Shown here piece by piece: positions 1 through 64,000 of a DNA stretch of 64,000 nt. The notes under the pieces were generated by a model. It saw only the letters and a program-made list of their open reading frames with translations, searched no databases and was not told the DNA's origin. The stretch is from Planctomyces sp. SH-PL62 (GTDB lineage Bacteria; Planctomycetota; Planctomycetia; Isosphaerales; Isosphaeraceae): contig NZ_CP011273.1 of the NCBI RefSeq assembly GCF_001610895.1, positions 1,736,001 to 1,800,000 on the forward strand, given 5' to 3'. How positions within the stretch are numbered: the first letter of the stretch is position 1; each line of letters begins with the position of its first letter. The position numbers and the translations under genes were made by a program.

Positions 1-483
1 TATCGCGAGACGGCCCGGCGGCACGACGCGATCCTCGTGGACGGCCAGGCTTACTTCCACGCCCTCAGCCCCGACGGCCTCCTCGACGAGCGGCTGTTCC
101 ACGACGCGATGCACCCCTCGTACCGGGGGCACCTTGCGCTGGCGCAGGCCGTGCTCCGCGGCCTCCACGCCCGCCGTGCCTTCGGCTGGGCGGCCGACGC
201 CCCCGCACCGGTCGTCGACCCGGTCGAGGCCGCCCAGCACTTCAAGATCGACGCGGAGGCGTGGCGCTATCTCTGCCTCTGGGGGATGATGTCGTATGAG
301 ATCACCGGCCCGGCCTCCTACGACCCGACCGTCCGTCTCCTGATGCAGGAGACCTTCGCCCGCGCCGCCGCCTCCATCAAGAAGGGCGTCCCCGCCGCCG
401 ACGTCGGCCTCCCCAACATCGGCCGCATGGAGCCGATCCCGCTGGTCCCGTTCGGCGGTCCGTCCGCCGAAGCGACTCCCTGA
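1..483 (+). CDS. SGNH/GDSL-type hydrolase, C-terminal part (5' truncated)
   Basis: The frame is open from base 1, so the gene begins outside the window; 160 codons are visible before TGA. Residues corresponding to DAMHPSYRGH carry the Asp-x-x-His pair that closes the catalytic site of SGNH hydrolases (esterases, acetylhydrolases), and helix-rich residues typical of the family end follow. The Ser-containing block I lies upstream and cannot be checked. The last ~80 residues (after the FGWAAD segment) are an extension I do not recognise. The substrate is unknown. The stop codon falls on the first base of the palindromic element that follows. Confidence 0.7.
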   Translation, partial: YRETARRHDAILVDGQAYFHALSPDGLLDERLFHDAMHPSYRGHLALAQAVLRGLHARRAFGWAADAPAPVVDPVEAAQHFKIDAEAWRYLCLWGMMSYEITGPASYDPTVRLLMQETFARAAASIKKGVPAADVGLPNIGRMEPIPLVPFGGPSAEATP

Positions 484-758
484 GAGTCTGTCCCGAACGT
501 GTGCCGCGGCCCGATCGCCGTCCTTCCCCCCCTGGCCGGGGGAAGGTGGCCCGAAGGGCCGGATGGGGGGGGACGAGCGACTTGCCGCTCGGAGTTCCAG
601 GGGCCGTCCCGGGGCCGTCGGCCCGGGCGGGAGGCCCCGAAATCCGAAACTCGGCCGCGGGCGTCCCCCCCTCATCTGACGCCTTCGGCGTCTGTCTTCC
701 CCCGCCGGGGGGGAGGACCGTTCCAGCTCGCCTTTCGCCCTGATGGGACAGGCTCTGA
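481..758. repeat. Palindromic MITE-like element with terminal inverted repeats
   Basis: The outer ends are TGAGAGTCTGTCCC (481-494) and its near-inverse GGGACAGGCTCTGA (745-758), matching at 12 of 14 positions. Inside lie two REP-like blocks in opposite orientation (about 522-572 and 664-714). Both read as a C-run, GGC(C/G)GGGGGAAG, a small GCC-GAAGG-C hairpin, then GATG(G/A) and a G-run. No convincing coding frame or transposase is present and no clear target duplication was found. It directly follows the SGNH hydrolase stop. It could equally be a complex transcription terminator. Confidence 0.5.
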
Positions 759-903
759 GCTTCTCCCTCGCGCATCCTGGTGCATCATCCAGATAGGGAG
801 CGTTGCGCCCGGTGGGTCCACCCTCCGTCCGGTCCGCCGCAAAGGACGGCCGTCGACCACGACCTAGCGACCCGACGGCCCCACGCCGCGACATCGCGAG
901 AAC

Positions 904-1028
904 CGCCGATCGAAGCCAATTCCGGACCCAGAAATCCCATTCCTAAATTATTTCCAGCAAGCAATTTACGTCCGATTGGCTTGATTCCTGGTGCGAACGA
1001 GCGAAGCCAATCGAAGCCAAATTCCGCG
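904..1028. repeat. Dispersed repeat, copy A
   Basis: About 125 bp sharing a diverged but obvious pattern with 51814-51928. AAGCCAAT lies near each end, with CATTCCT, then (C/T)TTACG-CCGAT-GGCTT in the middle. Here CGATTGGCTT pairs with AAGCCAATCG to give a 10-bp stem. It is noticeably lower in G+C than the genes around it. It ends 18 bp beyond the stop of the minus-strand kinase gene, in the same relation to the gene as copy B has to hslU. No gene lies in 759-1045. Confidence 0.6.
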
Positions 1029-1045
1029 GGGTTATCGGTGGGGCG

Positions 1046-2292
1046 TCAGATCGGCACGACGACGGTGCCGCTCAGGCGATCGTGGGGGCCTCGGCTGGGG
1101 AAGAGGAGGGCGATGACCAGATAGATCGCCATCAGCAAGAGCCCCGCGAGCCAGACCGACCAGGCGGTCACGACCGATTCGGGGGAGACGTGCTGCACCC
1201 ACTGCGAGCTCGCCATGAGGGCCGACGGGATCGCCCAGACCAGGAAGGCGCGCAGTCCGCACGCCAGCCGGCCGGCGGCGCGGCCGTCCCGGCCGATCAG
1301 GGCCAGTCCCGCGAGCGGATAGCTGAGCCCCCCTCGCAGGACCATCGCGCCGAGCGTCCAGGCGATTGGGACGGCGGTCAGCACCGCCAGGTCATACGGG
1401 ATCAGGTTGGGCTCGAAGTCCGGGCAGGTCAACACCATCAGCACCAGCAGGCCCGGCGACAGGAAGAAGGTCTGGATGAGGAGCTGCAGGGCCCTCCTTC
1501 CGGTGCTGACCTCGGTGGGGCGTTCCGCCGCGGCGATCAGGTCGGCCCGAAGGTCGGCGAGCCGGGCGTACGGGGACCGATGGCCGGTCAAACGGTCGAG
1601 GAGCACCCCGGCGCGCTCGGGAACGGCCGCGCAGATCCTCCCGCTCGATCCGGCGTGGCGCCGGTTCCGGCCCCCGAGCGGGAGCCGGCGGGGCGTCCGG
1701 TCCTCACCGGTCGCGAGCCTCGCGACGTCCCTCAGGAAGACGAAGGCCCGGGCCTCCTCGGGGTCTTGAGAGCCGACCCCGGAGTCGGTCGGCGGGGGGG
1801 GGGGAGGGGGAGGCGGCTCGTCGTCCGGCTCGCCCCAGGCCAGGGGGTCGACGAGTTGGGCGCGGCCGTCGTCGTCGACCCAGACGAGGTCGACCGAGAG
1901 CCTGGAGGGAAAGGTGCCGTCGAGCCGCGCAGCCTCGAGCTCCTCGGCGAGATCGGTCAGGAGCGGCAGGACGTCGGCCCAGGGGAGCCCGCCCGATGCG
2001 ACGACCTCGGACAGTCGACAGCCGGGGGGGGCGGTGAAGGCGTCCCAGCGGGCGTCGGGCTGGTCGCCGCCGCCGATCCAGCGGGGCCTCGTCAGCCGAT
2101 TGAGCGCCCTTCGCGTGGAGTCCGGCGGGGGGGTGCCGGGATCGCGGAGGACGAGCCAGACCGGGCGGTCGAGCGTCGCGTCCCGCCCCGACAGGAGCTG
2201 GCAGCCGCTCCGGGACGAGACGCTCCCCTCGATCTGATACGGGCCGACCTGGTCGAGCGGCGGCGGCCCGAGTTCCGCCGGCCGCGCGGCCC
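1046..2292 (-). CDS. C-terminal half of the split kinase/RDD gene (degenerate kinase-like plus RDD-like membrane domain)
   Basis: This frame makes sense only from about 2340 downward. It begins with VGPYQIEGSV, which resembles the start of a kinase N-lobe; the following DRPVWLVLRD segment has no invariant Lys, so this looks like a pseudokinase. A run of nine prolines follows, then roughly 190 residues with four hydrophobic segments. The end, GPHDRLSGTVVV, is the signature close of RDD domains. No ATG, GTG or TTG in this frame lies near the beginning, so it is not a separate gene. It is the continuation of the kinase reading frame at 2092-3927 after a one-base slip. Corrected, the whole protein would be about 960 residues with two kinase-like and two RDD-like units. 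Confidence 0.6.
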
Positions 2293-3927
2293 CCCGCCGA
2301 GCAACCCTCGCCGCATCGCGCGGCGAAACCAGTGCCGACGGCGAGCCCGGACGACCTGGACCACGCGGGTCCCGCTGGCCCATTCGTGCAGGCCGCGGAA
2401 CCCCGATCGCTGCCGCATCGGCGCCACCAGGATCGCCAGGCCCAGGAGGTTCATCGCCACGAGCCGGGCCGTCTGCCAGGGCTCGTCCGCCGCGTGGGGG
2501 TCGCCCGGGAAGGCGGCGTCGTAGACCTCGCTCCCGAGGCCCAGGAGCAGGACGAACACGAGCGTCCGGACGAACGCGCGGAGGAGGCCGGGCGCGTCGC
2601 CGTCGGGGTCCCTCGCCACCCGCAGGCCGACGATCCACTTGCCGATCGAGGCCGCGAACAGCCCCTCGGCCACCGTGAAATAGATGATCCAGAGGCCCGC
2701 GTCGACGATCTCGATGAGCCGACCATGCTGCTCGTGGAATGCAAAGGTCTCCAGCACCCGCCCCCGGTGCCGGATGAAGCTGACCGCGAAGGCCGACCAG
2801 ACTCCCATGTAGAACAGGAGGAGGTCGATCGCGTAGGCCCCGACCCGGAGGCCGATCGAGGCGATGTCGACCCGCTCGGGGACGAACGGCAGGAGGGCGT
2901 CGTGCAGCTCCCGAAGGTTCCGCCAGCGTCGCGAGCGGTCGCGGTCGAGGCCCTTCAGGATGACGGCTTCCAGCGACTTCGAGACCCCCGGGGCGTAGGT
3001 CCGGGGCGGCGGGGCCGGCTCCGAAACGATCCTCGCCAGCGCTTCCGCCGCGTCCTTGGTCTGGACCGGGGCCCGGCCGGTCAGCAGGTAGTACAAAGTC
3101 GCCGCGACCGAATAGACGTCCGTCCGCTCGTCGAGGGGCTCGCGCTTGATCTGCTCGGGCGAGGCGTAGAGCGGCGTCCCCAGGAAGGCCCCGGTGCGCG
3201 TGAGGTCGGCCCCGCCTTCCAGCGATTTGGAGAGGCCGAAATCGCCGATCTTGACCCGCCCCTCGTCGTCGAGGAAGCAGTTCGACGGCTTCACGTCGCG
3301 GTGGATCATCCCCAGCCTGTGGAACTCGGCCAGGCCCTCGATCGCGTCGAGGATCATCTGGATCGCGGCCGGCGGGTCGAGCGGGCCCCCCTCCTCGACC
3401 AGCGTCTGGAGCGTGGTCCCCGGCATCAGCTCCATCACGAGGTAGGGCTGGCCGCGCTCCTCGTCGACGGCCCGCACGAAGACGCATCGGGGATGCGTCA
3501 CCGCGCTGGCCGTCCGCCCTTCCTGGCGGAAACGCTGGATGGCCTCGTCCGACCCCAGGTTCGCCGGCGCGATCAGCTTCAGGGCGACGTGCAGCCCTTG
3601 CTGCTCCTCGACCGCCTCAAAGACGGTCCCCATCCCGCCCGATCCCAGCCTGCGGATGAGCCGATAGCCGGCCACCCGCTCCGGGAAGGATTCGACGGTC
3701 CCGCGATCGCGTCGCGGGGCCGAGGTGAACTCCGCCGTCTCGTCGGAAGCGGTGAACGACTGGGTCCGGTCGTGGTCCGAGACGTCGGCGGGGTCGAGCG
3801 GGGCCCCGCAGTAGCCGCAGAAACGGGGGGGCTCGCCCGAGAAAATGAGGACGCGCCCGCAGTTCGAGCAGGCGGCCCGCCCCTCGGCCTCGCGGGTGGT
3901 CTCCAGGGTCGGGTCGCGCTCCGCCAT
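2092..3927 (-). CDS. Ser/Thr protein kinase with N-terminal zinc ribbon and RDD membrane domain (frameshifted)
   Basis: Signalling kinase of the PknB/Hanks type. CX2C pairs at residues 20/23 and 37/40 form a zinc ribbon. The kinase domain runs from about 88 to 345, with the glycine loop LGSGGMG, Lys117 in VALK, HRDVKPSN (Asp211, Asn216), DFG at 229-231 and the APE-loop equivalent SPEQ. An RDD-type membrane domain follows (about 355-530). All catalytic residues are present, so it should be active at the inner membrane. After about residue 546 (G6 run at 2290-2295) the frame turns into Arg-rich nonsense ending at 2092, while the neighbouring frame carries the expected continuation. The real product therefore probably ends at 1046. 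ATG at 3927; no strong ribosome site. It lies 124 bp downstream of the arginine dihydrolase gene. Confidence 0.85.
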   Translation of the reverse strand: MAERDPTLETTREAEGRAACSNCGRVLIFSGEPPRFCGYCGAPLDPADVSDHDRTQSFTASDETAEFTSAPRRDRGTVESFPERVAGYRLIRRLGSGGMGTVFEAVEEQQGLHVALKLIAPANLGSDEAIQRFRQEGRTASAVTHPRCVFVRAVDEERGQPYLVMELMPGTTLQTLVEEGGPLDPPAAIQMILDAIEGLAEFHRLGMIHRDVKPSNCFLDDEGRVKIGDFGLSKSLEGGADLTRTGAFLGTPLYASPEQIKREPLDERTDVYSVAATLYYLLTGRAPVQTKDAAEALARIVSEPAPPPRTYAPGVSKSLEAVILKGLDRDRSRRWRNLRELHDALLPFVPERVDIASIGLRVGAYAIDLLLFYMGVWSAFAVSFIRHRGRVLETFAFHEQHGRLIEIVDAGLWIIYFTVAEGLFAASIGKWIVGLRVARDPDGDAPGLLRAFVRTLVFVLLLGLGSEVYDAAFPGDPHAADEPWQTARLVAMNLLGLAILVAPMRQRSGFRGLHEWASGTRVVQVVRARRRHWFRRAMRRGLLGGGPRGRRNSGRRRSTRSARIRSRGASRPGAAASSCRGGTRRSTARSGSSSAIPAPPRRTPREGRSIG

Positions 3928-4051
3928 CGTCGGGCATCACCGGTGGACAAGCGGGCGAGGCCGGGCGACGGCCTCCCCGAAGAGAGGCCGGCGTACAGTC
4001 CGCCCGCGCGAGTCGTCGATTGCTTCATGGTCGCGGCGTTTCGGGCCGCCG

Positions 4052-4963
4052 TCAAGGGGACGGGGACGCGGCCTCGGCGGCCGTCTTCCAGGCCGCGGCC
4101 TCCTCGCCGTCGATCCGAAGCGTCAGGCACTTGGCGCTCCCTCCCGATTTGATGAACTCCGAGAGGTCCAGCGGTCGGGTCGCATAGCCGAGCCGCCGCA
4201 GGTCCTCCGCGAGCCGCTCGGCGCCTCGATTGAGGACCACCGTCCGGCCGACCACCACGGCGTTGCAACTGAAGCTTTGCGCCTCTTCGGCCCGGACCTC
4301 GATCAATGTCGGGATCCGCTCGCGGATCACCGAGCGGCCGTAATCGTCGAATACGCCGGGATAGTAGATCGCCGCGCCGGGGGCGAGCGGGCAGAAGCAG
4401 GTGTCCAGGTGGTAGTAACGCGGGTCCACCAGCTCCATCGGCAGGACCTCCACACCCAGGCGCTCGCCGATCCACTGATGGCTCTGGACGTCGCTGCGGA
4501 AGCGATAGCCGGCGAACAGGGCCTCGCCGCAGAAGAGGGCGTCGCCGGCCCCCTCGAAGTTCATCCCCTCGGGGAGCGATAGGATCTCGAAGCCCTCGGT
4601 ACGCCCCCAGGCCTCGAAGTGGGGAGACTCCCCCTGGCGGACCCGGAACCGGAATCGCGAGGGCACGAACCGATCGCGATAGACCAGCCCGGCGTTCGCC
4701 GTGAAGACCAGATCGGGCAGCCCCGGAGCGGGCCGGATCCGCTCGATCTCGACTCCCAGCTCGAGCAGCGTCCCTTCCAGGGCCCGCCACTGGGCGCCGG
4801 CCCGCGCCGGGTCGCTCCCCTGGCGGACGTTCATCCACGGGTTGATCTCGTACTCGATCCCGAAGAAGTCGGGCGGGCACATCAGGATTCGCGGCGTCGA
4901 GATCGGGTTCGGGGCGACGTTCACGGCGGAGGCCCTTTCCGATGGGTCAGAGGCCGGAGGCAC
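4052..4963 (-). CDS. Amidinotransferase/DDAH-superfamily enzyme, probable arginine dihydrolase
   Basis: Guanidine-group hydrolase of the arginine deiminase/DDAH fold. With numbering from the GTG at 4963, visible active-site elements are PDLVFTANAG (Asp84, Asn90), NFEGAGD, the catalytic His185 in YYHLDTCF, and the nucleophile Cys279 in SGGSAKCLTL. Its close linkage to an LOR/SDH ornithine cyclodeaminase mirrors cyanobacterial AgrE/ArgZ, where this domain hydrolyses arginine to ornithine, ammonia and CO2. That activity is inferred; plain dimethylargininase or deiminase activity remains possible. Two GTG starts compete: 4963 overlaps the upstream gene by 17 bp, and 4924 has an AAAGGG site 8 nt upstream. 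I prefer 4924, which gives 290 residues. Confidence 0.85.
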   Translation of the reverse strand: MPPASDPSERASAVNVAPNPISTPRILMCPPDFFGIEYEINPWMNVRQGSDPARAGAQWRALEGTLLELGVEIERIRPAPGLPDLVFTANAGLVYRDRFVPSRFRFRVRQGESPHFEAWGRTEGFEILSLPEGMNFEGAGDALFCGEALFAGYRFRSDVQSHQWIGERLGVEVLPMELVDPRYYHLDTCFCPLAPGAAIYYPGVFDDYGRSVIRERIPTLIEVRAEEAQSFSCNAVVVGRTVVLNRGAERLAEDLRRLGYATRPLDLSEFIKSGGSAKCLTLRIDGEEAAAWKTAAEAASPSP

Positions 4964-6227
4964 CCCGGTCGGCGGTCAGTTCGACGGCCAGCGAGCGGAG
5001 GAACGGCTCGACGTCCGTGACGATCCCGATCGTCTGGAACGAGCCCCGGTCGGCCAGCTTGGTCACGGTGGCGGGGTTGATGTCCACGCAGACGACCTTG
5101 ACCCACGAGGGGAGCAGGTTGCCCGTGGCGATCGAGTGCAGGGCCGTCGCGATGCAGAGCGCGAAGCCGACCTCCCGCACGGCCTCCCGCATCCGGTCCT
5201 GCGCCTGGAGCGCGTCGGTGATCACGTCGGGCAGGGGGCCGTCGTCGCGGATCGAGCCGGCGAGGACGAGGTCGACCTCGTGCTTGACGCATTCGTACAT
5301 GATGCCCGACGCGACGACTCCCCGGTCGACGGCGGCCTTCAGGCTCCCCAGCCGGCGGATCGTGTTGATGGCCCGCAGGTGGTGCTCGTGGCCGTGCTCC
5401 AGGCTCTCGCCGCGGGCGATCGAGACCCCCAGGCTGGTGCCGTAGAGGGCCTGTTCCACGTCGTGGGTCGCCAGCGCGTTGCCGGCGAACAGGGTCTGGA
5501 TCCAGCCCTCGCGGATCAGCCGGGCGACGTGCGCCGCGGAGCCCGTGTGGACGATCGCCGGGCCGCCGACGAGCAGCACCTTCTTGCCCGCCGCGCGGGT
5601 CGCCCGGATGCCGTCGGCCACGCCTTGCAGGCTCACCGCCTTCGGCTTCTCGCTCGACACGTTGGAACTCATGAAGCCGAAGAGCGAGGTCTCGCGCGGC
5701 CGCTCCTCGGGCAGGACGCGGATCCCCGAATACCCGACGACGATCGGCGTCCCGAGCGCGACGTGGACCATCGGGATGCAGCGGGCGCGGGCGGCCTGGG
5801 CGTCGATCGCGATGCCGCAGTCCATCTCCTGATCCTCGACGTCGATCCAGACGCCGTTCACCCGGACCTGGGTCCGCTGGTTGGTCGTGCTGTAGAAGTC
5901 TTCCGGGAACGCCGTGGCGACGTCCGCCGGGACGACCCGAGCGTCTTCGAGGTTGACCGGCGAGGCCCCGTGCTCGACGAGGTCGCCGAGGATCTCGGCG
6001 AGCGCCCGGGGCGACCCGGCGCGGACGTCGATCCGGGCGTAGCTCGGGTCGGTGCGCCTCTCGCCGATGCGGCACTCGCGGATCTCGAACGCGCCTCCCA
6101 TCTGGAGGATCCGGTCGAGGATCTTGGGGAGCAGCAAGGAGTCGATGATGTGCCCCCGGACCTCGATCTCCTCGGCCACCTCGGTCGTCCGCGTCTCGCG
6201 CCTGTTCTCCCTCTCCACGCCCGCCAT
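4947..6227 (-). CDS. LOR/SDH-type ornithine cyclodeaminase (TIGR00300 family)
   Basis: 426 residues matching the TIGR00300 'LOR/SDH bifunctional enzyme conserved region' family. The archaeal-type members convert ornithine to proline plus ammonia using NAD. Recognisable blocks are an N-terminal LOR domain with GHIIDSLLLPKILD, the Cys-containing DCGIAID, VLLVGGPAIVHTGSAAH, AGNALATHDVE, and the C-terminal VKVVCVDINPATVTKL, an NAD/FAD-site-like strand-loop. It is the first gene of a two-gene unit with the arginine dihydrolase. Together they would run arginine to ornithine to proline, releasing nitrogen. ATG at 6227 with GGAGG six bases upstream, so the start is secure. Confidence 0.88.
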   Translation of the reverse strand: MAGVERENRRETRTTEVAEEIEVRGHIIDSLLLPKILDRILQMGGAFEIRECRIGERRTDPSYARIDVRAGSPRALAEILGDLVEHGASPVNLEDARVVPADVATAFPEDFYSTTNQRTQVRVNGVWIDVEDQEMDCGIAIDAQAARARCIPMVHVALGTPIVVGYSGIRVLPEERPRETSLFGFMSSNVSSEKPKAVSLQGVADGIRATRAAGKKVLLVGGPAIVHTGSAAHVARLIREGWIQTLFAGNALATHDVEQALYGTSLGVSIARGESLEHGHEHHLRAINTIRRLGSLKAAVDRGVVASGIMYECVKHEVDLVLAGSIRDDGPLPDVITDALQAQDRMREAVREVGFALCIATALHSIATGNLLPSWVKVVCVDINPATVTKLADRGSFQTIGIVTDVEPFLRSLAVELTADRGASGL

Positions 6228-6482
6228 CGCCTACCTCCGATCGCTCGGACGGCCCGTCCAGCTTCCGGGCCGGGGCGGGTCGGCTCGTCGCCCACGCCCA
6301 TCACGACCCGGCCCCCCCCTCGATCATTCTAGCACTCCCGGTCGGTCGGACGAGTCGGCGCGGCGAAGGGCTTCGAAAAGAACTCGGCCGACGCCCCATC
6401 GTCATGGGACGCCGGTCGAGGCCTGCACGCCTTGGTAATCTGGCGGCCGTCGCGACGGCCTGTGATCGGGGGGGACGGGACG

Positions 6483-7499
6483 TCAGGGGGCGACGTGGAC
6501 CGTCGCGGTGAGGTCGAGCGGGGGCTCGCCGGGGATGTCGGTCGAGACGCGGAAGACGTGCCGGAGATCGCCCCGGGTCGTCCCTTCGTCGGGCTTGTAG
6601 GCGACGGACAGGATGTGCATCGCCTTGCGGGAGCCGTCGGGGGGCGTCACCGAGAATCCGTCGCCGACGCCCTCGACGCCGGTGATGGCGAACGGCTGCG
6701 AGGCCCGGATGATGAACTTGCCCTGCTTCCCCTCGGCCGAGACCACCTCGCCCATCGTCAGGAGCGAGGGGGACGCCGACAGATCGCCGCGGACCCAGCC
6801 GGTCACCATGACGGGGACGCTGCGGGCCTCGCGATCGTTGCTCATCAACCGGATCTCGTCGCGGATCGGCCCGGCGGGGGCGTCGGGCTTGATGGCGACG
6901 TCCAGGCGGTACGACACCGCGCCGGCGGCGTCGCGCTTGGTCTCCACGAGCTGCGCCGTGATCGCCCGGCTGGCCGAGACCATCCGCTCGAACCGCCAGT
7001 TCGTCCCGTTGATCCGGTCGATCGTCAGGCTCTGGGCCCCGGCCTGACCCTTGACGACGGTGCCAAAGTCGATCGAGCCGGGATTCAGCACGATGTCGGC
7101 CAGGATGTGCGAGGTGACGTGCAAACGCACCTCGGCCTCGCGCCCGCTGGCCGTCACCAGCGTCGCGAACAGGATCGTGGCCTTCTCGCCCAGGAAGTTC
7201 CGCGTGTCCATCTGGGCTTCGACCACGGCCGACTCGCCGGGATTGACCGTCGAGGCGCTCGCCCGTCCGCTGGTGCAGCCGCAGGACGGCCGGAGATTGA
7301 GGATCGTCACCGGCTCTCCCAGGCGGTTGGTCAGCACGAACTCGTGCTTGACCTTGGCGCCCCGGGGGACCGGTCCGAAATGGTGGGCCTTCTCGGCGAA
7401 CAGGGAGTCCGCCCAGTTCGCCGCGTGGGACGGCGAAACACCGATCAAGCACGCCGCCAAGCAGCCCGCGAGGGCCGCGATCATCCTGCGCCGAGTCAT
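6483..7499 (-). CDS. Secreted DUF1573 protein
   Basis: 338 residues. The signal peptide MTRRRMIAALAGCLAACLIG ends near SHA-AN, so the protein is exported. The N-terminal DUF1573 domain (about 30-130) shows FGPVPRGAKVKHEFVLTN and the family's Cys motif SCGCTSG. A second beta-sandwich begins at SIDFGTVVKGQ. Such proteins are abundant in Bacteroidetes and planctomycetes; function is unknown, but the fold suggests Ig-like surface or periplasmic domains. A longer open frame extends to 7637, but AGGAGG at 7505-7510 places the start at the second of two adjacent ATGs (7499). It stands alone, on the same strand as its neighbours. Confidence 0.85.
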   Translation of the reverse strand: MTRRRMIAALAGCLAACLIGVSPSHAANWADSLFAEKAHHFGPVPRGAKVKHEFVLTNRLGEPVTILNLRPSCGCTSGRASASTVNPGESAVVEAQMDTRNFLGEKATILFATLVTASGREAEVRLHVTSHILADIVLNPGSIDFGTVVKGQAGAQSLTIDRINGTNWRFERMVSASRAITAQLVETKRDAAGAVSYRLDVAIKPDAPAGPIRDEIRLMSNDREARSVPVMVTGWVRGDLSASPSLLTMGEVVSAEGKQGKFIIRASQPFAITGVEGVGDGFSVTPPDGSRKAMHILSVAYKPDEGTTRGDLRHVFRVSTDIPGEPPLDLTATVHVAP

Positions 7500-7763
7500 C
7501 ATCGCCTCCTGCGACCCCAACCCTGGGCTTCTGAAGGGCGCCGAAGCTCCTTGGCCCTCCACTCGACTTTCAGTATCGGACGCAGGGACTCGGGCGCTCA
7601 CGATGCGACGCGTCCCCTCATCAACCCGCCTCCGCATTGCGACGAATGAGACGGTTGTACGGACCGAACGCCCCGGCGCGCGTCCCGGGGCGGGGTCGGG
7701 ATGCGTCGCTCCGCCCCGCGGCTCGATGTGGAGTCGGCGAGGCGGAGGATGGGCGGCGGCGGG

Positions 7764-7994
7764 TCAGCCGTCGTCGCCGATGGCATCGACAGGGCAGGAC
7801 TCCAGCGCCTCGCGGCAGAGTTCCTCCTCCTCGGGGGTCTGGGGCTGGCGGGCCACGTAGCTGCGGCCCTCGTCCTCGTTCCGGGCGAAGACGCCGGGCG
7901 CGGTTTCGTGGCATAGGTCGCAGTCAATGCAGTTCTCATCGACGTAGAAGCGACCTGTTGCGTTCTCCGGGGATTTCAACGCGAGATCGGCCAT
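7764..7994 (-). CDS. Single-cluster [4Fe-4S] ferredoxin
   Basis: 76-residue acidic electron carrier. Cys22, Cys25 and Cys28 (CIDCDLC) plus Cys67 (SCPVDAI) form the ligand set of one [4Fe-4S] cluster; Cys60 is the extra residue often found in this family, where it can pair in a disulfide. The single-cluster type resembles Desulfovibrio ferredoxin I and the planctomycete 'ferredoxin' orthologue group. No redox partner is adjacent. ATG at 7994; an inverted repeat (CCGCCC / GGGCGG) lies just upstream and no clear ribosome site is seen. Confidence 0.9.
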   Translation of the reverse strand: MADLALKSPENATGRFYVDENCIDCDLCHETAPGVFARNEDEGRSYVARQPQTPEEEELCREALESCPVDAIGDDG

Positions 7995-8041
7995 GGCACT
8001 GCACCGCCCGTCTCGGGCGGGCCTCCCTGCTCCTCTTCAGC

Positions 8042-8980
8042 TCAGAACGGATGTTCTTCCAGGGCCGGTTTGAAAGCGACGCCGCCTTCGCGACCGGACC
8101 TCGCCTCCCAGTAGAAGAGGAAAAGCAGAATCGTGAAGAAGGCGGCGAAGACGTCCAGCACGGTATCGCATAGCGCCCGCGCCAGGGGGTCTTCGAGGAT
8201 GCCCGCCGCTGACGCCAGGCGTCCCACGGCGAGCGAAAAGGCCGCGATCAGAAGAAACGCGGCCGTGGACGCCGCGACGATCAGCCAGGCCCGCCCCGAG
8301 ACGAGTTCGGCGCTCCGTCGCCGCGTCTGCAGCAGGGGGGCGTCTTCGAGGACGGCCACCTCGTCGACCAGGCAGAAGCGGATCGTGAGCACGATCCCCG
8401 GCAGGAGCATCAGGGCGCGAATCGGCGGGGGAAGGCCCGGCAACAGGAACCCGACGCTCGCGATCAGGATGAAGAAGGCGGCCACCGCCCGGGAGGCGAG
8501 CACTCGCGGCCAGGAGTCGATCCCGGCGCGGGCGGCGTCCAGGAACGACGTCCGCCGGCCCCCCATGCGGGCGGCCAAAAGGGTGATGACGGCCGCCGCG
8601 TGGATCGGCCCGAAGAACTTGTCGACCAGCACCTTCAGCCGCAAGGCGGCGAACAGGTCGTTGGGATCGGCGTCGCGCGAGACGATCATCTCCACGGCCG
8701 CGTTCGACGGCAGCGCGATCATCAGGACCAACCCGGCGATCACCGGGAACTGCTCCAGGAGCAGGGCGAACGAGGCGTGGAGCTTCCCCGCGACGGTGGC
8801 GGGGACGATGAACGGCGCGGATCGCGCCTCCCCCGGCTCGGCGGGGGAGGCGTCCGGATCCGCGAAATCAGCGGGGGCCCCGACGCGGGCGTCGCAGTAC
8901 GGGCAGCATCCCGCGCCCGCCTCGAGGCGTTCGCGAGTCAGCAGGGCCCGGCAGGATGGACATTCCCAAAAGCGCGACAT
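8042..8980 (-). CDS. Zinc-ribbon integral membrane protein of unknown function
   Basis: 312 residues. The N-terminus has CPSCRALL followed by CCPYCDARVG, a four-Cys zinc ribbon (residues 7-29). The rest contains about six hydrophobic segments, among them the strongly apolar AWLIVAASTAAFLLIAAF, and resembles the membrane part of glycerophosphodiester phosphodiesterase-type or YciC-like proteins. I do not recognise a function. It begins 20 bp after ilvC on the same strand and so may be cotranscribed with it, but nothing connects it to branched-chain synthesis. Confidence 0.75.
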   Translation of the reverse strand: MSRFWECPSCRALLTRERLEAGAGCCPYCDARVGAPADFADPDASPAEPGEARSAPFIVPATVAGKLHASFALLLEQFPVIAGLVLMIALPSNAAVEMIVSRDADPNDLFAALRLKVLVDKFFGPIHAAAVITLLAARMGGRRTSFLDAARAGIDSWPRVLASRAVAAFFILIASVGFLLPGLPPPIRALMLLPGIVLTIRFCLVDEVAVLEDAPLLQTRRRSAELVSGRAWLIVAASTAAFLLIAAFSLAVGRLASAAGILEDPLARALCDTVLDVFAAFFTILLFLFYWEARSGREGGVAFKPALEEHPF

Positions 8981-8999
8981 ACGACGGGGTCCCGGGGGC

Positions 9000-10004
9000 T
9001 CAGACGGTCTTGGCCTTGATCCACGGCATCAGGGCCCGCAGACGCTTGCCGACGACCTCGACCGGGTGCTGACGCTCCAGCTGCTTGCGGGCGTTGAAGT
9101 AAGGCCGGTTGGCCTTGTTCTCCAGGATCCACTCGCGAGCGAACTGGCCCGAGCGGATCTCCTTGAGCGCCCGTCGCATGGCGGCGCGGGTCTCCTCGGT
9201 GATGATCTGCTCGCCCCGGATGTAGTCGCCGTACTCGGCCGTGTTCGATATGCTGTACCGCATGTAATCGAGGCCGCCCTGATAGATCAGGTCGACGATC
9301 AGCTTCAGCTCGTGGACGCACTCGAAGTAGGCGCTCTCCTCCTGGTAGCCGGCCTCGACCAGCGTCTCATAGCCCATCTTCAAGAGGGCGCTGAGGCCGC
9401 CGCAGAGGACGACCTGCTCGCCGAACAGGTCGGTCTCGGTCTCCTCGGCGAAGGTCGTCTGGAGGACGCCGGCGCGGGCGCCGCCGATCCCCTTGGCGTA
9501 GGCCAGGGCCAGCGCCTTGCCCTCGGCCGAACAGTCGTCGGCGGTGGCGATGAGGCAGGGGACGCCGCCGCCACGGACGTACTCGCTGCGGACCAGGTGG
9601 CCGGGGCCCTTGGGGGCCACCAGGGCGCTGTCCACACCCTTCGGCGGGACGACCTGGCCGAAGTGGATGTTGAAGCCGTGGGAGCAGAGGAGCAGGTCGC
9701 CCGACTTCAGGTTGGGCTTCACGTCCTGGTTGTAGATGTCGCCCTGGACCTCGTCCGGGAGCAGCATGTTGACCAGGTCGCCCGCCGCCGCCGCCTCGGC
9801 CGCCGAGACCGGCTTGAAGCCGTGGTCCACGGCCAGGTCGTAATTCGCGGAACCCGGCCGCTGGCCGACGACCACGTTGCAGCCCGAGTCGCGCAGGTTC
9901 TGGGCGTGCGCGTGCCCCTGGCTGCCGTAGCCGATGATCGCCACCGTCTTGCCTTTGAGCAGCGAGAGATCGGCGTCCTGGTCGTAATACATCTGGGCGG
10001 GCAT
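9000..10004 (-). CDS. ilvC: Ketol-acid reductoisomerase, class I
   Basis: 334 residues, the usual class I length. It catalyses the Mg- and NADPH-dependent rearrangement and reduction of acetolactate or acetohydroxybutyrate, the second common step of valine, leucine and isoleucine synthesis. The Rossmann motif [13 protein letters not shown] is at 25-37, and RPGSANY (49-55) carries the phosphate-binding Arg/Ser of NADPH users. The C-terminal knotted helical domain has the metal-binding [12 protein letters not shown] and the conserved [10 protein letters not shown]. The frame is open to 10286, but the family start MPAQMYY with GAGGAG seven bases upstream fixes ATG at 10004. It follows ilvN by 145 bp; no ilvB or ilvD is in the window. 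Confidence 0.97.
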
Positions 10005-10149
10005 CAAGGTCTCCTCGTCGGCGTCGTCATCAACGGGTGAGGGGGAAGGAAAAAATCCCGGCGCCGGGCGTCCGGCGGCCGGGTTCGTTGCAAACGTGGG
10101 AACGCGTCGCGCCGGGTCGAAGGAGGTCCGACCCGGGGGACGGGATGGG

Positions 10150-10773
10150 TCAGAGTTCCGAGTGGCCGTGGACCATGGGCTCGGCGTCTTCGACCGGGGT
10201 GGGGGCGGGGGCGTCGGGCTCGTCGAACCGGGGGACGCCGCGGACCAGGGCGATCCGGCCGGTCCGGGCCAGCTCCAGGATGCCATATTCGCGGACGGCG
10301 TCGATGAACGCCTCGACCTTCCGCTCCTGGCCCGAGATCTCGATCATCACCGCGTCCGGGCTGACGTCGACGATCCGGCCCCGGAAGATCTGCACCAGCG
10401 ACTGGATCTCCATCCGGTTCGCCGGCGTGGCCTTGATCTTGATCAGCATCAGGTCGCGCTCGACGAAGTCCTCGCGGGAGATGTCGTGGACCTTGACGAC
10501 GGTGACGATCTTCTCGAGCTGCTTGCGGACCTGCTCCAGATAGCGCTCGTCGCCCTTGACGACGACGGTGATCCGCGAGAGGACCGGGTTCTCGGTCTCG
10601 CCGACGGCCAGGCTGTCGATGTTGTAGCCCCGCGACGCGAACATCCCCGAGACGTGGGCCAGGACGCCCGGCTGGTTCTGCACCAGGGCGGAGAGGACGT
10701 GGCGGTTGCCCCGCGTCGGCGAGGGTTCCTTCGCGAGGTTCTTGGAGGACTGGGCGCCCGGTTCGTTTGCCAT
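10150..10773 (-). CDS. ilvN: Acetolactate synthase small (regulatory) subunit
   Basis: ACT-domain subunit that binds IlvB and confers valine feedback. The ACT domain starts at [20 protein letters not shown] and continues with [14 protein letters not shown], the family hallmark for effector binding. The C-terminal ALS_ss domain contains DLMLIKIKA and [17 protein letters not shown]. At 207 residues it is longer than the usual ~165 because of an N-terminal leader and a Pro/Asp-rich tail ending MVHGHSEL. The frame extends to 10953; ATG 10773 (weak GGGGAAG) is favoured over ATG 10863, which has no ribosome site. The catalytic IlvB gene is not in this window, so the holoenzyme genes are split. Confidence 0.92.
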
Positions 10774-10964
10774 CACCACTTCCCCAGACCGGCGGCGCGA
10801 CCGCCGATGCTCGTCGGCCGGAGGCCCGGCGACGTTTTCGCTTAGAGAGTTAGGAGTTTCCATGCAGCACGGGCGCGAGGGCGGGGCCTCGTCGACCCGT
10901 CCCCGCCGCAGTCCCGACGTGTCAGTGTACCATAGTCGCGCCGTCGCCGACACGTCCGCGAAAA

Positions 10965-12566
10965 TCAGAGCCCCCCGGACGCCGAATGGTTCGGCGCCGG
11001 GGGGCGGGTCGATCGGCGTCGGTCAGTGGGCGTGGGGATCCTCGGCCGCCCCGCCGCCGGGGAAACCGCCCGGGAAGCCGCCGGGCCGCCCGGACCTCCC
11101 GGGAACCCGCCCGCGCCCGGGAAGCCGGCGGGCGCCCCCTCGGCCTTGGGCTTCTTGGGGACGACCAGCGCGGCGCGGTCGAGGTTGATCGAGCGGAAGC
11201 TGTCGCCGGGGGTGACGTAATACCAGGCGGCGAACCGCTCGGTCAACTCCTCGGCCTGCTTCTTGCCGTCGGCGAGCTTCTTCTCATAGGCGGCCTTCTC
11301 GCGGGCCTTCTTCTCTTCCTCGGCCTTGGCGGCCTCCGGGTCGGGGGCGATGACCTGATCGGGCAGCTCGCCCGCGGCGGGCTTCTCCTCGGCCTGGGGG
11401 GCCGGGATCAGCGCGGGATCGAACGAGACCGTGACCATGACGAAGCGGTTCTCGGTGGACCCTTCGGCCTTCTTCTCCTCCGCCTTGGACGGGTCCGCCT
11501 TCTTCTCGGCGTCGTCGGGGGTGCCGGCCGTCAGCTCGTCGCCCGAGCCGAAGGTGACCTCGCCGAAGCGGAGCGTGTAGACCACGCCGTCCTCGGTGAA
11601 GATCCGGACGTCCCCCTGGTTGGAGAGGAGCTGGCCGTCCCGGGTCATGTAGAACCCCTTGCTTTGCAGCGAGGCCACGGTCGCCGCCGAGAGGGTGATC
11701 CCCTTGTCGTCGGTCTTCTTGAGGTCGCGGGTCAGCCCGGCGGGCTTGGCCCGGACGCCGACGATCTTGAGGTCCGCCAGGGCGGTCGTCAGGGCGCGGA
11801 GCTTGTCGTCGTCGAGCTGCTTGTCGTCGGGGAGGCCGCCGGTCAGGGTCCAGGGGTCGGTGGCGTTCTTGCGCTCGACGTCGAGGACCTCGCCCTTCTG
11901 ATAGCCTTGCTCCAGGTTGACCTTGTAGTTGTCGAACTCGACCTTGCGGATCTTGGCGGCGTCGAGCTTCAGCAGGTTGGTCTCGATCCAGTCGGCGAAC
12001 CGGGTCGAGGGCTCGGCCTTGAGGTTCACGCCGTAGATCCGCTTCTGGTCCGGCACGCGGACGTAGAACTGGCCGGAGCGGTCCTTGATCGGCTCGCCGA
12101 TGATGAAGTCGGCCAGGACCTTGTCGGAGGCGTCGCGGAGGGTGATCCGCTTGCCCCGCCCCTTCAGCGCGCTCGCCTTGGCGTCGAGGGGGTCGATGAC
12201 CCCCATCGCCTCCTGGTCGTCGGGGGAGTCGGAGCGGATGGTGTCCTTGGTCAGGTCCATGAGCGCGGCGGCCGTCTTGGAGAGGCGGTCGCGGGCGTCG
12301 GCCGGGTAGCCGTAGTGGGACGGGATGACCCACTTGTTGTTCTCGAACTTGACCTGGAACCGCGAGGCGGTGGCCGTGGAGGGGTCGAAGTCGACGACCT
12401 CCAGGTTCGTGCAGGCCAGGGGGTCCTGGAAGTCGGCGAAGAAGGGCTGCCCCTGGTCGTTGAACGCCTCGCTGCGGACGGTGCGGTCGCGGGTCGCGAC
12501 CATCGCCAGGCTGGCGAACGCCAGGGCGACGGCCGCGAAGATCCCGGTTTTCGATATCTCGGTCAT
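10965..12566 (-). CDS. DUF4340 membrane-anchored protein of a Gld-type ABC system (3' end frameshifted)
   Basis: 533 residues as read. One N-terminal membrane anchor (about 8-24) precedes a long extracytoplasmic region containing DUF4340 repeats, followed by a Lys/Glu-rich coiled stretch (about 430-465). It follows the GldF-GldG fusion by 64 bp, the standard arrangement for this family. The C-terminus is suspicious. After PGAGGFPGGPGGP the frame yields Arg/Pro-rich residues that run through a terminator hairpin to 10965. One more C would give GGFPGGFPGGGAAEDPHAH and a stop at 11023, just before the hairpin. ATG 12566 has AGAGGA upstream. Confidence 0.88.
   Translation of the reverse strand: MTEISKTGIFAAVALAFASLAMVATRDRTVRSEAFNDQGQPFFADFQDPLACTNLEVVDFDPSTATASRFQVKFENNKWVIPSHYGYPADARDRLSKTAAALMDLTKDTIRSDSPDDQEAMGVIDPLDAKASALKGRGKRITLRDASDKVLADFIIGEPIKDRSGQFYVRVPDQKRIYGVNLKAEPSTRFADWIETNLLKLDAAKIRKVEFDNYKVNLEQGYQKGEVLDVERKNATDPWTLTGGLPDDKQLDDDKLRALTTALADLKIVGVRAKPAGLTRDLKKTDDKGITLSAATVASLQSKGFYMTRDGQLLSNQGDVRIFTEDGVVYTLRFGEVTFGSGDELTAGTPDDAEKKADPSKAEEKKAEGSTENRFVMVTVSFDPALIPAPQAEEKPAAGELPDQVIAPDPEAAKAEEEKKAREKAAYEKKLADGKKQAEELTERFAAWYYVTPGDSFRSINLDRAALVVPKKPKAEGAPAGFPGAGGFPGGPGGPAASRAVSPAAGRPRIPTPTDRRRSTRPPAPNHSASGGL
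10970..11005 (-). terminator. Intrinsic terminator of the Gld-type ABC operon
   Basis: Read on the minus strand, GCCCCCCGGCGCCGAA pairs with TTCGGCG-T-CCGGGGGGC around a 3-nt loop, with a single bulged base. It is followed by CTCTGATTTT. It lies 17 bp after the corrected stop of the DUF4340 gene, but inside the frame as sequenced. Confidence 0.8.
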
Positions 12567-12630
12567 CGTCGGTCCTCTTGGATCGGCTGCGGGGATGCTC
12601 TCGGGATTCGGCGGACGATCGACGATCGGG

Positions 12631-15390
12631 TCAGGCCAGCCGCTTGGGGCTGGCGCCGAGGTTCTCGCGGCGCAGCCGCGTCAGCAGGACGAGCAGGCCG
12701 AGGATCAGCGGCGGGAGCGGCGGGACGCCGGCGGCCAGGTAGCGGACCCGATTCTCGATGGCCCGGGTCTTGCGCTCGGACTCGGCCTTCCCCTCGCGGA
12801 TCCGGTTGAGCTTCTCGTCCTCGATCTTCTGCTTCTCGACGTCCAGCCGGCGCTGGGCGACGTCCTGGAGGTTCGCCAGCATGATCTCCTTGGTCCGCTC
12901 GTCGAGGTCGGTGCGGGAGCGGACCTGGTCGACCTGCTTGTCGAACGCCTTCTGGGCGTCGTCGAGCTGGGCCTTGGCGGCCTCCTCGGCGACCTTGGTC
13001 TGCTTCTGGAGGTCTTCCAGGAAGTCCCGGGTCTGGGCCTCGACGGCGGTCAGGGTCCGGTGCCGGGGCCGCTTCTTGCGGAGGGCCAGGAACGACTCGT
13101 CGCCGGCGAGGACGTCGACGCAGTTGAGGACGAAGGTGACGTTGTCGAAGTCGAGGTTCTCGATCTTGCGGCGGCGGATCTCGAAGAACTGCTCGGAGAC
13201 CATGTCGAGGTCGGCGATGGCGATCGCGTTGATCGTCGCCGGCTTCTCCTCGGCCTTCGGCTCCTCCTTCTTCTCGGCCTCGTCCTTCTTGGGCTCGGCC
13301 TGGGCCTGCCCCTTGATGCGGGCGGCGATGGTGTAGCCGTTGCCGGTGGCCAGGTGGCGGCGGCGGGGGTTGACGCCGGAGACGCCCATGAAGCCCTGCT
13401 GGACGGCGTCGGCCCAGGGGATCACGCCCCCCTGGTCGCTGGTCCGCAGCAGCGGGGTGAACTCGGGCCCCGCGCCGCCCGACTTGGGCCGGAGCAGGCC
13501 GGGGAAGAGGGCGACGATCTCCTGGAGCCCGGAGGTCGCGGCCTGGTCGGGGTTGAACGCGTCCTTCTCGCCGCTGCCTCGGCCGATGAAGACGACCTCG
13601 GGGGGCATGTCGGCGAGCTGGGGGTGCGGGTTGTAGGTGTTCCAGACGATCTCGGTCGACGGCCAGTCGAGGCCCATCAGGTCCAGCAGGGGCTGCAGGT
13701 TCCCCTTCTGGTCGGGCGGGGCGCCGCCGCCGAGCGGGCCGCCCGGCGGGGCCTTGGGGACCTCGGGGGCGATCTGGGGGTTGTCGACCGGGAACGGGTC
13801 CATGAGCAGCAGGGTCGGCCCGCCCGCCTTGACGTACGCGGTCAGGTTGTCGATCTGGGGCTGGGTCAGCGACGACGGCTGCGCGACCAGGAGGACCCCC
13901 AGGTCGCTCGCGATCGGGGAGTCGGGCGAGACCGAGCTGACCTCGTACTGCTTCTTGAGCTCGGTGACGATGGACCATTCCGGGGTCTGGCCGAAGCTCC
14001 GCTGATCGAAGCCCCCCATGACCTTGGCGTCGGTCGTCAGGATGCCGACCTTCTTCCGGCCGCTCCGCGAGACCACCTGGATGGACCGGGTCAGCTCATA
14101 CTCGACCGGCAGGCCGCGGTCGAAGAAGGGGATGACCACCTCCTCCAGCCCCGACGTGAAGGCGACCCCCAGGAAGATCTCGGCCGAGCTCTGCTTGGCC
14201 TGGTCGGCCGAGAAGACCCGCCGGGGCGCGATGCCGAACTGCTTCTCGGCGTCGCGCGCGGCCGTCGAGTAGACTTCGGTCGGGATCAGGTTGAGCTGGA
14301 TCCGGCCCCCGCTGCGGGCCTGGTATTCCTTCAGGTTGCGAAGCAGGTCGTTCCGGGTCTCCACGTACTCGCGGGGGACTTCCGGGCTGTAGAACGCCTG
14401 GATCAGGACCGGGCGGTCGGCCGGGATCTTGCCGATCAGCTCGATCGACTCGGCCGAGAGCGTGTTCAGTCGCTCGCTGCTGGCGTCGGCCCGCTTGCCC
14501 CACAGGTCGACCAGGACGTTCGCGCTGAACAGGGTGAGCAGCAGGAGCGCGAACCGGGCGGCGGAATGGAGGCCCAGGCCCTTGCTCGCTTCGCCGCCGG
14601 CCCAGTGGCGGCGCCCCAGCAGGAGCATGTTCAGGTAGATCATCGCCGCCGCGAGCGAGACGAAGTAGAAGACGCCCGAGAGCGAGATCACCCCCGCGCC
14701 GAAGTCCGCGAACTGGGCCGGCACCGACCAGCCTTCCAGCTGCCGGCGGAGGTTCCCGCCGGTCGGCGAGCCCAGCATCCCCACGAAGATCGGCAGGGCG
14801 CAGAACAGGGCGCCCAGGATGAACGCGACCGTGACGTTGGACGACAGCAGCGACGCCACCATCCCCACCGCGATCAGCATCGCCCCCATCAGCCAGTAGC
14901 CGAGGTAGGTGGCGAACATCACCCCCAGGTCGGGCGAGCCCAGGTACGAGAGCACCAGGAGGTGGCTCGTCGAGAAGAGCAGGGCGACGGTGAAGATCCC
15001 CACGGCCGCCAGGTACTTGCCCAGCACCACGTCCAGGTCGTGCGCCGGGAGGGTGAAGAGGAGCTCGTCGGTCCCCTGCCGACGCTCGTCGGCCCAGAGG
15101 CTCATCGTGATCGCCGGGACGAAGAACAGCAGCAGGTACGGCATGTACTTGTCGAGCTGGTCCAGGTTCGCCAGGTTGTTCGTGAAGAACTCGTCCTGCC
15201 AGAAGGCGACGGTCGAGCTGATCAGGACGAACAGCGTGATGAAGACGTAGCCGGCCGGGTTGCTGAAATAGCTCTGGAGATTGCGCTTGAAGACGGCCCA
15301 GATGACGTTGGCCCGGAAGGGGCGGATCGCGGCCCGCGCCGGTCGGGCGACGGCGGGCTGCTTGCTAGGTTCGGTTTGAAGCGTGGCCAC
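12631..15390 (-). CDS. GldF-GldG fusion: ABC-2 permease joined to GldG-like periplasmic domain
   Basis: 919 residues. The first ~280 form an ABC-2 type permease with six hydrophobic segments, starting with AGYVFITLFVLISS. A further membrane segment and a GldG/IFT-like extracytoplasmic domain follow (about 300-600), including VLIQAFYSPEVPREY and GPTLLLMDPFPVDNP. A long charged coiled-coil (about 735-870) leads to a final transmembrane helix and a basic tail. In Bacteroidetes GldA, GldF and GldG form an ABC complex needed for gliding; in planctomycetes, which do not glide that way, the role is unknown. GTG start at 15390 with GAGGAA nine bases upstream. Central gene of the ATPase / fusion / DUF4340 unit. 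Confidence 0.88.
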   Translation of the reverse strand: MATLQTEPSKQPAVARPARAAIRPFRANVIWAVFKRNLQSYFSNPAGYVFITLFVLISSTVAFWQDEFFTNNLANLDQLDKYMPYLLLFFVPAITMSLWADERRQGTDELLFTLPAHDLDVVLGKYLAAVGIFTVALLFSTSHLLVLSYLGSPDLGVMFATYLGYWLMGAMLIAVGMVASLLSSNVTVAFILGALFCALPIFVGMLGSPTGGNLRRQLEGWSVPAQFADFGAGVISLSGVFYFVSLAAAMIYLNMLLLGRRHWAGGEASKGLGLHSAARFALLLLTLFSANVLVDLWGKRADASSERLNTLSAESIELIGKIPADRPVLIQAFYSPEVPREYVETRNDLLRNLKEYQARSGGRIQLNLIPTEVYSTAARDAEKQFGIAPRRVFSADQAKQSSAEIFLGVAFTSGLEEVVIPFFDRGLPVEYELTRSIQVVSRSGRKKVGILTTDAKVMGGFDQRSFGQTPEWSIVTELKKQYEVSSVSPDSPIASDLGVLLVAQPSSLTQPQIDNLTAYVKAGGPTLLLMDPFPVDNPQIAPEVPKAPPGGPLGGGAPPDQKGNLQPLLDLMGLDWPSTEIVWNTYNPHPQLADMPPEVVFIGRGSGEKDAFNPDQAATSGLQEIVALFPGLLRPKSGGAGPEFTPLLRTSDQGGVIPWADAVQQGFMGVSGVNPRRRHLATGNGYTIAARIKGQAQAEPKKDEAEKKEEPKAEEKPATINAIAIADLDMVSEQFFEIRRRKIENLDFDNVTFVLNCVDVLAGDESFLALRKKRPRHRTLTAVEAQTRDFLEDLQKQTKVAEEAAKAQLDDAQKAFDKQVDQVRSRTDLDERTKEIMLANLQDVAQRRLDVEKQKIEDEKLNRIREGKAESERKTRAIENRVRYLAAGVPPLPPLILGLLVLLTRLRRENLGASPKRLA

Positions 15391-15529
15391 CGCGGGATTC
15401 CTCGATTGGGGCGTCGAATGGTCGAAACGGCGCGGGGGTCGGGTCGGGGCCGGGCGGGGCGTCGGCGACGCCCCGTCGGACCTTCCCTTCCGGGCCTTCC
15501 ATGCAGGTCAACGGCGACGGCGTGGGGCG

Positions 15530-16258
15530 TCAGACGGGCTGCGCCGTCAGCTTGTAGAAGGCGTCCTCGAGCGAGCCGCCGCGCTTCGCGAGCTCGGCCG
15601 GCGCGCCGTCGAAGACGATCTTGCCGTCGTGGATGAACAGGACCCGGCCGGCGACCGGCTCGACCTCCTGGAGGATGTGGGTCGAGACCAGCACGGTCTT
15701 GGTCTTGCCCAGCTCGCGGATCAGGGCCCGGACGCCCTTGATCTGGTTGGGGTCGAGGCCGCTGGTCGGCTCGTCGAGGATCAGGACCTCGGGGTCGTGG
15801 AGGATCGCCTGCGCCATCGAGACGCGCTGGCGATAGCCCTTCGAGAGCTTGCCGATCGGCTTGTGGGCGACCGCCTCCAGGGCGCAGAGCGCGACGACCT
15901 CGTCGAGCCGGTCGCGGAGCCTCGTGGACGACATCCCGCGGGCCGCGCCGAAGAACTTCAGCAGGCCCAGGGGGGTCATGTCGGTGTAGAGCGGGCCGTT
16001 CTCCGGGAGATAGCCGAGGTGCTCGGCCGCGGCGATGCGGTCGGCCTGGACGTCGATCCCGGCGATCCGGGCCGAGCCGTGGGTGGGGGCGGTGAAGCCC
16101 GTCAGGAGCCGCATCGTGGTCGTCTTGCCCGCGCCGTTGGGGCCGAGGAAGGCGACCACCTGACCCTTGGGGATCGTGAACGACACGTCGCGCACAGCCA
16201 GGAAAGACCCGAATTGCTTGCAAAGCCCGTGGGCTTCGATCATGACCGGCGTAGACAT
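15530..16258 (-). CDS. ABC transporter ATP-binding protein, GldA type
   Basis: 242 residues, a complete nucleotide-binding domain. Walker A is GPNGAGKTTT, the Q-loop is YLPENGPLY, the signature LSKGYRQRV replaces the canonical LSGGQ, and Walker B is VLILDEPTSGLD, followed by the switch His in STH. The LSKGY variant and the LPENxPLY motif are typical of GldA and NosF-like exporters that pair with ABC-2 permeases. It opens the operon, 139 bp ahead of the GldF-GldG fusion it should power. ATG at 16258; GGGAGG lies about 12 bases upstream. Confidence 0.92.
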   Translation of the reverse strand: MSTPVMIEAHGLCKQFGSFLAVRDVSFTIPKGQVVAFLGPNGAGKTTTMRLLTGFTAPTHGSARIAGIDVQADRIAAAEHLGYLPENGPLYTDMTPLGLLKFFGAARGMSSTRLRDRLDEVVALCALEAVAHKPIGKLSKGYRQRVSMAQAILHDPEVLILDEPTSGLDPNQIKGVRALIRELGKTKTVLVSTHILQEVEPVAGRVLFIHDGKIVFDGAPAELAKRGGSLEDAFYKLTAQPV

Positions 16259-16696
16259 GCCGATGCGTTCCTCCCAGGCCCTGGAAATAGTCTCGATCCG
16301 GCCCGCGCGGGACGCGGGCCACGCCGCCCCGGAGGCGGCCGACGGTCGAATGAGGGAACCGTCTTGCGCGACCCCGACGCGAATCGATCCGCCGAGCCGA
16401 GGCCGAGTCGTCCAGCCTCGTTACGCGGATCCGCTGCGAGGGGTTCATTATGATCCCGCGAAATCCCCGACGCAACCTCTCAAGTGAGGGCCTCTGAAAC
16501 TTCGATGCATCGATTGACCGGGAATCGAGGCGCCGAAATAATCTCATTGAAGGTCACGTGCGTCCGTACATGGCGTAATCTAAAGTTTGAACGAGGCTTC
16601 GGCCTCCTCGATCCGATCTCGACCGCATCCACCGATCCCATCGACTCGACCGACCCGTTCGCCCGCAGCCCGGTCTCATCAGAGGGAGAGCCTTTC
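16259..16696. other. Divergent intergenic region between the ABC operon and the DUF1549 gene
   Basis: 438 bp with no credible gene. A perfect 8-bp hairpin (GGCCCGCG / CGCGGGCC, 16300-16320) lies in the leader of the ABC operon. The part from about 16500 to 16590 is less G+C-rich and is the likely promoter zone for both directions, but I could not pick convincing -35/-10 pairs. Confidence 0.5.
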
Positions 16697-18361
16697 ATGC
16701 TCCAGCGTGATGGACGGACCGACGTCCGGACGGCCCGATCCCCCCGCCGTGCGATCGCCGCCGTCGCCGCGTTGCTGGTCGCGGTCTCCGCCGGGGCCCG
16801 CTCGAACGCCGGCGAAGAGCCCACCTCGAAGTCGGCCGATCCGGGGAAGCCGTCGCCGGGCGCCGCGAACTTCCTGGACCCGCTGCTCCTCGAAGCCTGG
16901 AAGGAAGCCGGCCTGAAGCCGCCGCAGGCGTCCTCCGATGAGGAGTTCCTGCGTCGCGCGTATCTGGACCTCCTGGGCCGGATTCCGACCGTCGCCGAGG
17001 CACGAACGTTCCTCGTCGGCCGCGCCCCGGACAAGCGGGCCAGGCTCGTCGAACAGCTCCTCGACCACGTCGACTTCCCCAAGAACTTCGCGACCGAGTG
17101 GACGAACCTCCTGATCGGCCGCGGCCGGCAGGATCGGAACGTCGACCGCGCCGCGCTGACCGCCTGGCTTCGCAAGCAGTTCGCCGCCGACCGGCCCTGG
17201 AACGAGGTCGTCTACGACCTGGTGACCGCCAGCGGCTCGAACAAGGAGAACGGCGCGGTCAACTACACCCTGGCCCACATGGAATCCGAGGCCGTCCCGC
17301 TGACCTCGCGGACGACCCGGCTGTTCCTCGGCCAGCAGCTCCAGTGCGTCCAGTGCCACGACCATCCCCAGAACGACTGGAAGCAGGCCGACTTCTGGGG
17401 CGTCAACGCCTTCTTCCGGGGCCTCAAGGCCGAGGAGAAGCGTGCGATCGACGCCGCCGGGCTCGAGAAGTTCGACCATGTCGAGCTGACCGACGTGCCG
17501 ACCGACTCCTTCGCCCGCTTCGACCGTCGCAACGGCATGATGGGCGTCGCCTTCCCCAAGTTCATCGACGGCCGCAAGCTGGAGAAGCCGGACGCCTCCC
17601 TCCGCCGCGTCGAACTCGCCAAGCTCATCACCGATCCGACGAGCGACCTCCTCCCCCGCGCGATGGTCAACCGGATGTGGGCCTATCTCCTGGGCCGGGG
17701 GTTCGTCAACCCGGTCGACGACATCGGCCCCCACAACCCCGCCGTGCTCCCCGAGGTCTTCGACAGGCTGACCGAGGAGTTCCAGGCGTCGGGCTGCGAC
17801 GTGAAGCAGCTCATCCGCTGGATCACCTCGTCGGCCGCGTATCAGGCCACCAGCCTCCGGCCGGGCAAGGCGAGGCCCGAGGACGACTTGTTCAGCGTCA
17901 TGGCGCTGCGACCCATGTCCCCCGAACAGCTCTTCGACTCGCTCCTGACCGCGACCGCCGCCCACCGCGCCGGCTCGGGCCGAGACGACGCCAAGCGCGA
18001 GTCCTGGATGCGGCAGTTCCTCTTCGCCTTCGGCAACGACGAGGAAGACGAGGCGACCAGCTTCCAGGGGACCATCCCCCAGTCGCTCATGATGATGAAC
18101 GGCGACCTGATGCGCGACGCCCTCTCCGGCAAGCCGGGGAGCTTCCTGGCCGACGCCGTCGAACAGGCGGGCCGCCAGCGCCGGTCGCCGGCCGCGTTCA
18201 TGGTCGACCAGCTCTACCTCGCCGCGCTCAGCCGGCCGCCGACCACGAGTGAGCGGAACGCGTCGGTGCGCCACCTGCAATCCTACCCAGACGCCCTGCC
18301 GTACTTGCAGGACCTGTTCTGGGCCCTCCTGAATTCCAACGAATTCATCCTGATCCACTGA
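16697..18361 (+). CDS. Secreted DUF1549/DUF1553 protein with a CxxCH motif
   Basis: 554 residues. The signal peptide runs through AIAAVAALLVAVSAGARSNAG. The DUF1549 domain starts near residue 45 (LDPLLLEAWKEAG, FLRRAYLDLLGRIPTVAEA). CVQCHDHP in the middle gives a CxxCH cytochrome-c-like haem-binding motif. The C-terminal DUF1553 domain has LPRAMVNRMWAYLLGRG and QLIRWITSSAAYQAT. These planctomycete proteins almost always precede a DUF1501 gene, as here (28 bp gap). Function is undetermined; the pair is often discussed with sulfatases and polysaccharide use. The frame opens at 16484, but AGAGGGAGAG ahead of ATG 16697 plus the signal peptide decide the start. Confidence 0.9.
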   Translation: MLQRDGRTDVRTARSPRRAIAAVAALLVAVSAGARSNAGEEPTSKSADPGKPSPGAANFLDPLLLEAWKEAGLKPPQASSDEEFLRRAYLDLLGRIPTVAEARTFLVGRAPDKRARLVEQLLDHVDFPKNFATEWTNLLIGRGRQDRNVDRAALTAWLRKQFAADRPWNEVVYDLVTASGSNKENGAVNYTLAHMESEAVPLTSRTTRLFLGQQLQCVQCHDHPQNDWKQADFWGVNAFFRGLKAEEKRAIDAAGLEKFDHVELTDVPTDSFARFDRRNGMMGVAFPKFIDGRKLEKPDASLRRVELAKLITDPTSDLLPRAMVNRMWAYLLGRGFVNPVDDIGPHNPAVLPEVFDRLTEEFQASGCDVKQLIRWITSSAAYQATSLRPGKARPEDDLFSVMALRPMSPEQLFDSLLTATAAHRAGSGRDDAKRESWMRQFLFAFGNDEEDEATSFQGTIPQSLMMMNGDLMRDALSGKPGSFLADAVEQAGRQRRSPAAFMVDQLYLAALSRPPTTSERNASVRHLQSYPDALPYLQDLFWALLNSNEFILIH

Positions 18362-18389
18362 TGCGGACGTCCCCAAGGAGCCGACGGTC

Positions 18390-19676
18390 ATGACGCCCCC
18401 CCTCGTCACCCCCCGCGGGATGCACCGCCGCCACTTCCTCGGCCACCTGGCCGCGACGGCGCTCGGGATTCCCGCGGCCCAGTTCTTCCACAGCCTGCGG
18501 GCCCACGCCGCCGCGCCGAACAAGGCCCACAAGAGCTGCATCCTGCTCTGGATGTCGGGGGGCCCCAGCCACCTCGACATCTGGGACCTCAAGCCCGACA
18601 GCGAGAAGAACGGCGGCCCCTTCCGCCCGATCGCGACGTCCGCACCCGGCGTCATGATCAGCGAGCACATGCCCAACACCGCCAAGCAGATGCACCACCT
18701 GAACATCCTCCGCTCGCTCGACTCCAACGAGGGGAACCACGAGCGCGGAACGTACCTGATGCACACCGGCTACGTCCCCAACCCGACCGTCGTCCACCCC
18801 GGCTGGGGCTCGACGGCGGCCTTCGAGATCGGCAGCCGGCTCGAGGATTTCGACCTCCCCCACTGCGTCTCGATCAACACGCCGGGGCAGGGCGCCGGCT
18901 TCCTGGGGATGTCCTACACGCCGTTCATGATCCAGAACCCCAACTCGCCGATCGCCAACCTCGCCCCCCCGGCCGACGTCGACGAGCTACGCATGGACCG
19001 CAGGCTTCAGCTCCTGAGCCGGACCGAGAACGACTTCATCAAGCAGCGCGGGTCGCAGCCCGCCCTCGACCACAAGGCCGTCTACGCCAAGACGATCCGC
19101 ATGATGAACTCGAAGCGCAAGGACATCTTCAAGCTCGACACCGAGCCTCAGGAGGTCCGCGACGCCTACGGCAAGCACGCCTTCGGGTCGGGCTGCCTCC
19201 TGGCGCGCAAACTGGTCGAGCAGGGCGTGACCTACGTCGAGGTCGCGATGGGAGGCTGGGACACCCACGCCGACAATTTCGACGCCCTCTCCAACCGACT
19301 GCTCCCCGAACTGGATCAGGGGATGGCCGCCCTGACCGCCGACCTGGCCAGCCGGGGCCTGCTGGACACCACGATGATCGTCTGGATGGGCGAGTTCGGA
19401 CGCACCCCCCGGATCAATCAGAACGCCGGCCGCGACCACTGGCCGCGAAGCTGGTCGGTCGTCATGGGAGGCGGCGGCATGAAGTCCGGCCAGGTCGTGG
19501 GCTCGACCGACAAGAACGGCGTCGACGTCACCGACCGGCCGATCGGCGTGATGGACATGGTCGCCACCATGACCAAGACGATGGGGATCGGCCTGGACAC
19601 GCAGTACACCTCGCCTCGCGGGCGTCCGATGAAGGTCGTCGACGGCGGAACCCCGATCGCCGAACTGGTGGGCTGA
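18390..19676 (+). CDS. DUF1501 family exported protein
   Basis: 428 residues of the DUF1501 family, related in fold to alkaline phosphatases/sulfatases. The N-terminus RGMHRRHFLGHLAATALGIP looks like a twin-arginine leader. Conserved family blocks are CILLWMSGGPSHLDIWDLKP, GNHERGTYLMHTGY, HPGWGS, VEVAMGGWDTHADNF and the metal-site-like VWMGEFGRTPRINQNAGRDHW. AAGGAG lies ten bases before ATG 18390. It forms a two-gene unit with the DUF1549/1553 gene upstream. It ends 59 bp from the convergent giant gene, with only a weak hairpin between. Confidence 0.93.
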   Translation: MTPPLVTPRGMHRRHFLGHLAATALGIPAAQFFHSLRAHAAAPNKAHKSCILLWMSGGPSHLDIWDLKPDSEKNGGPFRPIATSAPGVMISEHMPNTAKQMHHLNILRSLDSNEGNHERGTYLMHTGYVPNPTVVHPGWGSTAAFEIGSRLEDFDLPHCVSINTPGQGAGFLGMSYTPFMIQNPNSPIANLAPPADVDELRMDRRLQLLSRTENDFIKQRGSQPALDHKAVYAKTIRMMNSKRKDIFKLDTEPQEVRDAYGKHAFGSGCLLARKLVEQGVTYVEVAMGGWDTHADNFDALSNRLLPELDQGMAALTADLASRGLLDTTMIVWMGEFGRTPRINQNAGRDHWPRSWSVVMGGGGMKSGQVVGSTDKNGVDVTDRPIGVMDMVATMTKTMGIGLDTQYTSPRGRPMKVVDGGTPIAELVG

Positions 19677-19735
19677 AAACTCGCCTCTTCGTCGTCAGAA
19701 TCCCGACCCCGTCGCGTGCGGGGCGGGCCCTCGAG

Positions 19736-22700
19736 TCATCCATCCGACCGCCAGGGCCAGGCCGCAGGCCCAAAGAGCCAGCGGCCCCCCGCCACGGCCG
19801 CGAGCGAGAGGCTCGCGGCGGCGATCAGGCTCTGCGCCCCGACCTGGCGCGCCGAGGTCAGCCCGGCCAGACCGAGCCCCATCAGAAGCGCCAGGAGCAA
19901 GAGGGAACGGGCTCGGCTCTCGCTGACGCCGACGTAGCCGGCCGCCCGATCGGTCTCGATCGGCAGGTGGATCGGCGGATCGTCCAGCCCCGGCGCGGAG
20001 CCGACGAAGAAGCGGGGCCGCCCCAGACGCCGCATCCGCTCGCGTTCGGCCTGCACCGCGATCCCGGTCGCGGCCGGCGAGGCCCCCTCGGCTTGCAAAC
20101 CCAGGTAGGTCAGGGCGTCCGCCACCGGCTCCTCCAGGCCCGTCGAATGCAGGGCCTCGACGAGTTGCAGCCGCGACCCCTTGATCACGTCGAGGTCCCG
20201 CGCCGCGCGATCGCGACGCCCCCGGTCGGCGGACCGCGACGCGGCCAGCAACGCGCGCTCGGCGCCGCGAAGGGCCGACTCGTGCTCGATCAGGAGCGAC
20301 ACCAGCCGTCCGCGGTCGCGGCCCGAGCCGCGATCCATCTCGGCGATCAGGTCGACGACCTGGCGCGCCACGCGATCGGCCCGCTCCAGTTGCTGGCGCT
20401 CCGGCCCGACCGCCTCCAGGCCGAGCGACGAGGCGTCGATCGCCTCGTCGGCCGGCAGGTGGAGGACGACCAGCGTCGGCGTCCGTCCGTCCCCCACGCG
20501 AGGCAGTCCGAGGTCGCGACGCCCCTGGATCTCGGCCCCCGCCCCGGCGCCCTCGGCGGCCCAGGTCAGGGTGACGCTGCGGGCGGCCTGGTCCCCCAGG
20601 GGGATCACCCATCGTGATTCGGCGTCGAGCAGCGGCCTCACGGCCGCGCCGTCGACCGCGGCCCGCAGCAGGCGGCCCGCCTCCGGGGGCGCGACGGTCA
20701 GGAACGGGCCCGATCGGGGCTCCGTCCGGTACGTCGCCGTGCCCGTCGCCCCGCCGTCCGGCGCGAGCACGCAGAGGAGCTCCGCATCCCGCACCCGCGC
20801 GGTCACGTCGCCTCCCCCCAGTCCCGCGTCGTCCCCCGTCGGGGTCTGGACGTCGAGCGACCAGCGGTCGACGTCGACGTCGACGTGATACGCCCTCGCG
20901 GCCAGGCCGGTCGCCGCGCCGAACTCCTCGTCCTGGAAGCGGCTCGCGTGCGAGATCTGGCGAAGCCCGGCGGAGCCGGCCGTCGTCGGCACGGTCGCCG
21001 TGGCGAAGACCAGGGCGACCGCGGTGTCGACCACCCCGAGCCCCAGCGGGACGACCTTCGGAAAGCCGACCTCTTGCCCGGCGGCGATCGGCGCACGTGA
21101 GCGCAGGACCACACGCTGAGAGCCCCAGATGGGACGCTCCGGCGTGATGGTCCAGAACGTCCAGCCGTCTCGGGATTCGGTCGTCAGCTGATGCTCCTGG
21201 CCCGTGAGCCGGAGCCGGGCGTGCGGTGCCCAGGCGGCGGGGACCTTCAGATGGATCGCGTCCAGCGGACCCCCCGCCACCTCGTAGCGGAGCACGGCGA
21301 TCCACTCGGCCGAGTCCGGATGGATCGTCAACTGGCTCCCGACCAGGACGTTCGGACGCGGGGGCTGGGGCGTCCAACGCAGCTCGCCGACCTGGGTGGG
21401 ATCGTCGATCCGGTAGGATTGGCGGGTCCAGGCGCCGCCGGGCTCGGTCGGCTCCGAAGTGACGAACGCCGCGCCGCCGGGGGCCGTCGCAAGATCGACG
21501 ACCCCGCGCGAGAGCACCTCCAGCGTCCCGGCCGAACCTCGGCCTTCCGCCGCGTCCGGCCAGGGGAGCCGGAGCCGATGCTGGCGGGGTCCCGGGCCGG
21601 GCTCGAGCCGAGCCACCGGGATCCAGCCCCGCACCTTGATCGTCCGTCGGGATTTCAGGTCGATCCGGTCGAACCGGACCTGGAGGGGCCCCCCCGACGG
21701 CCGGCTCCAATCGGTCATGCCGGCGGACTCGACATCGAGCAGGATCAGTTCGTCCGGCAGCGCCACCCCCACCCGATCGAGCAGCCCGGTGATCTCGGAA
21801 TGCTCGATCTCGTAACGGCAGTCCACGCGGCCGGCGTCGACCTGGAGCTGCACGGAGGGCTTGAGACGCCATCGAGTGGGGGTCGGGCCAGTCCGAAATT
21901 CAACGACGTCCTGGGGCTTGAACCGGACGGTCCCGGCGAAGGTCAGGACGTCGTCGGGCAGGGCGCCCCAGGCGCGCACGAAGGACTCGTCGCCGACCGG
22001 CTCGGCGTCCCTGGGGGGCTCGAGCCGCCCCGTCCAGTGCCCCGGCCGCCGCACGGCCAGCAAGCCCGACTCGCGCTCGACGCCCATCGGCTCCACGCGC
22101 GGGAACCGCCGGGCGACCGGGCCGGGGGCCTCCGTCCCCCCCTCGCCTCGGAGGGGCCGCCAGAAGTCCAGGAAAATCGTCGTCCGATCGGGAAGCGGGG
22201 GGTCCACCCGAGCGACCCATTCGGGGTTCTGCGGCGTCCCCCCCCACGAGGCGTCCACCAATCCGGGGATCTGGACCGAACGCGGAATCAGGCCCGGCTC
22301 CAGGGCGATCCGGATCGTCGAGGTCCGCCGCCGGGTCCGGTAAGTCAGACGGGCGCGGACCCGCTCGCCGGCCGGGTCCAGGTCCCAGAGCATCAGGCTC
22401 TCGACGGTCGCGGAAGGCTGGTCGAGATCTGGATTGGGCGACGTCCAGGAGATCCCGATCCGGTCGACGGGCCCGAGCACGGCCTCGATCGTCTGGTCTC
22501 CCTTGGCGATGACGCGGCCCCGGGCGACCAGTTGCTGCACCGGACGGCCCCCGGGAGGCTGCTCCAGCGTCAGCCGGGCGAACGGGGCGCGGTTGACCTT
22601 CAGGTCGAGCGTCTCGAGGGAGCCGTCGCGGAACGGAGAGGCGGTGCGACGGACCCGCAGTCGGCTCGTCCGACCTCCGGGGATCATGACGACCGCCACC

Positions 22701-25700
22701 TCTCCCCCCGGCCTGACGATCACCGGAGCCCGGACGTCGTCCAGCGCGGCGACGAGGTCCCGCGCCCCGCCGACCGGGAACTCGAACGCCGTCGCGGGGC
22801 CGTCGCCGACCCGGACCGAGTAATCGCTCTCGACGGCCAGGTCCAGCTCCCCGCCCCGCGCCACGCGATGCTCGGCCGCGAGGATCGAGGCCCGCTCCTC
22901 GGCTTTCGGAGCCGGGGCCTCGCCGGCCCTCGCGAGCCGCTCGTGATCGGCCTGGCGGAGGATCACCCGCGAGGGGGCCGCGGCCGGGTCGAACGCGCCG
23001 TCGTAGGGGAAGAGCGCGAGGATCGGGGGGGATTCGACGGGAGGCTGGAACGCCGAGGCTCGGGACAGGCCGATCGTCGCCAGGACCCACGCGGCGACCC
23101 GAAAGCCGCGACGGAACCGCGCCGAGGTTCGCCCGACGCGACCCGACCCGGGCGCGCCTCGGCCGCGAAGCGTCTCGCGCAGGAGCCGGCCCAGACGCAC
23201 GAGGAGCGTGATGAACGCGCCGACGAACGCCCCGGCGCTCACCGGGGGGGGAGCCGCCTCCCACCAGTCGTGCAGCACCACCGACGCGATCATGAGGAGC
23301 AGCGGCGCGATCAAACCCCGACGCGGGGAGACGGCCCGACGCAGCCCCACCGCGATCACCGCAAGCGCCGCCACCCAGCCCAGAAGCGCCCGAGTACCGG
23401 CGTCGGCCGTCTCGACCCAGGCGTCGGGCCCCGGCCAGGAACTCGCCGTCAAGCGCGAGGTCGACCAACCCGAAGCCCGACCGCGTCGGTCGGCCGGCGC
23501 GGAGTTCGTCGGCGTCGAATCGATCGGGGTCGACTCGCCTCGCCAACGCGTCGACGACTGGAAACGGTCGGTCGCGTCCGCTCCCCAGAGGATCGCCTCG
23601 GCGACCGCCGAGCGCCACGTCGCGGAGCCCGAGAGCGGCCCCGCGGCGCGTCGGGATGTGACGAGCAGCGCGTCGTCGACCAGGAGCAGGACCAGGCCGC
23701 GAGACTGGAGCGCCGCGAGCGATTTCGGCCCCCCCGCCGCGTCGACGGGGGTCGGGGCCGGCGTGTATCGTGATCGCGGGCCGAAGCCCTCGGCGGCCAG
23801 CGCCGAGCGATCGACGATCAGCGGCTCGGCGCCCGCGTCCCATCGAATAAACGCCTCGGCGAGCGTCAGGTCCTCGGTCGGCGCCTCGCCCAGCGATTCG
23901 TCGAGCCGCCGCAGGACGTCCTCGCGCGGCAGCCGCATCGCGGCCCGCTCGCCGGGCCATCGCCACCGGGCGACCCCCAGCGATCCGAAGGGCCAGGGGG
24001 GCCGGGGTTCGGTCGAATCGACGACGAAGCCGGGCCCCGCCTCGTCGAGCGTCAAGCCCGGGGAGAGGATCAGCTCCCAGCTGAACGAGAGGCAGGGGAG
24101 GCCGAAGTCGGGTGCCGTCGGCCGGAGCCGGCCGCCGGACGGCGCGACCGACGGTTCGAGCCGGTAGTCCAGCTCGACGGCCCGCGTCGGCTCGCCGGGC
24201 CCGGAGGGGAGGGGGATCGAGACCTCGTCCCCCACCCGCGTCGGGTCGACGGCGCGGCCGTCGACCCGCGCCGAGACGAGGACCGATCCGGCCGGCGCCT
24301 GGAACGTGAGGGCGTCGGTCTGGTCGGCGGCCACGAGCGTCCAGAGGCGGTTGAGGGAGCGGCCGTCGGGGAAGGCGCGGGTGGTCAGGCGGGCGTCGCG
24401 GATCAGCCCCCTGGCACGAGCCGGGGTCAACTCTTCCGTGGCGAGATCAAGCCGGCTGCCGGGCGTCGAGTACGTCATGGCCTGCGACGTCCAGCCGGCC
24501 GGCGGCGATGGCCCGCCGGCCCGCGCGGCACCCGCCGCATCGGGACCTGGCGCGAGCGTCTCGGCGAGCGACGCCTCGATCCGACTCAGCCCCTCCCCCG
24601 TGATCCGGCTGCGAACGTGTTCGGGGGTCTCGATGACGACGACGCCGCGGGGGGAGTCCGCCCCCGGGAGGCAGGGGAGCGGCACGGTCCCTCGCCCATC
24701 CCAGGCAGTCGAGGAGGCGAATCGGACCGTGGCCCGCCCCTGCGCCGAGGTCTCGGCCGCCAGCTCCAGGACCACGCCGCCGTCGGGGAACCCGAGTCGT
24801 CGGCGATCGGACTCCGCGAGGATCGTTGGCGCCAGCCGATTCCCATCGGCCGCGTCGGTGAACGTCCAGGCGCCGAGGTCGCCGGCCCGAGCGTTGATCC
24901 AGACTCGCGCCGCGGGGTCTCCGCCGCCGGCCGTCGCGATCGTGATCCAGCCGGAGACGGCGAGCTTCCGTCCTCGTTCCTCAAGCCTCGCCTTGACGTG
25001 GACCCAGCCTCTCGAGCTGGGGTCCACGCGCAGGACGTCTACGGGCGCCTCGGCGTCGTCGGCCGTCCATCGCCAGGCCAGGACCGGCTTGAGGTCGGCC
25101 GTCTCCGGAGATGCGGCCTGGAGCAGGCCGGGCGTCTGGACGGGGTCGATCCAGTCGAGCCCCCTGGTCTCGCCAGGTTGGAGCTGGATGCGGCCCGCCG
25201 CCGTGGCCACCCAGGCCTCGTCGGCGACCCGCCCCCGGGTCGGACGGACGCGGGGCAGCATCAGGCGCTTCGGCGCGTCGACCGGGCCGGCGGCGACCGC
25301 CCCCACGAGGAGCGTTCGGCCCGAGGGGGCCGCGTCCGACGCCGGGGCCAGCACGCGGAGCAGGGTCGAGCCGTCGGGTCGCACCGTCCGGCTCCAGGGA
25401 GGCGCCCCCTCGACGCCCGCCAGTTCCACGCGATCGACGGCCCAGCCGGCGGGGAGTTCCAGCTCGTGCTCCGGGGCCGATCCGGGGAGGCCCAGGCCCG
25501 CGACCTCGCATTCCAGCCGGATCGAGGACGGTCGGAGCGCGAGCCGCCCGCGCAGGGTGTAGACCGGCTCGTTCCCGGCGGCGCGGAAGGTCAGCTCGGC
25601 CGCCGAGCCGGGCGCGGCCGATTCGAAAACGAGAACCGTGCCTCCCACGCCCGCCGTTTCGCCCGGCGGCGGCGGGACCCGACGGCCGTCGCGCTCCCGG

Positions 25701-26830
25701 CACTCGCGGACGACGTGGCGCTCGTCCAGGAGGATGGTCGTCGTCCCGCCGGTCCAGGTCAGCGGGGGGAGCGGGCGGATCGCCGGCACGTCCCAGGCGC
25801 CCTCGGCCGGGACCCGGGCGTGCCCCCGGAATCGGACCGGGACGGCCTCGCCGCCGGGGGTCGCCATCCAGACGACGGCCCGGCGCGGCGTCCCTTCCTC
25901 GACGCGGAACTCCCGGACGGTGGGGCCCTCGACGCCCAGCAGGTCCAGGCCGGGATCCAGCTCGACCGTGAATGTCCCCCCGCCGGGCTCGTCGGCCTGG
26001 ATCGTCCAGTCGGTCGTCCAGTTGACCGGCCGGGTCGCCAGGCGATCGACGGCGTTCAGGTCGATCCGCGTCGGCCCGCCGACCCAGATCCGAGACGGGT
26101 TCCCGGCCGCCCTCGTTTCCGCCAGGTTGGTCAGCCGGAGGTCCAGGGCGCCCACCCGGCCGTGGAACCGCCAGGTCTCGCGATCCGGGGCTTCACCCGG
26201 CGAGGGTCCCTCGCGACGCACGGCCGCCCCCGAGGGTTCCCAGCCGACGGGGACGTCCAGGGTCAGGCTGGTGGTCTCGTCGCCGGGCAGCGACAGGCTG
26301 AAAATCCGCCCCCGCGAGTCCGGGCGCGCCCGCAGCTCCCACTCCAGCACGAACGTCGCCTCTCCCGGTTTCGCCGCCGACGGCGTCTCCAGCCGAAGGA
26401 AGCTCTCGCCCGTCGCCGAGGAAGCGACCGCCGCCCCGGACTCGGGCCCCTTCAGGATCGCCGGCGACCACGGCTCGATCGACACCGACGCCGAGCCCGG
26501 CGGCGTCGCCGCCACCAGCTCGGAACGGCCGACCAGGAGTCCCGAACTGAACCTCGCGAAGTGGCGGGCGCGGACGAGCCGGGGGCCGCCCCGCTCGCGG
26601 TCCCGCCCTCGCGCCTCGACCGCGCCCAGCAGCGCGTCGAAGTCCGTCGGCGACAGGACCCGCAACGGGGTGTCCGGCGGGAACTGGGACGCGACCTGGC
26701 CCGACGGGATCCGAACCCGCACGACCTCCGGCGCATCCCCCTCGCCCCCTCGGGCGGCCGGGCCGACGACGAGCGCGAACACCGCGACGAGCGCGGCCGG
26801 CAGCGAGAGGCTCGAACTCGGGACTTCCAT
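19736..26830 (-). CDS. Giant secreted/membrane protein made of two fused units (function unknown)
   Basis: 2364 residues. A signal peptide (SLPAALVAVFALVVGPAARG) is followed by a beta-rich ectodomain of about 1100 residues and a cluster of three hydrophobic helices (about 1145-1215). A second signal-like stretch, AAWVLATIGLSRASA (about 1245), follows. A second beta-rich ectodomain with a helical part then ends in two membrane segments. Each half starts with a similar strand motif (RVLSPTDFDALL; RVILRQADHERL) that also begins the 1150-residue neighbour (VVILQGAADVEEFW). The protein therefore looks like two neighbour-type units fused. There is no enzyme motif I recognise. The frame extends to 27460, but ATG 26830 lies 5 bp after the upstream stop and precedes the signal peptide. 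An envelope role is inferred. Confidence 0.8.
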   Translation of the reverse strand: MEVPSSSLSLPAALVAVFALVVGPAARGGEGDAPEVVRVRIPSGQVASQFPPDTPLRVLSPTDFDALLGAVEARGRDRERGGPRLVRARHFARFSSGLLVGRSELVAATPPGSASVSIEPWSPAILKGPESGAAVASSATGESFLRLETPSAAKPGEATFVLEWELRARPDSRGRIFSLSLPGDETTSLTLDVPVGWEPSGAAVRREGPSPGEAPDRETWRFHGRVGALDLRLTNLAETRAAGNPSRIWVGGPTRIDLNAVDRLATRPVNWTTDWTIQADEPGGGTFTVELDPGLDLLGVEGPTVREFRVEEGTPRRAVVWMATPGGEAVPVRFRGHARVPAEGAWDVPAIRPLPPLTWTGGTTTILLDERHVVRECRERDGRRVPPPPGETAGVGGTVLVFESAAPGSAAELTFRAAGNEPVYTLRGRLALRPSSIRLECEVAGLGLPGSAPEHELELPAGWAVDRVELAGVEGAPPWSRTVRPDGSTLLRVLAPASDAAPSGRTLLVGAVAAGPVDAPKRLMLPRVRPTRGRVADEAWVATAAGRIQLQPGETRGLDWIDPVQTPGLLQAASPETADLKPVLAWRWTADDAEAPVDVLRVDPSSRGWVHVKARLEERGRKLAVSGWITIATAGGGDPAARVWINARAGDLGAWTFTDAADGNRLAPTILAESDRRRLGFPDGGVVLELAAETSAQGRATVRFASSTAWDGRGTVPLPCLPGADSPRGVVVIETPEHVRSRITGEGLSRIEASLAETLAPGPDAAGAARAGGPSPPAGWTSQAMTYSTPGSRLDLATEELTPARARGLIRDARLTTRAFPDGRSLNRLWTLVAADQTDALTFQAPAGSVLVSARVDGRAVDPTRVGDEVSIPLPSGPGEPTRAVELDYRLEPSVAPSGGRLRPTAPDFGLPCLSFSWELILSPGLTLDEAGPGFVVDSTEPRPPWPFGSLGVARWRWPGERAAMRLPREDVLRRLDESLGEAPTEDLTLAEAFIRWDAGAEPLIVDRSALAAEGFGPRSRYTPAPTPVDAAGGPKSLAALQSRGLVLLLVDDALLVTSRRAAGPLSGSATWRSAVAEAILWGADATDRFQSSTRWRGESTPIDSTPTNSAPADRRGRASGWSTSRLTASSWPGPDAWVETADAGTRALLGWVAALAVIAVGLRRAVSPRRGLIAPLLLMIASVVLHDWWEAAPPPVSAGAFVGAFITLLVRLGRLLRETLRGRGAPGSGRVGRTSARFRRGFRVAAWVLATIGLSRASAFQPPVESPPILALFPYDGAFDPAAAPSRVILRQADHERLARAGEAPAPKAEERASILAAEHRVARGGELDLAVESDYSVRVGDGPATAFEFPVGGARDLVAALDDVRAPVIVRPGGEVAVVMIPGGRTSRLRVRRTASPFRDGSLETLDLKVNRAPFARLTLEQPPGGRPVQQLVARGRVIAKGDQTIEAVLGPVDRIGISWTSPNPDLDQPSATVESLMLWDLDPAGERVRARLTYRTRRRTSTIRIALEPGLIPRSVQIPGLVDASWGGTPQNPEWVARVDPPLPDRTTIFLDFWRPLRGEGGTEAPGPVARRFPRVEPMGVERESGLLAVRRPGHWTGRLEPPRDAEPVGDESFVRAWGALPDDVLTFAGTVRFKPQDVVEFRTGPTPTRWRLKPSVQLQVDAGRVDCRYEIEHSEITGLLDRVGVALPDELILLDVESAGMTDWSRPSGGPLQVRFDRIDLKSRRTIKVRGWIPVARLEPGPGPRQHRLRLPWPDAAEGRGSAGTLEVLSRGVVDLATAPGGAAFVTSEPTEPGGAWTRQSYRIDDPTQVGELRWTPQPPRPNVLVGSQLTIHPDSAEWIAVLRYEVAGGPLDAIHLKVPAAWAPHARLRLTGQEHQLTTESRDGWTFWTITPERPIWGSQRVVLRSRAPIAAGQEVGFPKVVPLGLGVVDTAVALVFATATVPTTAGSAGLRQISHASRFQDEEFGAATGLAARAYHVDVDVDRWSLDVQTPTGDDAGLGGGDVTARVRDAELLCVLAPDGGATGTATYRTEPRSGPFLTVAPPEAGRLLRAAVDGAAVRPLLDAESRWVIPLGDQAARSVTLTWAAEGAGAGAEIQGRRDLGLPRVGDGRTPTLVVLHLPADEAIDASSLGLEAVGPERQQLERADRVARQVVDLIAEMDRGSGRDRGRLVSLLIEHESALRGAERALLAASRSADRGRRDRAARDLDVIKGSRLQLVEALHSTGLEEPVADALTYLGLQAEGASPAATGIAVQAERERMRRLGRPRFFVGSAPGLDDPPIHLPIETDRAAGYVGVSESRARSLLLLALLMGLGLAGLTSARQVGAQSLIAAASLSLAAVAGGRWLFGPAAWPWRSDG

Positions 26831-26835
26831 CGACG

Positions 26836-29800
26836 TCACTCCGTCCTCAGGCGGCGCGGGCTGAGCGAGGCGTCCGACTCCGGCTGGGGCGACGGCGTCG
26901 AAATGTAGTCCATCGTCGAGGACGTCCGAACGCGGATCGCCGTCGAATCGTCCGAGCCGACCCCCGGCGCCGATCGCTGCGAGGACTCCCCCACCACGAC
27001 GTTCGACATCGAGGTCCCCCGAGCCGGCGGCGCGGTCGCGCCGCGTCGCAAGGTCCAGCGCCGGCCTACATGAACGAGCGCCCCGAAGGCGATCCCGAAG
27101 GCCGCCGACTGCACGACGAGCGCGAGCACCCCGGGGGGCAGGAACATCGCGGTCGGGAGCCCTACGGCCACCACGGCCCCGACGAGCCACGGCGTCGTGA
27201 TCGGGACGAAGAACAGTCCCACCGCCCCCAGCAACGCCAGGCCCGAGCAGACCAGGACGGTCCAGGCGCGCGAGACGACCCAGGGGTTGATCGGCGAAGG
27301 CGGCCCCACGCGACTGAACAGGTAGCCATGCGAGATCGCCTCGACGTCGAGCGCGTCGTCGACCGCCGCGGGGGGCGCCGTGGGCCCCGCCGCCCACGCG
27401 ATCAATCCGGCCGAGGACGCGACCGGCCGACGCTTCCACGCGTAGACGTCCCAGTACCATTCATTCTCATCGGCCCAGCCCCGAGGCTGCCCGGCCACGG
27501 CCTGGCTCCAGGGGACCTGCACCAGCCAGTAGGCTTGCAGCACCTCGGCGTCGTCGAGCAGGGCGGGGGGGAGCCAGGTGCGACGGACTCCGGCGGCTGG
27601 AAGCCGATATTCCAGGTCGAGGAGCAGCGGCCGGGCGATCGAGTCGGCAGGCAGGTCGATCCGGCTGGTCGTCCCGTCCGGGCCGACGTCGATCCGATCC
27701 AGAGTCCGACCGTCCACCCGCGCCCGCAGCCAGCGCGCGCCCTCGGGGAGCGCGACCGAGAGCCAGGCCGGGTGCGAATCGACCGCATACCAGGCGCGGA
27801 CGCGAAGGTCGCCCTCGGGCTCGAGCGTCGACCGGATCAGCGCCCGCGACGCCACCGTCGGGGGAAGGACGACCGTCTCCACCAGGCGGGCCGCGACCGC
27901 CAGCCCCTCGGACTGGTCGTCGCGATCGAGCCGGTACGCCCGGCCGGTGCGGGGACCGGGAGGCGAGGGCTCGTCGATCTCGGCCCAGGCCGGGTCGTCC
28001 ACGGCGACCTGCACGTCGGGCTCCGTGGAAAGCTCGACGACGCAGCCGCCGGGCGTCCCTTCCTCGGGCTCGATCCAGGGGATGCGCAGGGGCGTCGGGC
28101 TCGCCGGGTCGAGCGAGCGGCCCAGCGGGATGCGATACTGGAAGGTCAGGACGGCGGCGTCGACCACAGGCCGCTGGAAGTGGAGCCGCGACCGCCGCGC
28201 GCCGGATCGGGCGTCCTCCAGGTCCTCGGTCCGGATCGGCTGCTTCTCGTCGGACGCCTCCCAGCGGGCCGAGACCCCGACCGGGACGACGACGTCCAGA
28301 TACGGCAGCGCGCCGTGGCGCACCCGCAGCGTCGTCTCCTGGCGAACCTCCACCGTCCGCCGCGAGACCCTCGCCGTCAGCCGCGTCTCGCGACGCACCG
28401 CCAGCGGGCGCCGTTCCAGGCGAAGGTCGAGCGTGGCCGGGTTGCGGCCGGTGCGAAGCCGGAGGCCGGGAGGCCGGAGATCGGCCTCGGCGCCGGGGGG
28501 GGGCGGGGGCGGCTCGGCGGCGGTCTCCTTGACGAGCGTGGCGTCGCGAGGCTCCAGGCTGACGTCCCGACCGGCCCGGACGACGAACGCGGCGTTCGTG
28601 GAGACCGCCCCGCGAGCCGCGAACAGGCCCAGCCGCACGTCTCCCGGCCCCGGAGCCGGCTGACGGCCCGACAATTTCAGGCTGAAGGCCGGGCGGTCGC
28701 GAGCCTGGGACGTCAGGCGGATCTTGAGGATCCGCTCGGCGTCGGCCGGATCGGCCGCGGCGGCGGCCGCGTCCGGCTGGGGGGGCGTGGCCGCCTCGAC
28801 GAGATCCGGCGGGCCGACCGAGACGACCTTCATGTCCGCCGGCACGGCGACCTCGACCTCGAACAGCGTCCCCCGCACCCGACGCACCTCGAGGGTCGTC
28901 TCGTTCCTCACCACCTCGGGATCGAGCGAGAGTTCCGCGACGGCCTCGGTGCTGAAGAGCGGGGGCGCGTCCTCGACGCCGATCGCAAGGGCGAACGGCT
29001 GCTCCAGGAACTGCAACGCCAGGGTCGTCCCCGGCCGAGCCTTCAGCGCGGTGGGGAGGTCGCGGGGGTCGATCCGCCGCAACCCCTGGGACTTCGCCAC
29101 GTTCACGAACAGGTTCGGCCCGTGGGTCACCCCCAGGAAGCCCGACTGCTCGCCGGCGTCGGTCAGCGGGTATCCCGAGAAGTTCAGGAGCCGGGTCCCC
29201 GAAGCCGGCCGCCGCGTCTCCAGCACCAGCTTTCGCGACTCGCCCGACCTCATCGGCTCGGCCAGCGGGATCGTCAGCAGGTTGCCGCCGCCGGAACGCT
29301 CGATCCCCGACGCCGGGAACTGGTCGTTGAGCTGGATCCGCGAGACGACCTCGTCGTCTTCCAGCCGGATCTGGAGGCTGCGGGCCACGCCCCGCGCGCA
29401 GGCGATCGCCCAGGACGAGCGGACGACCACCCCCTCGGCGTCGACGACCACGGCCATCTCGACCTGGGCCGCGAGCAGCGGCGCGGCGCGCTCGCCCGCT
29501 TCGCCGGGCTCGCTCCAGCTCACGACGAGCGGCGACCTCGGGGCGACGTGCGCGGCCACCCGCAAGCCCTCGCCCCCCTCCACGGGGGTCGGCCGCAGGG
29601 CCTCCCCCGGCCCGGCGTCCACGTCGTACGACCGTCGCGGCAGGACCAGGTCGAACGAGGTCGCGGGCGCCTCGGGGATCGCCAGTTCCAAGGTCCGACG
29701 CTCGGCGTTGATCCGCACCGGAGCCGTCGCTTCGATCCGCAAGGCGTGCGTCCGCGCGCCTTCCAGCCGGGCCTCCCACCGTCCCCCCGCGCCTCGACGC

Positions 29801-30288
29801 AGCTCCAGCTCCCGGTCCCCCTCGCGGGCGGCCAGGACGACCGGGGCGTCGATCTTGAGCGGGACCCAGGCCGGGCCGGCGGTCATGAGCGAGCAGTCGA
29901 CGCCGATCGCGATCCGGGCGTGATCCCCGCCCACGGTCCCCTCGACGCGGACCGCGTCGACGATCGACTCGTCGGCGTTCCCCGGAGCCGCCCCTCGCAG
30001 CCTTCCGGGCGCGGGGCGTGAGATGACCCAGTCGGGAGCGCCGAGCTTCTTCCAGAATTCCTCGACGTCGGCCGCGCCCTGGAGGATGACGACCTCGTCG
30101 GGCCAGATCGGGGCCGCCGGCGTCGCCGCCGCGGGAGGCCGAGCCGCCGCCGTCGCGGGCGGGGGGGCCGTCGGGGGAGCCTCCTGTCCGCGGGCCGTCG
30201 CGACGACCGCCGCGACCGCCGCCCAGCACGCGACGAGGCGACCGACGCGCGCGCCCAAGTTGTTGCCGGACGATCGCGAAACTCTCAA
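26836..30288 (-). CDS. Large secreted protein with C-terminal membrane cluster (function unknown)
   Basis: 1150 residues. The signal peptide is around VACWAAVAAVVATARG, followed by an Ala/Pro-rich linker and the motif VVILQGAADVEEFW. A long beta-rich ectodomain then contains a module with GARWLRARVDGR and LDLEYRLPAAG, which recurs in the giant protein as SVLVSARVDGR and VELDYRLEP. Three or four hydrophobic helices follow (about 1000-1075), then a Ser/Pro-rich cytoplasmic tail. The longest frame starts at a TTG (30288) without a ribosome site; a TTG 11 codons later is the alternative. Its stop is 5 bp before the giant gene, so the two are surely cotranscribed. Confidence 0.78.
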   Translation of the reverse strand: MRVSRSSGNNLGARVGRLVACWAAVAAVVATARGQEAPPTAPPPATAAARPPAAATPAAPIWPDEVVILQGAADVEEFWKKLGAPDWVISRPAPGRLRGAAPGNADESIVDAVRVEGTVGGDHARIAIGVDCSLMTAGPAWVPLKIDAPVVLAAREGDRELELRRGAGGRWEARLEGARTHALRIEATAPVRINAERRTLELAIPEAPATSFDLVLPRRSYDVDAGPGEALRPTPVEGGEGLRVAAHVAPRSPLVVSWSEPGEAGERAAPLLAAQVEMAVVVDAEGVVVRSSWAIACARGVARSLQIRLEDDEVVSRIQLNDQFPASGIERSGGGNLLTIPLAEPMRSGESRKLVLETRRPASGTRLLNFSGYPLTDAGEQSGFLGVTHGPNLFVNVAKSQGLRRIDPRDLPTALKARPGTTLALQFLEQPFALAIGVEDAPPLFSTEAVAELSLDPEVVRNETTLEVRRVRGTLFEVEVAVPADMKVVSVGPPDLVEAATPPQPDAAAAAADPADAERILKIRLTSQARDRPAFSLKLSGRQPAPGPGDVRLGLFAARGAVSTNAAFVVRAGRDVSLEPRDATLVKETAAEPPPPPPGAEADLRPPGLRLRTGRNPATLDLRLERRPLAVRRETRLTARVSRRTVEVRQETTLRVRHGALPYLDVVVPVGVSARWEASDEKQPIRTEDLEDARSGARRSRLHFQRPVVDAAVLTFQYRIPLGRSLDPASPTPLRIPWIEPEEGTPGGCVVELSTEPDVQVAVDDPAWAEIDEPSPPGPRTGRAYRLDRDDQSEGLAVAARLVETVVLPPTVASRALIRSTLEPEGDLRVRAWYAVDSHPAWLSVALPEGARWLRARVDGRTLDRIDVGPDGTTSRIDLPADSIARPLLLDLEYRLPAAGVRRTWLPPALLDDAEVLQAYWLVQVPWSQAVAGQPRGWADENEWYWDVYAWKRRPVASSAGLIAWAAGPTAPPAAVDDALDVEAISHGYLFSRVGPPSPINPWVVSRAWTVLVCSGLALLGAVGLFFVPITTPWLVGAVVAVGLPTAMFLPPGVLALVVQSAAFGIAFGALVHVGRRWTLRRGATAPPARGTSMSNVVVGESSQRSAPGVGSDDSTAIRVRTSSTMDYISTPSPQPESDASLSPRRLRTE

Positions 30289-30450
30289 CGCATCAACACT
30301 CGTTGAACAAGGAGCCCGGCGAGGGGGACGGGAGCGGGCGACCCGCCGCGCGGGTCGCCGCGACTGGAATATACCACGCAGACCGCCCCCTTTCCAGGAA
30401 TCGCGGCGCCGGCCTCGCCCTCGGTCGGGAAAGGCCGACGCCGTTTCGGC

Positions 30451-32394
30451 TTACTTCGCGGCAGGGGCCGCCGCCGGCTTCAGCGCGCCGTCGTCAAGGA
30501 GTTTACGCCAGGCGGCGTATCCTTGTTCGGGCCGGTCGGCGTCGTAGGCCGGGGCGTCCCGTCCGGTCAGCCGAATGAGGTTGTCGATCGCCAGTTCGCG
30601 GACGGCCAGCGACTCCTCGTCGGGCGAAAGGTCCTTGACGAGAGAGGCGAGCGTCTCGGGCCGCGCGGCGTCCGCCGGCGCGAAGCCGAGCAGCAGCTTA
30701 CCGAGGCGGTCGCGGTCGTAGTCGCCGAAGTCGAGCTGGAGTTGGTCCCAGGCCCGCCGCGAGGCCGCCTCGCCCGACGAAAGCTCCTCGCGGATCGCGG
30801 CGACTGCGGCCCGACGGGCGGCCGGATCGCCGGGACGGTCGAGGATCGGGGTCAGCAGCGAAAGGTCGCCCAGGCCCCGGAGCGCGGCGACGGCCATCCG
30901 TTTGACGTCGGCGTCGTCGTTCTCGGTGGCCGAGACGATGTCCGCCAGCACCGGACGATCCTCCGAGAACTCCTTGAGGCAATGTTCCCGGAGGGCGGTC
31001 AACTCGGCCGACGCCGGCTTCTCCGTGATCCATTCGGGCGCTCGGGCGTCGGTCAGGCGTTCGATCGCCCCAGCGGCGTCGACCCGGACGCTCGCGGGCC
31101 CTTTCACCTTCTCCGTGGCCTTGACGGTCTTGATCGCGACCTCCCCGCCGGGTCCGACGTGGATCGTCAACGGGGGCTGGCCGGTCGCCGCCCGGCCGTA
31201 CGCCCAGTGGCCGTCGGAGTCGAAGCCGAGGGCAAGGTCGGCCGGGCGGTCCAGGTCGACGATCCGTCCCTGGAACGAGACGTGCAGCGGGCCGGCGGCG
31301 CTCGTCGGCTCGGCCAGGATTCGGCCCCGGACCAGTTCCACCGACGGACCGCCGTCGGTCGCCGCGGGGAGGAACCGCACCTCGGAGTCTTCCAGCAGGT
31401 TGACGGCTCCCTGGGAAGTCGCCAGCCGTCCGGCGAACGGCGGGGCGGCCATCACGCGGTCGCCCGCGTCCACGGCTTCGCCCTCACGGCTCCGAACCCA
31501 TTCGCGCAGGTCGCCGTCGTATCGAAGGAGCATGCCGTCGATATGGTCCACCACGGCCGCGGCGCCGGCCGGCACCTGGACGGCCGCCGGGGCGGGCTTG
31601 GGTACGGCCTCGGCTTTCGGCTCGGATTTGGGCTCGGCATTGGCCTCAGCTACCTCGGGGAGCCCTTCCGCGTGGTCGTCGGCCTCGGGCGTCGGCCCCT
31701 TCGCGACGTCGGGTTCCACCACGGCCACGGCGGGGGCTTCGACCGCCGGGGCGGGGGGCGTCATGGGGCCGATCGCTGCGTCGGCTCGCCCCGGCACGTC
31801 CCTCGCGATGGCCGGCGCGGCCGAGCCGTCCGGCTTCAGGCTTTCGTAGGCCGACCAGGAGAGGAGGGCGATGAGGGCCAGGCAGGCCGCGAGCGGACCG
31901 AACCGTTCGAGCCAGTGCCGGCTCGGTCGGGCCTGGACGACCCAGGGGGTGATCGGCTGGGTGCGAGGGTCGACGGCCGGAGCCTCCTCGTCGACCGTCC
32001 CGGCGCGCGCCTCCCGACCCTTGACCAGCAGGTACATGCGGGCCTTGGCTTCGGGCGGGACCTGCACCCGTTGCCCGAGCAGGCTCAGGATCTGGTGGAC
32101 GCTCGCCGCCTCCGCGAGGTTGACGTCCGAGGTCAGGCACTTCTTCTCGTATTCGGCCACCTGCTCGGCGTTCAGGTCGTTGTCCAGATAGCTCGCCACG
32201 AGGTTCGGGTCGGTGGCGTCCGCGCCCTTCTTCCCCGGCACCGTGAGCCGTCGTTGACGGGTCACCCGATGGATGCGCTGCACCAACTCCTGCGCCAGCG
32301 GGCTGCTGCCCACCTGCTTGCCGATCTCCCGCACCTGCACCGGCGGCAACGTGTCGTCGAGCCAGGCCAGCAGCGTTCTCAAGGTCAGTCGCAT
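30451..32394 (-). CDS. FecR/anti-sigma-like membrane protein with HEAT-like C-terminus
   Basis: 647 residues. The N-terminal ~160 are helical and cytoplasmic (MRLTLRTLLAWLDDTLPP, then SYLDNDLNAEQVAEYEKKC), like anti-sigma N-domains but without the His-Cys zinc motif. One transmembrane helix lies near 165-183 (LAACLALIALLSW). An Ala/Glu/Pro linker leads to a FecR-like beta domain (GDRVMAAPPFAGRLATSQ, VNLLEDSEVRFLP). The last ~200 residues are helical repeats of HEAT type (KRMAVAALRGLGDLSLLTP). It probably senses envelope state and leads the giant-protein locus, 163 bp upstream of the 1150-residue gene. No sigma factor gene is in the window. ATG 32394 follows GGGGGGAAGG. Confidence 0.75.
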   Translation of the reverse strand: MRLTLRTLLAWLDDTLPPVQVREIGKQVGSSPLAQELVQRIHRVTRQRRLTVPGKKGADATDPNLVASYLDNDLNAEQVAEYEKKCLTSDVNLAEAASVHQILSLLGQRVQVPPEAKARMYLLVKGREARAGTVDEEAPAVDPRTQPITPWVVQARPSRHWLERFGPLAACLALIALLSWSAYESLKPDGSAAPAIARDVPGRADAAIGPMTPPAPAVEAPAVAVVEPDVAKGPTPEADDHAEGLPEVAEANAEPKSEPKAEAVPKPAPAAVQVPAGAAAVVDHIDGMLLRYDGDLREWVRSREGEAVDAGDRVMAAPPFAGRLATSQGAVNLLEDSEVRFLPAATDGGPSVELVRGRILAEPTSAAGPLHVSFQGRIVDLDRPADLALGFDSDGHWAYGRAATGQPPLTIHVGPGGEVAIKTVKATEKVKGPASVRVDAAGAIERLTDARAPEWITEKPASAELTALREHCLKEFSEDRPVLADIVSATENDDADVKRMAVAALRGLGDLSLLTPILDRPGDPAARRAAVAAIREELSSGEAASRRAWDQLQLDFGDYDRDRLGKLLLGFAPADAARPETLASLVKDLSPDEESLAVRELAIDNLIRLTGRDAPAYDADRPEQGYAAWRKLLDDGALKPAAAPAAK

Positions 32395-32578
32395 CGCACC
32401 CTTCCCCCCGGGATCCCCGCGATCGGCCCGCCGAGATCGCCCGGCCGGCTTCGCGATGGATTTCGTCCCTGCTGATATGTGTGGGGGGCGGCCCGCGAAT
32501 CCGTGCGGAATTTTTTCGATTCCCGGCGGCCAGGCGATGCAAGTCCTCGGTGGTTCCGGGCTTCGACCTGAAACCGGA

Positions 32579-32785
32579 TCAGGCCGGGCGACGCGACGAG
32601 TTCCCTCGGGCGTCGAGTTCGTCGCTTCCGGCCAGGACGCGAGGGGGCCGGGCGCGGCTGGTCCGCATCGCGCCAGTCGCGGCCAGGTACATGGCTTCCA
32701 GTCGTTCATCGCTCCGGCCCGCGGCCCGAAGCACCGCGAAGGTCATGGTCAGAAAGATCCCATAGCAGCAGATGAGCGCGAACAT
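32579..32785 (-). CDS. Putative 68-residue single-span membrane protein
   Basis: ATG at 32785 is preceded by GGAGG at ten bases. The product begins MFALICCYGIFLTMTFAVL, a clear single membrane helix, then a charged tail (SDERLEAMYLAATGAMRTSR). It lies upstream of the FecR-like gene on the same strand, with 184 bp between. The size and lack of a family match leave it uncertain; the helix and ribosome site are the only support. Upstream of it (32786-33033) is an A+T-richer stretch with no gene. Confidence 0.4.
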   Translation of the reverse strand: MFALICCYGIFLTMTFAVLRAAGRSDERLEAMYLAATGAMRTSRARPPRVLAGSDELDARGNSSRRPA

Positions 32786-33033
32786 CCCACTCGATCCTCC
32801 GTCGTCGATCTCAAGGCCGGCCCGAAACGGGTCTCGGCACTGTTGCATTTAATCTACTCATGCACGCAATTTTGGTGACCTAGGTTATCGCTTAATTTAG
32901 AAAACGGACGCGGCGTCGGCCGTGTGGCCCCGGGTCGACGCAGGTCGACCGAAAACCACCGCGCGCGGGAGGAGCGAGGTCGTGCGGCCGGTGTCGGCCG
33001 CCCGAGTTGGATTGCGATCCTCAAGTCACGGCC

Positions 33034-33456
33034 TCAATCCTGGGGGATGAGGTGGGGGTTCCAGACGATCTCCCAGAGGTGCCCGTCGGGGTCCTGGAAG
33101 TAACCCGCATAGCCTCCCCAGAAGGCGGCCCGGGCCGCCTTCACGATCAAGGCCCCCGCGTCGGCCGCCTGCCGCATGACGACGTCGACCTCGTCCCGCG
33201 AGGCCACGTTGTGCCCGAGCGTGAACTCCGTGGGGCTCGGGTCGCGCAGCGGGAGCTCCGAATCGTGGGCGAGGCTGGCGCGCGGCCAGATCGCCAACTT
33301 CAAGCCCGGCTGGAGGTCGAAAAAGGCCACGGCGCCATGCTCGAATTCCTCACCGACGATCCCGTCGGTCGCCAGTCCGAGGCCGTCTCGGTAGAACCGG
33401 AGCGACCTCTCCAGGTCGTCCACAGCGAGCGTGACGACGCTGAGTCGAGGCTTCAT
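33034..33456 (-). CDS. VOC-family (glyoxalase/bleomycin-resistance fold) protein
   Basis: 140 residues with the two beta-alpha-beta-beta-beta modules of the vicinal-oxygen-chelate fold. The first has LAVDDLERSLRFYRDGLGL and HGAVAFFDLQPGL; the second has DEVDVVMRQAADAGA, GGYAGYFQDPDGHLWEI with metal-ligand-like His and Glu. The substrate is unknown. ATG 33456 shares its A with the TGA of the upstream glycosyltransferase gene (TGATG), with GGAGGAAG ahead of it inside that gene. Translation is therefore likely coupled, although a functional link to a membrane glycosyltransferase is not obvious. Confidence 0.9.
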   Translation of the reverse strand: MKPRLSVVTLAVDDLERSLRFYRDGLGLATDGIVGEEFEHGAVAFFDLQPGLKLAIWPRASLAHDSELPLRDPSPTEFTLGHNVASRDEVDVVMRQAADAGALIVKAARAAFWGGYAGYFQDPDGHLWEIVWNPHLIPQD

Positions 33457-35741
33457 CAGGAACTTCCTCCAGGGGTCACGGACCGATCGGCCCTTCGATT
33501 CGAGTCGGCGGGCGCGGACGGTTCGATCCCACCCCGAACGCGATACAGCCGGAACCAGGGGTCGCCTTCGCGAACTCCGTAAAGAGGCTCGAAGGTCTCG
33601 GGATGGGAGTCGGCCCATTGGCGTTCGACCGGGAAGCCTTCGGCGTCGGCGACGTTGTGCGCCCCTTCGCCGGGATTGACCCGGGTCACGACCAGGAGCT
33701 GAATCGCTTCAGCCCGGAGGTTGGCGAGCCAGGCGTCGTAATCGGGGCGTTCACGATCCCAGCCGGGCCGGGCGTTGGGCCATTCGCCTCGTCCCTCGGC
33801 GCGAGCCCGGCGGTGGAAGTCGTGCATCAGCCAGTGGGGCGGCCCTTCGACGTTCACGTACCGGACGTTGTTCCGGAGTCCCGATCCCATCAGGTAATAG
33901 GGAATGTTCGTTCCCGCGTAGGCGATCCGCGAGCCGGTCGGCCCGGAGCGGGCGTCCAGTTCGATCCATCCCCGATAGAAGTCCGGGAAGGCGGGAAAGG
34001 CCAGGAGGCGCCGATCGCCGGCGAAGGGGACGATCTGGGACCAACCCACGACAGCCGACAGGCCGATCGCGGCGAGCCCGGCCATCCAGGTCGCGGCGTC
34101 GGGACGCCCTCGCCGCAGCCGAGCCCCGGCCCAGACGATCAGCCCGGCCACCACCGCCAGCACCGGCACGTCGAGCGCCGAGAGAAACTCGAAGCCTGAG
34201 CGCGGCGAGGCCAGGCGAAGCAACTCAGATGCCAGCGGAAGGATCGGGGGGATGGCGTTGGGGATCTGGGGTGTGAGGTCCCAGGGGACGTCGGCGTCGC
34301 GCGGGCCGAACGGCCAGGACTGGGGGGTGGCGACGTGCAGCGCCAGCATCAAAGTTGCCGCGATCCGGAGCCATCGGCTCCGGTCGAGCAGACTCGCGAG
34401 CGGGACCACCGCCAGGCCGACCCCCTGGAGCATGAATCGCTGCTGCGTGCGGTAGGGGATGAACAACCAGTAGAGGGCCACGTTCAGGACGACTCCCAGG
34501 CTGAAGATCCAGACCCAGCCGTCTCCCCGACGCCGTCCGCGCCCGACCGCCCAAACGCCCAGAACCGCCGCCACCCATAGAGGTACGGTGCGAGCGTCGA
34601 GTACGCCGACCAGGGTATCGACCAGCGCCCGCCAGTTCGAAACCGGGATGTAATAGATGCTCCCCCGCATAGCCTCGGAGCCGTACCAGCCCGAAAGCCA
34701 CGTCGCCCCCCCGAGCTTGACCGTCAGGGGATAGAGCGGGTTCCCGGTCAGGAGGGCGTTTCGCGCGTACCAGAACCCCGAGGTCGTCGCCACGCCCGTC
34801 AGGATCGTCGCCAGCCCCGCGAGCGTCGGCCGGACGGCCCGCGTCCGCCGCGCGACGGCCCAGCAACCGGCGAGGAGCAGGGGGGGGACGAAGAGATTGC
34901 CGACCGATTTCGTCCCCAGCGCCTCGCCCGCCGCGAGCCCCCCCAGCAGAAGCGCGGGCCAGCCGTCGCGTCCCTCGGCGAATCTAAGGAAGAAGTAGGC
35001 GGCGGTGAGGTATCCGGCGACGAAGATCGTGTCGACGTTGGCCTCGAACGTGAAGAGGACGAGCGGGCCGACGGTCGCGAACAGCGAAGTCGCCACCAGC
35101 GACGCCGTCCGCCCCGCCCCCAGTTCTCGGGCGCAGCCGAAGGCCGCGATGCACGCCAGTCCCAGGAAAGGGGCCTGACCGACCCGGGCCAGGCGATCGC
35201 CCCCCCAGGTCGCCATCAGCCAGGCGAACCAGAGATCGCCGTTGGCCGGGAAGTAGGTCGCCGCGCTCTCCCCGAAGGGCGAGGCCACGAGGAACAACCG
35301 CCCCGCCTGCCACCACCTCGCCGCGAAGTACAGGTGATAGATCGGGCCGTCGCTGACGACCTTCACCGGCATGAGCAGCGACGACGTCCCCAGGACGAGA
35401 GCCCCCCAGATCGCCAGGCCGACCGCCAGCCACCCCTCCCAGCCGATCGGCTCCGGCTCGGCTGGGGGCCCGTGATCGGCGTCCACGCCCCGGCCCGGCC
35501 ACGTCCGGGCGCACGCCAGCCCCAGGACGGCCGCCGCCAGCGACCAGCCCAGCAAGCTGGGGACGTTCAGAAATCCCAGCGTCCCCAGGAGTTGCACACC
35601 GACCGTGACCCAGGTCCAGGCGAGCACCCCCACGGCCAGGATTCGCGCCGGGCCGTGCGGCTGGCGCAACACGCGGGTGGCGCACCACCACGCGCCGAGA
35701 AGGACGAGGACGTTCGAGGACAGGAATGACAAGACCATCAT
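33456..35741 (-). CDS. Multi-pass membrane protein, GT-C glycosyltransferase-like
   Basis: About 761 residues with a dozen or more hydrophobic segments from the N-terminus (MMVLSFLSSNVLVLLGAWW) to about residue 580, then a soluble C-terminal domain (DFYRGWIELDARSG onwards). SDGPIYHLYFAARWWQAG and the following loop ATYFPANGDLWFAWL resemble the first periplasmic loop of GT-C enzymes such as ArnT, which use polyprenyl-phosphate sugars, but the usual DE pair is replaced by SDG. The activity is therefore unproven. Either of two adjacent ATGs (35741, 35738) may be used; no ribosome site is seen. It is divergent from the SIS isomerase gene. Confidence 0.75.
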   Translation of the reverse strand: MMVLSFLSSNVLVLLGAWWCATRVLRQPHGPARILAVGVLAWTWVTVGVQLLGTLGFLNVPSLLGWSLAAAVLGLACARTWPGRGVDADHGPPAEPEPIGWEGWLAVGLAIWGALVLGTSSLLMPVKVVSDGPIYHLYFAARWWQAGRLFLVASPFGESAATYFPANGDLWFAWLMATWGGDRLARVGQAPFLGLACIAAFGCARELGAGRTASLVATSLFATVGPLVLFTFEANVDTIFVAGYLTAAYFFLRFAEGRDGWPALLLGGLAAGEALGTKSVGNLFVPPLLLAGCWAVARRTRAVRPTLAGLATILTGVATTSGFWYARNALLTGNPLYPLTVKLGGATWLSGWYGSEAMRGSIYYIPVSNWRALVDTLVGVLDARTVPLWVAAVLGVWAVGRGRRRGDGWVWIFSLGVVLNVALYWLFIPYRTQQRFMLQGVGLAVVPLASLLDRSRWLRIAATLMLALHVATPQSWPFGPRDADVPWDLTPQIPNAIPPILPLASELLRLASPRSGFEFLSALDVPVLAVVAGLIVWAGARLRRGRPDAATWMAGLAAIGLSAVVGWSQIVPFAGDRRLLAFPAFPDFYRGWIELDARSGPTGSRIAYAGTNIPYYLMGSGLRNNVRYVNVEGPPHWLMHDFHRRARAEGRGEWPNARPGWDRERPDYDAWLANLRAEAIQLLVVTRVNPGEGAHNVADAEGFPVERQWADSHPETFEPLYGVREGDPWFRLYRVRGGIEPSAPADSNRRADRSVTPGGSS

Positions 35742-35798
35742 GTTCCGCGTCGATCCTGCTCCGGGCTCCATGGACTCCCCGCCCCCGCAGGTCTCTAC

Positions 35799-35828
35799 TT
35801 TACACGTTGCGGAACCGACTGCTATGAT
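35799..35828 (+). promoter_or_regulatory. Sigma70-type promoter of the SIS isomerase-ROK kinase unit
   Basis: TTTACA (35799-35804) and TATGAT (35823-35828) each differ from consensus at one position and are 18 bp apart. Transcription would start near 35835, about 65 nt before ATG 35901. It is the best-matched housekeeping promoter I see in the window. Confidence 0.65.
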
Positions 35829-35900
35829 CCCGGCGCGGAGAGGGATCGGTTGACGGGGCGGGGCCGACCGGCTCGCCCGGCGCGGGAGGGAGTGGCGCTG

Positions 35901-36521
35901 ATGCTGGGACAGACGCTGTCGGCGGGAGATTACCTCGCACGGGTACGCGACGAGATCGCGCGGCTGGACCTCCACGCGGTCGAGAACGTCAGCGAGGTGA
36001 TCGAACGGGCCTACGACGCGAACCGGTTCGTCTTCATCATCGGCAACGGCGGCTCGGGCGCCAACGCCTCGCACCTCTGCGAAGACCTGGCCAAATGCAC
36101 CCTCTGCGATTTCGAATCCCAGAAGCGGCTCAAGGTCCTGAGCCTCACCGACAACACCGCCGGCATCATGGCCTGGGCCAACGACGAGGGCTATGAGCGA
36201 ATCTTCCTCGAACAGCTCAAGAACCTGGCCTCCCCCGGCGACGTCCTGATCGCCATCTCCGGATCGGGGAACAGCCCGAACATCGTCAAGGCCGTCGAAT
36301 GGGGGAACGCCCAGGGGATGGAGACGGTCGGGTTCACCGGCTTCTCGGGCGGACGGCTGCAAGCGATCAACAAGCACAACCTGCACGTCGCCATCGACGA
36401 CATGGGGATCGTCGAATCCCTCCACCAGGTCGTCTTCCACTGGCTGATCGACGACCTCCACCGCCGCTTCACGGCCAAACATCAGCCGGTCGCTCGCAAC
36501 GGCGCCCAGGCGCAGCTTTGA
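35901..36521 (+). CDS. SIS-domain isomerase, GmhA (phosphoheptose isomerase)-like
   Basis: 206 residues, one SIS domain. FIIGNGGSGANASHLCEDLAK carries the sugar-phosphate loop and the catalytic-type Glu. VLIAISGSGNSPNIVKAVEW is the second phosphate loop. The C-terminal VESLHQVVFHWLIDDLH matches the Glu-x3-His-x4-His helix of sedoheptulose-7-phosphate isomerases. It probably makes or isomerises a phosphosugar for cell-surface glycans, but the DLAKCTLCDF segment departs from classical GmhA and a relative with another sugar is possible. GGAGGGAG lies nine bases before ATG 35901; an in-frame GTG at 35892 is too close to it. The ROK kinase follows after 3 bp. Confidence 0.85.
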   Translation: MLGQTLSAGDYLARVRDEIARLDLHAVENVSEVIERAYDANRFVFIIGNGGSGANASHLCEDLAKCTLCDFESQKRLKVLSLTDNTAGIMAWANDEGYERIFLEQLKNLASPGDVLIAISGSGNSPNIVKAVEWGNAQGMETVGFTGFSGGRLQAINKHNLHVAIDDMGIVESLHQVVFHWLIDDLHRRFTAKHQPVARNGAQAQL

Positions 36522-36524
36522 GCC

Positions 36525-37520
36525 ATGACCGATGACGCGGAATGGCTCCTGGGCATCGAGATCGGCGGGACCAAGCTCCAGCTCGGCCTGACTCGTCGCG
36601 CCGGGACGATCGAAATCCTGAAACGGTCCGCCATCGACCCGAGTCGAGGCGCCGAGGGCATCCGCGAGGGCATCCGCCGAGCCTTCGCCCTGGCGATCGA
36701 CGAACTCGGCCTCACTGCGGGCGAAGTCCGCGCGGCGGGCGTCGGCTTCGGCGGCCCCGTCGACGCCGAGAGCGCCCGGACCGAAACCTCATTCCAGGTC
36801 GAGGGTTGGACCGACTTCCCCCTGGGCGACTGGGTCCGCGAGAGCCTGAACGTCCCGTGCGTCTCCGTGCACAACGACGCCGACGTCGCCGGGCTGGCCG
36901 AATCACGCCTGGGGGCGGGGGTGGGAAAGTCCCCCTTGCTCTACCTGACGATCGGCAGCGGGATCGGCGGCGCGCTGATCGTCGACGGCCGGATCTACCG
37001 GGGGGCGGGACGTGGCGCCGTCGAGATCGGCCACCTGCGCGTCCCCTCGCCCGATCCGACGTCGCCCGACGACTTCCCCGAGCTGGAGACCGTCGCGTCG
37101 GGGTGGGGGATCGGCCGACTCGCCCGGCGCGCGGCCGAGGGTTGCCGCGATCGCGGCGAGAGCTGGACCGTGCTCGACGAAGAGGGTCGTCCGGAACGGA
37201 TCACCGCCGTGCAGATCGCGCGAGCGGCCGGGCTCGGCGATCCCCGAAGCCTCGAGGTGCTTGATCGGGCTCGCCGAGCGCTGGCGTTCGCGCTCGCCCA
37301 GGCCGTCGCCCTGATCGCGCCGGCGCGGATCATCCTCGGCGGCGGCGTCTCCCTGATCGGCGAGGAGCTCTGGTTCCAGCCGATCCGCGAACTCGTCGAC
37401 GCCGAGGTCTTCCGCCCGTTCCGGGGTTCGTTCGACATCGTCCCCGCCGCGCTCGGCGAGGAGGTCGTCGTCCACGGGGCCCTGGAACTGGCCCGCGACG
37501 CCTGGTCCGCCTCGGCCTGA
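36525..37520 (+). CDS. ROK-family sugar kinase
   Basis: 331 residues of the ROK/ASKHA fold. The phosphate-1 motif is LGIEIGGTKLQLGL. GGPVDAES and the catalytic Asp in VHNDADVAGLAESRLGAG follow, then the phosphate-2/adenosine segment YLTIGSGIGGALIVDG and EIGHLRV. The CXCGXXGCXE zinc motif of many ROK repressor/kinases is absent, and so is any N-terminal HTH, so this is an enzyme rather than a regulator. It starts 3 bp after the SIS gene and shares its transcript; a shared route from an intracellular sugar phosphate is a reasonable inference. The exact sugar is not predictable. Confidence 0.88.
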   Translation: MTDDAEWLLGIEIGGTKLQLGLTRRAGTIEILKRSAIDPSRGAEGIREGIRRAFALAIDELGLTAGEVRAAGVGFGGPVDAESARTETSFQVEGWTDFPLGDWVRESLNVPCVSVHNDADVAGLAESRLGAGVGKSPLLYLTIGSGIGGALIVDGRIYRGAGRGAVEIGHLRVPSPDPTSPDDFPELETVASGWGIGRLARRAAEGCRDRGESWTVLDEEGRPERITAVQIARAAGLGDPRSLEVLDRARRALAFALAQAVALIAPARIILGGGVSLIGEELWFQPIRELVDAEVFRPFRGSFDIVPAALGEEVVVHGALELARDAWSASA

Positions 37521-37578
37521 ACGCGTCCACGACGGCTCACGTTCACGCCCTCTGCCCGGGCCAGCCCCGCGCCTCGGC

Positions 37579-37992
37579 TTACTTCCGACAGGCGGCCTGG
37601 TCTAGCAGTTGCTTCACGTGTTCGTAGTCCGCCGGCTTGACGACGTGGTGGTCGAACCCGGCCTGCCGGGACCGATCCAGGTCGCCGTCGTTGCTGAAGC
37701 CGGTCATCGCCACGAGCATGCTCCGGCCGAGCTCGGGGATCTGGCGCAGTTGCTCGGCGACGCGATAGCCGTTGATATCGGGAAGGCTGATGTCCAGGAA
37801 GACGGCGTCGGGGATGAAGGTGCGGACCGACTCGATCGCGTCGGTCCCATTGAACGCCGTCCTAACGTCATGGCCCTCGAACTGGATGAGCATCGCGAAC
37901 ATATTCGCGGCGTCGACGTTGTCATCGACGATCAGGACTTTCAATCCCGTCGCCACACCCGCGTCTCCAATCATTTTCGCATACGGTTCCAC
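37579..37992 (-). CDS. Single-domain response regulator (receiver only)
   Basis: 137 residues, a lone CheY-like receiver. The acidic pocket is in VLIVDDNVDAA, the phospho-acceptor is Asp of DAVFLDISLPDINGY, the switch Thr is in AMTGFSND and the Lys in HHVVKPADYEH. No output domain is attached, so it must act through a protein partner such as a hybrid kinase or phosphorelay. No histidine kinase is nearby. GTG at 37992 has GGAG seven bases upstream; the ATG at codon 7 has none. It converges on the ROK gene (58 bp between stops). Confidence 0.92.
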   Translation of the reverse strand: MEPYAKMIGDAGVATGLKVLIVDDNVDAANMFAMLIQFEGHDVRTAFNGTDAIESVRTFIPDAVFLDISLPDINGYRVAEQLRQIPELGRSMLVAMTGFSNDGDLDRSRQAGFDHHVVKPADYEHVKQLLDQAACRK

Positions 37993-38578
37993 GAGTCATC
38001 TCCGAGTGGTCTCTCGAAACCAGCCCGCACCGACCGCAGTCTGAAAAGGCCGTCGATCCACCATCGCCTGGTCTCCCCCTCGTCGGCTCCATCACCACGA
38101 AGAGATCCGCCATCGCTCTCTTCGACGAGCCGCCCAAACTCCCTCAGGGAGCTTGAATGCGAGACTCGGCGATCCGCCGCGAAGGAGAGCATCGGGAAGA
38201 ATTCGCTCAAGCCCGAGCGAAGGACGAAATCACGGAGTTGAAAATCCACGCAAGCCGAGATTCATTGATCTAGGCGCGCTTCGTCGCCGGCTTCATCGCT
38301 GTCGGAGGAAGCCGTCCCATCCCATGACCAGGATTTTGAAATTCAGGTCCCCGTATATTACTCAAAGTCGAAGCCGGAGGCAATCCGGCCCGCGATGTTC
38401 TCGCGGATCCTCGGACTTCCCGGAAGTTCGGCCACGATCCGGATCGGCGTGAAGGATCGGGCGTCGATCGGCCGATCGGATCGCCCGGGAACCCCGCTGG
38501 GGGACGGTGGACGTGTCACCGGTATTCGGATCCGGTGGACGCAGGTCCCACGTCCGCTCCAGCTCGACTCAGCTCAAT
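37993..38578. other. Intergenic region without a recognisable gene
   Basis: 586 bp between the response regulator and the outer-membrane efflux gene. It is less G+C-rich than its surroundings, particularly 38230-38400. A 92-codon minus-strand frame (37971-38249) has no ribosome site and no family features. I see no repeat or RNA gene. Confidence 0.5.
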
Positions 38579-40486
38579 TCAGTTCCGCTCGGGGAGCGGA
38601 TCCGGCAGGGCGTCGGCCGGCGGCGACGGGGGTGGTATCGAGATCCGGTCGGTCGACGGCGGCGACGGGGGTGGTATCGTGATCCGGTCGGTCGGCGACG
38701 ACGCGGGCGGCTTCTCCTCCATGCCGCCCAGCGGCGCCGGAAGATCCCCGTCCATCGGCGTCGCGGGCGGCGGGGCCGGGATCTGGTCGCCCGGCGGCTG
38801 CCCAAGCGGGTTCGTGAACGGTTCGGCGGCCGGGCTCATGGGCGGCAGCGGCGCGCTCGGCGTGGGGGGCTCTCCGATCGGCACCGGCGGCACTTGCAGG
38901 GCCGGCGTCTTGTGCGTGCGGAACCTCTCCCAGAACGGTTGCATCGGCCGGGGGACGGGGATCGGGAACAGGTAGTTTCCGCCGCCGAGGGCCTGATAGG
39001 TCTCGATGACGGCGGCCAGTTCCTGCTGCTTGGTCTCGACGAGGACCGTCCGCGCATCCCGGAGGTCCCGCTGGGCGAAGAGGACGTCCACGTAGTCCGC
39101 TCGGGCGAACTGGAAGAGTTGCATCGCGACCCGGACCGATTCTTCGAGGGCCGCCAGCTGCTGCCTCTTGATCGCGATGCTGCTGCGATAATTCTCCACC
39201 TTGGCGAGCCGGTTCACCAGCTCGACGAAGGCGTTCAGGACGACGCGCTGATAGGTGTAGACGGCCTGCAGCTGGCGAGCGTCCGCGGTCAGGTAGTCGG
39301 CCTTGATCGCCTTCCTGTTGATGAACGGCACCAGGAGGTTGCCGGCGGCCCCCGCGATCAAACTCTCCGGCGTTATGAACAGGTATCCCGGGTTGAACGC
39401 CTGGTATCCGACCGTCGCGTTGATGAAGCCCTGGGGATAGAAGCGCTTGCGGGCGACCTTCACGTCGAGCCCGGCGGCCGTCAGCTCCCGTTCGGCCTGC
39501 CGGATGTCGGGCCGGTTCCGGAGCAGTTCCGCGGGGACGCCGACGCTCAGCGCATGCAATTCCAGGTCGATGAAGTCCCCGGTCATGCGCTCGACGCGCT
39601 GCGGGTTGCGCCCCAGGAAATAGTTGATGCGGTTCTCGGCCTCGACGATGTCCTGGCGGACGATCTGCTTCTCGCTCTGGTTCCGGCGGACCTCGGCCAG
39701 GAATCGTTGCACGGGGAGTTCGGTGCCCCGGGCGCCTTCCTTCACGGTCTTGGCCATTTCCAGGCTCTGCTCCATGATCTCGATCGTCTGGTCCAGGATC
39801 TCGATGCGCTGGTCGAGGGCCATGAGCAGGTAGTAGTTGTTGGCGACGTCCGCGATGAGGCGGGTCACGAAGAAGTTGCGATTCTCGGCGGCGGCGTAAT
39901 AGCGCATCACCGCCGCGTCCCTGGCGTTGTGCAACTGCCACCAGATGTCCGGCGTCCAGAAGAACAAGGGGGCCAGGATGAAGTTGGGGATCGGGTCGGG
40001 GAGGAACCTGCCGACGGCGAAGGGATCGTCGCGGATGGTGACGCCGTCGAGCGTGAACAGGCTGGTCTTATCGATCCCGATCCCGCCGCCGGGGCTGAGG
40101 GAGGGGAGGTACGCTCCCTTGCGCGAGATGATCTCGTTGCTGGCGATCTGGACGTTCTCGGTGAGGATCCTCAACTCCTGGTTGCCGCCCACCGACTGGC
40201 GCATGAGGTCCACGAGCTTCGCATCCGAGAAGAACTCCTCGACCCGAAGCGCGGCCGAATTCTCCGAGCTGTCCGCCGCCTCGAAGACCGGCGGCAGGTC
40301 GGATCCCGGATCCGCCTTGCGGAGATCGTAGCTCGCCAGGGCGCCCGGCCCGGGCTTGGGATTCCGAAGGGAGGGGATCCCGCAGGAAGGGAGCACCAGC
40401 AGAAGGCCGCATGCGATCGCGACGGCGACCCCACGCTGCTTGAGCTTCGCGTCCCAGAGAGAGGCCAGATAGCTCATCGACTTCAT
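38579..40486 (-). CDS. TolC/NodT-type outer-membrane efflux lipoprotein with proline-rich tail
   Basis: About 635 residues. The lipoprotein signal ends in LLLVLPSC, so the mature protein is a lipoprotein as in CusC/OprM. Two outer-membrane-efflux repeats follow, with the typical ADVANNYYLLMALDQRIEILDQT and the NRPDIRQAEREL motif, for a trimeric channel-tunnel. The last ~110 residues are Pro-rich and unusual for the family. They include two 13-residue repeats (TDRITIPPPSPPS). It is the channel of the RND set whose pump and adaptor lie upstream, but 627 bp separate it from the pump gene, so it may have its own promoter. The start is ambiguous (ATG 40486 or 40477); AAGGA fits 40477 better. Confidence 0.88.
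   Translation of the reverse strand: MKSMSYLASLWDAKLKQRGVAVAIACGLLLVLPSCGIPSLRNPKPGPGALASYDLRKADPGSDLPPVFEAADSSENSAALRVEEFFSDAKLVDLMRQSVGGNQELRILTENVQIASNEIISRKGAYLPSLSPGGGIGIDKTSLFTLDGVTIRDDPFAVGRFLPDPIPNFILAPLFFWTPDIWWQLHNARDAAVMRYYAAAENRNFFVTRLIADVANNYYLLMALDQRIEILDQTIEIMEQSLEMAKTVKEGARGTELPVQRFLAEVRRNQSEKQIVRQDIVEAENRINYFLGRNPQRVERMTGDFIDLELHALSVGVPAELLRNRPDIRQAERELTAAGLDVKVARKRFYPQGFINATVGYQAFNPGYLFITPESLIAGAAGNLLVPFINRKAIKADYLTADARQLQAVYTYQRVVLNAFVELVNRLAKVENYRSSIAIKRQQLAALEESVRVAMQLFQFARADYVDVLFAQRDLRDARTVLVETKQQELAAVIETYQALGGGNYLFPIPVPRPMQPFWERFRTHKTPALQVPPVPIGEPPTPSAPLPPMSPAAEPFTNPLGQPPGDQIPAPPPATPMDGDLPAPLGGMEEKPPASSPTDRITIPPPSPPSTDRISIPPPSPPADALPDPLPERN
38621..38695. repeat. Two-copy tandem repeat, 39-bp period
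   Basis: 36-bp copies at 38621-38656 and 38660-38695 differ at one or two positions and encode TDRI(T/S)IPPPSPP(S/A) in the tail of the efflux lipoprotein. The period is a multiple of three, so copy-number change would keep the frame. Confidence 0.85.
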
Positions 40487-41113
40487 CCTTGAGTTCCCGA
40501 CCACGCAGGCGGATTCGCGACCTGCCGCGGAGGTTCAACGTCCTCGCCATCCTGGCGAGTCCAAACTTCATATCAATTAATCTTGCAACCGTCACGCGTG
40601 CGGAGACTCCCCGAACGGAGGTCTCCGATCGGGATTCGAGTGATCAGCGATGGAGAGCGGGCCGGGACAGGATCGAGGCTCGGGTCGGGGCGAGAACCGC
40701 CCCTCCGACGACCAGCGGACGAGATGCCGCTCTCCTTTAAAGGACCTTCACCCAGCCGTCAAGGCGGATCCGAGACGAGACGGATCGGGCGGACGCGCCT
40801 TGAGCGGGCCCGAGAGCCCTCGGCGATCGGGAGGACGCCGAAAACTCCGCTCGCCCCTCCGGGGGGCCGTCTCACGCCCGACGGCCCCCGCCATCGCCTT
40901 TCCGCCGCCCAGGACGCACCTACCTGTCCCGCGCGCCGTCGGCGACGCCCGTCCGGATTCTCGGGCCGTGCTCGGCGTCCGCGAACCTGGCGACGTTCGA
41001 TTCGCGTTCGTCGACCACGGTCCCCGACCGGCCGCCGGCAGTCCGACGTCCGTGCGGGGCGGGGCGTCGGCGCGCCGAGACGCGCCGCACGGGTCCGAGG
41101 GCGTATGACCGTC
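40487..41113. other. Intergenic region within the RND efflux set
   Basis: 627 bp between the pump and channel genes. It is long for an operon. No frame here has both a ribosome site and a family-like product. The stretch around 40555-40595 is A+T-richer and could hold a promoter for the channel gene. Confidence 0.5.
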
Positions 41114-44100
41114 TCATCCATGCTGGATCGTCTCGCTGAGGGGCTCGTCCGACTCATCCTGCAGGAGCTTCCCCCCGTCGGCCATCTTGCCGAACAGGTA
41201 GTAGAGCCCGGGGATGAACAGGACGCCGATCACCGTGCCCAAAAGCATCCCCCCGACGGCGGTGGTGCCGATCGTGCGGTTCCCGATCGCACCCGGGCCG
41301 CTGGCGCGGACCAGCGGGATCAGGCCGGCGATGAAGGCGAAAGAGGTCATCAGGATCGGCCGGAATCGAAGCTTCCCGGCCTCGATCGCCGCATCCTGGA
41401 TGCTCAGCCCCTCGCGATGCCGTTGCACCGCGAACTCGACGATGAGGATCGCGTTCTTCCCCAGAAGGCCGACCAGCATGACGAGGCCGATCTGGGCGTA
41501 GACGTCGTTGGACAGCCCCATGGCCTGGAGGAACAGGAAGGAGCCGAAGATCCCGATCGGCAGCGACAGGATCACCGCCAGCGGCAGGATGAAGCTCTCA
41601 TACTGGCCGACGAGCACGAGGTAGACGAAGATCACCACGATCAGGAAGATGAAGACGGCCAGGTTCCCCTTGCGCGCCTCGTCGTAGGAGAGGGCTTCCC
41701 ACCCGAGCCCGTAGCCGCGAGGCAACGTCTCGGCCGCGACCTCCTCGATGGCCGCGATCGCCTCGCCGCTGCTGTATCCGGCGGCCGGGGCCCCCTGGAT
41801 GGCGGCGGATGGATACAGGTTGTAGCGGTTGATCTCGTTCAAGCCCTGCTGCTTCCTCAGCGTCATGAACGCGGAGTAGGGGACCATGTCACCCTTGTCG
41901 TTCTTGACGAACATGTTCTGGAAGTCTTCCGGATATCGCCGGAACTCCGGCAGGGCCTGGACGAACACCTTGTAGAACTGGCCGAACCGGATGAACCCCT
42001 GCTCCCAGGTGCTCCCCACGACGATCGACAAGTTGTCCATCGCCTTCGCGATCGACACCCCCTTCTGCATGGCCTTGTCGTTGTCGACGACGATCTCATA
42101 TTGCGGATAGTTGCTTGCGAAAAAGGTGAACAACCCTTTCACCTCCTTGCGCTTCGCGAGGGCGGCCATGAACTTGTCGGTCACCTTCCCGAGTTCCTCG
42201 TAGTTCATCGAGTTCGTCTTGTCGAGGACGCGCGTCGAGAACCCGCCGGCGGCGCCGAAGCCCGGGACCGCGGGGGGCTCGAAGAACTCGAGCTTGACGT
42301 TGGAGATCTCGCTCCCTTTGCGTTCGAGCTCCTCGATGATCTGCTTCGAGGTCATCTTCCGCTCGGACCAGCTCTTGAGATTGATGAGGCACGTGCCCGC
42401 GTTCGAGCCGCGCCCCTCGGTCAGCACCTCGTACCCGGCGAGCGAGGAGACCGAGCTGATCCCCTCGATGCTCTTGGCGACCTCCTGCAGCTCGTGGGAC
42501 TTGGCGTTGGTGTACTCCAGCGTCGAGCCGGGCGGGGTCTGGATGATCCCGTAGATCATCCCCTGGTCCTCGAGCGGGATGAACCCCGCCGGGAGGTGGG
42601 TGTTCACCAGAAAGATGCCGGCGCCGAATCCGGCGACGACCAGAGATGTGAACATGCGTTGCGTGACGACCGGCCGCAGGAACGCGACGTATCCGCCGGT
42701 CACCTTCTCGACGCCGCGGTCGAAGACGTGCAGGAGCATCGCCAGCGGCCCTCGCTTCCTCTGGCCCGTGTGGGGCTTGAGGATCATCGCGCAGAGGACC
42801 GGCGTGAGGGTCAACGCCACCACGCCGGAGAGGACGATGGACGTGGCCATCGTGATGCCGAACTGGCGGTAGAAGGTGCCGACCGGCCCCGTCATGAACG
42901 TCACGGGGACGAACACCGCCGTCATCACCAAGGTGATGGCGATGATCGCGCCGCTGATCTCCTGGATGACCTCCTGGGTCGCTCGATACGGCGATAAATG
43001 TTTCTCGTGCATCTTGGCGTGCACGGCCTCGACCACCACGATGGCGTCGTCGACCACGACGCCGATCGCCAGCACCAGCGCGAAGAGCGTGATCAGGTTG
43101 ATCGACAGGCCGAACAGCTGCAGGAAGAAGAACGTCCCGATCAGCGACACCGGCACCGCCAACGTCGGGATCAGGGTGGAGCGGAAGTCGCCGAGGAACA
43201 GGAACACCACGAGGGAGACCAGCACGAAGGCCTCGAACAGGGTGTGGAGCACCTGCTCGATGGAGGCCTCCAGGAAGCTGGAGACGTCATAGCTGACCTC
43301 GAACGTCATCCCCGGCGGGAAGGAAGCCTCCTTGATCTCCTTCAGCTTCTCCTTGACCTCCTCGATGACGACGGCCGCGTTGGTCCCCGGGAGCTGCTTG
43401 AGCACGATGGCCGCCGAGGGATGGCCGTCGATGTCCGAATAGATGTCGTAATAGGAGGAGCTGAGGTCGACCCTGGCCACGTCCTTGAGCCGCAGGATCT
43501 CGCCGTCCGGATTGGCCCTCAGGATGATGTCCTCGTATTGCTTCGGCTCGTTGTAGCGGCCCACCCACGTGAGGACGTATTCGACCGTCTGCGACTTGAT
43601 CCCGGTCGCCTGGCCGAGCCGACCGGGCGAGCCGATCATGCTCTGCTCGCCCACGGCCTTCATGACGTCCTCGGACGAGATGTTATAGGCCCGCATGCGG
43701 TCGAGGTTCAGCCAGACCCGCATGGCGTACTGCCGATTGCCGAGGATCGTCGCGCTGCCGACGCCCCGCACCCGCTTGATCTCGGGCACGAGGTTGACGA
43801 AGGCGTAGTTGTAGAGGAAATTCTGGTCGTGGCTCTCGTCCGTACTGTAAATATTCACATACATCAACATGCTCGTCATGGCCTGCATGACGACGATCCC
43901 CTCGCGTTCCACCAGCGGTGGCAGGCGGTTCTTCACCGTCTGGATCCGGTTCTGGACGTTCAGGACCGCCACGTTCGGGTCCGTGCCCGGCTCGAAGATG
44001 ATCATGATCGTGGCCTCGCCCGCGCTGGTGGCGGCGGAAGCCATGTAGCGCATATCCGCGACGCCGTTGATCGCCTGCTCCAGGATGATCAGCACGGAGT

Positions 44101-44275
44101 CGACCAGCACCTTGGCGCTGGCCCCGGGATAGGAGACCGTGACCACCACGCTCGGAGGCGCGACCGAAGGGAATTGCGAGATGGGGAGCGTCTTGATGGA
44201 CAGCCCCCCCAGAAAGAGGATGATGATCGATATGACGATCGCCAACGCAGGTCGATGGAGGATGTTCGCGAACAT
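41114..44275 (-). CDS. RND multidrug efflux pump, AcrB/HAE1 family
   Basis: 1053 residues, the full AcrB length. It is an inner-membrane proton/drug antiporter working with the adaptor upstream and the channel downstream. The N-terminus ILHRPALAIVISIIILFLGG is the first helix. The proton-relay helix has GVVVDDAIVVVEAVHAKM with the Asp-Asp pair, and AGKLRFRPILMTSFAFIAG with LVGLLGKNAILIVEFA complete the second half. Periplasmic porter blocks such as TSMLMYVNIYSTD and TPPGSTLEYTNAKS fit HAE1. Codon use and base composition (for example around 43780-43880) are visibly less G+C-rich than in neighbouring genes, suggesting a different history. The adaptor gene ends 80 bp upstream. Confidence 0.95.
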   Translation of the reverse strand: MFANILHRPALAIVISIIILFLGGLSIKTLPISQFPSVAPPSVVVTVSYPGASAKVLVDSVLIILEQAINGVADMRYMASAATSAGEATIMIIFEPGTDPNVAVLNVQNRIQTVKNRLPPLVEREGIVVMQAMTSMLMYVNIYSTDESHDQNFLYNYAFVNLVPEIKRVRGVGSATILGNRQYAMRVWLNLDRMRAYNISSEDVMKAVGEQSMIGSPGRLGQATGIKSQTVEYVLTWVGRYNEPKQYEDIILRANPDGEILRLKDVARVDLSSSYYDIYSDIDGHPSAAIVLKQLPGTNAAVVIEEVKEKLKEIKEASFPPGMTFEVSYDVSSFLEASIEQVLHTLFEAFVLVSLVVFLFLGDFRSTLIPTLAVPVSLIGTFFFLQLFGLSINLITLFALVLAIGVVVDDAIVVVEAVHAKMHEKHLSPYRATQEVIQEISGAIIAITLVMTAVFVPVTFMTGPVGTFYRQFGITMATSIVLSGVVALTLTPVLCAMILKPHTGQRKRGPLAMLLHVFDRGVEKVTGGYVAFLRPVVTQRMFTSLVVAGFGAGIFLVNTHLPAGFIPLEDQGMIYGIIQTPPGSTLEYTNAKSHELQEVAKSIEGISSVSSLAGYEVLTEGRGSNAGTCLINLKSWSERKMTSKQIIEELERKGSEISNVKLEFFEPPAVPGFGAAGGFSTRVLDKTNSMNYEELGKVTDKFMAALAKRKEVKGLFTFFASNYPQYEIVVDNDKAMQKGVSIAKAMDNLSIVVGSTWEQGFIRFGQFYKVFVQALPEFRRYPEDFQNMFVKNDKGDMVPYSAFMTLRKQQGLNEINRYNLYPSAAIQGAPAAGYSSGEAIAAIEEVAAETLPRGYGLGWEALSYDEARKGNLAVFIFLIVVIFVYLVLVGQYESFILPLAVILSLPIGIFGSFLFLQAMGLSNDVYAQIGLVMLVGLLGKNAILIVEFAVQRHREGLSIQDAAIEAGKLRFRPILMTSFAFIAGLIPLVRASGPGAIGNRTIGTTAVGGMLLGTVIGVLFIPGLYYLFGKMADGGKLLQDESDEPLSETIQHG

Positions 44276-44355
44276 GGGTCTCGTTGGGTCGGTTGTGAGG
44301 ACGCTCCGGGCGTCGATCCTGGCTCCACCCCGCTGTGAACTGAACGAGAGGGCGG

Positions 44356-45624
44356 TTATTCCGCCCTGTTCTTCAGGTTCGCCATCACCATCTCCGGAGG
44401 GCTGAATTCATACTCCACGACCTCCCCCTCGTGCACCTGTCGGACCCCCTCCAGGATGATCTTCTCATCGACCTTCACGCCATTGTCGACGACGAAGATG
44501 TCGTCCATCTCATCCTTGATCGTGATCTCGCGCTGACGCGCCTTGCCGTCCTCGCCGACGACGTACACGAAGCGCTTGGCGAGGATCTCGAACGTGGCTC
44601 GCTGGGGGATGACGACCGCGTCCTTCGAGATCTTGCTGAGCAGCACCGTGCCCGTCTGGCCGTGGCGCAACAGACGCTTCGGGTTCGGAAAATCCGCTCG
44701 GAACGAGATGTTGCCGGTTTCGTTGTTGAACATCGCCTCGATCGCGCCGATCTTGCCGAGCTGGTCGAACTTCCGATCGCCCGCCAGCATGAGCTCGATC
44801 TTCGGTTCTTCCTTATGCTCCTCCAGGCCGATCGTGTACTCCAGGTACTGGGCCTCGGGCACGTTGAAATAGACCCACATCGTGCTGTTGTCGGACAGGG
44901 TCGTCAGGACGTCGCCCTCCTTGATCAGGCTGCCCAGCTGCTCGTGCAGACGGTCGACGATGCCGTCGAACGGCGCCCGGATGTCCGTGAAGTTCAGCTC
45001 GGCCTTCGCGAGATCCATCTTCGCCTTGGCCTTCGCCAGCTTCGCCTGAAGCAGAAGCACCTCGTTCTGCGAGACGACCTTGGACTGGGACAACATCTTC
45101 GTGTTGTTGTACTCCAGTTGCGCCAGCTGGGCCTCCGCCTGCTCGGCCTCCATCCTCGACTGGTACAGGACCGGCAGGATCTTGAAGATAAGATCGCCCT
45201 TCTTGACGGCCTGTCCCTCTTTCACCAGCACTTCCTGGAGGTAGCCGCCATCCAGGGCGCAGATGTCGATATGTCGCCGCGAGTGGATCTGGCAGACGTA
45301 TCGCTCGACGACGGTCACGTCCCTGGACTGCGGGCTGGTGACCACGATCTTGTGCTCCTCGTGGTGGGCCTCCGCCTTCGGCTTATTGAAATACGACTCG
45401 TATTTGGAGACGAGAACGACCTTCAACCGTGCGGCCTTCGCGCCGAGAACGTCCGCGTAGCCCTGCACCTTCTGCGCATAAGGCGGGGGAAGAATTGCGA
45501 CCCCCAACTTCGGCGCCCACATGACCACGCCGGCTGATAGCAAGACCAGCAGCATCAACGAGGTGATGGGCCGCCGATAGACGAACCTGAAGGGGCCCAG
45601 CAGGGCGGACAAGATGCGCTTCAT
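44356..45624 (-). CDS. RND periplasmic adaptor (membrane fusion protein)
   Basis: 422 residues. An N-terminal membrane anchor (PITSLMLLVLLSAGVVMW) is followed by about 75 residues not usually present, including the His-rich EAHHEEHK. The lipoyl half-motif GGYLQEVLVKEGQAVKKGD comes next, then a helical hairpin (about 150-205, rich in AKAKAKMDLAKAEL), the second lipoyl half FTDIRAPFDGIVDRL and the beta-barrel. It bridges the AcrB-like pump and the TolC-like channel. First gene of the set. ATG 45624 has GAAGG near and AGGAG 11 bases upstream. Confidence 0.93.
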   Translation of the reverse strand: MKRILSALLGPFRFVYRRPITSLMLLVLLSAGVVMWAPKLGVAILPPPYAQKVQGYADVLGAKAARLKVVLVSKYESYFNKPKAEAHHEEHKIVVTSPQSRDVTVVERYVCQIHSRRHIDICALDGGYLQEVLVKEGQAVKKGDLIFKILPVLYQSRMEAEQAEAQLAQLEYNNTKMLSQSKVVSQNEVLLLQAKLAKAKAKMDLAKAELNFTDIRAPFDGIVDRLHEQLGSLIKEGDVLTTLSDNSTMWVYFNVPEAQYLEYTIGLEEHKEEPKIELMLAGDRKFDQLGKIGAIEAMFNNETGNISFRADFPNPKRLLRHGQTGTVLLSKISKDAVVIPQRATFEILAKRFVYVVGEDGKARQREITIKDEMDDIFVVDNGVKVDEKIILEGVRQVHEGEVVEYEFSPPEMVMANLKNRAE

Positions 45625-45945
45625 AACCTTCACGTCTCCTGGATGGCACACAATCGATCAGCGCCCAAGATTTCGGCGAACAAGTATCCGCAAGGGGGCG
45701 GGGAGGAGACGCCCGAGGTTAGCGATCGGTCCGAGAACCCGGGACCTGCGGACGGATCCCGCCAGCAGACTTCGCGCGATGGTCCGCAACAGACGATCGC
45801 CCGCTGCAGAACGGGTTCGATTCCGCGGGTCGAAACGTCGGCCTGGGATAACGCCTATTCTGGCGAACGGCGTAAACTCCACCACTTTGATGGTCGGGCA
45901 GCCACCTTCGACGAGGGCTCCCTCATGAGGCCGGCGCGATCCGGC
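45625..45945. other. Upstream region of the RND efflux set
   Basis: About 320 bp with no supported gene; it must contain the promoter of the minus-strand efflux genes. No repressor gene or clear palindrome was found here. Confidence 0.4.
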
Positions 45946-46320
45946 TCAGCAGCGGAGGGGGCGGGACGTGCTTGCGACGTCGAGGACGACGATCTTGCGG
46001 ATCGTTCGAGGAGGCTCGAATGTGAGCAGTTCGCAGAAGATGGGTGCCAGGAAGCAGGCCGGAGACTGATCGTCCTCGAAGCCGGCGATTCTTGCATCCT
46101 CGACGGGGTGTTCCTCAGGGCGGTTCCTGGTGAAGGAGCTTCCCAAAGACGCATCAGGGACGATGTCGAAGCTTTTCGAAGAGCCGTCGTCGTGCCGGAT
46201 TTTGACAGGGCCCAAGCCGAGATGCCCGAGGGTTTGTCGGACCGGCGAAGCGATCGCCCCAAGACAGAGGGCCAGAGCGATTAGAAGGGGAATACCACGC
46301 TCGACGGATCGTCCTGCCAT
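45946..46320 (-). CDS. Putative secreted protein of about 124 residues
   Basis: From ATG 46320 the product starts MAGRSVERGIPLLIALALCLGAIAS, a good signal peptide. About 100 residues follow with no family I know (GPVKIRHDDGSSKSFDIVPD; two Cys in SPACFLAPIFC). An earlier ATG (46344) and GTG (46353) are possible. No strong ribosome site is present. It lies upstream of the efflux adaptor on the same strand. The signal peptide is the main reason to believe it. Confidence 0.45.
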   Translation of the reverse strand: MAGRSVERGIPLLIALALCLGAIASPVRQTLGHLGLGPVKIRHDDGSSKSFDIVPDASLGSSFTRNRPEEHPVEDARIAGFEDDQSPACFLAPIFCELLTFEPPRTIRKIVVLDVASTSRPLRC

Positions 46321-46977
46321 TGGTATTCCAGCCCCGAGAAACATTAGCGTCACTTAATGAGATGATAGGCACGCGAACGTCCCGCGTCAACACGACAAAG
46401 CCGTGAACCTGATCCTACCACCTCATCCCAGGGCTTACACACCCCTCTATAACACGTAAACAGTTACCACAAAGTCACTTTCGATCCCGCCGCGCAATCA
46501 GCCCGGACCTGAAGGAGTTGCCGGGAAACCTCAAGCGACACAGGATTTCGCCAAGACAACAGGATTTGCAGTTTCGCCAGATCCGACGATCCCGACCATG
46601 ATTAACGGCGATGCACTGCCTTCCGTTCGACTCGGCCCAGCTTTGATTCAGCCTCACGCCGATCGTCGCGCCACGAACCGCGAGCAGCAAGCCGTGTCGG
46701 CTGCATGGATCCATCCACTCCAGGCGTCACGCCCCACCGTCGTCGGGGGGGGCGAATAGACGCAACTCCGCCGGAAGCATGCGTCTGACACGGGGAATTG
46801 GCTGAGCCCGCTCCCGGAGCATGCCGTCAGAGCCACCTACGACAGCAGCGGGGCCACCTGAGAAATCAGGTTGACCCGTGAGCAAGGGACTCGATCCTCG
46901 ATGGAGGCACGAAAACCCTGATGGTCGTCCGTGAGGAAGACAGGGAAGCCAGGGAGAATGGATCGCCTGATAGCGAC
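46321..46977. other. Low-G+C intergenic region without a supported gene
   Basis: About 650 bp, clearly poorer in G+C than most of the window (for example 46360-46480). Short frames at 46475-46714 and 46654-46836 have no ribosome site or family features. No integrase or transposase remnant was recognised. Confidence 0.45.
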
Positions 46978-47004
46978 ACAACCCCCGTAAGGAGCGGGGG
47001 CTGT
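46978..47004 (-). terminator. Hairpin terminator downstream of tRNA-Ser
   Basis: On the minus strand ACAGCCCCCG pairs with CGGGGGTTGT (one G-T pair) around a 7-nt loop, 34 bp after the tRNA 3' end. No T-run follows, so strength is uncertain. Confidence 0.55.
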
Positions 47005-47037
47005 CTTCGATGGGGCGGGTGTGTTCAGCGAGGACAG

Positions 47038-47125
47038 CGGAGGAGGTGGGATTCGAACCCACGGAACCGCGGAGCGGTTCACCGGTTTTCGAGACCGGCC
47101 CTTTCAACCACTCAGGCACCCCTCC
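47038..47125 (-). tRNA. tRNA-Ser(CGA)
   Basis: 88 nt on the minus strand. The acceptor GGAGGGG pairs with CTCCTCC (one G-T pair) with discriminator G. The D-arm begins GCCTGAGTGG. The anticodon stem-loop has CTCGAAA giving anticodon CGA, which reads UCG. The long class II variable arm is GAACCGC-TCC-GCGGTTC, and the T-arm is GTGGG-TTCGAAT-CCCAC. CCA is not encoded. It lies 16 bp after the tadA stop on the same strand. Confidence 0.95.
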
Positions 47126-47141
47126 GGTGTTAGGTGGTCAG

Positions 47142-47639
47142 TCAGCGTAGTTTAGTGGAAACTCGACGCTCTTGGAAGAACAGACTCAGGATTTCGCCGC
47201 ATTCTCGTTCGAGAAGTCCGGACGTAGTGGCTACGCGATGGTTCAGGCGGCGGTCGTCGGTCAGGCGATAGAGGCTCCGGCAAGCTCCGGCTTTAAGGTC
47301 GGCCGCGCCGTAAACCAATCTCGCGACACGGGCCTGGACGATCGCCCCGGCGCACATGGGGCACGGCTCCAACGTGACGTAAAGCGTGCAGTCGTCGAGC
47401 CGCCAGCGACCGAGGGCGCGGCCGGCCAGCGTCATCGCGATCCGTTCCGCGTGGGCCGTCGGGTCGTGGAGGGTCTCGCGAAGGTTGTACCCCTGGGCTA
47501 CGACCCGGCCCTCGCGGGCCACCACCGCCCCGACGGGGACCTCGCCGAGCCCCGCCGCCTCGCGAGCCAGGTGGAGCGCCCGTTCCATCATCTCCCGATC
47601 CAGGTCCGCTTCCCGATCCGATCCCCGACGCTCCGCCAT
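47142..47639 (-). CDS. tadA: tRNA-specific adenosine deaminase
   Basis: 165 residues of the cytidine/deoxycytidylate deaminase fold. It converts the wobble adenosine of tRNA-Arg(ACG) to inosine. The zinc site is complete: His63 and Glu65 in TAHAERIAM, and Cys93/Cys96 in EPCPMCAGAI. VPVGAVVAREG and ARVARLVYGAADLKAGA are characteristic of TadA rather than of free-base deaminases. ATG 47639 is preferred over GTG 47660; both ribosome sites are weak. It is followed at once by the tRNA-Ser gene and is divergent from the OGFr-domain gene. Confidence 0.94.
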   Translation of the reverse strand: MAERRGSDREADLDREMMERALHLAREAAGLGEVPVGAVVAREGRVVAQGYNLRETLHDPTAHAERIAMTLAGRALGRWRLDDCTLYVTLEPCPMCAGAIVQARVARLVYGAADLKAGACRSLYRLTDDRRLNHRVATTSGLLERECGEILSLFFQERRVSTKLR

Positions 47640-47749
47640 CAGTGCCCCACTGGTAATCACGACCGGCCGATGGAAAATGGATTCGAAAGGAAGCGGAGGC
47701 CCCGGTACGGCCTCCTCCCAACGACGTCCCCTTCGAGGAGCGAGCGGCC

Positions 47750-48262
47750 ATGTCGAAACTGCTGGAATTCTACCGAGGGGAGGGGGAGGATGTGGAGGGT
47801 CGAACCCTGGCCGACCTCTGGGCCTTGAGCGACGACGAGATGGAGTTCCACCACGACTTCATCCAGTGGATGTTCCCGCTGGAGGAACCCAGCCTGTTCA
47901 ATTTCCGGGCGCCGGTCCTCTCCGAGGAGGACATCCAGGCCTTCCACGACGAGCCCGCCTTGCGCGACAACCTTCAGCGCTCGTTCGACCGCTTCCTGAG
48001 CTTTCTGGGACTGACGAGGGAGGGGGTCCGGGTGGCCCCGGCGGCCGACTTCGAGTCCAAGCGGGAGATCTTTCGCGCCCCGGATCACAACTGGCTGCGG
48101 ATCACGCGCGTCCTCACGAGTTTGCGACTTCTAGGCCTGGAAGAGCAGTCGCGAGCCTTCCACGCCGGCCTGACAAGGCTGATGGAAGACGGCCTGGCGC
48201 GGATCACCTCGGAGACCCGGCAATACTGGCAAGACGCCGTCTTCCCACCGACGGCGGAGTGA
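47750..48262 (+). CDS. Opioid growth factor receptor (OGFr) conserved-region protein
   Basis: 170 residues matching the OGFr_N domain, known best from the vertebrate opioid growth factor receptor and also scattered in bacteria. The diagnostic stretch is EFYRGEGEDVEGRTLADLW, then FHHDFIQWMFPLEEPS, and DHNWLRITRVLTSLRLLGLE near the C-terminus. There is no signal peptide or membrane helix, so it is cytoplasmic. The bacterial function is unknown. AGGAG lies nine bases before ATG 47750. It is a single gene ended by a strong bidirectional terminator. Confidence 0.88.
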   Translation: MSKLLEFYRGEGEDVEGRTLADLWALSDDEMEFHHDFIQWMFPLEEPSLFNFRAPVLSEEDIQAFHDEPALRDNLQRSFDRFLSFLGLTREGVRVAPAADFESKREIFRAPDHNWLRITRVLTSLRLLGLEEQSRAFHAGLTRLMEDGLARITSETRQYWQDAVFPPTAE

Positions 48263-48271
48263 CCCGATGAC

Positions 48272-48312
48272 GATCCGACGCCGCGCCGGGCTCCCGGCGC
48301 GGCGTCGGGATC
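48272..48312. terminator. Bidirectional hairpin terminator
   Basis: GATCCGACGCCGCGCCGGG pairs with CCCGGCGCGGCGTCG-G-GATC around a 2-nt loop, with one extra G on the right arm. It sits between the convergent OGFr-domain and aquaporin genes. Confidence 0.8.
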
Positions 48313-48325
48313 TTCGAGGAGTCGT

Positions 48326-49403
<1,078 letters not shown>

Positions 49404-49775
49404 ATGCGATCCTCCGTTCGCAAGATATTCCTGATCTCGTTCGTGGCGTGCCACGCGATCGTGCTGTCGGCCGGGCCGTCCCTCCACGGACTGCTCGGGC
49501 TCGATCACCGCCCGGTCGGGCTGGCCGTCCCGGATTCGAGCGACCATCCCGGCGGCCCTCGGCACGCCCTGGAAGGGTCCTCCCACGACTGCGCGGCCTG
49601 CCATCTGTTGACGCTCGCCTCGCAAAAGCCGGACTCGGCCGTCGCCTTTTCCATCCTCCAGACGGGTCGCGTGCAACGGCCGATCCGCGTCACCCCCCCG
49701 CCTCTCGAAGCGCTCAGCGATTCCCCCTCGCGCGCCCCACCCCTCTCTCCTCCCGGTGATCGCACCACCGCCTGA
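49404..49775 (+). CDS. Small exported protein with HxCxxCH motif (DUF2946-like)
   Basis: 123 residues. The signal peptide is MRSSVRKIFLISFVACHAIV with cleavage near LSAG. The mature part has His-rich loops and HDCAACHLL, a compact His/Cys cluster like that of DUF2946 proteins often found with metal-handling genes, then a Pro-rich tail. Metal binding is an inference from the residues. No clear ribosome site. It precedes the DUF1559 gene by 277 bp on the same strand. Confidence 0.65.
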   Translation: MRSSVRKIFLISFVACHAIVLSAGPSLHGLLGLDHRPVGLAVPDSSDHPGGPRHALEGSSHDCAACHLLTLASQKPDSAVAFSILQTGRVQRPIRVTPPPLEALSDSPSRAPPLSPPGDRTTA

Positions 49776-50052
49776 GCCCGACGCCACCCGTCCGGCTCCC
49801 TCTCGACCTGGCTCCGGTCGTCGACGCCCCTCGCTTTAAGGCCCACCCGCGCCCGAAGCTGCGTCGTGTCCGCCGGGCTCGGCCTTCCCGCCGACGCGGG
49901 CCGGCCTTGAGCGCGACCTCGTCGCGCGGCAAACGCCGCCGCCGCGAGTCGGACGCGCAGGTCGTCGAACGGTCCGATCACCAGGACTCTCCCACATCCT
50001 TCTTCATTCACTCCCCCATGCATACATTGTTCGGTCCTGGAGTATCGATCCC

Positions 50053-51033
50053 ATGCGAGCCTCACGTCCCCGGTCCTCGACCGGATTCACGTTGATCGAG
50101 TTGCTGGTCGTGATCGCGATCATCGCCGTCCTGATCGCCCTGCTGTTGCCCGCCGTGCAGTCGGCCCGCGAGGCCGCCCGTCGGATGCAGTGCACGAACA
50201 ACCTGAAGCAGATGGGCCTGGCCATCCACAACTACCACGACGCGCAGGGGCAATTCCCCGCAGGCTACCTGAGTCTGGTCGGCGGCAACTCCATCATGGG
50301 CGCGCCCGACGCCGAGACTCGGGACACCGGGCCGGGGTGGGCCTGGGGCACCATGATCTTGCCCTACATGGAGCAGGCGACGGTCTACGCCGCGCTGAAC
50401 GTCAATCTCCCTTCCTGGGACGCGGCGAACTTCACCGGAGCGAGGGTTTCCGTGGCGACCTTCCTCTGCCCGTCGGTGGCCGACTCCACGCGGGTTTACG
50501 ACGTGAAGAGCAAGTCCGGCTCGACGATGGCGACCTTCAGCCGCGCCCACTACGGCGCCAATTCGGGGCGTCAGGAAGCCTGGGCGTACGTCGCCGACGA
50601 CTGGGCGTCGCTCTCGGACGGCGCGTTCTACCGCAACGGCCGGGTGCGAGTCGCCAGCGTCACCGACGGGCTCTCGAACACCGTCTTCCTCGGTGAGCAC
50701 ACCTCGTCGCTGAGCGACAAGACGTGGGTCGGCGTGGTGCCGGGCGCGGTCGGTTGCCCGACCCCCAAGTTCGCGTTCTCCTCGTGCGACGTGGCCGCGA
50801 CCCAGGTTCTCCTGCACAGCGGCCCGAACCCGTGGGAGACCCCGCCGCTGGTCCATCCCCCCAACTCGCGGCTCGCCAAGATCTGCGGGATGTACTCCGA
50901 CCACCCCGGCGGCTGCAACGTCCTCATGGGCGACGGCAGCGTCCGGTTCGCCAGCTCCAGCATCAGCCAGGTCGTCTGGCCGGCCCTCGCCACCCGCGCC
51001 GGGGGCGAGATCATCAGTTCCGACCAGTTCTGA
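50053..51033 (+). CDS. DUF1559 pseudopilin-like protein
   Basis: 326 residues of the planctomycete-expanded DUF1559 family. The type IV prepilin leader STGFTLIELLVVIAIIAVL has Gly before the cleaved Phe and Glu at +5. The helix continues as REAARRMQCTNNLKQMGLA. The C-terminus holds the family's H-X9-DG box (HPGGCNVLMGDGSV). It is probably processed by prepilin peptidase and assembled into a type II secretion or pilus-like structure. The lipoprotein gene follows after 23 bp, so the two are cotranscribed. Confidence 0.95.
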   Translation: MRASRPRSSTGFTLIELLVVIAIIAVLIALLLPAVQSAREAARRMQCTNNLKQMGLAIHNYHDAQGQFPAGYLSLVGGNSIMGAPDAETRDTGPGWAWGTMILPYMEQATVYAALNVNLPSWDAANFTGARVSVATFLCPSVADSTRVYDVKSKSGSTMATFSRAHYGANSGRQEAWAYVADDWASLSDGAFYRNGRVRVASVTDGLSNTVFLGEHTSSLSDKTWVGVVPGAVGCPTPKFAFSSCDVAATQVLLHSGPNPWETPPLVHPPNSRLAKICGMYSDHPGGCNVLMGDGSVRFASSSISQVVWPALATRAGGEIISSDQF

Positions 51034-51056
51034 CCCCGAGGGAGCGAACGAACGTG

Positions 51057-51491
51057 ATGCCATTTTCGTCGATCGGGCCGGCCGCGACCTCGCGCCGGTC
51101 CCTCCGCCTCGCGGCCTCCGCCCTGGTCGCGCTCCTGCTCGCCGCGCCGGGGTGCGGCGGCGGCGTCCAGTTCAAGGGCGAGAACCGCGACCTGATCATC
51201 TCGCTGGCGACCGCCGTCTCCGTCCGCGACCCTAAGCTGCTCGACGAGAACGCCGCCTTGATCGAGAAGCTTCATAACGAAGGGACGTGCTCCGACGCCG
51301 AGTGCGACGCCCTTCGAGACATCGTTGCCAAGGCCAAGTCCGGCGACTGGGAGGCCGCCGAGACCTCCGTCTACGCCTTGCGAGACGCCCAGGAGCCCAA
51401 CGCGGAAGACCTCAAGAACCTCGCCGAACGCAAGCTCTCGCACGAGCCGAGGACGCTCGGCCCCGCGGGGAAGCCTGCCAAGAAGTCCTGA
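51057..51491 (+). CDS. Small lipoprotein downstream of DUF1559 gene
   Basis: 144 residues. The signal RLAASALVALLLAAPGC ends in a lipobox-like sequence (AAPGC), so it is probably a lipoprotein. The helical mature part (SLATAVSVRDPKLLDENAALIEKLHNEG) has two Cys in GTCSDAECDALRD. No family is recognised, though small lipoproteins commonly follow DUF1559 genes in planctomycetes. ATG 51057 follows GAGGGAGCG; an adjacent in-frame GTG at 51054 is equally possible. It is closed by the hairpin at 51550-51582. Confidence 0.8.
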   Translation: MPFSSIGPAATSRRSLRLAASALVALLLAAPGCGGGVQFKGENRDLIISLATAVSVRDPKLLDENAALIEKLHNEGTCSDAECDALRDIVAKAKSGDWEAAETSVYALRDAQEPNAEDLKNLAERKLSHEPRTLGPAGKPAKKS

Positions 51492-51549
51492 TCCGAGCCC
51501 AGCGAGAATCGCCGGATTCCGCCGCGCCCGCCCTCCGATGAGGAGGCTG

Positions 51550-51582
51550 GGCCGTCGCGGGCGCAAGCCGCCCGCGACGGCC
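51550..51582 (+). terminator. Hairpin terminator after the DUF1559 unit
   Basis: A perfect 14-bp stem, GGCCGTCGCGGGCG / CGCCCGCGACGGCC, with a 5-nt CAAGC loop, 59 bp after the lipoprotein stop. No T-run follows. Confidence 0.7.
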
Positions 51583-51813
51583 CTCACGCCCGCCTTTCCG
51601 ATCATCCGGACCCGCCGGGGAGGGCGTTCGAGTCATCAGGACGCGCATGGCTTCCGTGTTCGTCCAACCCCCCCAAGGGGAAAATGGGCGCGTCGCCTCG
51701 CCGAGATCGGCTCCCGTACCGCATTGTCATTCGGGGGTGCGCCTCGATCGAAACGCTTCCTCGGCAAGCTGCGGATCGTATCCTGCTTCACCCCAAGAAA
51801 CCGAAGACGAAAT

Positions 51814-51928
51814 CGCCGAACCAAGCCAATCCCTGGCCCCCAAATCACAACCCAACTCCATTCCTGAAAACAACTTACGACCGATGGCTTCGTTCGTCGG
51901 GGAATGCGACCGAAGCCAATTCTCGCGA
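51814..51928. repeat. Dispersed repeat, copy B
   Basis: A diverged relative of 904-1028 with the same order of blocks: AAGCCAAT near one end, CATTCCT, CTTACGACCGATGGCTTCG in the middle, CGAAGCCAATT at the other end. GGCTTCG can pair with CGAAGCC. It ends 8 bp beyond the stop of hslU, the same position and orientation relative to a minus-strand gene as copy A. The remaining 51583-51813 holds nothing recognisable. Confidence 0.6.
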
Positions 51929-51935
51929 AGAGGGA

Positions 51936-53312
51936 TCAGAGGATGTAGCGGCTGAGGTCCTCATCCCTGGCGACGTCCTCCAGGCGTTTGCGGACGAGCT
52001 CGGCGTCGACGACGACGCGCTCGCCGGTCCGTTCGGGGGCCTCGAAGCTGAGGTCTTCCAGGACCCGTTCCAGGATCGTGTGGAGCCTTCGGGCACCGAT
52101 GTTCTGGGTGGATTGGTTGACCTGGAAGGCCAGATCGGCCATCGCCTCGATCGCGTCGTCGGCGAATTCCAGGTCGACTCCCTCGGCCCCGAGCAGGGCT
52201 TCGTACTGGCGGAGGAGCGAGGCGCGGGGTTCGCGGAGGATCCGGGCGAAGTCGTCGCGGGCGAGGTCGTGCATCTCGACCCGGATCGGGAACCGGCCTT
52301 GCAGCTCGGGCATCAGGTCGGAGGGCTTGCTGCGGTGGAAGGCGCCGGCGGCGATGAACAGGACGTGGTCGGTCTTGACCGGGCCGTGCTTGGTGTTGAC
52401 CGTCGTCCCCTCGACGATCGGCAGCAGGTCGCGCTGGACGCCCTGGCGAGAGACGTCGGGCCCGCGCGAGCCGCTGTCGTCGCCGGCGACCTTGTCGATC
52501 TCGTCGATGAAGACGATGCCCGATTCCTGGGCCAGCTCGACGGCCGCCTGGTTGATCTTCTCGGGGTCGAGCAGGGCGTCGACCTCCTGCTGGAGCAGAA
52601 GCGGCCGGGCCTCGCGCACAGTCGCCCGGCGCGTCTGGGAGGGCTTGGGCATGATCTTCTCGAACATGCCCTGGAGGTCCATCTCCATCTGTTCGAGGTT
52701 GCCGGCCCCGAGGATCGAGACCGGCCCGGCCGATCGGCCGGGGATCGTCACCTCGACCTCGCGGTCCTCCAGCTCACCGGCGGCGAGCCGGGCCCGGAGC
52801 TTCTCGCGCGAGCGGGCCCGCCGCTCGGCGGCCTCGTCGGCGGCGCCGGGGACCGGGGTCGGGTCCCAGGGGGAGGACGAGGAGGACGCGGGGGCCGGGA
52901 GCATCAGGTCCAGCAGGCGGTCTTCGACGCGGGCCTCGGCTTGCTCCTGGACCCGCTTGCGCTCGACGTTGCGGACGAGGAGGATGGCGGCGTCGACCAG
53001 GTCGCGGATGAGGCTCTCCACGTCCCGGCCGTAGTAGCCGACCTCGGTGTACTTGGTGGCCTCCGCCTTGACGAACGGCGCGCCGACGAGGCTGGCGAGG
53101 CGGCGGGCGATCTCGGTCTTGCCGACGCCGGTCGGGCCGATCAGCAGGATGTTCTTGGGCGTCACCTGGCGTCGGAGGTCGTCGTCGAGCTGGCGGCGGC
53201 GCCAGCGGTTGCGCAGGGCGATCGCGACGGCCCGCTTGGCGTCGGCTTGCCCGACGATGTCGCGGTCCAGCTCGGCGACGATCCGCCGGGGCGTCAGCTC
53301 GTGCTCGGGCAC
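51936..53312 (-). CDS. hslU: ATP-dependent protease ATPase subunit HslU
   Basis: 458 residues. An AAA+ unfoldase that feeds proteins into HslV. The start region [21 protein letters not shown] is the family N-terminus. Walker A is [13 protein letters not shown], the pore segment is [11 protein letters not shown] (the Gly-Tyr motif), and the I-domain (about 110-240) is shortened and Ser/Pro-rich. Walker B is [13 protein letters not shown], sensor 1/2 are in the [12 protein letters not shown] and [15 protein letters not shown] regions. The C-terminal RYIL resembles the tail that activates HslV. GTG 53312 with GGAGGAA seven bases upstream; it overlaps the end of hslV by 19 bp. A long frame continues upstream to 55343 but is not coding. 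Confidence 0.96.
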
Positions 53313-53842
53313 GGGAGTTCCTCCACCGTCAGGTTCGTGTTCGTGTAAATGTCGATGCCGCCGGCGATGGTCAGCGACTCGCGGACGATCTCGGCCGCCG
53401 AGAGTTCGGAGTGCTGCATCAGGGCCCGTGCGGCGGCCAGGGCGTAGCCGCCGCCGGAGCCGGTGGCGAGGACGCCGTCGGTCGGCTGGATCACGTCGCC
53501 GGAGCCGCTCAGCATGAGGCTGTGGCGGGCGTCGACGACCAGCAGAACGGCCTCCAGGCGGCGGAGCATGCGGTCGGTCCGCCAGAGCTTGGCCAGCTCG
53601 ATGGCGGCGCGGGGGACGTTGTTCGGGTGATCCTTGAGCTTGGTCTCGAACCGCTCCAGGAGGGCGAAGCCGTCGGCCGCCGAGCCGGCGAAGCCGACGA
53701 TCACCTGGCCGTCCAGCAGCTTGCGGATCTTCACCGCGTCGGCCTTCATGACCTGGGTGCCGAGCGTCACCTGGCCGTCGCCGCCGATGGCGACCTTCCC
53801 CCCCTTGCGGACCGAGAGGATCGTCGTCGCATGCCACTTCAA
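53294..53842 (-). CDS. hslV: ATP-dependent protease subunit HslV
   Basis: 182 residues. Proteasome-beta-like peptidase of the HslVU complex. The N-terminus [21 protein letters not shown] places the catalytic Thr at residue 6 after a five-residue propeptide, with GDGQVTLG, the active-site Lys in [11 protein letters not shown] and [18 protein letters not shown] following. [14 protein letters not shown] is the conserved C-terminal segment. The frame extends to ATG 53893, but TTG 53842 with AGGAG eight bases upstream gives the family start LKWHA. It is translationally coupled to hslU by overlap. Confidence 0.95.
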
Positions 53843-53974
53843 GGGGTCGTCTCCTGGGGTCGGTGCGCGTCCGGGCTCGCCGTCTCCGTCCATCAGACGG
53901 CTCGGGACGCCGGGATCGCTCGCCCTCGCGAGGATACCGGATCGAGGGAGCCCGTGCCAAGTCGCGGCGGGCCG

Positions 53975-55594
53975 TCAGTCGCGCCGGGTCGTCGGCCGCT
54001 TCTCCCCGACCTCGGGCGGCGGCGAGTAGCTGACCGCATGGCCCTGGAGCCGCTCGCGGAGCTTGATCCGCTTCGCGGCGTCCTCGGCCGTGTACCGGAG
54101 GGGGAAGGCCGTAAGCTGCTCGTTCAGGCGGAAGATGCGGACCCGTCGCACCGGCTTCCCGGCGCGGAGGACGGTGAAGTCGTCGAGGGCTTCCGCGCTC
54201 CGGAACCAGTGCTCGTAGAAGCTGAACGGGGTGTAGTCGTCGTTGATCATGAGCATCACGCCGTCGCGACCGACCGCCCCGGCGGGGTCGCTCCAGAAGG
54301 CGAACCCACGGGCGTCTTCCAGGTTGTAGCAGTGGACGGGACGCCGCATCGCGGTGGCGTGGGCGATCTGGGCGCTCTGATACCAGTTTTTCGTGAACAG
54401 GAAGGTCCGGGGGTCGTCGAGCAGGCCGAGACGGTCCAGCCTCTCCGCGACCTGGTCCCAGCCGTAAAGCTCGGCGGTCGGGTCGGTCTTGGCGGTGAGA
54501 ACGCCAGCCCCCCCCTCCGGCCTGCGCTGGAGCCAGCCGAGGTGGTACTCGGAGATCGTCAGGCCGAGCATGAGGACCGAGAACCCGGCCGCGAACGCCA
54601 CCCGTCGCCGCGTCCGCGACGGGTCGGCATGGGCCCGAACGGCCAGCGCGCGGCCGAGCGAGGGGAACAGCGGCAGCATCCCCACCAGTCCCCAGTGCGG
54701 CAGCACTGGACGGACGCAGGCGACCGCCGTGAACATCGCCAGGGGCGCGACGCAGAGGCAGAACGCCAGCCGCTCGTGCTCGTCGCGGTCCTTCCAGCTC
54801 CTCGCCACCTTCCAGCCGACGACCACCAGCGGCGCCCAGATCCAGGGGAACAGGTAAGCCGCCTGCGCGGCGATCGCCCCCAGCAGGCAGTCGGGCCGGA
54901 ACGCGACGCCGACCGCCCGACTTCCCTGGAAGGCGAACGACGCCCAGCCGTTGCGGACGTTCCAGACGAGCACCGGGCCGAAGACCAGGATTCCCAGGAC
55001 CGCCGCCAGATACGGGCCGGGAGCCTTCAGCAGCCGTCGCCGCGTCGGACTGGCCAGGATGTAGAGCGCCGCCCCCGCGGGAAGGAAGATCGCGTGATAC
55101 TTGCTCAACATCGCCAGGCCCCACGCCAGCCCGACGCCGGCCCAGGGTCGCAACCGCCCCGGCTCCTCCAGAGCGAGGTCCAGCCGATCCAGGGTCAGCA
55201 GCCAGAAGAAGAGCAGGGGACCGTCCGGCAGGGCGAACGTCCCCACGGCGAGCCCGTAATAGCCCGAGAGATTCAGGGCGAGCGCGGCGAAGAAGCCCGC
55301 CCAGCCTCCGAACCACCGGCCGGCGATCCGGGCCATGAGCCACGTCGAGCCCGCGAACAGGGCCACGAACCCCAGCCGGAGCCCGAACGTCGAGAAGGCG
55401 TCGCCCACGACCCGAAGCCCGAGCATCTCCACCCAGGCGACCATCGGCGGGTGGTCGAAGTAGCTCGGCGCGGGGTGCATCGCGTAGAGGAAGTGGTAGG
55501 CTTCGTCGTTCCCCAGGCCGAGGGAGAAGGCGGCCAGCAGCCGCAGCGACGTCGACGTCGCGATCAGGAGGAGCGTCGCGTGCTTGGGGGTCAT
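53975..55594 (-). CDS. ArnT/PMT-like membrane glycosyltransferase (GT39/GT83 type)
   Basis: 539 residues with about ten membrane helices then a soluble domain (about 370 on). The first periplasmic loop has the family catalytic motif GNDEAYHFLYAMHPAPSYFDHPP, with Asp-Glu for the sugar acceptor/donor chemistry. ALPDGPLLFFWLL and LSKYHAIFLP are typical of the helices that follow. Such enzymes transfer a sugar from polyprenyl phosphate to lipid A, protein or glycan at the outer face of the inner membrane; the acceptor is unknown here. ATG 55594 precedes the first helix; GGAGAG is rather far (about 13 bases). It lies upstream of hslV on the same strand, with 132 bp between. Confidence 0.9.
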   Translation of the reverse strand: MTPKHATLLLIATSTSLRLLAAFSLGLGNDEAYHFLYAMHPAPSYFDHPPMVAWVEMLGLRVVGDAFSTFGLRLGFVALFAGSTWLMARIAGRWFGGWAGFFAALALNLSGYYGLAVGTFALPDGPLLFFWLLTLDRLDLALEEPGRLRPWAGVGLAWGLAMLSKYHAIFLPAGAALYILASPTRRRLLKAPGPYLAAVLGILVFGPVLVWNVRNGWASFAFQGSRAVGVAFRPDCLLGAIAAQAAYLFPWIWAPLVVVGWKVARSWKDRDEHERLAFCLCVAPLAMFTAVACVRPVLPHWGLVGMLPLFPSLGRALAVRAHADPSRTRRRVAFAAGFSVLMLGLTISEYHLGWLQRRPEGGAGVLTAKTDPTAELYGWDQVAERLDRLGLLDDPRTFLFTKNWYQSAQIAHATAMRRPVHCYNLEDARGFAFWSDPAGAVGRDGVMLMINDDYTPFSFYEHWFRSAEALDDFTVLRAGKPVRRVRIFRLNEQLTAFPLRYTAEDAAKRIKLRERLQGHAVSYSPPPEVGEKRPTTRRD

Positions 55595-56399
55595 GAGCGT
55601 TCTCGCTCTCCGCGGAGGCTGTGGCGATCTCAAGGGCGAGTCACGTCTTACCCGGCGAACGCATTCCCGACGAGGCCAACTCGCCGAGCCTCCCACGACC
55701 GGCGCGAACCAGAACGTCCGTGTTCCAGGCAGGAATTGCACGCGGAGAGTGCAGAAACGGGAGCGAAAAGCCGGGTGGGCGAAAAACCGACCTCTCCCGG
55801 CCGCCATCGCCGCCCCCCGGTCCTGAGAATTCTCGGAACTCGACCCAACGGTCGAAGCGTCGACCAGCGAGCCCTGCGATGCGCCGCCTGGAATTCGCGC
55901 AACTCGGCTTCGAGTCGATTCCTAGGCGGAGAAGGGTGGGTCGAGAAAGTCTCCGGCCCCAGGACCACCCGGCCTCGGCTTGCGCCGTCGAAGGGTCTGC
56001 ACGGGAATTTCCGATTGTCCAGCAACGGGTGCGGACCGGAACGGCCCTGCTTTTGCTCTTGGCAAGAACATCGCCCCTGGGAATCCTGAAGAATCGAGGG
56101 GGGCGACCTTGGCTCGGGGCGGAAGTGAGTTACAGTTGAGTAGGAGGGCGAGGCCCTCGCATCCGACTCGGGAGCTTCCCTGGAAACTCGCGAACTCAAG
56201 CCCCCCGGTCAGCGTCTAGTGATTAAAGGACCACGCAGGAGGAGAGGAAAGAAGCCGCCGATCGTCGCGTTCCGGACTTCCGGTTCCAGCATCCTAGTGA
56301 TATGAAGCTCGAAGCTCGGCGAAGCGGAGTTTCAGTGGACGCCTGGCGGCTGCGTCTGACAGTGGTCGACTCTTCCATACGAACGAAACGAGGAACGCC
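55595..56399. other. Intergenic region without a supported gene
   Basis: About 805 bp between divergent genes. A 183-codon minus-strand frame (55648-56199) is Ser/Arg/Pro-rich and has no family features. I see no RNA gene or repeat. Confidence 0.5.
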
Positions 56400-56642
56400 A
56401 TGACCGCGAAGTTGGCCGAAACCCAGCTCTGGCAGCACAATCTGGTCTCTTTGATCCGCTCGGGGCTTTTCCTCCGAGCCGAGGCCCGCGAGTGCAATGG
56501 TCTGTTCACGGTCGTCGGCGTGTATACGGACGAGTCCACGTCCGCCCCCCTGGCGAAATATTCCGACCCCAGACGCGCGGCCGATGCGGTCAATATCGTC
56601 AATCGCCTCGCGCTGGTCTCGCCGCTCGTCGAGGCGAACTGA
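56400..56642 (+). CDS. Small hypothetical protein, 80 residues
   Basis: ATG 56400 with GAGGAA five to six bases upstream. The product is a balanced soluble protein (ETQLWQHNLVSLIRSG, GLFTVVGVYTDEST, DAVNIVNRLALVSPLVEAN) with a predicted helix-strand-helix layout and no signal peptide. I do not recognise a family. A perfect hairpin 52 bp after its stop supports a discrete transcription unit. Confidence 0.65.
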   Translation: MTAKLAETQLWQHNLVSLIRSGLFLRAEARECNGLFTVVGVYTDESTSAPLAKYSDPRRAADAVNIVNRLALVSPLVEAN

Positions 56643-56693
56643 GCCTCGGGCCCCTCCCGAGCCTCTCGCCGGCCTCATGCCCATAACAAACCA

Positions 56694-56729
56694 GCCGCCG
56701 CTTCGATCTCGTAAGGTCGAAGCGGCGGC
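56694..56729. terminator. Bidirectional hairpin terminator
   Basis: A perfect 13-bp stem, GCCGCCGCTTCGA / TCGAAGCGGCGGC, with a 10-nt loop. TTGCGTTT follows on the plus strand. It sits between the 80-residue gene and the convergent RND pump gene. Confidence 0.8.
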
Positions 56730-56765
56730 TTGCGTTTCCGGGCTTTCCTCCCGACCCGCGGGGGG

Positions 56766-59912
<3,147 letters not shown>

Positions 59913-59973
59913 GAGTTCATTCCGGTGCAAAGGCCCAGCGAGTTCGAGCGGCGAGGTCCGGCCGGGGCCGCCT

Positions 59974-61320
59974 TCAAGGCCCGGGCTCCACGTCCGACTT
60001 CTCGGGAGCGGGCGCCTCGGGCTCGCGGACGACGATCCGCGAACCGGAGGCCAGCTTGGTGTGGCCCGTCGTGACGACGGACCCCGACCTGGGCATCGAG
60101 GCGCTCGCGACCTCGACCCAGCCCGGGCCCTCCTTGCCCAACGTCAGGTCGTCGACGGCGCGGACCGTCTGGCCTTCGACGACGAACAGCTTGGTGACGC
60201 CGGCGTAGCGGGCCACGGACTCGATCGGCACGACGATCGCTTCGGACTCGGAGTCGGTGACGATCACGACCTTGGCGAACCCGCCGGGCCGCAGCAGACG
60301 CTCCTCGTTGGGCGCCAGCGCCTCGACCTGGAACGTCCGGCTGACCGGGTCGACAGACGGGTTGACCCGCGACACCTTCCCCTCGAAGGTCCGGCCCGGG
60401 TGCGAGGCGACCGCGATCCGTACCGGCTGGCCCTCGCGGACGCGGTCGCTGTAACGCTCGGGGATGTTCGCCCAGAGCCGCAGGGGGTTCTCGACGACCA
60501 GATCGAAGACCGGGTCTCCCTCGCGGATCATCTGGCCCTCGGAGACCGACCGCTGGGTGATCGCATAAAGGATCTCGCCTGCTTTCCCGGAGACCGGCGG
60601 CTCCTGCGGGCGGGGGACGAGGACGTTGAGATCGGTCAGCATCTGGTCCGCCTGGTCCCGCGCGACCCGGTTCGCCAGGGCCAGCGCGATCACGTTCCGG
60701 GCGGTGGACTTGGCGTTGTCGTACGCGGCCGCCGCCGATCGGTAATCGCTCTCCTGATCTTCAAGCTCCTGGGCCGTCCCCGCCCCCTTGCGGCTGAGGT
60801 TCCGCTGGCGCGCCAGGTTCTGAGCCGCCCGGTCCATCGCCACCCGGAACTGGACCACGGCGGGGACCTTCTCGATGACCTCCTCCGTCTGCGGCCCGGT
60901 GACGAGCGTCTCGGTGATGCCGTAGCGTTTGATGAACGTCTCGGCCATCTCGGAAGTCAGGCCGAGCTTCACCAGCTCCGCCAGATACCTGGACTCGGCC
61001 ACGTTGTAGGAGAGCTTCGCGTCGACCGGGTCGAGCTGGACGAGCGGCTCGTCGGGCCGCACCCGATCGCCTATGTCGTGCAGGACCCTCAGGACCCTGC
61101 CGCCCCGCTTGGCCCCGACCGTGACCTGCTCCCAGCCCCGAAGCGAGCCGACGGCCTCGATCGTCCGCTCGATCGACCGCTGCTCGATCGGGGCGACGGT
61201 CACGTAGATCGGCAGCGCCTCGGTGGACTTGGTTTCGGCCTTCTCATGACGGGTGCAACCCGCCAGGGAGACTGACAGCCATCCTAGCCCCAGGATGGAA
61301 GCGAGTACGCGAGGTTTCAT
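59974..61320 (-). CDS. RND periplasmic adaptor lipoprotein
   Basis: 448 residues. The signal ends in the lipobox VSLAGC, so it is a lipid-anchored membrane fusion protein. Split lipoyl halves are GAKRGGRVLRVLHDIGDRV and ITQRSVSEGQMIREGDP. Between them is an Ala/Arg-rich helical hairpin of about 150 residues, longer than usual. The beta-barrel and membrane-proximal domains follow (RVNPSVDPVSRTFQVEA). ATG 61320 overlaps the TetR stop as ATGA, so translation is coupled to the regulator. Confidence 0.94.
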   Translation of the reverse strand: MKPRVLASILGLGWLSVSLAGCTRHEKAETKSTEALPIYVTVAPIEQRSIERTIEAVGSLRGWEQVTVGAKRGGRVLRVLHDIGDRVRPDEPLVQLDPVDAKLSYNVAESRYLAELVKLGLTSEMAETFIKRYGITETLVTGPQTEEVIEKVPAVVQFRVAMDRAAQNLARQRNLSRKGAGTAQELEDQESDYRSAAAAYDNAKSTARNVIALALANRVARDQADQMLTDLNVLVPRPQEPPVSGKAGEILYAITQRSVSEGQMIREGDPVFDLVVENPLRLWANIPERYSDRVREGQPVRIAVASHPGRTFEGKVSRVNPSVDPVSRTFQVEALAPNEERLLRPGGFAKVVIVTDSESEAIVVPIESVARYAGVTKLFVVEGQTVRAVDDLTLGKEGPGWVEVASASMPRSGSVVTTGHTKLASGSRIVVREPEAPAPEKSDVEPGP

Positions 61321-61940
61321 CGGCGAAGATCCCGACCGCTTTGGCGGGCCCCCTTGAAGCCCCGGAGAAGCCCCGCGACGAGCACGGGCGCGCGGTCCTC
61401 CCCGAGCGGTTTGTCCTGGTACAGAAAATCAATGACCGACATGGCCAGCACGCCCCGATACATCGTCGCGAACTCGTCGAGATCCTCCGAGGCGAGCACC
61501 CCGGCCTCGACGCAGCGTCGGAAGGCGGCGTCGGTCCAGTTCTGGAGGTTGTGCTTGCAGCACTCCATCAACAACGCAACCTCCGCCTCGGGGGGCCCGA
61601 AGACGACGGCGAAGAAGAACCGGAAGCGATCGGGGTCCTCCCGGCAGAACGCGAAGTGGGCCTCCAGGAGCTTCTCCAGGACCTCGACCGCGTCCCCCGG
61701 CTCGCCGACGATCCGCTCCAAACTCTCCCCCAGCCTGGCCAGAGGCTCGAAAAGCAAGGCCCTGGCCAGCCCCTCCTTGCTGCCGAAGTGGTAGTAGAGG
61801 GTCGGCTTGGCGACCCCCGCCGCCTCGACGATCTCCCGGATCGACGTCGCCTCGAAGCCTCGACGAGCGAACAGCCGGGCCGCCGTCCGGGCGACGTGTC
61901 TGGCGACTTCGCTCTCCTCGGGCCTCGCGGGATTCGTCAA
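61317..61940 (-). CDS. TetR-family repressor of the RND operon
   Basis: About 207 residues. The N-terminal helix-turn-helix is typical: RTAARLFARRGFEATSIREI, then VEAAGVAKPTLYYHFGSKEGL. The ligand-binding C-terminal part (LLEAHFAFCREDPDRFRFFF) matches the TetR_C domain of AcrR-like efflux regulators. It is the first gene of the operon and probably represses its own promoter through the palindrome at 61986-62003, with a pump substrate as inducer (inferred). TTG 61940 has GAGG eight bases upstream; another TTG at 61964 would add eight residues. Confidence 0.92.
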   Translation of the reverse strand: MTNPARPEESEVARHVARTAARLFARRGFEATSIREIVEAAGVAKPTLYYHFGSKEGLARALLFEPLARLGESLERIVGEPGDAVEVLEKLLEAHFAFCREDPDRFRFFFAVVFGPPEAEVALLMECCKHNLQNWTDAAFRRCVEAGVLASEDLDEFATMYRGVLAMSVIDFLYQDKPLGEDRAPVLVAGLLRGFKGARQSGRDLRR

Positions 61941-61985
61941 CGCGCCACCTCGTTCATCGTCCAATCCGGGCTCGTCCAGCGTCGT

Positions 61986-62003
61986 ATACCGACCGGTAGG
62001 TAT
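61986..62003. promoter_or_regulatory. Probable TetR operator
   Basis: ATACCGACCGGTAGGTAT is an 18-bp near-perfect palindrome (16 of 18 positions symmetric) around the central CCGG. It overlaps the -10 element and the likely start site of the TetR promoter. Confidence 0.75.
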
Positions 62004-62031
62004 TATGAGAGAAACTTCGGAATTCCGTCAA
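62002..62031 (-). promoter_or_regulatory. Promoter of the TetR-RND operon
   Basis: On the minus strand TTGACG (62031-62026) and CATAAT (62007-62002) are separated by 18 bp, each one base from consensus. The palindrome overlaps the -10 and the start point, so a bound repressor would block RNA polymerase. Confidence 0.7.
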
Positions 62032-62175
62032 TCGGAACCTTGGCGGACGCCCCGGCTCTCATCCCTGCGGTCGACGTTGTACAATCGGGAAACGCGACGC
62101 GCGGCCGACTTCCAAGGCCGGGGCGTCCACACCGTTCCGGTCACTCCCCCCGCCCACTCCCCGAGGGACGTCGCC

Positions 62176-62625
62176 ATGAATCTCGAACGCCCGGTCACGG
62201 ATCGGATCACCATCGCGGACCAGCCCGACGAGCGGGACCTCTCCCGATTTCGGGATGGGGGCTACGCGGGCGTGGTGAATCTCCGCAACGATGGCGAGCC
62301 GGAGCAGCCGATGGACGTGGAACGGGAGGGCCGCGAGGCGGCCGCCCTGGGCCTGGCCTATCATCATTTCGGAGTCGGCGGGACGCCGCTGTCGGACCCC
62401 GGGGTGGCCGAGGCGTGCGACTTCATCGACCGTGAGTCGGCGAAGGGGAAGGTGCTCGTCCACTGCCGCAAGGGGGGGCGGGCCGCGGCGATCGTCCTGA
62501 TCCAGCAGGCGAGGGCGCACGGTTGGAAAGCCGACGAGGCCGTCGCCAGGGGGCGCGAACTCGGCATCATCCTCGATCCGCCCCTCAAGGAGAAGGTCGA
62601 GGCCTATCTGAAAACGAAGGCGTGA
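62176..62625 (+). CDS. DUF442 / beta-lactamase-hydrolase-like phosphatase
   Basis: 149 residues of the cysteine-phosphatase fold (DUF442, TIGR01244-like). The early part VTDRITIADQPDERDLSRFRDGGYAGVVNLR is the family N-terminus. The active-site loop is VLVHCRKGGRAAAI, with the nucleophile Cys and the phosphate-binding Arg five residues on, the short spacing found in this family. The substrate is unknown; relatives act in sulfide oxidation or as phosphatases. GAGGGA lies seven bases before ATG 62176. It is divergent from the TetR gene, with the operator/promoter region between them. Confidence 0.88.
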   Translation: MNLERPVTDRITIADQPDERDLSRFRDGGYAGVVNLRNDGEPEQPMDVEREGREAAALGLAYHHFGVGGTPLSDPGVAEACDFIDRESAKGKVLVHCRKGGRAAAIVLIQQARAHGWKADEAVARGRELGIILDPPLKEKVEAYLKTKA

Positions 62626-62733
62626 CGCCGGACGGGGGCGCTTGACTCGCGAAAACATCGCGTCCTAGAGTGGATGAGCGTGCCGTCGCGCCTCTCGAAG
62701 ACCTTTCTCCGACGCTGTGTGGGGGAGCCCGCC

Positions 62734-64000
62734 GTGCCACGTCCCAGTCGCGGATTCGTCGGCTCGATGATCGTCGCCGGCCTCGGCCTCGCCCTCCTGG
62801 GGGCGGCTCGCGAGGCCCGAGCCGGGGAAGACTCCCGGACGGCCGAGGCGTTCCTGCTCCAGCTCCGGGAGCGGGGCTACTTCGACCTGGCCTCCGAGTA
62901 CATCGAACGGCTCCGATCCGATCCCGGCGTCGGCGAACCCCTCAAGGGCCTGCTCGACTATCAGGAGGGACGCGCCCTGATCGACGAGGCGGCCCGGACC
63001 ACCGACCTGGCGCGGCGGCGCGAGCTGCTCGACCGCGCGGCGGGGCGGTTGGAGGCGTTCATCAAGGACCGTCCCGAGGACGCGACCACCCTGGAGGCGC
63101 TCGTCGAGATCGCCCGCAGCCTCTTCGAACGCGGCCACCAGGCCAGGCTCGTCGGCGAGGAGTCTCAGGAGCCCGAGAAGAAGGCCGCCAAGCTCGACGA
63201 GTCCCGCACGACCTTCCAGCAGGCCGCCGACGCCTACGCCCGCGCCGCCGAACGCCTGGAGGCCGTCTACAAGCCCAAGGCCGGGTTCATCCCCAAGGGG
63301 GACGCCCGCATCGAGGACCGCGACCGGACCCGGACAGCGATGCTCGACGCCTCGCTCAAGCGGGGCATCGCCCTCTACGAGTTGGCCCAGACCCACCCCC
63401 CAGACTCCCAGGAACGGGCAGCGATCCTCGATCAGGCCATCGCCCGATTCCACGCCCTCTACAAGGACTACCGGACCGAGCTCGCCGGCCTCGCGGCCCA
63501 GATGTTCGAGGCCAAGTGCTTCGAGGAGCAGGGCAAGATCGGCGAGGCCATCGGCATCTATCAGCAGGTCCTCGGCCAGCCCGACCCGAGGCTCCGCGAC
63601 CTGAAGCGGAACGTCCACTACTTCCACATCGTCGCCCTGGGCAAGCGCAAGCAGTACGCCCTGGCCGCCGACGAGGCCGTGAAGTGGCTCCAGACCTACG
63701 ACCGCCGCGACGAGCGGCGCTCGATCGAGGGGGCCGGCGTCTATTACGAGCTGGCCCGCAACCTCGACGCCCAGATCAACGCCGAGACGCCCAAGGCCGA
63801 GAAGGACCAGGCGGCGAAGAAGATCGTCGAGGCCCTCTCCCAGGTCGTGCGCATGCCGACCCGCTACAAGAACGACGCCCTGGCGCTCCTGAAGAAGTAC
63901 AAGCCGAACACCGCCGTCGAGCCCCGCGAGATCGCCCGCCTGAGCTTCGACGAGGCCCTCAATCAAGGGGAAGAGGCCCTCGCCGCCCGCGAATGGGACC
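62734..64000 (+). CDS. Secreted helical-repeat (TPR-like) protein, 3' truncated
   Basis: The frame runs off the window after 422 codons. The signal peptide is VGSMIVAGLGLALLGAAREA, cleaved near ARA-GE. The mature part is almost wholly helical with TPR-like pairs (FLLQLRERGYFDLASEYIERL, then repeated ALYELAQTHP and GEAIGIYQQVL segments). Such exported repeat proteins in planctomycetes are usually scaffolds of unknown role. GTG 62734 with GGGGGAG six bases upstream is preferred; an in-frame ATG at 62674 would add 20 residues before the signal peptide. The complementary-strand frame in this region is a high-G+C shadow. Confidence 0.8.
   Translation, partial: MPRPSRGFVGSMIVAGLGLALLGAAREARAGEDSRTAEAFLLQLRERGYFDLASEYIERLRSDPGVGEPLKGLLDYQEGRALIDEAARTTDLARRRELLDRAAGRLEAFIKDRPEDATTLEALVEIARSLFERGHQARLVGEESQEPEKKAAKLDESRTTFQQAADAYARAAERLEAVYKPKAGFIPKGDARIEDRDRTRTAMLDASLKRGIALYELAQTHPPDSQERAAILDQAIARFHALYKDYRTELAGLAAQMFEAKCFEEQGKIGEAIGIYQQVLGQPDPRLRDLKRNVHYFHIVALGKRKQYALAADEAVKWLQTYDRRDERRSIEGAGVYYELARNLDAQINAETPKAEKDQAAKKIVEALSQVVRMPTRYKNDALALLKKYKPNTAVEPREIARLSFDEALNQGEEALAAREWD

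Follow-up and report, generated by a model that had tools for sequence, protein, structure and literature searches.

The cell envelope of planctomycetes is unusual, and many of its proteins have yet to be assigned. The described systems closest to the locus analysed here are of several kinds. M1 aminopeptidases such as LTA4H, PepN and ERAP1 carry an N-terminal saddle domain (PF17900), ITIH heavy chains combine VIT and VWA domains, and some macroglobulins lack the CxEQ thioester motif. Legionella lpg2210 (4g2a) is a chain of 321 residues, entered in the PDB as a putative nutrient binding protein, and operons of the FecI–FecR type hold adjacent ECF sigma-factor and anti-sigma genes. In ribophorin I/Ost1, saddle domains follow one another in tandem outside the membrane, and the chain is anchored in the membrane at its C-terminus. 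Ost1 is described as having two similar, mainly beta luminal domains (PMC7226087) and a cytosolic helical bundle (PMC11417166), and the family is reported from eukaryotes and from TACK and Asgard archaea (PMC11417166).

The locus lies in Planctomyces sp. SH-PL62 (GCF_001610895.1; NZ_CP011273.1, positions 1,736,001 to 1,800,000), and this whole stretch of 64,000 nt is hereafter called the window. The product of gene A opens with a signal segment, continues with five tandem beta repeats of predicted saddle type and ends in three membrane helices and a cytoplasmic tail. Gene B begins 5 nt past the stop codon of A and holds two fused units, B1 and B2, whose boundary was set by us at residue 1223; gene F lies upstream of A (Table 1). 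Neither Pfam nor NCBIfam revealed a family over its cut-off for A, B or F, and the A profile found nothing significant among PDB sequences. A preliminary description of this DNA knew of no function for such proteins; the scans agree, as does our literature search, in which no description of A/B-type proteins was found in the accessible parts of PMC8567305, PMC11417166, PMC4973528, PMC7226087 and PMC10307638, among others, most subscription journals being outside its reach.

Table 1. Features of the locus, with positions counted from the first nucleotide of the window
Feature	Residues	Position	Strand	Basis or remark
Gene F	647 aa	30451..32394	(-)	Counted from the MRLTLRT start; stop 162 nt before A
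Gene A	1150 aa	26836..30288	(-)	TTG start
A repeat R1	104-266	29491..29979	(-)	AF2 strands; PDB matches at 103-261
A repeat R2	265-443	28960..29496	(-)	Repeat profiles; PDB matches at 269-440; M1 profile
A repeat R3	440-628	28405..28971	(-)	Repeat profiles; barely tested against PDB
A repeat R4	625-806	27871..28416	(-)	Repeat profiles; barely tested against PDB
A repeat R5, with VDGR...YRL module	803-1000	27289..27882	(-)	Repeat profiles; PDB rows; M1 profile
A closing membrane cluster, three helices	1004-1084	27037..27279	(-)	Sequence; AF2 model
A cytoplasmic-tail motif GSDDSTAIRVR	1111-1121	26926..26958	(-)	Pattern search
Gene B	2364 aa	19736..26830	(-)	ATG start; units B1 and B2 fused
Unit B1	1-1223	23162..26830	(-)	Homology to A and B2
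B1 repeat array	~96-930	24041..26545	(-)	Profile positions, hence approximate
B1 membrane cluster	1145-1217	23180..23398	(-)	Hydropathy only
B1/B2 fusion junction, signal-peptide-like segment	B 1238-1265	23036..23119	(-)	Sequence
Unit B2	B 1224-2364	19739..23161	(-)	Profile homology; AF2 model
B2 repeat array	B 1314-2142	20405..22891	(-)	AF2 strands; profile and PDB comparison
B2 helical insert after repeat 5	B 2143-2242	20105..20404	(-)	AF2 helices 920-1019 of the B2 model
B2 closing membrane helices		19781..19906	(-)	Sequence; AF2 model

Unit profiles were built from 18 A, 18 B1 and 17 B2 sequences and compared with one another. The profile-profile probabilities were 99.7% for A and B1 (E 3e-27, 781 columns), 99.7% for A and B2 (E 9e-27, 814 columns) and 99.5% for B1 and B2 (E 7e-23, 817 columns). 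The proteins are alanine-rich and come from a high-GC genome, and B1 against its own reverse gave an outlying 40.8% (A 3.4%, B2 0.8%), as might be expected if the similarity were an effect of composition or chance among Ala/Gly/Arg-rich beta proteins. Against this explanation, whose probability we regard as negligible, all six comparisons with the reversed profile of a different unit fell to 0.4-1.4%, and two separately made models agree in their repeat spacing. The homology of A, B1 and B2 from end to end is well supported by the profiles. The single plan that had been proposed for the three units is thereby borne out, with profile homology covering all of them and predicted structures covering A and B2, and neither unrelated structures nor a merely compositional resemblance was the outcome. 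The proposal of three tandem copies, two of them fused, is also supported: in two distant genomes (L129 and L134) the units are three separate genes in the same order. The third of these genes opens with a hydrophobic segment, and a signal-peptide-like one is retained at the B1/B2 junction. A further candidate for separate genes (L132) was dropped, its second open frame running off the contig.

Beyond the preliminary description, every unit is itself a tandem repeat, in which a beta domain of ~175 residues occurs about five times ahead of two or three membrane helices (three hydrophobic helices in the clusters of A and B1, two in that of B2), and the arrangement recurs across the phylum. AlphaFold2 (AF2) models were made separately for A and B2, and B1 was compared by sequence profile. 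The repeat starts, read from strand lists, are at residues 108/271/444/630/812 in the A model and 91/251/431/602/790 in the B2 model. Comparison of the A repeat profiles gave 99.2% for R2 and R3, 98.8% for R2 and R4 and 95.3% for R2 and R5, with R1 the most divergent; on B1 these profiles are colinear, save R2, whose best place is that of R3. The internal module noticed earlier (VDGR...YRL or an equivalent) is present in the repeat-5 region of every unit. The cytoplasmic tail of A is predicted to be disordered (pLDDT under 50), and its GSDDSTAIRVR pattern is shared by 16 of the 18 close family members. The pattern was absent from all 20 A proteins of more distant origin (9 + 11), two of which are divergent members of this family. 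The envelope architecture first suggested is supported by hydrophobic N-termini, by membrane helices and by a LysM domain in one relative. The LysM match, in L136, was over its cut-off and confirmed; Pfam scans of 27 A relatives and 16 distant units produced only single-member matches, mostly weak.

The repeats are predicted to adopt the saddle-type fold known from M1 aminopeptidases and ribophorin I. Repeat architecture and unit homology are well supported; the function we infer. Against the M1 N-terminal saddle domain the two models scored Z 12.4-13.3 (up to 13.2 for A and 13.3 for B2), with single-domain rmsd of about 2.5-3.8 Å over ~140-160 residues; the R5 region of A has one M1 row (806-1005) and one Ost1 row (628-1006). 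A profile of 29 planctomycete M1 N-terminal domains matched in register R2 (94.2%, reversed 0.5%), R5 (63.7%, reversed 0.6%) and R3 (21.7%, reversed 0.6%), and gave no useful match to R1 (9.9%), R4 (1.8%) or unit B2 (1.2%). Against whole units it reached 80-88% for A and was low for sets without the close family (Oset 16.1%, B1 9.5%, B2 1.2%), reversed values being at most 1.4%. The Pfam model PF17900 matched neither A nor B, and its one match in the SH-PL62 genome is a 997-aa open frame far from the window. The repeats of A and B2 resemble the M1 N-terminal domain in predicted fold, and R2 of A also in remote profile similarity, but they form a membrane-anchored tandem array of about five without catalytic domain or motif. 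Among other structures, lpg2210 matched B2 repeat 1 (Z 12.7, rmsd 2.5, 153 residues), and Foldseek against viral models gave loose matches, some to viral ITIH-like and M1-like proteins. Integrins ranked high in Foldseek and were rejected at TM-scores near 0.1; the ribophorin matches are also low in whole-model TM-score (TMq 0.12-0.13).

These likenesses could be read in two other ways. A degenerate peptidase, or a surface protease trap of the alpha-2-macroglobulin/ITIH type, would agree with a repeat fold that is the non-catalytic domain of M1 peptidases and with weak Foldseek matches of B2 to CD109, alpha-2-macroglobulin and ITIH1 (ITIH1 at E 3e-4), and a VWA protein gene lies next door in some A/B lineages. 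However, the macroglobulin TM-scores are low, HExxH, GxMEN and CxEQ are absent from A and B, no VIT family was among the Pfam matches listed, and VWA in these loci is a separate gene. By pattern, HExxH occurs in 1/38 A, 0/18 B1 and 1/17 B2 sequences, and GxMEN in none of the three sets. This reading was already disfavoured, and we consider it very improbable. Slightly less so, though still improbable, is a role like that of ribophorin I, as accessory to a membrane glycosyltransferase or a translocon, in which the saddle domains would keep exported polypeptides or glycopeptides close to a PMT-type transferase. The human OST/translocon chain 8b6l_O, which we take to be ribophorin I, was the top Foldseek match of both models (E 2.4e-9 and 3.3e-9), the yeast OST chain 6ezn_A, presumably Ost1, headed the VIA rows of A (Z 14.3), and a gene for a PMT-type transferase is found close to the A/B genes in 11 family loci, in L059 and in the window. 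Yet M1 peptidases match single domains as well, the VIA rows of B2 are headed by M1 peptidases with an OST chain 37th (Z 12.6), and the two-domain match of A is non-rigid (rmsd 12-13 Å over ~310 residues). Ribophorin I/Ost1 also has two domains, one membrane helix and a cytosolic helical bundle, whereas the units have five domains and two or three helices, with a predicted disordered tail in A, and the PMT neighbour is mostly restricted to one family. PF04597 was not among the Pfam matches listed, and had no match in the SH-PL62 genome, in a search whose control matched in no genome either.

The distribution of the set was searched in Planctomycetota genomes and in plasmids. The A profile matched 86 of 246 genomes and no plasmid, and the order A then B was kept in loci where both were found together. 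One family member (L082, genome G024) has A followed by two open frames without detectable repeats; therefore, the three-unit set is not universal. A tree was built from 6 of 18 family loci together with 11 A rows as outgroup, after we had cut the fused proteins; unit identity clustered strongly on it (5 changes, where shuffling gave a mean of 32.9), and the branching order was not relied on, long-branch joins being flagged by the program. The Isosphaeraceae A clade and L055 stood beside B1, apart from other A rows. Both halves of L137 grouped together.

In 12 of 40 further loci, genes for an ECF sigma factor and a zf-HC2/VWA anti-sigma factor lie directly upstream on the same strand (12/35 in other classes, 0/5 in the same class), and one additional locus has a VWA gene at the contig edge. 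The other 27, some with little upstream sequence, have no VWA gene; two of these (L135 and L193) hold a sigma gene that is non-adjacent or on the other strand. In several same-class loci unrelated enzymes are upstream of A. The adjacent ECF sigma and anti-sigma genes of the 12 loci recall FecI–FecR-type operons, but the anti-sigma factor carries a VWA/YfbK exterior, and the SH-PL62 window has no sigma match. Sigma, VWA and IMPase profiles found nothing in the 64 kb, and no sigma gene was detected in the scanned loci of the window's family. Of 40 relatives, 27 carry YfbK-type VWA genes, and some of these have no A match (G008, G027, G035, G039); the SH-PL62 genome has such genes away from the locus. 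Their co-occurrence with A therefore does not demonstrate a link.

In the window's family the upstream position is taken by F, a putative anti-sigma/FecR-like gene directly ahead of A in 14 of 19 loci holding A, the window itself excluded. Its start is most likely at 32394 rather than 32709, because MRLTLRT is conserved in all 15 aligned F sequences. The protein may have an anti-sigma-like N-terminus, one membrane helix and a FecR-like and HEAT-like region. Pfam matches among 15 relatives were zf-HC2 in 3 (best E 1e-4), FecR (PF04773) in 1 (E 0.007) and HEAT_2 in 12, with neither zf-HC2 nor FecR in the window's F; PF04773 had no match at E 0.001 in the SH-PL62 genome, with a control that matched in 4 of 14. 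The FecR likeness described for the gene ahead of A is weakly supported. The F N-terminus matched VWA anti-sigma N-termini weakly (34%, reversed 0.4-0.5%), and A repeats were not detected in F or in the VWA protein.

We tentatively favour, at a little under an even chance, an inner-membrane-anchored periplasmic scaffold or sensor that is coupled to sigma-factor signalling and read by the upstream regulator. A and B would together supply three paralogous subunits of an assembly in the periplasm (or at the surface). Each subunit would be a rod of about five saddle-type domains in a row, fixed to the inner membrane by its C-terminal helices, and fusion would keep B1 and B2 together. The assembly would serve as a scaffold or sensor of the cell envelope, and the regulator whose gene lies just upstream would read its state through the membrane. 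In several distant lineages this reader may be the pair of zinc-finger/VWA anti-sigma factor and ECF sigma factor; in the window's family it may be F, with its possible anti-sigma-like N-terminus, membrane helix and FecR-like and HEAT-like exterior. Unit homology and repeats, the models of A and B2, the A-then-B order, the clustered tree, the upstream regulators, the zf-HC2 and FecR matches among F relatives and the LysM-bearing relative speak for this reading; the window without a sigma gene, the 27/40 loci without a VWA gene, the uninformative co-occurrence of YfbK-type genes, the weak anti-sigma nature of F, the lack of A repeats in F and the VWA protein and the family member without the full set (L082) speak against it. 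A purely structural part of the envelope or surface (a scaffold, peptidoglycan tether or S-layer-like element), whose expression the upstream regulators merely control, would account for those same 27 loci, for the enzymes upstream of A, for the large membrane-anchored repeat rods of the A and B2 models and for LysM. We rate it unlikely but a serious alternative. A conserved neighbourhood can mean co-regulation only, and mere co-regulation may still apply here; nevertheless, two kinds of membrane regulator stand directly upstream of A in different lineages (VWA anti-sigma 12/40; F 14/19), which fits a shared task better than chance. The scaffold or sensor reading could be taken further, to an undescribed planctomycete envelope machine in which three ancient paralogous arrays, about fifteen saddle domains, form a trans-periplasmic rod assembly that reports envelope state, mechanically or by ligand, to exchangeable anti-sigma readers of the VWA or FecR/HEAT type; this extension is doubtful.

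A recurrent membrane-anchored set without a Pfam or NCBIfam family can now be described as three ancient paralogues with about fifteen domains and an identifiable fold, which offers definite targets and a link to sigma-factor signalling that can be tested. With this set, tandem saddle domains, known in ribophorin I, would extend to bacteria in a membrane-anchored, non-enzymatic form; and if the envelope-machine reading is true, the saddle domain of ribophorin I and aminopeptidases would be in non-enzymatic tandem use in bacteria.

The preliminary description had proposed one plan for the 1150-residue protein (A) and both halves (B1 and B2) of the 2364-residue protein (B), and profile comparison bore this out. 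Unit profiles were built from 18 A, 18 B1 and 17 B2 sequences, and pairwise end-to-end alignment gave probabilities of 99.5–99.7%, against 0.4–1.4% in all six comparisons with the reversed profile of another unit; units compared with their own reverse gave 3.4% (A), 40.8% (B1) and 0.8% (B2). At the level of sequence profiles, then, the likeness of the three units is not compositional. A single-sequence search of 40 related genomes, including its own, detected A in 29, B1 in 21 and B2 in 20. The profile of A matched in at least 86 of 246 Planctomycetota genomes, and in at least 45 of the 134 with completeness of 90% or more and contamination of 5% or less; these counts are lower bounds because two candidates were scored per genome.

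Several variants of this organisation were observed. In the A profile search, each of the 12 genomes listed for one family (f2) had two A-type matches, at distinct positions. In genome G021 (loci L070 and L071), uniquely among the family loci examined, A and B are encoded on opposite strands of a single contig, at a distance from each other. In locus L082 (genome G024), no repeat was detected in the two ORFs (575 and 721 residues) that come after the A-type gene, and B was not found in that genome. An A-type unit with an N-terminal LysM domain (E 2e-8) occurs at L136:6193-10284.

Each unit is itself repetitive. Off-diagonal profile alignments first pointed to five repeats of about 175 residues in A (R1–R5, N- to C-terminal). 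The strong pairs were R2–R3 (99.2%), R2–R4 (98.8%), R3–R4 (98.4%), R2–R5 (95.3%) and R4–R5 (92.3%), followed by R1–R5 (70.6%), R3–R5 (62.8%) and R1–R4 (51.0%), and finally R1–R3 (27.3%) and R1–R2 (15.6%); reversed controls did not exceed 3.2%. The repeat profiles were placed on B1 and B2 at 91.9–98.0%, colinearly except for R2, whose best place was that of R3. At a lenient threshold (domain E < 0.5), where one repeat may split into two matches, the repeat model counted 10 in B and 5 in A, and at least 10 in 15 of 24 B-like ORFs from more distant genomes, the other nine having 1–9. Loci L138, L139 and L142 carry sigma and VWA genes and then a single array protein of about 2120–2230 residues, and within the retrieved sequence there is no separate A; these proteins have ten repeats and several extra mid-protein membrane helices, and form their own tree group. 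The layout of L198 and L199 is similar.

AlphaFold2 models of A (17 sequences; mean pLDDT 76.4, pTM 0.36) and B2 (11 sequences; 71.8, 0.40) have low pTM, so the relative placement of domains is uncertain. Their strand lists place repeat starts at 108/271/444/630/812 in A and 91/251/431/602/790 in B2. For both models the best Foldseek match was chain 8b6l_O of the human oligosaccharyltransferase (OST)/translocon, which we take to be ribophorin I (Ost1). Using VIA-align, yeast and human OST chains matched the A model with Z 12.8–14.3 and rmsd 12–21 Å over about 300–313 residues, so that the two domains do not superpose as one rigid body. N-terminal domains of M1 aminopeptidases matched A with Z 12.4–13.2 (mostly residues 103–261 and 269–440; one row 806–1005) and B2 with Z 12.5–13.3 (mostly 87–242), a few longer rows having rmsd 17–19 Å. 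Ost1 appears to share its fold with M1 aminopeptidases, a relation supported here by matches common to the searches with both models. An M1 N-terminal profile made from 29 planctomycete loci matched R2 (94.2%, E 1e-7), R5 (63.7%) and R3 (21.7%) from near equal repeat positions (reversed controls 0.5–0.6%), with no useful match to R1 (9.9%, reversed 1.5%), R4 (1.8%, reversed 1.7%) or unit B2 (1.2%). From these structure and profile matches we claim that the repeats share a predicted fold with the M1 N-terminal domain and are probably its remote homologues; we do not assign them to the M1 peptidase family, whose peptidase motifs were absent from A and B in a motif search. In published work, OST1 is reported from eukaryotes and from TACK and Asgard archaea (PMC11417166), OST subunits except STT3 are generally without prokaryotic homologues beyond Asgard Ost1 and Ost3 (PMC10307638), and Ost1 has two similar, mainly beta luminal domains (PMC7226087).

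L129 (1128, 1237 and 1138 residues) and L134 (1202, 1419 and 1470 residues) carry each of the three units as a complete gene of its own, with their order unchanged, and five of these six genes have an N-terminal hydrophobic segment above threshold. In a FastTree tree of 63 units, which has long branches and some doubtful placements, the separate genes group with the unit of equal position, and the labels A, B1, B2 and ten-repeat need 5 changes versus a shuffled mean of 32.9. From this grouping, the triplication appears older than the lineages sampled, and the signal-like segment at the B1/B2 junction suggests fusion rather than fission.

Features of the locus in the window
Feature	Coordinates	Strand	Remark
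F	30451-32394	minus	first of F-A-B order
A	26836-30288	minus	TTG start, 162 nt past F stop
GSDDSTAIRVR	26926-26958		cytoplasmic tail of A
B	19736-26830	minus	ATG start, 5 nt past A stop
PMT-type glycosyltransferase gene	33456-36482		overlong ORF, beyond F
Gene beyond F	35850-36521	opposite PMT-type gene	product presumably resembles sugar-phosphate isomerase
Gene beyond F	36525-37520	opposite PMT-type gene	

The 752-residue ORF called for F, the gene ahead of A, is probably overlong at its start; we place the start at MRLTLRT (647 residues) because this motif is present in all 15 aligned F sequences and several ORFs start right there. F directly precedes A in 14 of 19 A-holding family loci. Among 15 relatives of F, HEAT_2 was matched in 12, zf-HC2 in three and FecR in one. 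Gene neighbourhoods were scanned in 68 loci. Of these, 28 belong to the set of 40 relatives; a further 40 were picked from the A-profile matches (35 from other classes and 5 from the window's own class), and some of them have little sequence upstream. In 12 of these further loci, the array is directly preceded by an ECF sigma gene and, after it, a zf-HC2/VWA-YfbK anti-sigma gene; a contig end interrupts a thirteenth case. The profiles came from seven of these loci. None of the sigma, VWA and inositol-monophosphatase profiles had a match in the 64-kb window. Given the domain matches among its relatives, F could plausibly correspond to the VWA anti-sigma factor. An inositol-monophosphatase-like gene lies before A in 12 of the 68 loci, from several families (L055, L057, L069, L072, L073, L076, L077, L078, L082, L135, L144 and L146). 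A PMT-type transferase is found near the array in 11 family loci, in L059 and in the window, and synteny of the two genes opposite it is kept in several family loci.

Hydrophobicity and charge predict a signal segment, an exterior array and then membrane helices, three in both A and B1 with arginine-rich inner flanks. By pattern, the motif GSDDSTAIRVR recurs in 16 of the 18 closely related family members, and the 20 more distant A proteins all lack it; docking or modification are possible roles for this site.

A search of titles and abstract openings yielded no description of these planctomycete proteins, which is not proof of absence. A purely structural role of the array in the envelope is possible but rather unlikely. 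That the array serves as a ribophorin-like helper of glycosylation is improbable, and that it acts as a protease trap is more improbable still. Our preferred reading, held tentatively, is that A and B may form a membrane-anchored scaffold or sensor that would be read by an anti-sigma-type partner.
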